From a virus: a stretch of 26,250 nucleotides of DNA. Shown piece after piece: positions 1-26,250 of the stretch (the stretch's first letter is position 1; each line of letters begins with the position of its first letter). Location: IMG/VR virus record IMGVR_UViG_3300025712_000031, positions 1-26,250 of that record. The stretch is one strand, 5' to 3'. The notes under the pieces were generated by a model, which was not told the origin of the DNA, ran no database searches, and saw only the letters and a program-made list of their open reading frames with translations. The position numbers and the translations under genes were made by a program.

Positions 1-349
1 CCACAGGTCCGATATCGCCCTTATCGCCTTTGAGTCCTTGAAGACCTTGTAATCCCTGTTCTCCAGTCTCGCCCTTTTCGCCTCTATCACCGTCTTTGCC
101 ATCAATGCCGTCACGTCCGGATTCTCCATCAGCACCGGCAATTCCTTGTTCGCCAGTATCTCCTCGATCTCCTTTGTCGCCTTTGACACCCTTATCTCCT
201 TTCGGACCCTGCTTTCCGTCTAGACCCGCAGGACCACGTATAGTTTCGACTTCACTTATGATGTCAAACCATTTTTCTTCTAACTGTCCTATCCGCTTTT
301 CCGTATGTACTACTGCAAATGCAGTAGAAATTTTATCAATTTTGCTCAT
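1..349 (-). CDS. Collagen-like Gly-X-Y repeat protein, 3' end beyond window (partial)
   Basis: The minus-strand frame opening at the ATG at 349-347 stays open to the window edge and gives 116 residues. Residues 1-38 form a short, charged, probably helical head (starts MSKIDKISTAFAVVHTEK). Residues 39-116 are 26 uninterrupted Gly-X-Y triplets. Charged triplets such as GDK, GDR, GEK and GET dominate; Pro occurs only at X and never at Y, which fits phage collagen-like proteins stabilised by salt bridges rather than hydroxyproline. The start overlaps the last 14 bases of the portal gene in another frame, which suggests translational coupling; I see no strong ribosome binding site. Collagen-like segments in phages usually form trimeric fibres or spacers in tail fibres and capsid decorations. 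In T4 this slot holds genes 67/68 and the head protease gene 21. The C-terminal part, and so the role, cannot be seen. Confidence 0.85.
   Translation of the reverse strand, partial: MSKIDKISTAFAVVHTEKRIGQLEEKWFDIISEVETIRGPAGLDGKQGPKGDKGVKGDKGDRGDTGEQGIAGADGESGRDGIDGKDGDRGEKGETGEQGLQGLQGLKGDKGDIGPV
2..235 (-). repeat. 26 consecutive Gly-X-Y triplets (collagen-like)
   Basis: Every ninth base step in the minus-strand frame encodes glycine without a break, from the GGT at 235-233 to the window edge. The codons for Gly vary (GGT, GGC, GGA), so the repeat is conserved at protein level rather than being a recent DNA expansion. Confidence 0.9.
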
Positions 350-2054
350 TGAGTTTTGCCATGTATCTGGTAAGTTCTTCAGTTAGTTCATCTTCGGAGG
401 ACGGAATGTATCTTTCTTTCTTTTGTTGTTCTTTTTCTTTCTTTTTCTTTTCGTCTTCAGCACTTTTTTGACGTTCTATTTCTGATTTAACGGGTTCACC
501 ATTAACTTTAATATCAACAGACTGTGTTGCGGGTGCCGAGGCTTCATCGGGGACAAGCGCGTCTTCTTCGCCTTCTTCCGGTTCGTCCTCTTCTATTTGT
601 TTCTTCATATCCTCAATATCTGCATCAGATAATCTTAAAACATTTTTCCAAATCCATTCTTTCGAAACATAATCACCTACAAACTGAGTTGCTTCTTGCA
701 TCAGTCCGAATCGTTCCCGCCAAAGATCTGCTTCTTTCAATTCAGTAAAGGCATTGTCCTTGATATAATCAACAACAATATCGTTCTTCCACTCATCCCA
801 ATCTTGCGGCGTGATAATACCTTTTATTATCAACTGTTTCTTAAGAATTTCAAGAAACAAGTGGGAAAATCTCATACGTAAACGATCAATGAATTTCTGA
901 AACTTAACTTCGTCTCGTGTAATTTCTGTACTTCTTCCTAAAGAAAACTGAGATTCTTGTTCCAACCTATTGACCGGCACATTCAAACTACGATATAATC
1001 TCTTTTGAAAATAAAGTATATCATCAATCTGACCAAGATTATCACCACCCGGAAGTGTAGAGATTTCGGTTCCTTTCCCACCTTCTCTACGAGGCAACCA
1101 AAAATCTTCGAGCATAGACATATGCTTGCGATCATCTTTGAGTTCGCCAGTGGATGCATCGTACACTAACTTGTTACGATACTTAGTCATGATATCTTTC
1201 ATGTACTGTTCTGCTTTACCGCGAGGTAAATTACCAACATCAATGTAAAAGATTCGACGTTCGGGTGCACGAGCAAGACGATAGATGACTAGAGAGTCTT
1301 CCATCATACGTAATTGGTTAATAGGTTTAAGTGCTTTATGTAAGTGAGAGACTACTTTCTTTTTATATTCATCTAAAAGACCACTTGACACATAAGAAAT
1401 GGAGTCTGTAGAAAACTTAACAGCACTTGCTTGGGCTCCTGGTTTTTCTTCGTAAAGATAAAACTCGTCTATCTCGTCTACAATCTTAACATCTGTTGCC
1501 GGATCTTTTTTGTACTTAACATTACGCATCTTTCTAATTTTAGATGCATCAATCTGTCGTATTTCTTGAATTCCTGCTTTTAAATTTGCTTCGTTAACTA
1601 CCAAATGATGGTACAATCTTCCATCAATGTACCATGATCGGAATATATCATGCCCCAACTCATTGAAATTCAACATCCCAACAATATTATCGAACTCTTC
1701 AGTCAACAATTTCTTTATCTTATCAGGCACTTGCACCTTGTCCAAAACTAATTGTACTGATGATTCTAATTCAGATGCAGAAATTGCCTCGTTTACAATC
1801 TCTTCGACTGCCATATCAACTTCTGAGTTGACTGCTACGCCTCGATATCTCAAAATTAACTGATGATTATCTTTAGAACTGATTTCACCATCGACATTGA
1901 GATAATGTCCATAGTGTCCTGCCATAGTGCTAACATAACCAGCACCATCAGGATCCGTGGGCGGCACAACAGACGCAAGTTTCTGTTTCACTGACCCTTT
2001 ATTGGATTTTTTAAGTTCAAACCCAAAAAGTTTTAATATTGTATCATCTGCCAT
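336..2054 (-). CDS. 20: Portal vertex protein (T4 gp20 family)
   Basis: This 572-residue protein is the portal: the dodecameric ring at one head vertex that nucleates head assembly, forms the DNA channel and docks the terminase and then the neck. T4 gp20 has 524 residues. The call rests on its place directly after the tail tube gene, its size, and typical features: a short N-terminal arm, then an alpha/beta region (about residues 60-480) with the QLILRYRGVAVNSEVD and RAPERRIFYIDVGNLPR stretches I associate with T4-like portals. The C-terminus is unusual: an acidic segment (about 490-510) followed by a Lys/Glu/Gln-rich, probably helical tail (about 535-560). A Shine-Dalgarno-like AGGA stands 7-8 bases ahead of the ATG. 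The gene follows a terminator hairpin after gp19 and overlaps the collagen-like gene by 14 bases. Confidence 0.93.
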   Translation of the reverse strand: MADDTILKLFGFELKKSNKGSVKQKLASVVPPTDPDGAGYVSTMAGHYGHYLNVDGEISSKDNHQLILRYRGVAVNSEVDMAVEEIVNEAISASELESSVQLVLDKVQVPDKIKKLLTEEFDNIVGMLNFNELGHDIFRSWYIDGRLYHHLVVNEANLKAGIQEIRQIDASKIRKMRNVKYKKDPATDVKIVDEIDEFYLYEEKPGAQASAVKFSTDSISYVSSGLLDEYKKKVVSHLHKALKPINQLRMMEDSLVIYRLARAPERRIFYIDVGNLPRGKAEQYMKDIMTKYRNKLVYDASTGELKDDRKHMSMLEDFWLPRREGGKGTEISTLPGGDNLGQIDDILYFQKRLYRSLNVPVNRLEQESQFSLGRSTEITRDEVKFQKFIDRLRMRFSHLFLEILKKQLIIKGIITPQDWDEWKNDIVVDYIKDNAFTELKEADLWRERFGLMQEATQFVGDYVSKEWIWKNVLRLSDADIEDMKKQIEEDEPEEGEEDALVPDEASAPATQSVDIKVNGEPVKSEIERQKSAEDEKKKKEKEQQKKERYIPSSEDELTEELTRYMAKLNEQN

Positions 2055-2070
2055 GAGTTGTCCTAATATG

Positions 2071-2097
2071 TAAATAAAGGGTGCCCGTAGACACCCT
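2071..2097 (-). terminator. Intrinsic terminator with UACG tetraloop between gp19 and gp20
   Basis: On the minus strand AGGGTGTC (2097-2090), loop TACG (2089-2086) and GGCACCCT (2085-2078) form an 8-bp stem with one T-G wobble, followed by TTTATTTA. The loop closed by C-G is a member of the very stable C(UNCG)G tetraloop class, which T4 also uses in its intergenic hairpins. The U tract is interrupted, so termination may be partial, or the hairpin may instead stabilise the 3' end of the upstream message. Confidence 0.8.
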
Positions 2098-2113
2098 GTT
2101 ATTTAGACGTGAA

Positions 2114-2641
2114 TTAACTCGTCGTATTTGATTCCCAATATTGAATAGCAAAGGTAACTTCGAAGGTTTCCAGTGCATCAACGGTATCATAATCTAACGT
2201 GATAGCACCAACACTTGTTGGAAAACAACCTCGAAAGTTATATCGTTTCAATACAGTACTGTCACGATCTAACTGATCAACTATGAGGTCCGACTGATAA
2301 TCGACGGGATTGCTGAATCCAGTATTAGCAGAATGCGAATTGATTCCGTTTAACCATCTTTCCATGGGATCTCGAATTGCAAAATCGGTATCGTTAATGA
2401 TAGTAACGCTCCAATCTTCAAATACACGATCTCCTGCAATCTTTAACTGCCTGCCCCGAAAGGGTACCGTTAGTACACCTGTCGTGCTTGCCGGTAAGGC
2501 TGCAGCCTTACAGAGGAATGATGTCAGTTCGACATCACCCCCAGCATAGGAAGGAAAGTTAATAGTTGCGTTAAACAGATTCGGTCTAGCACCACCACCA
2601 CGCAGTTTAGATTTAAAGTCATCGACTCCTAAAATTGCCAT
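2114..2641 (-). CDS. 19: Tail tube protein (T4 gp19 family)
   Basis: This 175-residue protein (T4 gp19: 163) polymerises into the rigid inner tube through which DNA is ejected. Family features visible in order: ARPNLFNATINFP (about 19-31), CKAAALPA (about 44-51), an IAGDRVFEDWSVTIINDTD block (about 68-86) that closely matches the T4 VAGDRTFDDWTVTVMND region, and a C-terminal LETFEVTFAIQYWE strand matching T4 QTFEVTLALDYWE. The start has a strong AAGGAG site 8 bases upstream. It lies 13 bases after the sheath gene, so the two main tail polymers are made from one message, and a terminator hairpin follows it. Confidence 0.97.
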   Translation of the reverse strand: MAILGVDDFKSKLRGGGARPNLFNATINFPSYAGGDVELTSFLCKAAALPASTTGVLTVPFRGRQLKIAGDRVFEDWSVTIINDTDFAIRDPMERWLNGINSHSANTGFSNPVDYQSDLIVDQLDRDSTVLKRYNFRGCFPTSVGAITLDYDTVDALETFEVTFAIQYWESNTTS

Positions 2642-2654
2642 TGTTTATTTCTCC

Positions 2655-4850
2655 TTAGACCGTGCCGACAACTTCATCAAAGTCAACACCCGTTCTAACT
2701 GCCACGAAATTAAGCGTGATAAAGTTAATTGAACGTGCTGGTTTGATAAAGCAAGAAGCAATGAATCGGTTAGCATCAATCACTGCCGCAGTGTTGTTTG
2801 TTTCGTCACAAACTACCCTGAAATCAGTAATACCTCTTCTCCCTTGAATTTCCCTCAAGAAAGGTTCTACTATGTTAACAAATTCTGCGCGAGTAAACTC
2901 ATCGTTGAATTCGAACAGTACATTTGCGGCCGCCGCCTTAATGGCGCGTTCGATTACAAGGAACAACCTACGAACGTTAATGCGATCAAATGCACTTGGG
3001 CGAGACTCTTTAGTCTTGTCGCCATATAAAATAATCCCTTGTCCCGGAAGGTTTACAATCGGATTAACACCAACTTTATATAGAGTATCTCTTGCATTTC
3101 TATTAGCATTCCATGCGAGAGATGTTACCCCAAAGTAATTACCACGCCGTTGTCCGGCAGGAGAGAACCATGGTGCAGACACTTGATCAGTTAACGCGAG
3201 AAGACCCGCTGTAGAACTGGCGGCAGGAATGAAAACATACTGGTCATTGTACTTGTCGTAAACTTTTAAAAAGTTGTTGTCAAGTATCAAGTAACTAGAA
3301 GAAGACAGTTCGTTCGAGAAAGTTTTAATTGCATTAACAATCGCCGTGGGATTTGCTTGATTCAGCACGTCATCTCTACAGGGACTTGAAACTACCACGC
3401 AGTCTTTTCTCTGACTACTAGCAATTCCTGTCAAGTTAGCAACAACCGTTTTCTGTGCAATTCGACTAGTCATACTAGGGGCAATTAAAAAATCAACCGT
3501 AATAGTTTCGGGATCTTCGAAAGAATCGAAACCAGTATCAACATCACCCTCGTCTAATACGTTGCTTGCAACCCCACCTGACAAACTTGAAGTTTGTACA
3601 GAAGTTGTTACTTGAGTGAATCCAGTAGATACATTCCCTAATTCTGAGAATGATGCGAGATCTGCTGCACGAACGTAGTTAGATTTAGCATTTAAAACAT
3701 CTAACACATAGTTAGATGAACCGTCTGCGGTCTTGGCATCACCCGCCAAAGAAGCATAGGGAAACGTTTCAAGGATAGTGCCTGGAATTCCAGTAAAAAC
3801 ACCGTCTTCATCGATAATGGCTACGTGAACTTCGTCATTACTACCACCGAGATCAGACACATACTGTGACGTTCCGGGTGCACCATCAAACTCTGCAAAC
3901 ACATTAGTAGTACCAATAACCCAACCATCAAAAGATGCATCACCACCCGATACTGGGCAGAATGAAACCTGTAAACTATTACCTGCCGTACCAGCATACT
4001 TCGCAATAATTTGCTCTGCGTTGAGACCAGATTTATCTGATTCCCATGTTTCTGCATTTTTAACCAGAACACCGTCTGCGTTAGTAACCGCAGTTAAAGT
4101 GGCATTACCTGCTTCACTGTCAGTAACCGTAGGTACTCCAGTGTAACCGCTGCCCGTGTCTGTAATGGTGATAGATTTAATACCTACTGTGACTGTTACA
4201 TCAAGTGCATTGTCTCCACCGCCACTCGTATTAATTGTAGTATGTCCGGTTAAGGAGTCCAGAGTTCCAGAAAAGGAACCTCCGCTACTGAGTGAAACTG
4301 AAGTTACAATACCACCCGGATCGACTGCAAGTACTGTACCTGTAGCATTAGTACCAGTTCCTAAATCGATTTCGAATGTATCGCTGACCGCATAACCTGT
4401 ACCACCATCAGTAGGAGTACCGGTGATGCCTTTGATTTCCATTGCTGCGGTTGCTGCTGCACCTGCACCACTGCCACCGGTGAAACCAATGGTTGGAGTG
4501 TTGGTGTAGTTGTTGTTAGTTCCTGCAACTGTAACCGAAGCTACAATACCTGCACCCGCAATAGAAGCATTCACTGCTCCTTCTTGCGTTCGAACAACAT
4601 ACAATGTACTAGCATATTTTAAAAAATATGCCGCAGATAGAAAGTCAATTGATGTAGCGTCTGAGTTTAATGCGGGAGATCCAAATGTTTCCGCTAAAGC
4701 TGCTTCGTTAGCAACTAGAACCGGTTGTTCAATTGGTCCCCAATTAAAGTTCCCCACGAATGCCCCAGTAGAAGTATCAACTGCCGGGACTACACCCGTA
4801 AGATCAATTTCCTTTACTGTGATATTAGGAGACGCGAATTGATTTGCCAT
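2655..4850 (-). CDS. 18: Tail sheath protein (T4 gp18 family) with expanded surface insertion
   Basis: This 731-residue protein (T4 gp18: 659) forms the contractile sheath around the tail tube. The N-terminus (SPNITVKEIDLTGVVP) and the C-terminal contractile core match T4 closely: QYDKYNDQYVFIP, SAPWFSPAGQRRGN, YGDKTKESRPSAFDRINVRRLF and the final ARSINFITLNFVAVRTGVDFDE. Between about residues 103 and 255 lies a Gly/Thr/Ser-rich segment with repeats of the form G(S/T)GY-x-x-x-P/D (for example TGSGYTGVPTV). T4 has a shorter, similar insertion in its protruding domain, so this probably forms an enlarged outward-facing domain. AAAGGA stands 8 bases before the ATG, and a T4-type late promoter lies about 64 bases upstream. 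Confidence 0.96.
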   Translation of the reverse strand: MANQFASPNITVKEIDLTGVVPAVDTSTGAFVGNFNWGPIEQPVLVANEAALAETFGSPALNSDATSIDFLSAAYFLKYASTLYVVRTQEGAVNASIAGAGIVASVTVAGTNNNYTNTPTIGFTGGSGAGAAATAAMEIKGITGTPTDGGTGYAVSDTFEIDLGTGTNATGTVLAVDPGGIVTSVSLSSGGSFSGTLDSLTGHTTINTSGGGDNALDVTVTVGIKSITITDTGSGYTGVPTVTDSEAGNATLTAVTNADGVLVKNAETWESDKSGLNAEQIIAKYAGTAGNSLQVSFCPVSGGDASFDGWVIGTTNVFAEFDGAPGTSQYVSDLGGSNDEVHVAIIDEDGVFTGIPGTILETFPYASLAGDAKTADGSSNYVLDVLNAKSNYVRAADLASFSELGNVSTGFTQVTTSVQTSSLSGGVASNVLDEGDVDTGFDSFEDPETITVDFLIAPSMTSRIAQKTVVANLTGIASSQRKDCVVVSSPCRDDVLNQANPTAIVNAIKTFSNELSSSSYLILDNNFLKVYDKYNDQYVFIPAASSTAGLLALTDQVSAPWFSPAGQRRGNYFGVTSLAWNANRNARDTLYKVGVNPIVNLPGQGIILYGDKTKESRPSAFDRINVRRLFLVIERAIKAAAANVLFEFNDEFTRAEFVNIVEPFLREIQGRRGITDFRVVCDETNNTAAVIDANRFIASCFIKPARSINFITLNFVAVRTGVDFDEVVGTV

Positions 4851-4913
4851 AATCGTGTCCTTTTCGTTTACCTATGATATGATTTCATAATACGGTTAGA
4901 TTCTCAATGCTTT

Positions 4914-4921
4914 TATTTATA
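4914..4921 (-). promoter_or_regulatory. T4-type late promoter (TATAAATA) ahead of gp18
   Basis: The minus strand reads TATAAATA exactly, the consensus -10 element recognised in T4 by the late sigma factor gp55. By T4 spacing, transcription would start near 4908, giving a leader of about 58 bases before the gp18 ATG. It sits in the largest non-coding gap of the window, directly after the gp17 stop, which fits high-level separate expression of sheath and tube. The phage's own sigma gene is not in the window. Confidence 0.8.
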
Positions 4922-4926
4922 AAAAA

Positions 4927-6546
4927 TTAAAAATCAGGATCATAAACTACGGACCAATTACCTCTTTCTATGTCTTCTTGTGACAATATTTCGTTGATCG
5001 CATCGGTACCATCATCGATGTATCCAAAGGGAACAATGTTATTTTCTATTTCTTCCATTCGATTGGCAAACATCATTTCTTTTAGATTGATGTCTGTCAT
5101 GTCAGAGAAAAACTGAGTGGTTACGAAGTACCCCAGCATAACTAAATTCATAACCAGATCGTCATGATTTCCATCGGATGCCTCATAAGACTGTCCTTTA
5201 CCTACGAAAGTAGACACTTCAAGAATAGTCTTTTCATCAACAAGTTCTAGTTTGTTGGTCTCCAAAAGATCTTTAAACCCCGAACAACCAAGACGCTTGG
5301 TTTTTCGATTCATTTCTACCCCAATGTGGGAAGACTTTACTGCGGAAGATACATGGGTATTTTCGTATTCAAGATCATGATAAAGACCATTACATACTAC
5401 CCCACCCTGATCATTTGCTTCGACAACCACATAAGCATTATTGTAGACAACAGCGTACTTATATATAATATTAGGGAAGAGTATTGGAGAAATAGTGTTG
5501 TTCCGATACACAGCCACTTGACTAAAAGGGCGTGTCGTAATGTCAATAACAGTGAACGTAGAATAGTCCTGACCTCTTCCTTTCGAGACATCAACGGTCA
5601 TGATGTACTCGTGGCTCGGCCGAGTTTCTGAATAGATGGACAATAGACCGCCCTCTAAGACCCGCAGAGGCGCTTTTGCTCGTAATGACATTAGCGTCTC
5701 TGCATTTATTAAAGTGTCGCCTGTTCCAAAGAAAGTGTTGCCAAATTCTTGGTCAAACTGTAGTTGGGAAGTGTTTGATATGGTCTCTGTTTTCCATTTC
5801 TCATCTCGTCCCGGCACATCCCACCAATCGACTCTGAATGGTTTGTATTCGTTTATTCCTTGATTTGCACCTTCCCAAATTTTATGGTAGATATTACCAA
5901 TCCCATTGGCAGTCGAGGTTATGATAACCTTAGTATCTTTACCGGCAGAGACTACGGGGTAGGTTGAAGTGTAGAATTCAGATGCTCGCTCAACAAAAGC
6001 AAACTCATCGAGATAGAGCAGATTGACAGACATACCACGAATAGAACTCCCAGAGGTAGAAGCAGCAACAATCCTAGAGTTATTAGAAAAATCGATAGAA
6101 CCCTTATTGAGAGTCTTACAACCAGGTTGTAGAAAGAATGGCAAATTCTCAAGCATGAGCGTGATACGTCCAAGCATTTCTCGTGAAGTGGAACCTTTGT
6201 TTGCGAGGACTGCGATTGTTTTTTCAGGTGTGAAAATTGCGTACCAGAGAAGATAGGCGACTGACGAAATTGATTTGCCAGATTGTCTGCAAGCAAGTAC
6301 AATGTTAAAACGATTATCGTTAAAAGATTTGAACATACGTTCTTGATAGGGATAAAGATTAAAAGGAACAAGTCCCCTATCCAACGAAATAATTTTGAGA
6401 TAGGTTTCCGCAAAATAAGCGGGACTATCCATACATTTTTTATATTCAAGAACCTCGTCCTTTGTCCATTCTTGAACTACACCGTCTTTCTTTACCAGAT
6501 GATTGTATTGATAGGTATCATTTGACATTCGTATTGCTTGAGTCAT
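4927..6546 (-). CDS. 17: Terminase large subunit (T4 gp17 family)
   Basis: This is the ATP-driven packaging motor and headful nuclease that docks on the portal; about 539 residues from the chosen start (T4: 610). ATPase motifs: Walker A ACRQSGKS (about 85-92), Walker B LLYLDEFAF (about 176-184), coupling motif TSTANG (about 210-215). Nuclease motifs: Asp in MTVDVSKGRGQDY (about 319), Glu in VVVEANDQGG (about 376) and Asp in HDDLVMNLV (about 462/463). All catalytic positions known in T4 gp17 are present, so it looks functional. I chose the ATG at 6546 because AAAGGTGA lies 9 bases upstream inside gp16; the in-frame TTG at 6555 abuts that site and is unlikely, while ATG 6528 remains possible. 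The gene overlaps gp16 by 29 bases, as terminase pairs often do. Confidence 0.98.
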   Translation of the reverse strand: MTQAIRMSNDTYQYNHLVKKDGVVQEWTKDEVLEYKKCMDSPAYFAETYLKIISLDRGLVPFNLYPYQERMFKSFNDNRFNIVLACRQSGKSISSVAYLLWYAIFTPEKTIAVLANKGSTSREMLGRITLMLENLPFFLQPGCKTLNKGSIDFSNNSRIVAASTSGSSIRGMSVNLLYLDEFAFVERASEFYTSTYPVVSAGKDTKVIITSTANGIGNIYHKIWEGANQGINEYKPFRVDWWDVPGRDEKWKTETISNTSQLQFDQEFGNTFFGTGDTLINAETLMSLRAKAPLRVLEGGLLSIYSETRPSHEYIMTVDVSKGRGQDYSTFTVIDITTRPFSQVAVYRNNTISPILFPNIIYKYAVVYNNAYVVVEANDQGGVVCNGLYHDLEYENTHVSSAVKSSHIGVEMNRKTKRLGCSGFKDLLETNKLELVDEKTILEVSTFVGKGQSYEASDGNHDDLVMNLVMLGYFVTTQFFSDMTDINLKEMMFANRMEEIENNIVPFGYIDDGTDAINEILSQEDIERGNWSVVYDPDF

Positions 6547-6877
6547 CTTGTTCAATCACCTTTGCTTCATCTTTTAATAATCGTTGTAGATCAGTAGTGC
6601 TTCCTAAAAAAACATTGTTGTTTGTAATTTGTTTTGTTTCAACTTTTTCCGGTAAAGTAATATCTTTATGTTTTTTATTTAGATCCATAAGTTTATCAGT
6701 AACGTCTGCTACATTCTTTATCATACCAGATAAGACTTCGAATGCGCGAGGATGTTCTGACTCACGTGCCACTTCAATCATAAGATCAAGACCCCGCTTA
6801 CCACCCTCAATCAACTCTAAGTAAGTGTCCCGAGAGGTCTCGTAATCTTTACTAATGTTTGGATTTTCATCTTTCAT
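6518..6877 (-). CDS. 16: Terminase small subunit (T4 gp16 family)
   Basis: This 119-residue, highly charged and mostly helical protein lies directly upstream of and overlaps the large terminase, the position of T4 gene 16 (164 residues). T4 gp16 forms rings that recognise DNA and stimulate the gp17 ATPase. The central segment (about residues 20-80) has heptad-like helices, including AFEVLSGMIKNVADVTDKLMDLNKK, as expected for the coiled-coil oligomerisation core of T4-like small terminases. The tail (about 85-119) is Asn/Asp/Glu-rich and probably disordered. The ribosome binding site is weak; translation may depend on the upstream gene, which ends 13 bases before. Assignment is by position and character more than by distinct motifs. 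Confidence 0.9.
   Translation of the reverse strand: MKDENPNISKDYETSRDTYLELIEGGKRGLDLMIEVARESEHPRAFEVLSGMIKNVADVTDKLMDLNKKHKDITLPEKVETKQITNNNVFLGSTTDLQRLLKDEAKVIEQDDSSNTNVK
6556..6563 (-). promoter_or_regulatory. Ribosome binding site deciding the gp17 start
   Basis: AAAGGTGA on the minus strand, inside the gp16 reading frame, lies 9 bases before the ATG at 6546. It supports that ATG over the TTG at 6555 immediately next to it. Confidence 0.65.
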
Positions 6878-6890
6878 AAGTTTTTATACT

Positions 6891-8186
6891 TTAATTGTTA
6901 TCTATGCGCTGTGCTGCTTCAAATCCAGCAGTCAATACAGTCGTTCCTGTACCAAGAACTCCTGAATACTCCTTGATAATAAACTCAATGTAGATAGGTG
7001 TAGTAGTGCCTATTCCTGTCAACTGGTTAGGTGGGACTGCCGCAACATCACACTTCAACTGAATTTTAATATCTTCATCCATTTGAAACCATGCTGGGTT
7101 CGTATCATCTTGTTCCCATTGAACATTAGTCACCCCTGCTTCGTTACCGTTTAAATTCGTTGTTCCTTTGAACAGGAATATAGTGTCGTAACCGCTAAAA
7201 TTAACTGGCGAATTCGGGAAATCACTAGATCGTGTAGTATTGCCAGGTAATCTGGTGCTCTTAGTATTGTCTAGGTAACAATTCACTTGGATTTGATAAT
7301 CATCACCAAAACCTGCAACATGTTCAGATGCATCTACCCAGTTATCACTGGCTATAGCAGGAGTAACACTGTTTGTAACTACGGTTCCTGTACTGAAATT
7401 ATCAATAAAAGAGTTTGCAACTGTAGCATCACCGTTATTAAATAAAGTGACTTCGGTAAATACCTGACCTCCGCCTGATGCACCATCTAAGTCTATATCA
7501 GTAGATGTTGTTGCAAAGGCAAAATTGATAACTACTGGATCATCTGCCACAGTAATCGTTGCAGTGGTTGCTACTTCAGTTCCGCCAGTCACAGCATCAA
7601 ACAATTTACCAGTAAATTGTTCACCATCATCTACACCGTCTGCGCCTCCTGCTCCCGCAAGTGTCACATCAACAGTGGCAGGAGAGAATGATGTTCCATT
7701 CCATGTAACAGTAGTTCTTGCAGTTGGGGTATTGCCAGGAGGCACTGCCGTAAAGTCAGCATTAACCGTTGTACCATGAGTGATATCGAAGTAATATGTT
7801 TGCGCGGCAGACCCTGCTGCTTCACCGAATGTAAAGGTAACTGTATCACCTTCGGTGGGTGACGTAGTATTGGGCGTAACAGTCGGAGCATTTGCAGGAA
7901 TAACTGTGCCATCTATTACATTAAAAGAATGAGTTTGTTTTCCGATATAACTAGCATTGGTTGCTACTTCTAAAACATATCCCCTTGTTCCGCTGGTAGC
8001 ATTTTCTTCCACTTCTAATTCTATACTAGAATTTCTAGTACCGTCCGTGGTTTCAGTTCCGCTGTCTCTGCTCGGAAAATCTACTGCTATATTTCCGCCG
8101 GTGCCATTAACAATTCTCCAATACAGCGTAGATGCATTGGGCATATTTGAATGAAGCACACTAAATTGATATGTTGGATTAGCCAT
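6891..8186 (-). CDS. Virion-associated protein with Calx-beta/Ig-like domains
   Basis: This 431-residue protein has no counterpart between T4 genes 15 and 16. The first ~90 residues (YWRIVNGTGGNIAVDFPS, then a Gly-Tyr-Val-Leu-Glu-Val strand) and residues ~95-215 (SPTEGDTVTFTF, YYFDITHGTTVNADFTAVPP) look like two Calx-beta/Ig-like beta-sandwiches. Residues ~216-431 form a different all-beta domain with NWVDASEHVAGFGDDYQI and a long Asn/Thr-rich region. The YYF-x-I...DF-x-x-VPP signature recurs in the larger neighbour upstream, so the two genes share domain ancestry. No signal peptide or membrane segment is seen. It probably is an exposed decoration or fibre component; a C-terminal capping or receptor-binding role for the last domain is a guess. 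The start ATG lies 13 bases after the previous stop with a weak ribosome site. Confidence 0.8.
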   Translation of the reverse strand: MANPTYQFSVLHSNMPNASTLYWRIVNGTGGNIAVDFPSRDSGTETTDGTRNSSIELEVEENATSGTRGYVLEVATNASYIGKQTHSFNVIDGTVIPANAPTVTPNTTSPTEGDTVTFTFGEAAGSAAQTYYFDITHGTTVNADFTAVPPGNTPTARTTVTWNGTSFSPATVDVTLAGAGGADGVDDGEQFTGKLFDAVTGGTEVATTATITVADDPVVINFAFATTSTDIDLDGASGGGQVFTEVTLFNNGDATVANSFIDNFSTGTVVTNSVTPAIASDNWVDASEHVAGFGDDYQIQVNCYLDNTKSTRLPGNTTRSSDFPNSPVNFSGYDTIFLFKGTTNLNGNEAGVTNVQWEQDDTNPAWFQMDEDIKIQLKCDVAAVPPNQLTGIGTTTPIYIEFIIKEYSGVLGTGTTVLTAGFEAAQRIDNN

Positions 8187-8199
8187 AGTATCTTATCTA

Positions 8200-11100
8200 T
8201 TACTGTTCATAAGTTGCTGTCATAGTGACAGTTATGGCATCTAAAAGATCTAGTGTTGTGCCATCTCTTATACTAAGAGTGCCGAACACATTGCCATTTG
8301 CTTGCGTAAGTGATTCGTCCCGCGAGACCCAAACATGACTACCGCTTGCGTCTAACCATGATCCGGTAGTGCCTGAAAATAATGCCGATGATGAACCGTC
8401 GAGATCGAATCTGATATCGTAATCGCTTGACGATCCTGCAAGCAACCATGTTCTGGCGATCGGAAGGTTGCTACTACCGGAACCGGTGCTTGTATCAGTG
8501 AATCTGAAATCACCGTCTGATAGAGAGTTCCAACTAAATGTAACTTCTGCTTTGTCCGGTCCAGGTGCAGGTCCGGAATTTGCAGTAGCATTTACTGTTG
8601 CGCCAAGATCAACCAAAGTCGTTGCTCCTCCATCATTAATCTCAGCAGGACCAGAGACACTATTGATTGCTGCTGCCTGATCTGTAATAGTCACGGTTTG
8701 TTGCGGTGCTGAATTACCGTAAGTATCACCAACCGCATCGATGGTGACATTTTCGTCCCCTTGATATACAGGATCGCTTATTACACTGTAATTCTTTGTT
8801 ACCGTACCGCTACCCGAAGTAAATTCTGCTGCGGTGATTGCAAAAGTACCATCGGTGACCCTACCCGAAGCAGTGCCCGTAATTGTAACCGTAACATCTT
8901 CATACGAACCACCGTTTACTTGCGTTGCTACGATAGTATATTCTATTGGGAAACCTTCTGTTACCGGTGTATTGGTTGACGCAGTGTAAGTAACAGTAGG
9001 AACAGCATCAGTAATATCAACCGTATCGGATTGACCACCCGCAGTCAAAGTTAGAGTTTCGTTTTCAATCGCAACATTATCATAGACAGCAGTGACATCA
9101 ATAAACCCACTGTTACTGCCACCCATTGTAATGTTTCCAGTCAATGCTACATCAATATCTGCTGCTTGAACACCTGTAATTGTATAGGGAACAAGAGTAC
9201 CGTTTGGAATATTGGTGCCCGAAAGGGTGAACCTAGCAACACCGCCTTGTTCTGCAATACTTGATACATTGAACGATCCAGCATTGTAAACAGTTGCAGC
9301 ATCTACAAGACTAAACGTATCACTTGTTCCAGTTCCAGAAATTGTAATCGTCTGTGGACCTTCATAAACATCACTAGAAGTCGTGGTAGGACTGATTGTG
9401 ACCACACCACTATTAGACGCAAATGTAGCAGCAGTAATAGTAGTCGATCCAACATTAGCACGTGCATCACCAGTAATCTCATATGCAAAATCCGCATAAG
9501 TGGCGGTGTTCTGTAATGTTTGAGTGACAGTGAAACTGTAACCATCGCCTTCTGTTACGGTTGTAGCAACCATGTCGATTAAATTAGTTCTTACTATTCC
9601 TGCTTCATTGACGGTAACTGTTTGTTGTGCGGTTTGACCACTGTCATCACCGGTAACCGTGAACGTCCAAACTTCGGGACCAACAAATCCTGCGTCTTCT
9701 GTTGTAGTGACAACAACGTTTGCATAGGTTGGTGAGGTAAAGTCACCACTCGAAGCACCAGCACGTCCTTGAGAATCACCGGTCAATGCCCAACTAACGG
9801 TTTCGCCAACAGAATTGGTTACACTCAAATCTAGTGTTATGTCATTGCCTTCCGTTACAGGTGAGGCAATAGTCAATCCATATGTAGGAACAAGGTCTGT
9901 CAAATCGAATTCAACTGTATCTTGTATTCCTGTGCTCTGACCTGTAACCGTAATGGTGATAGTCTGAGTCCCCTCTTCCGTTGCAAGAACAGTTGTAGGA
10001 AGATTTAGATTTGCATAACTTGTTCCGCCCCAGATGAAAGTTCCGCCAGCAACACTGTATCTTCCGGTGCCATCATCTTCAATTGCGTAGTCTACATTTT
10101 CTCCGACAGAGTTGGTAACATCCAAACCAATAACAACAGTGTTACCTTCTGTGTATGATCCTGCCGAAGTCAGAACTGTGTATACAGGAACAACATCAGT
10201 GATCGAAGAGTTGAAGGTTGCAATCGCGGCACCGCCAACAGTATCTGAAACGTTCACTACGAATGCTTGTGTGCCTTCTGGAGGAAGTTGATCTAAGACA
10301 GCAGTAAGATCCATGGTGGATGTCATGATCATGGTATCGCCGCCAGCAGTAATACTAGCAGCAGTTGTGCCTACTGTCAAGGTTGATCGTGAACCTGTCC
10401 TTGGAACAGAGGCAAAATCTTCGTCTTCTGCCCCAGTAACCCACCAATAATAATTTGTTCCGGGCGCAGTATTCTTTCGAGTAAATGCAAACGAACCAGA
10501 TGCTCCTTCTGATATGGCAGTAGGTCCGGTGATTACAGCAGCACTAGGAGCAGCATCAACCATGTCAAAAGTATTCGTAGATATTTGAGCAGGAACATCG
10601 TGGTTTGTAATTCTAATCGTTGAGGTTTGTGTTCCTCTATAATACCCATCTACTGTGGTTGCAGATAATGTAGGTGTTTGTGATGCTGCGTTAAAAGCAA
10701 TTCTTCCGCTGGTAGTTGTAATTCTTCCATCCAAGTCATCAAGGATTTCCCAAAGCACTCCATCAGAGGTAAGTGTTTCTGTGCTTTGATTGTAAAAATA
10801 ATCACCGTTTGGATTGTGTTCGTTCGTTACAGTGATTGTCGGAACAATAGAACCGCCCTCAGTAATATCACTTTGAGAAACAGCATACTGTGGATATACA
10901 GAAGTGTCATTAATTGTTACAATCGCGCCCTGTTCTTGTGTATTGCTTGGGTTGAGATATGCTAACAATTCTACATTATTAGGATCAGCATGATAATCAC
11001 TATAAGTAGCAGGACCCGTCAAGAAAACCCTGAACGTTTGACCACCACCGCTATCGGTAATAAAATCTTTTCTAGGATAAACATCAAAAGAAGCGGTGTT

Positions 11101-12726
11101 TCCTGATACTGTAATTGTTTGTCGTTGATTGAATCCAAAAACATTTGTTTGTGCCGCGTCCCAATCACCATATCCATTATTATACCCAATCCCACCAACA
11201 CCAAAACCAGTTTGATCTGTACCAGGATGAGCAGTTAATGTGGCATCAAGACTTAAAGATGAACCAGTAGCAGTAGTTGCGTCTGCTAAGTAGTAATTTA
11301 TATCACCATCAGGTAAATTGGTTCCGTTTATAGTAATAGTTTGAGCAGTTCCTGTTTCGTTAACTGAACTAGTCTGGACAATGTAATGAACATCAGCAAT
11401 ATTATATTCAACATTAAAAATTAATTTTCTGTAAGGCGCATTGCACCAATCTCTAATAATGATATTGTATTGTTCTAAACCTTCAGCATTTAAGAAAAAG
11501 TCGTTTGCAATAGTAAAATTAAAACTCCCAGATGTCGGAGTATCATAAACTTTACCTGGCACATTTCCGGGACCTGAATTTACAGGGTCTGCTATCGGTA
11601 ATTCTGTTTGAACACCTACCTCTAAATCTTGCCACCCACCTAGTACTTCAAATTCTGTCAAAGCAGGAAGATCCTGTGTGATAGGATTCGACAAAGTTAT
11701 TTGGTTAGTTGGTGCACCAATTACATTGATAATAGTCGATCCTCTATAAATTCCTAAACCAGTAATATCATATCCAATCCAATCAGCACTGACACTGTTT
11801 AGAGTAAGCGTAATATCGCCTTCGGTTGCTGGATTCCCTGCTTGTATACTAGGAGTTGCAGTGACTAATTGAGGAGGAATTGTCACAAAATCAGAATCAA
11901 CTGTCGTTACGTGTTCTAAATACCATTTATAAGTTCCAGGATAAAGATATGTTTGTTCTGGTGCTCCTAGACCATTTAAAGAAGTTCCTGCTCCCACTAC
12001 ATAATTAACTGTAAGACCTTCGGGAACTGGTTCGTATGAAGGAATTAAAGTAATTACCGGAGAATTTAGCGAAGTTGTTTCACCAGAACTCTGAGAAGTT
12101 AGATTTAGATCCGCATTACTTTCGAGTAACACCTCTCCACCCAAATACATACCAGCAGGATGAACAAATAGTTTGAATAAATTTTTCCATTGATTTACAG
12201 GTATACCAGCACGAACAAGTATAGCAAATGTTTGGTATAACTTATCGTTGGTAAGAAATCTTAAAGAAGATGGACCAATTTTAGATATCAAAGATAACGG
12301 ATTGTTATCGTCTGCTATAAGAAAAATGTTTTCTTTTGTGTAAATAACTTCTGGATCGATATCAAAAAAAGATCTGAAAAACCATTCGATAGAGTACTTA
12401 GAACCTTTTGCTCTAAACAACACACTTGAAAAATTAGCAGCAGCACGTTTGTCTCCTGACCCTTCAAAATAACTTCCGCCTAACAGCAATTCGTCTTCTA
12501 TGAAATTTAAAAGTGTGATATCAGTCTCTGTAATATCACGAGCAAGGAAAAGATGGTTTAATAATTCTGTTGCATCATATTGATTTTGCCACTCGTAATA
12601 TTTTTCGAGCAAAGTAATAAATTTTGGATAAGACGAGGCAAAATGTTCAGGTAGAACATTTTCGATATGAACGTCCCGTAAATTTAATTTACGTCTTCTC
12701 TTGTCTATGAAGTTATCGTGTGCCAT
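8200..12726 (-). CDS. Large tail/neck-associated protein: conserved N-terminal domain plus about ten Calx-beta/Ig-like repeats
   Basis: This 1508-residue protein is also absent from T4. Residues 1-205 form a compact, mostly helical domain (FIDKRRRKLNLRDVHIENVL; DELLLGGSYFEGSGDKRAA; KGSKYSIEWFFRSFF; VHPAGMYLGGEVL) that I recall as a recurring N-terminus of virion proteins in marine T4-like phages; it probably anchors the protein to the particle. From about 222 to 1350 follow beta-rich repeats, many starting with an (I/V/Y)TEG motif and ending in T-x-T-(V/I)-T strands, as in Calx-beta and related Ig-like folds. Two units carrying VTNSVGE are 99 codons apart. Residues ~1365-1508 are a distinct C-terminal domain (WLDASGSHVWVSRDES). 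The length suggests an extended fibre. The start is 9 bases after the gp15 stop and has only a weak ribosome site. Confidence 0.85.
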   Translation of the reverse strand: MAHDNFIDKRRRKLNLRDVHIENVLPEHFASSYPKFITLLEKYYEWQNQYDATELLNHLFLARDITETDITLLNFIEDELLLGGSYFEGSGDKRAAANFSSVLFRAKGSKYSIEWFFRSFFDIDPEVIYTKENIFLIADDNNPLSLISKIGPSSLRFLTNDKLYQTFAILVRAGIPVNQWKNLFKLFVHPAGMYLGGEVLLESNADLNLTSQSSGETTSLNSPVITLIPSYEPVPEGLTVNYVVGAGTSLNGLGAPEQTYLYPGTYKWYLEHVTTVDSDFVTIPPQLVTATPSIQAGNPATEGDITLTLNSVSADWIGYDITGLGIYRGSTIINVIGAPTNQITLSNPITQDLPALTEFEVLGGWQDLEVGVQTELPIADPVNSGPGNVPGKVYDTPTSGSFNFTIANDFFLNAEGLEQYNIIIRDWCNAPYRKLIFNVEYNIADVHYIVQTSSVNETGTAQTITINGTNLPDGDINYYLADATTATGSSLSLDATLTAHPGTDQTGFGVGGIGYNNGYGDWDAAQTNVFGFNQRQTITVSGNTASFDVYPRKDFITDSGGGQTFRVFLTGPATYSDYHADPNNVELLAYLNPSNTQEQGAIVTINDTSVYPQYAVSQSDITEGGSIVPTITVTNEHNPNGDYFYNQSTETLTSDGVLWEILDDLDGRITTTSGRIAFNAASQTPTLSATTVDGYYRGTQTSTIRITNHDVPAQISTNTFDMVDAAPSAAVITGPTAISEGASGSFAFTRKNTAPGTNYYWWVTGAEDEDFASVPRTGSRSTLTVGTTAASITAGGDTMIMTSTMDLTAVLDQLPPEGTQAFVVNVSDTVGGAAIATFNSSITDVVPVYTVLTSAGSYTEGNTVVIGLDVTNSVGENVDYAIEDDGTGRYSVAGGTFIWGGTSYANLNLPTTVLATEEGTQTITITVTGQSTGIQDTVEFDLTDLVPTYGLTIASPVTEGNDITLDLSVTNSVGETVSWALTGDSQGRAGASSGDFTSPTYANVVVTTTEDAGFVGPEVWTFTVTGDDSGQTAQQTVTVNEAGIVRTNLIDMVATTVTEGDGYSFTVTQTLQNTATYADFAYEITGDARANVGSTTITAATFASNSGVVTISPTTTSSDVYEGPQTITISGTGTSDTFSLVDAATVYNAGSFNVSSIAEQGGVARFTLSGTNIPNGTLVPYTITGVQAADIDVALTGNITMGGSNSGFIDVTAVYDNVAIENETLTLTAGGQSDTVDITDAVPTVTYTASTNTPVTEGFPIEYTIVATQVNGGSYEDVTVTITGTASGRVTDGTFAITAAEFTSGSGTVTKNYSVISDPVYQGDENVTIDAVGDTYGNSAPQQTVTITDQAAAINSVSGPAEINDGGATTLVDLGATVNATANSGPAPGPDKAEVTFSWNSLSDGDFRFTDTSTGSGSSNLPIARTWLLAGSSSDYDIRFDLDGSSSALFSGTTGSWLDASGSHVWVSRDESLTQANGNVFGTLSIRDGTTLDLLDAITVTMTATYEQ

Positions 12727-12735
12727 AATTCTTAT

Positions 12736-14697
12736 TTATGCCGTTGGAAATGCTTGTGTTGGAACAGCGAAGTTAGAAGTATATCGTGCGACACCTTTTG
12801 TGATTCTAAAATCTTCAATGAATCCTCCCCAGGCAATGCCTGACGCATTACGTGTTGCATCCATTATTTGTAAAAAGTTTGAACTATAGTCTTGAGTATC
12901 GTTCGTTTCAGTACGTCCCAGAACACCGTTGACAAAAATTCTTAGGTCAGTGCCTTCTCGTGTTACTGCTACGTGATTCCATGCGTTAAGATTTAAGGGA
13001 GTTCCAGAAGTATCAAAATTACTAAATCCTCTAACCACTCTTACTTCGTGAGTAACTGCGATTTGTTCTAACCCTAAACCGTCATTCACCCCGTTAGTTG
13101 AATGGGTGGTTGCCATCTCGTAGTTACCTGACTGTAACGTGTAAAACCACCCTTCCATGGTGAAATCACCAGCACCTAATACTCCGCCTGTGCCTGTGAA
13201 CGTACTTTCAATTCTGCCACTAGTGCCATTTCCTTCCATTGACTTTGCTTGGAATAATGTAGTCAATCCCGCTTCCACATGGACACCATTAACTGTGACT
13301 AGTGAATTATTAAAAGTAGAAGCATCACTTGCGTATGTTGTAGGACTACTCTCACCATCAACTGCATTAACTAAGAATACTACGTTAGCAAAGTTGGGAT
13401 CTATATTACTAGTGTCTGTAACCGTGATCGTAACTTCGCCCACTTCTGCTGAGTTCTCTGCACCATCTGGTATTGCTCGATATCTCCAAACCACGGTGCC
13501 ACTGAATGGTGCCGCAGGAGGTGTATACAAGAATGTTCCTGCAAGCGCATCGATAAGTGTAACCGTACCTTGCCCAGAAGGTGGTTGATCTTCCACAACG
13601 TGGGTGATGTCACCAGTAGTTTCGAACAGATCGTTACTAGAAACATTCATAGTAATTGTTTCACTGCCAGAGTAATCTAACGAGAAGGTGTCATCAATTG
13701 CATCATCCACACCAGCATTAGAAGGTCCATTAACGGTAATGCTAATTTGTTCTACAACATTTTGACCAACATCAACACCAATGACAAAACTATCAGGTCC
13801 ATAAGCATCTGGGTTAGGTGTGTAGATCCATGTACCGTCTGAGTCAACCGCCGCAGTACCAAACTCCGGAGAAGTAGTTATTTCATAACCCTGTATGTCA
13901 TTTAGTGTATTCACTAATGATAAGGTGTTAGTTGCAGTTTGTCCTGAATCTTCTAGTATGTTACCAGGAAGACTAGCACTGTCTCCTGAAAGAATATTGG
14001 ATTCGACTTTACAGAATGCAAGCAAACCGCCTGTATCGAAATCGAGAAAATTAGTTTCTACTGTTCTAATAATAGCAGAAGCAGATTCAACAACCTTATA
14101 CATATTAATCTTCATTTCAAAATCTAGTGTGTAGATGATAGTTCTACGGGTTTCGATTGCTCCCTCGTAGTCATCCTGCATAACCACACCGTCTAATCTT
14201 ATAGGAGTATCTTCTGTGACATCATATCCTTCTAGTGGTTTAACAGATACTGTATATTGAGGTGTGAAAAAAGGTATAATTTGTTCGACAACTTGAAGCG
14301 CATCATCTTGACTTCTTGCATATACGTTTAATTGAAATTGTAAATTGTACGGAACGGGGTTATACATCCTTCTTGCTCGCCCACTATCAGTAGTGTCGGC
14401 AATAGTTCGTTTTCCCACCTTAGACAATTGCCGTTGAGCATCATATTGAATAGCAAGAATTTCAAATGACATTCTTGGTAACTTAATAGCAATTTGTCTT
14501 TCTTGTTCTTCACCCACTTCCATCCCTGCGATTCTGTCAATAAAATCACGGCGAGGTGCATAAGACAAAGGAACCTTGGTTTGGTTAATAATTTCACCCG
14601 CAGAATTATGTCTAACAACATAAATGTTATTAAACAACGAACCGAAAACAGCAACAGACTTTCGAATTCTTTCGTGATAAAACCAATTAGTTAACAT
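12736..14697 (-). CDS. 15: Tail completion/sheath stabiliser (T4 gp15 family) fused to cadherin-like and laminin-G-like domains
   Basis: Residues 1-240 match T4 gp15 (272 residues), the ring that caps the finished tail and joins it to the neck. The match includes NWFYHERIRKSVAVFGSLFNNI at the N-terminus and YNPVPYNLQFQLNVYARSQDD, VVEQIIPFFTPQ (about 112-146), which parallels T4 YNPSPIKMIYELSIFTRYEDD, VEQILPYFQPH. The other ~410 residues have no T4 equivalent. Residues ~245-430 hold two cadherin-like repeats (EFGTAAVDSDGTWIYTPNPDAYG; GQGTVTLIDALAGTFLYTPP). Residues ~436-653 look like a laminin-G/concanavalin-like domain (DFTMEGWFY, LNAWNHVAVTREGTDLRIFVNG, IEDFRITKGVARYT). Such folds often bind glycans. 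The start codon overlaps the gp14 stop (TAATG), with GGAGA 7-11 bases upstream. Confidence 0.93.
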   Translation of the reverse strand: MLTNWFYHERIRKSVAVFGSLFNNIYVVRHNSAGEIINQTKVPLSYAPRRDFIDRIAGMEVGEEQERQIAIKLPRMSFEILAIQYDAQRQLSKVGKRTIADTTDSGRARRMYNPVPYNLQFQLNVYARSQDDALQVVEQIIPFFTPQYTVSVKPLEGYDVTEDTPIRLDGVVMQDDYEGAIETRRTIIYTLDFEMKINMYKVVESASAIIRTVETNFLDFDTGGLLAFCKVESNILSGDSASLPGNILEDSGQTATNTLSLVNTLNDIQGYEITTSPEFGTAAVDSDGTWIYTPNPDAYGPDSFVIGVDVGQNVVEQISITVNGPSNAGVDDAIDDTFSLDYSGSETITMNVSSNDLFETTGDITHVVEDQPPSGQGTVTLIDALAGTFLYTPPAAPFSGTVVWRYRAIPDGAENSAEVGEVTITVTDTSNIDPNFANVVFLVNAVDGESSPTTYASDASTFNNSLVTVNGVHVEAGLTTLFQAKSMEGNGTSGRIESTFTGTGGVLGAGDFTMEGWFYTLQSGNYEMATTHSTNGVNDGLGLEQIAVTHEVRVVRGFSNFDTSGTPLNLNAWNHVAVTREGTDLRIFVNGVLGRTETNDTQDYSSNFLQIMDATRNASGIAWGGFIEDFRITKGVARYTSNFAVPTQAFPTA

Positions 14698-15614
14698 TAA
14701 GGATCTCCAAACGGATTAGACTCAGAGAAATCTAAAATTCCGTCTGCAACAGTTTCGAATATATCATTCTGATTTTGATTCATTTCTTTTTCACTTACAA
14801 TCGTAGGTATTCCGACAGCATTACTTTCTAGTCCTATCACACTATCTACTGTATTAAATGAATGAAACAAACCATCCGAAGTACTTATATTAGTTATACT
14901 TAATATTCTAGCAGATGAAACGGATGCATCATATTCTACAACATCAGCATATATGTAAATTTGAGAATCCCCTTCCCCTTGAATCTGTCTAACCCTTTCG
15001 CCAACTTCAAACGCACCATTCTCTCCAAAAAATTCTGTTGTAAAAACTTCTGTAAAAGTCATTTGATATTGATGACCAAATATTTCTACGTTATCAATTT
15101 CTGCAATATTAGTATCAAAATTTTCTCCGCTAAATTCAAACAACTCACAAGACAATCTGAATACGGGTAAATTTTTCAATTGATAGAAAGGAGTTTCATC
15201 AAAAGTTTTTTGAATTTCAAATATAGAACCGGACAAAGGTAAAAATATTAGATCACCTTCCCTCGGTCTAAAAAAATTATTAGTGTCCTGCTCATGTTCG
15301 TATGGCGCTACTTGTTGTAACCATCTACGCCGAGAAACCACAAAGGTTGCTTGGTCACGAATCTCTACACCAAATTTCGTGAACAAGTCACCCTCGCCAT
15401 CGAACCCTTCTACATTCTCAATGTACATTTCTATTTTATATGCATCATCAAAAACAGCAGAGGTTTCATCGCCAAAGATAGTGTCTTGATTTACAGAGTC
15501 ACGAGGCAGGTAATAAACATCCTGCCCATACATTTTTAAAGACTCGACTATCAAGTCTTCGTATAAGACCTGCTCTGATCTGGCACCTTGTGAAAAATAC
15601 TTATTAGTTGCCAT
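14697..15614 (-). CDS. 14: Neck protein (T4 gp14 family)
   Basis: This 305-residue protein (T4 gp14: 256) lies between gp13 and gp15, and its features fit gp14, which with gp13 forms the collar or head-tail connector that seals the filled head. Seen in the sequence: ATNKYFSQGARSEQVLYEDLIVESLKMYGQDVYYLPR at the N-terminus, IFGDETSAVFDDAYKIEMYIENVEGFDGEGDLFTKFG (about 46-82), and VSRRRWLQQVAPYEHE, all consistent with the T4-like gp14 arrangement of a YIPR-like strand followed by GED and FEGEG-like turns. The C-terminus is Asn/Glu-rich and ends ESNPFGDP. It starts 3 bases after the gp13 stop with a TAGGT site, and its stop overlaps the gp15 start, so gp13-14-15 appear translationally coupled. 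Confidence 0.93.
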   Translation of the reverse strand: MATNKYFSQGARSEQVLYEDLIVESLKMYGQDVYYLPRDSVNQDTIFGDETSAVFDDAYKIEMYIENVEGFDGEGDLFTKFGVEIRDQATFVVSRRRWLQQVAPYEHEQDTNNFFRPREGDLIFLPLSGSIFEIQKTFDETPFYQLKNLPVFRLSCELFEFSGENFDTNIAEIDNVEIFGHQYQMTFTEVFTTEFFGENGAFEVGERVRQIQGEGDSQIYIYADVVEYDASVSSARILSITNISTSDGLFHSFNTVDSVIGLESNAVGIPTIVSEKEMNQNQNDIFETVADGILDFSESNPFGDP

Positions 15615-15617
15615 TTA

Positions 15618-16370
15618 TTAACCTACGAAGAAATCTGGCGGTAACTCTTGCTCGATTCTTAACTTCTCTTCTAACTTTTCTAATTCAGAATTAGCATCAT
15701 CAAGCATTTGTCGCGCATTAACAGTAACACCTCCGGGTAACTGCATGCCTTCAAATTTAGACATGTTGATACCCCACTGTTGTTTAATTAAAGCAGTGAG
15801 ATAATTTTTTACAAACATATCATTATAGACGCTAGTAAATGAATCCGGATCAATAGCAGAATATATTTCAGCAACAACGTAATCACCAACCCTAAGATCA
15901 TCATTGATCCATTCGCCCCAAATATAAAGACGATCTTGATGCCTAGACCAAGAAGTTTGCGGATTGCCGTGAAGAAGTTGATCCATAAAATCTAAGTACT
16001 GTTCAAATTGAATGTAGTAAGACAACCCACCACCAAAATTTAAAAAGTCACCCATACTATTTAACATCATTTGATATTTAACATCAAACATATTAACAGT
16101 AGAAAATGTTGGATTAATAGGAAACAGTTGTGAGATATATAAAACCTCACTCGAAATCGGAATCCAACCGTTATCGACATCAGTTTGCGTAATCAAATGT
16201 TTTAAATAAGTACGATAAGTTGCATCACTATGGAACTCTTGATACAACTGAATAGTATCATCGACTTTATCTTCTATCTGATCTTCATCCACATTTATTT
16301 CGATCACAGGATCACCTAACCTTCGAAGGCAATGATCGATCAACGTTTGTCTGGAATTAGGTTGTGCCAT
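15618..16370 (-). CDS. 13: Neck protein (T4 gp13 family)
   Basis: This 250-residue protein (T4 gp13: 309) is the first gene of the conserved neck-tail-terminase-sheath block. Features expected for T4-like gp13: an N-terminal helical part LIDHCLRRLGDPVIEINVDEDQIEDKVDDTIQLYQEFH (about 10-47), the central FDVKYQMMLN segment, WSRHQDRLYIWGEW (about 140-153), and a C-terminal helical tail with QLPGGVTVNARQMLDDANSELEKLEEKL. In T4, gp13 joins gp14 to form the connector that attaches head to tail. AAAGGT lies 5-6 bases ahead of the ATG, and an exact late promoter element lies 18 bases upstream, which predicts a 13-base leader. Confidence 0.95.
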   Translation of the reverse strand: MAQPNSRQTLIDHCLRRLGDPVIEINVDEDQIEDKVDDTIQLYQEFHSDATYRTYLKHLITQTDVDNGWIPISSEVLYISQLFPINPTFSTVNMFDVKYQMMLNSMGDFLNFGGGLSYYIQFEQYLDFMDQLLHGNPQTSWSRHQDRLYIWGEWINDDLRVGDYVVAEIYSAIDPDSFTSVYNDMFVKNYLTALIKQQWGINMSKFEGMQLPGGVTVNARQMLDDANSELEKLEEKLRIEQELPPDFFVG

Positions 16371-16388
16371 TTAGATACCTTTTACCTG

Positions 16389-16396
16389 TATTTATA
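16389..16396 (-). promoter_or_regulatory. T4-type late promoter (TATAAATA) ahead of gp13, overlapping a stop codon
   Basis: The minus strand reads TATAAATA exactly, and its TAA is the stop codon of the giant upstream gene. By T4 spacing, transcription would start near 16383, leaving a 13-base leader that contains AAAGGT and then the gp13 ATG. It would let the neck-terminase genes be expressed independently of the long fibre message. Confidence 0.72.
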
Positions 16397-19300
16397 CATT
16401 GCCCCAGAGGACTGCACCAGCAGAATCGTAAATAACTAAATTTGTGCCAGCGGCATCTCGGAATTCAACACCCGTAGTAAGTTTCAAAGCATCTACATTT
16501 TCAACATCCATTACCTTTTCGCCACTCTGATCGGCATCAATGTGAAGTTTTCTTTCAAGGGTTCCACCAATCACTGTTGAGATCTCAAAATCTGCTTCTT
16601 CACTACCGTTTGTTCTTACTCTTGCGATAGACTTGACTACAGACATTTCTACGCCAGCATCTGAGTCAATAGAATTACCTGCTTTAAATGCAAGTTGTTG
16701 AGATCTCGTTCCAGAGACGCTTCGATGATTTAAAGTAAGTGTGCTAAGACTGCCAGTTAACGGGTACCCATAATCATAAAGAGTAAGACCACCTTGTCCA
16801 ACCAACAATCTTTCTTGATCGCCAAATGCATTGTGCTGCATAACTATGAGGTCAGAATACATATCCTCATCACCGGGAGCACCGTTTACCACTGCTCTTA
16901 TGTCTACACCGGGAAAATAGTTACCACCTGCTCCAGTCTGATCAATACCTGCGAAAACAATACGACCTAATTCATCACCACTGTTTACTCTAACATCGTT
17001 AAGAGTGTTGTTATCAGTTCCACGTGACTTACCTAAAATTAAATATGGAGGGAACTCATCAGCACTAGTTCTGGTAATAGCAAACGATGCTTGATCTGCT
17101 CCAGTTCCAGTAAGAGCAGTACGAGGCGTGACTGGCGAGTTGGTTGGGAATCCTCTGGTTTCAAAGGTTCTAAAACCATTACCTAAATTTAACTGATAAC
17201 CATCTTCTGGATCAATCTGTACATGATAAAAAATACTCGCAGAATCCCCTATAAAACCAAGAGCTTGTATCTCTTCAGTAGTAACTCTCCCTTCGTCAGT
17301 TACTAATTGTAGAGTTGGAACTTGATAAAGATCACTGAAAGCAGTCTTACTTACGACATCGCCATTGATAGTCAGTACATCAGTATTGGCAATTTCAGTA
17401 CCAAGATTCGGTATAGTTAGTCCATCACCATTAACACCAGCATCTATCGCAGTTGAGTCTAGTGTGGTGATACCAATAACGTTTAAATTTGGTGTTTGGA
17501 ATATTGTATCATCACCACCAGTAACCGCTAAGATGTTATCAGAGGCATCATCCACAACCGCTAAGGTAATATCTCCAGAAGCATTGTTGCTAAATCTAAT
17601 ACCTTCGCCGGGATCAGCGATGACTAACTCATTGACGCCTGAAATATCAAAATTAGTGCCACTGATACCACCATTAGCTAGAGTCAATCCCTCAATACCG
17701 CCGCTGGCAATTATTGTACTATCAAATGTTGCTACACCGTCTTGAGTAAATGTTAATGCATCAACCGGACTGCCAAGATTTTCAGATCTAATAATTAATT
17801 TATTGAGGTTGGCGGAGCCAGTTCCTTGATAAAAAAATCTCCAACCATAACCAGTACCATCACCGTGATTACCTAAATAAATGGAAGCATCTTCACCATC
17901 TAAACCACTACCTCCAATATAAAGTCTATCTTCGGTTTGTGGAAAGGTGTTTCCTACCTTGACCAGTAGTTTACCATCAATCGTCGTTGAGTCGAGTGTG
18001 GTGATACCATCTACGTTTAAGTCGCTATCGAATTGACCACGATCAACAGATAGTAAAGTGGAGTTGTTAACTCCACCAACGGTGCTCAGAACCAAATCAT
18101 AATCCGCTAGATCGTCTGTAGTATCAGTAGCACCCGCAAATGCGCCTCTTTGTAATTCTATTCCGGTGGTTCCAAGTCTCAGTGCAGTTTTATTACCTCG
18201 TCCGGTAACAGCACTCAAAGTATCATTAGCATTGATACTTGAAACAGATCTTCTAGAAATTTGACCAGTACTTGGATTAATTGCTACAAGAGTATCTCTG
18301 GTTTCTGAATCTTGTAACCCAGTAAATTTAATATGGTAGTTGCTAAAAATAAGCGGAACTCTTGCAGAGTCTGCACCAACTGCACTGAGACTTGCCCCTC
18401 TATCAGTTACACTGCGAAGAGTATCTCGTTCTGTCAGTCTAGAAACAACGCCTTGTGATCCACGTTTAACTACCCCTGATTCTGCTCCTCCGGTTTGAAC
18501 GAGAAGCATATTATAATAACCGACACCATTATCAATAACATTTTGTTCAGTAATTATTGGCAGACCATTTGTATTTTCTAGATCAAAATCTATACCACCA
18601 GCAAACACAGATCTTATATTAGTTGAATCTCCTGCTGTTGTGACATCTTGTAAAGACGGAACCTCAAAAGCAGAAGGAGCAAGATTTCTTACAGTCAATT
18701 GCTCAGTGTTAACGTCCCACATAACCGCATCATCAACATCCGCAATAGATGGCCAAGAACCAAAATCTTGTTTCACATAAAAAGCGTCAGCGTTTCTAAT
18801 AGTCAATCCGTGCGTAGTGATTGACGCAGTCGTGCTGTCACCACCAGAAACAGCAGTAGTAACTTCTTGTAACGTAGTGGTATCTTTAAAAGCAAATGCC
18901 CCTACGTCACGATAACCCACACTATCCTGTGGTCCCAAGAAAAGTGCATTACCATCTCCTGCTGGATTATATTTGGCAGGAAGTGTGCTAAAATCTTTGA
19001 TGCCGTCGATGATAAGACCATCAATTTTAAGACTTCTTGTAGTAGTAGCAAATGCTTCTGTGCCAATTGTTTGATTCGAATTATCGGTTACTACTTGGAG
19101 AGTCCAAAAATCGGTATTCTGATTAGCAGCATTCCCTAATGTTCGTGTACCAACACTATCAAACGTAGTAAGTTTTGTAGGATTAAATACAGGAACTACA
19201 AGACTTGTATCAAAAGGCGATGAAGTAGGTAAAGAAGATCTGTTTAAATAAAACTGGTTTCTAATGTAAACATCTTCTGCACCAGTCGAGTCTCCGTTGT

Positions 19301-22300
19301 TAAGAACAAACTCCCAAGTAAAATCCTCTAACGGTTTGGTAGCACCGCTTTGCAAAGTGACTCTAAATGCGCTATCGGTTCCTCCAGCATCTGCAAGACG
19401 AATAACGTCAAACTGTCCTGCTGGCGTTCCGGGATTTGTTAATGCAGCAGTAAACCCACCATCTAAATCAATAGCGTTAGTAACATCAAGTCTTCTCGAT
19501 AAAGTGTCTGCACCCGTTTCTGATGCTTTGTCTATCGTAAAATAATTTAACGGTGTATGAGCAGTTGTTTCTACTACTGTTGATACTACACTATCTCCGA
19601 CCAAACCTAATAAAGTTAATTGGTCGTCTACGTTGAAAGCAGGTGAAAGTCTTAACCCACCCGTCAAAGTCAGTTTGTTATCAGTAGAAGCACCGTGATC
19701 TGTTACATATTGTAACGTAGCAATGTCTAGTATATTACCAAGAGTTCTATCTACTACACTATCAAGTGCAGTAAGACCTAAAATAAGAGTATTATCTGAT
19801 ACTGCATCTGATAAATTAGTCGTGCCTACCGTTAATCCACCAGCACCTATGTTTGCCCTATTTGTATTAAGTCTATCATTTGAATAAGTTAGACTGCCAT
19901 TATCTTCTAACTCACCGTCTGTTCCTGCTAAAACTATTCTAGTCGCAGTTAAATCAGATACTTTGGCGGTTCCTAATGTAGCAGAGTCGCCACTGAATCC
20001 CAACGCAACTATTGGTCTGGTTGTAACATAACCTTCATCGGTAACGTTCTGTAAATCCGGATTCGAGAAAGCAGAAGCAGATGCTTCGCGGGTTCCTACT
20101 GTTCCGTCTGCGGCAATAGTTACAATAGTAAATTCGGTACCTTGATCAGATAGTCCTGTAACAACCAACCCTGCGTTAGTTGCATCAATCGTGGTGGAAT
20201 CTAATGTAGTACTACCAACAACCGTAAGATTGTTCCCCACATCAAGATCACTATCAGTGTGAATAGATTTGTTAAAAGTCCAATCGTCGTTTGTATTCGA
20301 ATATAAAAGAGTAGCTGCGCCACCAGTTCCTAAATTCAAAGTGATACCGCCGCCATTGGCATCGGACGGTTGTGTTGCACCATCTGCTAAAGTAATATTT
20401 TTATCGTCAACCGAAAGTTCTGTACTGTTTATAACTGTAGTGGCACCATCGACTCGAAGGTTTCCTAGTACTACAAGATCTTTTCTTACGGTGACAGAAT
20501 CAAATGTGGATATACCCGAGACATCAAAATCAGCAACTAAGTTTAAAATAGTTCCATCGAAAGTGAAGTTGGCATCGTCTTCTAATTCACCAGAAGTTCC
20601 TGCGATCACTACCCGATTATCTGTCAGATCGCTCACTGCTGCACTTGCTAATGTTGCTTGGGTACCGACACTCAAATTAGACGCAAAAGTAGCACTATCG
20701 GCAGTTATCGCAGAAGTGCCGCCTAAAAGAATATCTAAATTCGAAGTATTACCAACTGTCAATACTTCGTTTAATCCCAAAGCAGACCCATCAAGGATTG
20801 AAGCATCAACTTCTAAAAATTCTACACTGTCTCCCGATACACCTGATCCGAGATTCAACAGTTTATATGTTGCTTGTGTGTCCGTTGCGTTTGCTGCGAG
20901 AGAGATACCACCATTTAAATACAATGGTGTTGAGGTGACATCATATCCAACAGGTCTCGTAGGATCTGTGACAGTAGTTAATGTTTCGCCTGTAAAAGCA
21001 GTAGATTCAACTGTTCTTCGAGCAACTTCATTAGAACCATCGATTGTTAATACTTCTAATGATTCAGTACCTATCAGTCCAGTTAGATTTACCGCTCCTA
21101 CTATTGTGGTAGAGTCTAATGTTGTAATACCATCAACATCAAGTGTTCCTACTATTGAAGTAGAATCTAATGTTGTAATACCACCAACATCAAGATCCGT
21201 TGTGACATTAATATTGGTGGCAGTTAATGTGGTATTACTAAACGTTAAGTCAGCATCGTCTTCTAATTCACCATTAGTTCCAGCAATGACCACCCGACCA
21301 CTGGTTAAATCTTCTACTTTAACTGATGAAGCATCGATGCCAGCATTAGCATCAAGTAAACCGTCAATAGTTGTTTTATCGAGAGTAGTTTCTCCCGTTA
21401 CATCAAATCCTCCAACTATCGAAGTTGAGTCTAATGTTGTAATACCATCGACATCAAGTGTTCCTACTATTGAAGTAGAGTCAAGATTCGTTACTCCCTC
21501 GACATCAAGTGTTCCAACTATCGAAGTTGAGTCTAATGTTGTAATACCATCTACGTTAAGATTTACACCAACTTGAAGTGATGTTCCGTCGAAAGTAAGA
21601 TTAGCATCGTCTTCGAGTTCGCCAGCAGCACCAGAGAACACTACACGATCCGTGGTCAAGTCTGTAACGCTTGCGCTTGCAAGAGTTGCCTGAGTAGTTG
21701 CTTCTAGGTTTTGGACGGTAGCACTATCCCCCACAAAACCTTGCGCGATAATTTCTAACGTAGTAGTTCTTCCGCGCTCGGTTGCGGTTTGAAGTGTTGT
21801 GTCATCACCATCGAGAACATTGTTGTCAAGTTCACGAAGAATTACTTTACCAGGAGTTGAACTACCAAGAGTTTTTTCGTATACTAAAAACTGATTGACA
21901 GTGTTAGAAGATCCTAATAAATCTGAATCGATTGCTATTGCTTCTGTGCCAGATCTAGCACTCGTTGGTCTTATAACTAATCCACCAACCTTGATTGGTT
22001 TATCAGCACTATCATTAAGTTCTACGGTTTCAAAAAGACCGTAGGTTTCTTCTCCGGTAAAAGCAATTTGATCTAATGTAACGAAACCAACACTGTCATT
22101 AGAACGAATAGCAACAACGGTTGGTTGTCCCGAAATGAATCCTTTGGAGTCGTTGTTTATTAATCGGACTGGTCCACCCAAATTAGCAGCAAGGTTAGTA
22201 GAGTCTCCTCTGCTTAAAACGAAATTTAGATTAATCAGACTATCGTTAAACGCAATATCTTCAGCAAGTCTGACACCGACGAAAGCACTGTCGTTTGTCA

Positions 22301-23576
22301 AACCATAGTCAGCAACAATAACTGTGTTCGAAGTTTTTGATGCTAATGCTTGATCGCCGGTATTGCCACGAAGTTTTACTGTGTTGCTGAATATAACAGG
22401 GTTACCTGTTTCACCTTGATCAAAACCAGTCTCTGTTCTTCCTGAAACAGAGTGAAGGGTTTCAAAAGTCTCGTCAAGGTTGACAACATTAATGTCTAAA
22501 ATTTTATATTCTTTAGTAACAGAATCTTGGAAGACCAACGGAATCGTATTGCTGATCTGTGATATGTCTCCTACTCCAGGATCTTTAACAAAGATTTGAG
22601 GAACATTAATAGCAGTTGTAGAACTATCAAACAAAGCAAGTTCAGTAAGGTTTCTGTAACCTATTGAATCAGCAGTAGTATCGACTACTAATGCTTTTCT
22701 ATACTGTTGTACGCTACCGTCTAATATACCACCAGCATCATTAGAAGTTCTATTTTGTAATGTATCAGATTTGAAAAATTTTGCTCTAATGCCATTAGGT
22801 GTAGTTGCACCACTTGTAAAGGTGCTCGCTGCATCACCCGATGCGATTGTAAATTCAGTGACTTCTCTTAAAGTAGGAGGATCAAAAGCAGTAAAGTTAA
22901 AATCTCTTTTACCAATTTTATATGGAATTGGCGCATTTGCGCTGTCCATCACAAGCAGTTGTATGCTGTTTAAACCGACAATCCCAGGACCACTAACGTC
23001 CCCATCTGTTGTGTTAATGTTGAAAGCACCAGTGATTTGTAAATCACCTTCAATTAATGAATTAGTACCGTCACCGATAAAGAGTGCTTGTTGGGGAGAC
23101 TGCCCAGTAAACCCATTAATTTCTACACCGTAAGTGTTAGAGTTGTTACCCGAAAACGATCCTCCACCCGGTAAAGCATTAACGACTATACCTTCGGTAG
23201 TTGTATTTCCGGTTTCAGTAACAGATTGCAGAGTAATTTCTGATTCGTTAGTAAATGCTAAATCGCCTAGTTTACGAAATCCTACACTGTCATCTCCAGC
23301 AACAGTAGGGTTCGTATTTAGAATAAGAGCATAATCATCATCTGCTCCTGCTTCTGGTAATTTTCCATCTCCGAATGCTAGACCATTAACCTTGGGTCTT
23401 TTAGTAAACCCACGGGTACCATCCGCGTTCGAAAAGAACAACGAATTATCGCTGTCAGGATTACCTGGGTTGGGTTCTGCCTGATCTAACGACAGATAAA
23501 GATAACGATCGGCATCTAAATCCCCTGCCGATTTTCTAACTACTTTACCTGCTAACGATATAAGTCTTCTAGCCAT
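16392..23576 (-). CDS. Giant repeat-rich fibre-like structural protein (2394 residues)
   Basis: This is the largest gene in the window and has no simple T4 homologue; by position it replaces the T4 short tail fibre and whisker genes (12, wac). Two repeat families are visible. First, at least ten copies of L-(Q/R/S)-x-V-T-x-x-G-x-x-(T/S)-T, for example LQSVTETGNTTTEGI, LQNVTDEGYVTTRPI and LQLVTDEGRVTTEEI, spread over most of the length and often followed by (A/G)LGF-x-GDSA. Second, LDV-x-GITTLDST-x-I units, clustered at about residues 671-827 and recurring near the C-terminus. A segment with ELEDDANLTF-like motifs and RVDGATTVINSTELSVDDKNITLADG resembles beta-helical tail-fibre shafts. No peptidase_S74 chaperone domain is evident at the C-terminus. 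It starts inside the end of the preceding gene (8-base overlap). Probably a long trimeric fibre or tail decoration. Confidence 0.85.
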   Translation of the reverse strand: MARRLISLAGKVVRKSAGDLDADRYLYLSLDQAEPNPGNPDSDNSLFFSNADGTRGFTKRPKVNGLAFGDGKLPEAGADDDYALILNTNPTVAGDDSVGFRKLGDLAFTNESEITLQSVTETGNTTTEGIVVNALPGGGSFSGNNSNTYGVEINGFTGQSPQQALFIGDGTNSLIEGDLQITGAFNINTTDGDVSGPGIVGLNSIQLLVMDSANAPIPYKIGKRDFNFTAFDPPTLREVTEFTIASGDAASTFTSGATTPNGIRAKFFKSDTLQNRTSNDAGGILDGSVQQYRKALVVDTTADSIGYRNLTELALFDSSTTAINVPQIFVKDPGVGDISQISNTIPLVFQDSVTKEYKILDINVVNLDETFETLHSVSGRTETGFDQGETGNPVIFSNTVKLRGNTGDQALASKTSNTVIVADYGLTNDSAFVGVRLAEDIAFNDSLINLNFVLSRGDSTNLAANLGGPVRLINNDSKGFISGQPTVVAIRSNDSVGFVTLDQIAFTGEETYGLFETVELNDSADKPIKVGGLVIRPTSARSGTEAIAIDSDLLGSSNTVNQFLVYEKTLGSSTPGKVILRELDNNVLDGDDTTLQTATERGRTTTLEIIAQGFVGDSATVQNLEATTQATLASASVTDLTTDRVVFSGAAGELEDDANLTFDGTSLQVGVNLNVDGITTLDSTSIVGTLDVEGVTNLDSTSIVGTLDVDGITTLDSTSIVGGFDVTGETTLDKTTIDGLLDANAGIDASSVKVEDLTSGRVVIAGTNGELEDDADLTFSNTTLTATNINVTTDLDVGGITTLDSTSIVGTLDVDGITTLDSTTIVGAVNLTGLIGTESLEVLTIDGSNEVARRTVESTAFTGETLTTVTDPTRPVGYDVTSTPLYLNGGISLAANATDTQATYKLLNLGSGVSGDSVEFLEVDASILDGSALGLNEVLTVGNTSNLDILLGGTSAITADSATFASNLSVGTQATLASAAVSDLTDNRVVIAGTSGELEDDANFTFDGTILNLVADFDVSGISTFDSVTVRKDLVVLGNLRVDGATTVINSTELSVDDKNITLADGATQPSDANGGGITLNLGTGGAATLLYSNTNDDWTFNKSIHTDSDLDVGNNLTVVGSTTLDSTTIDATNAGLVVTGLSDQGTEFTIVTIAADGTVGTREASASAFSNPDLQNVTDEGYVTTRPIVALGFSGDSATLGTAKVSDLTATRIVLAGTDGELEDNGSLTYSNDRLNTNRANIGAGGLTVGTTNLSDAVSDNTLILGLTALDSVVDRTLGNILDIATLQYVTDHGASTDNKLTLTGGLRLSPAFNVDDQLTLLGLVGDSVVSTVVETTAHTPLNYFTIDKASETGADTLSRRLDVTNAIDLDGGFTAALTNPGTPAGQFDVIRLADAGGTDSAFRVTLQSGATKPLEDFTWEFVLNNGDSTGAEDVYIRNQFYLNRSSLPTSSPFDTSLVVPVFNPTKLTTFDSVGTRTLGNAANQNTDFWTLQVVTDNSNQTIGTEAFATTTRSLKIDGLIIDGIKDFSTLPAKYNPAGDGNALFLGPQDSVGYRDVGAFAFKDTTTLQEVTTAVSGGDSTTASITTHGLTIRNADAFYVKQDFGSWPSIADVDDAVMWDVNTEQLTVRNLAPSAFEVPSLQDVTTAGDSTNIRSVFAGGIDFDLENTNGLPIITEQNVIDNGVGYYNMLLVQTGGAESGVVKRGSQGVVSRLTERDTLRSVTDRGASLSAVGADSARVPLIFSNYHIKFTGLQDSETRDTLVAINPSTGQISRRSVSSINANDTLSAVTGRGNKTALRLGTTGIELQRGAFAGATDTTDDLADYDLVLSTVGGVNNSTLLSVDRGQFDSDLNVDGITTLDSTTIDGKLLVKVGNTFPQTEDRLYIGGSGLDGEDASIYLGNHGDGTGYGWRFFYQGTGSANLNKLIIRSENLGSPVDALTFTQDGVATFDSTIIASGGIEGLTLANGGISGTNFDISGVNELVIADPGEGIRFSNNASGDITLAVVDDASDNILAVTGGDDTIFQTPNLNVIGITTLDSTAIDAGVNGDGLTIPNLGTEIANTDVLTINGDVVSKTAFSDLYQVPTLQLVTDEGRVTTEEIQALGFIGDSASIFYHVQIDPEDGYQLNLGNGFRTFETRGFPTNSPVTPRTALTGTGADQASFAITRTSADEFPPYLILGKSRGTDNNTLNDVRVNSGDELGRIVFAGIDQTGAGGNYFPGVDIRAVVNGAPGDEDMYSDLIVMQHNAFGDQERLLVGQGGLTLYDYGYPLTGSLSTLTLNHRSVSGTRSQQLAFKAGNSIDSDAGVEMSVVKSIARVRTNGSEEADFEISTVIGGTLERKLHIDADQSGEKVMDVENVDALKLTTGVEFRDAAGTNLVIYDSAGAVLWGNV
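21097..21198 (-). repeat. Two tandem 51-bp coding repeats in the giant fibre gene
   Basis: Two adjacent 51-base units (21097-21147 and 21148-21198) encode 17-residue units of the form LDVDGITTLDSTSIVGT with few base differences. They are in frame and match the second repeat cluster at 21361-21564. Confidence 0.9.
21361..21564 (-). repeat. Four tandem 51-bp coding repeats in the giant fibre gene
   Basis: Units run 21361-21411 (diverged), 21412-21462, 21463-21513 and 21514-21564. The first and third conserved units are nearly identical at DNA level over about 45 bases. Each encodes one 17-residue LD-x-(D/E)G-(I/V)-T-(T/N)-LDSTSIVG-x repeat. The near-identity suggests recent duplication or ongoing gene conversion. 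Confidence 0.9.
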
Positions 23577-23940
23577 TTAATGATTCCAAAAAACTCAATG
23601 TGAGTTCGAGTTTATCTGCTTGATCTGCCCAAATAGCAATCTGATTGCCTTCTTGAACTACTAACTTTCCTGTTAAAGGAGATACTGCATCGTTCGATTG
23701 AACACCAAATTCTTTAACGAGGTAAGTGCTAGTGTCGGTTCCTACATCATGGTGGACAAAGTTGACATCATAAGTTGCGTCATTCGCAATATTCGATATC
23801 TGTGCCATCAAAATAATCGCAGAAACACCTGCGGGAACTGTATATACCACATCAGTTCCCCTTGCTTTTACTGCTTCGGTAGCATCTTTATCCTGTATGA
23901 TATAGGTTTTAGTTTTAAACTGATTTAATGGAGTGGCCAT
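23569..23940 (-). CDS. Small virion-associated protein of unknown function
   Basis: I do not recognise this 123-residue protein with certainty. It begins MATPLNQFKTKTYIIQDKDAT and is predicted from its alternating pattern to be mostly beta strand: VVYTVPAGVSAIILMAQISNI (about 31-51), a middle VNFVHHDVGTDTSTYLVKEFGV, then KLVVQEGNQIAIWADQADKLELTLSFLESL at the end. The pattern of a strand pair followed by 'GDxIxxxA'-like turns resembles small beta-sandwich proteins found beside fibre genes in marine T4-like phages. It has a good ribosome site (GAGGGA, 7 bases ahead), starts at the base after the previous stop, and overlaps the giant fibre gene by 8 bases. This tight coupling suggests it works with one of the two neighbours, perhaps as an adaptor, cap or chaperone; that is inference. 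Confidence 0.75.
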   Translation of the reverse strand: MATPLNQFKTKTYIIQDKDATEAVKARGTDVVYTVPAGVSAIILMAQISNIANDATYDVNFVHHDVGTDTSTYLVKEFGVQSNDAVSPLTGKLVVQEGNQIAIWADQADKLELTLSFLESLNG

Positions 23941-26250
23941 TTATGATCCCTCTAATGCCAGAATGTATGGTGTTAACACCGCAAACAACGATCTGTCAAA
24001 AGTTGTTCCTGTAATTGTTCCTGATTCACGGTTGATAGTTAAATCACCACCAATCCTAAAATCACCTAGTTCATCTGTTGCTGTGAAGTAAACCAAACCA
24101 AAGTTAGGTTGTAGCGACTCAGCAGAGTCAAATACGATTTCGTTTTCTTTTCTCGGTATGCCACCGTTTTGTGGCACTGCCGCGAACATATTAGTACCTG
24201 ATCCTACAAACTCAAACGTGTGGGAAGACGCACTAATCAATGATCTCTGATGGAAATCAACCTTTTGTTGTCCTGCCGCATTTTTATTTAGGGGTGGAGC
24301 AATCGTTAATTCAAAACTTCCTGTTTCAGGGAGAATAGAAGAGTAAGTAAATACTGAACCACTTGTGCCTTCAACCAAACGATTACTTGCTCCTACGGCA
24401 ATATAATCACCTGTGCCGCCTACGGTTACTGCTTCACCGAATCTATCATCCGTGCCAGATCCATTAGTGTCTCCGTTAAATTGAGGATTCTGTGGTTGTA
24501 ATATAGCAACCTCTGCCCAGTTTGTTCCTGCTCGTTCTACAATATATGCGGCAGCAGAAGAGTCGTTATTAAGCACACTAGAGGAACCGTTAACTGCTCC
24601 AATGATAGCGATATCGCCAGTATCATTCATGTCAAGAGACTGTCCGTATCGAGTATTGGTTCCAGCGCCGAGTTCTTGATTCCCTCTACCATTCGAAGGA
24701 TAGACGGTTTCTTGTAAATTCCATGCTCCTTCATCAAACTGGAAGAATTCTGCTCCACCTTCATTCTCGAAATATGCTAGTGCAAAATCACCTACACCAT
24801 CGAATGCTGGACCAACAGGGTTTGATAATTCAAGCGATGTTGCCGAGACAACATCTACAATGTAAGTTTGTGCCGGTATTGTATTAGGAACAACTGAAAA
24901 TCCGGGATCTTCTGTTACAATAGAAGTTCCATAATAGATTTTCATTCCTACTTCAAAACCAGTAGTATCATCAACATCAAAGAAAACACTATTCCCTACT
25001 TGAGCAGGGACCGTAGTATTAAACGTTTCCCCAGTATCGGGTGAAGAGAACGCAGCATAAGAAGCATCACCGTTTATGGTTACCTCAAAGTTTGCCTCAT
25101 CATTTTGACCTAGTTGAGATACAATGTTTTGAGATAAACTGAATACCCCAAATTGATTCTTGGTGTAATAGTAATGTACATTACCTCTCCAACTTACTAA
25201 TATACTTGCCCCGTCTTCTGAAAGTGCAGTAGTCGGTGCACCCGATGTTGTTCCTTTCGGGAACAACAATTTTTGTGCTTTCTGAAATCCATTAATATCA
25301 TTAGCAGAATCTCTATTGTAAATATTGACTGCACCATTTACAAATAAACTATCAGAGTCTGCTTCATTTGAGATCAACAAAGTGTTGCCATCTCCAGACA
25401 TTGATAATTCACTACCCAATTTTCTGTTTGTTGTTGGGTTTGGTGATGAAGATACTGAATCAGTAATAAATTGTATTTGATTATAGTTGATTCCGTCTGT
25501 GGTCTGCAAAATATAAACAGCACCATGTAAGGTGGTAGAATTAGTGGCACCAACAACATACTTATTCCCTGTTTGATTCACAGCAATAGTCGTGCCTTCT
25601 CTGTTTGATGCTAACCTAGTTCCAAAGTTTGAACTTGTTGCTCCAAAAGTGTTAATCGGATTAGTTGTCTGTGGACGATCCAACGCATTCCAAGCAGTTC
25701 CGCTTCTTTGGAACACCTCTACTTCTACCGAGTTACTTGGTGAAGTGAAAGCAAGTATGTTATCGTCTTTAGATATAAGAACAGATTTACCTGTATTTGT
25801 TCCTTGGGGCAGATCAGTAGAGTTAACAACAACCTGATCATTATTAAGAGACACAGACCAGTTTTGTGTGATCTCATCTGATACATTAAGAATGGTGTAA
25901 TAATACGAATCGTTCGCAAACTTAATTGCGTCATTGTAATTCGGTTTCTTAAAATCACCCAATTGTAATGAGTAGTTCGCGGAATCGGTGTTGATAATTC
26001 CATTCACACGAATAATATCATCATTCAGGTTATAATCTGCATGGAGATCACCGTTGTAAATACTCTTTGATCCTCCAGTTGCTACCAATCCAAAGTCACC
26101 AAACGATGAGTTAGAGTTGGTTAGAGAACATTGCGAACCGCTTTCTGCTTTAATAGAAGTGGAAGTTGAAATAGTAAAACAAGATACTAACTGTGCGTAT
26201 GCGCGATTCTGCATCAAGACACCAATGCCATCAGCATTGAACTGTGTGAA
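23941..26250 (-). CDS. Virion structural protein with FG-GAP-type beta-propeller, 5' end beyond window (partial)
   Basis: The frame is open to the right edge and gives 769 visible residues; the TTG/ATG near 26217 are internal, because FTQFNADGIGVL continues in frame upstream of them. The first ~60 visible residues (MQNRAYAQLVSCFTIS, SQCSLTNSNSSFGDFGLVATG) and the last ~130 (SLISASSHTFEFVGSGTNMF ... GLVYFTATDELGDFRIGG) are segments I recall as recurring modules in tail or baseplate proteins of marine T4-like phages. Between them, about 25800-24339, lie seven units with the FG-GAP-like pattern (L/F)G-x-x-(L/V)-S-x-x-G-x-x-(I/L)-A-(I/V)-(G/S), then a G-x-V-x-x-(Y/F) strand: a probable seven-bladed propeller. 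The fifth unit carries an inserted ~90-residue beta module. Position suggests the baseplate/fibre region of T4 (genes 10-12). Confidence 0.82.
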   Translation of the reverse strand, partial: FTQFNADGIGVLMQNRAYAQLVSCFTISTSTSIKAESGSQCSLTNSNSSFGDFGLVATGGSKSIYNGDLHADYNLNDDIIRVNGIINTDSANYSLQLGDFKKPNYNDAIKFANDSYYYTILNVSDEITQNWSVSLNNDQVVVNSTDLPQGTNTGKSVLISKDDNILAFTSPSNSVEVEVFQRSGTAWNALDRPQTTNPINTFGATSSNFGTRLASNREGTTIAVNQTGNKYVVGATNSTTLHGAVYILQTTDGINYNQIQFITDSVSSSPNPTTNRKLGSELSMSGDGNTLLISNEADSDSLFVNGAVNIYNRDSANDINGFQKAQKLLFPKGTTSGAPTTALSEDGASILVSWRGNVHYYYTKNQFGVFSLSQNIVSQLGQNDEANFEVTINGDASYAAFSSPDTGETFNTTVPAQVGNSVFFDVDDTTGFEVGMKIYYGTSIVTEDPGFSVVPNTIPAQTYIVDVVSATSLELSNPVGPAFDGVGDFALAYFENEGGAEFFQFDEGAWNLQETVYPSNGRGNQELGAGTNTRYGQSLDMNDTGDIAIIGAVNGSSSVLNNDSSAAAYIVERAGTNWAEVAILQPQNPQFNGDTNGSGTDDRFGEAVTVGGTGDYIAVGASNRLVEGTSGSVFTYSSILPETGSFELTIAPPLNKNAAGQQKVDFHQRSLISASSHTFEFVGSGTNMFAAVPQNGGIPRKENEIVFDSAESLQPNFGLVYFTATDELGDFRIGGDLTINRESGTITGTTFDRSLFAVLTPYILALEGS

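Follow-up and report, generated by a model that had tools for sequence, protein, structure and literature searches.

Beta-propellers have been described in several receptor-binding proteins of phages, namely Gp45 of phi11, P2 of PRD1 and gp131C of phiKZ, with five blades in Gp45 and P2 and seven in gp131C (PMC4901313). In the integrin alpha chain the FG-GAP propeller (PF01839) is also seven-bladed, is built of FG...GA-type repeats and has a binding role. In a marine virus, Mantoniella virus MntV1, FG-GAP repeats were reported with a proposed role in attachment, and the authors regarded them as perhaps the first to be confirmed in any virus (PMC11467894). The family FG-GAP_2 (PF14312) is found above its cut-off in four phage proteins, which are gp054 of S-TIM5, VPFG_00309 of Vibrio phage nt-1, CDS0129 of C48C1 and protein 108 of Sinorhizobium phage Phosso. 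Those of S-TIM5 and nt-1 are stand-alone proteins of 402-407 aa, while those of C48C1 (1480 aa) and Phosso are long.

The window analysed here (the whole stretch of DNA, 26,250 nucleotides, of the IMG/VR record IMGVR_UViG_3300025712_000031) covers the structural module of a T4-like myovirus, an uncultured marine virus of bacteria, and has its main genes on the minus strand. Inside its last ORF, which encodes a tail fibre, lies a predicted seven-bladed FG-GAP_2 propeller. The repeat family is the same as in gp054 of S-TIM5, which is annotated as a virion structural protein. Since FG-GAP_2 proteins occur in S-TIM5, nt-1, C48C1 and Phosso, the kind is already known and the propeller of the window is a variant of it; yet none of those four proteins was found inserted in this hairpin of the fibre, and the two short ones differ from the insert of the window in standing alone. 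The N- and C-terminal scaffold is that of the T4-like fibres of cyanophages (phrog_17885, phrog_529; ACG-2014f and S-SKS1), but the fibres of ACG-2014f and S-SKS1 are without the propeller and carry a beta-repeat insert, which directly precedes the YY strand instead of following it. With phi11, PRD1 and phiKZ the locus shares a virion propeller as the proposed host-recognition domain, and with gp131C also the number of seven blades (PMC4901313). By contrast, the FG-GAP proteins of algal and giant viruses, such as that of MntV1, belong to viruses of eukaryotes and are without the tail fibre scaffold. In the open literature we found no paper combining FG-GAP, phage and tail fibre.

The fibre gene and its insertion site

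The fibre ORF (23941..26250, minus strand) encodes 769 aa in the window and is truncated at its 5' end by the window edge. On contig L001, which is identical to the window, the same frame runs to at least 1398 aa and is still open, and complete relatives of the fibre have about 1600-2790 aa. The fibre matches phrog_17885, a tail fibre of T4-like cyanophages, with E 9.4e-39, with both conserved scaffold flanks present and matching tail-fibre PHROGs. The N-terminal flank (25882..26250, minus strand) lies upstream of the insertion point between YYYTILNV and SDEI, and the C-terminal scaffold domain, beginning at ETGSFEL (23944..24327, minus strand), belongs to phrog_17885. Further upstream in the relatives there is a match to PF12708, of the pectate-lyase-type beta-helix, which is weak and below the cut-off. 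The fibre gene is followed by a small gene of 123 aa (23569..23940, minus strand; phrog_1276, of unknown function) and then a long gene, the same arrangement as in ACG-2014f and S-SKS1.

The portal protein of the window is closest to that of Phage C48C1 (Kyanoviridae), with 66.5% identity. Despite this, C48C1 was rejected as a fibre relative, as its fibre at the corresponding position is unrelated. The cyanobacterial marker psbA (PF00124) is absent from 16 contigs, all of them partial, which says nothing on the host. Elsewhere in the window, an edge-truncated ORF (2-349, minus strand) contains collagen-like Gly-x-y repeats (KGDKGVKGDKGDRGDTG...), and the tail sheath protein (2655-4850, minus strand) has 731 aa versus about 516 aa in C48C1 and contains a large insert between the Pfam domains.

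The propeller occupies a beta-hairpin loop in the C-terminal domain of this cyanophage-like fibre. The original prediction placed it between two parts of a common scaffold, and this is borne out by the close relatives L010, L011 and L075-L086, in which both flanks are intact and the same hairpin, FYTVTNVDSVSPGVYDVT or close to it, is empty. In the window the propeller stands in place of the hairpin turn, beginning with SDEI after YYTILNV and ending with SIL before PETGSFELT. The further claim that the scaffold is common to marine phages stands as to the shared flanks and is to be narrowed, because the scaffold is specifically that of a Kyanoviridae-like fibre and the site also hosts quite different inserts. 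Among the best 80 of at least 527 fibres sharing the C-terminal domain, which do not amount to a census, the anchor-to-anchor distance is 102-118 aa when the site is empty, 640 aa with the propeller and 1310 aa at the largest, with intermediate distances of about 187, 244, 275-282, 353, 385-395 and 437 aa. The other occupants include YDQxKCxRDVGxIVDA repeats and VTxGGxGYTxxP repeats, which we call helical and beta, respectively, from our reading of the sequences rather than from structure prediction. As the beta repeats stand just before the YY strand, their insertion point and that of the propeller are a few residues apart. Differing inserts make the site a hotspot.

Repeat evidence and predicted fold

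All seven blades are encoded on the minus strand. The original prediction gave the limits of the propeller as 24339-25800, which agree with the start of blade 1 at about 25788 and the end of the last modelled strand of blade 7 at 24340, and the three example strings that it quoted are present in the minus-strand ORF 26250..23941. Blade 1 (25678..25788), with strands A-D in the AlphaFold2 model, has a profile linked to all six other blades with probabilities of 53-97%. Blade 2 (25462..25626) and blade 6 (24499..24651; RYGQSLDMNDTGDIAIIGA) are each identified by profile links and model strands, and blade 3 (25264..25416; LGSELSMSGDGNTLLISN) by these and by the text pattern and motif analysis as well. 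Blade 4 (25120..25236) is degenerate and without FG, being linked to blades 1 and 3 and having four model strands. Blade 5 (24703..25089) is also degenerate and is split in its BC loop by a nested small beta domain, called type A (24757..25041, minus strand); with the nested part removed it is linked to blade 1 at 95%. Blade 7 (24340..24441; RFGEAVTVGGTGDYIAVGA), with three strands, is the best Pfam FG-GAP_2 stretch and is also identified by profile links and the model. Thus the predicted seven successive units hold in number, but the units are unequally clear, because two of them, blades 4 and 5, are degenerate and about 95 residues interrupt the second of these.

The family match exceeds the curated cut-off of FG-GAP_2 in the window protein (25-29 bits versus 23), and a match at E <= 1 is found in all 8 of the 8 aligned relatives, with the best E of 4.4e-10. 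Just two stretches of the window exceed the cut-off individually, and the remaining blades are tied in by the blade-to-blade profiles, which were built from 18 sequences. In the profile-profile comparison, 12 of the 21 blade pairs have a probability of at least 50% and all seven blades are linked, versus a maximum of 6% in a null of 126 column-shuffled comparisons. A strict text pattern, which was composed after the repeats had been seen, gives 3 matches, whereas 2000 shuffles give 0.003 on average and never more than 1, and the other four repeats are detectable by profiles only. In the relatives the FG-like motif is present in five blades only. The repeats are therefore of FG-GAP type, as predicted, but their family is FG-GAP_2 and not the integrin-type PF01839, which has no match in the window while control genomes are positive. 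Also unlike in the integrin alpha chain, no conserved DxDxDG calcium motif is present in the repeats; the string DTNGSGTDD occurs once, in the window only, and is not conserved.

The fold was predicted with AlphaFold2 from a 29-row alignment, with 671 residues modelled, giving a pTM of 0.70 and a pLDDT mostly of 70-95 over the blades; the C-terminal scaffold domain is modelled at 32-40, and prediction of the 769-aa protein from its single sequence gives a pLDDT of 33. In the multi-row model 27 strands are predicted, which by our lettering run A-B-C-D in each of blades 1-6 and stop at C in blade 7, and a short strand is predicted at residues 140-142 of P0001. The fourth strand of blade 7, the closing 28th, would be expected to be contributed by the propeller's N-terminal end. 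Searching with Foldseek gives 1354 PDB chains at E<=0.001, the best being seven-bladed WD40 propellers (Gbeta, WDR5, eIF3i and Swd1 at the top, with target-normalised TM-scores of about 0.7), and the best viral structural matches include FG-GAP proteins, those of giant viruses among them. Sequence searches of the solved structures give no significant match. As a predicted fold, the seven-bladed FG-GAP_2 beta-propeller is well supported for this segment.

Spread and divergence of the propeller

The propeller is present in the fibre hairpin of 26 IMG/VR contigs, one of them having a fragment only. The fibre bearing it is known from metagenomic contigs only, with no record in the annotated phage collection having a propeller at the fibre hairpin, and a scan of GTDB genomes with search patterns drawn from the propeller ends only gives no relatives. 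In the tree of the C-terminal domain, which rests on 104 columns only, 18 propeller-bearing sequences form one clade (support 90/87; 88% of bootstrap trees), with an empty-site clade next to it. Judging from these sequences, the propeller was probably gained once. Frequent swapping of propellers between scaffolds was considered and rejected, as the propeller and scaffold trees concur on the main split; the single conflict, concerning L021/L024, is marginal (p-AU 0.045).

The propeller has changed much more than its carrier. Its identity to that of the window is 29-52% versus 65-94% in the flanks, with the N-terminal flank 65-91% identical among the relatives and the C-terminal scaffold domain 75-94% identical among the propeller-bearing relatives and about 60% to the empty-site ones. 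For the same three pairs the path lengths are 0.93-1.25 in the propeller versus 0.084-0.18 in the scaffold, so that the propeller has diverged about 7-11 times faster. The dN/dS values of 0.07-0.20 in the propeller versus 0-0.08 in the scaffold imply purifying selection on the reading frame that is less strict in the propeller. With dN/dS well under 1, the values give no support for positive selection in the propeller, and relaxed constraint may account for its faster change.

The divergence is unevenly distributed over the blades. The long and variable loops are BC and DA, with pairwise identities of 0.25 and 0.26, respectively, versus 0.49 for AB and 0.34 for CD, and the strands have 0.36-0.50. 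The BC loop of blade 5 holds the nested type A in the group of the window and no nested domain in L033, while elsewhere a nested type B replaces type A (in L017-L034, including L021/L024). A test for homology between the two types detected no relation.

Proposed function and its meaning

Based on the much faster change than in the surrounding fibre, the propeller is probably what holds on to the host cell, and receptor binding is its likeliest function. We propose, with a probability of about 0.7, that the propeller is an exchangeable receptor-binding head near the C-terminal end of the long T4-like fibre. In a propeller the BC and DA loops share one face. The two scaffold connections would, judging from the topology, both emerge at the AB/CD face of the propeller, and the BC and DA loops together with the nested domain of blade 5 would therefore face away from the fibre, an orientation that comes from the topology with the C-terminal scaffold domain modelled at a pLDDT of 32-40 only. 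This outer face would bind a structure on the host surface, a polysaccharide or a surface protein, during adsorption, and the fast change, as well as the exchange of one nested domain for another, would then follow the variation of the hosts.

It is noted that adhesin-like domains are also present on another tail protein. In the window the tail-sheath stabiliser gp15 (12736-14697, minus strand) has C-terminal Ig-like and laminin-G domains, and its homologues in L171, L172 and L173 have FG-GAP_2 in a C-terminal extension, replacing laminin-G. That some contigs with the propeller-bearing fibre also bear FG-GAP_2 on gp15, and that adhesin-like domains are thus present on several tail proteins, would fit a general stickiness, in which the propeller is a low-affinity decoration that raises the rate of encounter with mucus, organic particles or many cell surfaces and does not select the host. 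We consider this unlikely, because the far faster evolution than that of the scaffold and the variation on one face are more like those of a specific receptor binder. The same loop variation also counts against a structural spacer or stability module without ligand: the helical and beta repeats occupying the same site have no known binding role and in some fibres the site is empty, as would suit a spacer, but it is hard to see why a spacer should vary in its loops on one side and have its nested domain replaced, and this reading is very improbable.

The least probable of these alternatives, to which we give hardly any weight, is that the propeller cleaves glycans in the manner of a depolymerase. 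Many carbohydrate-active enzymes are found among propeller folds, as was noted for the structures that best match the phi11 propeller (PMC4901313), and the upstream scaffold has the weak pectate-lyase-type match. However, none of the enzyme propeller families is matched above the cut-off, the Asp-box is not conserved, and the loops are poorly conserved, unlike those of an active site.

Three further ORFs were observed on the contigs. In L175, on the contig of L018, an open ORF of 3976 aa (1432-13359, plus strand) has 27 FG-GAP_2 and 18 DUF285 stretches; in L174, on the contig of L034, an ORF of 2092 aa (3412-9687, minus strand) has FG-GAP_2 repeats; and in L172 an ORF beside the neck genes (8157-9998, minus strand) contains GTSSAAPMVTG, which resembles the catalytic serine motif of subtilases.

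With this fibre, FG-GAP_2 propellers join the small set of propeller folds on phage tails. It is conceivable, although we hold it rather doubtful, that these marine myoviruses have a general system by which several tail proteins at once, the tail-sheath stabiliser included, take up exchangeable adhesin-like domains at fixed docking loops or ends, the domains in such a system being FG-GAP_2 propellers, laminin-G, Ig, helical and beta repeats and the small domains nested in the propeller. The fibres provide a natural comparison, with the same fibre occurring with and without the propeller and with a domain whose rate of change exceeds that of its carrier about 7-11 times, so that it can be tested directly which part of the fibre recognises the host in an uncultured marine phage.
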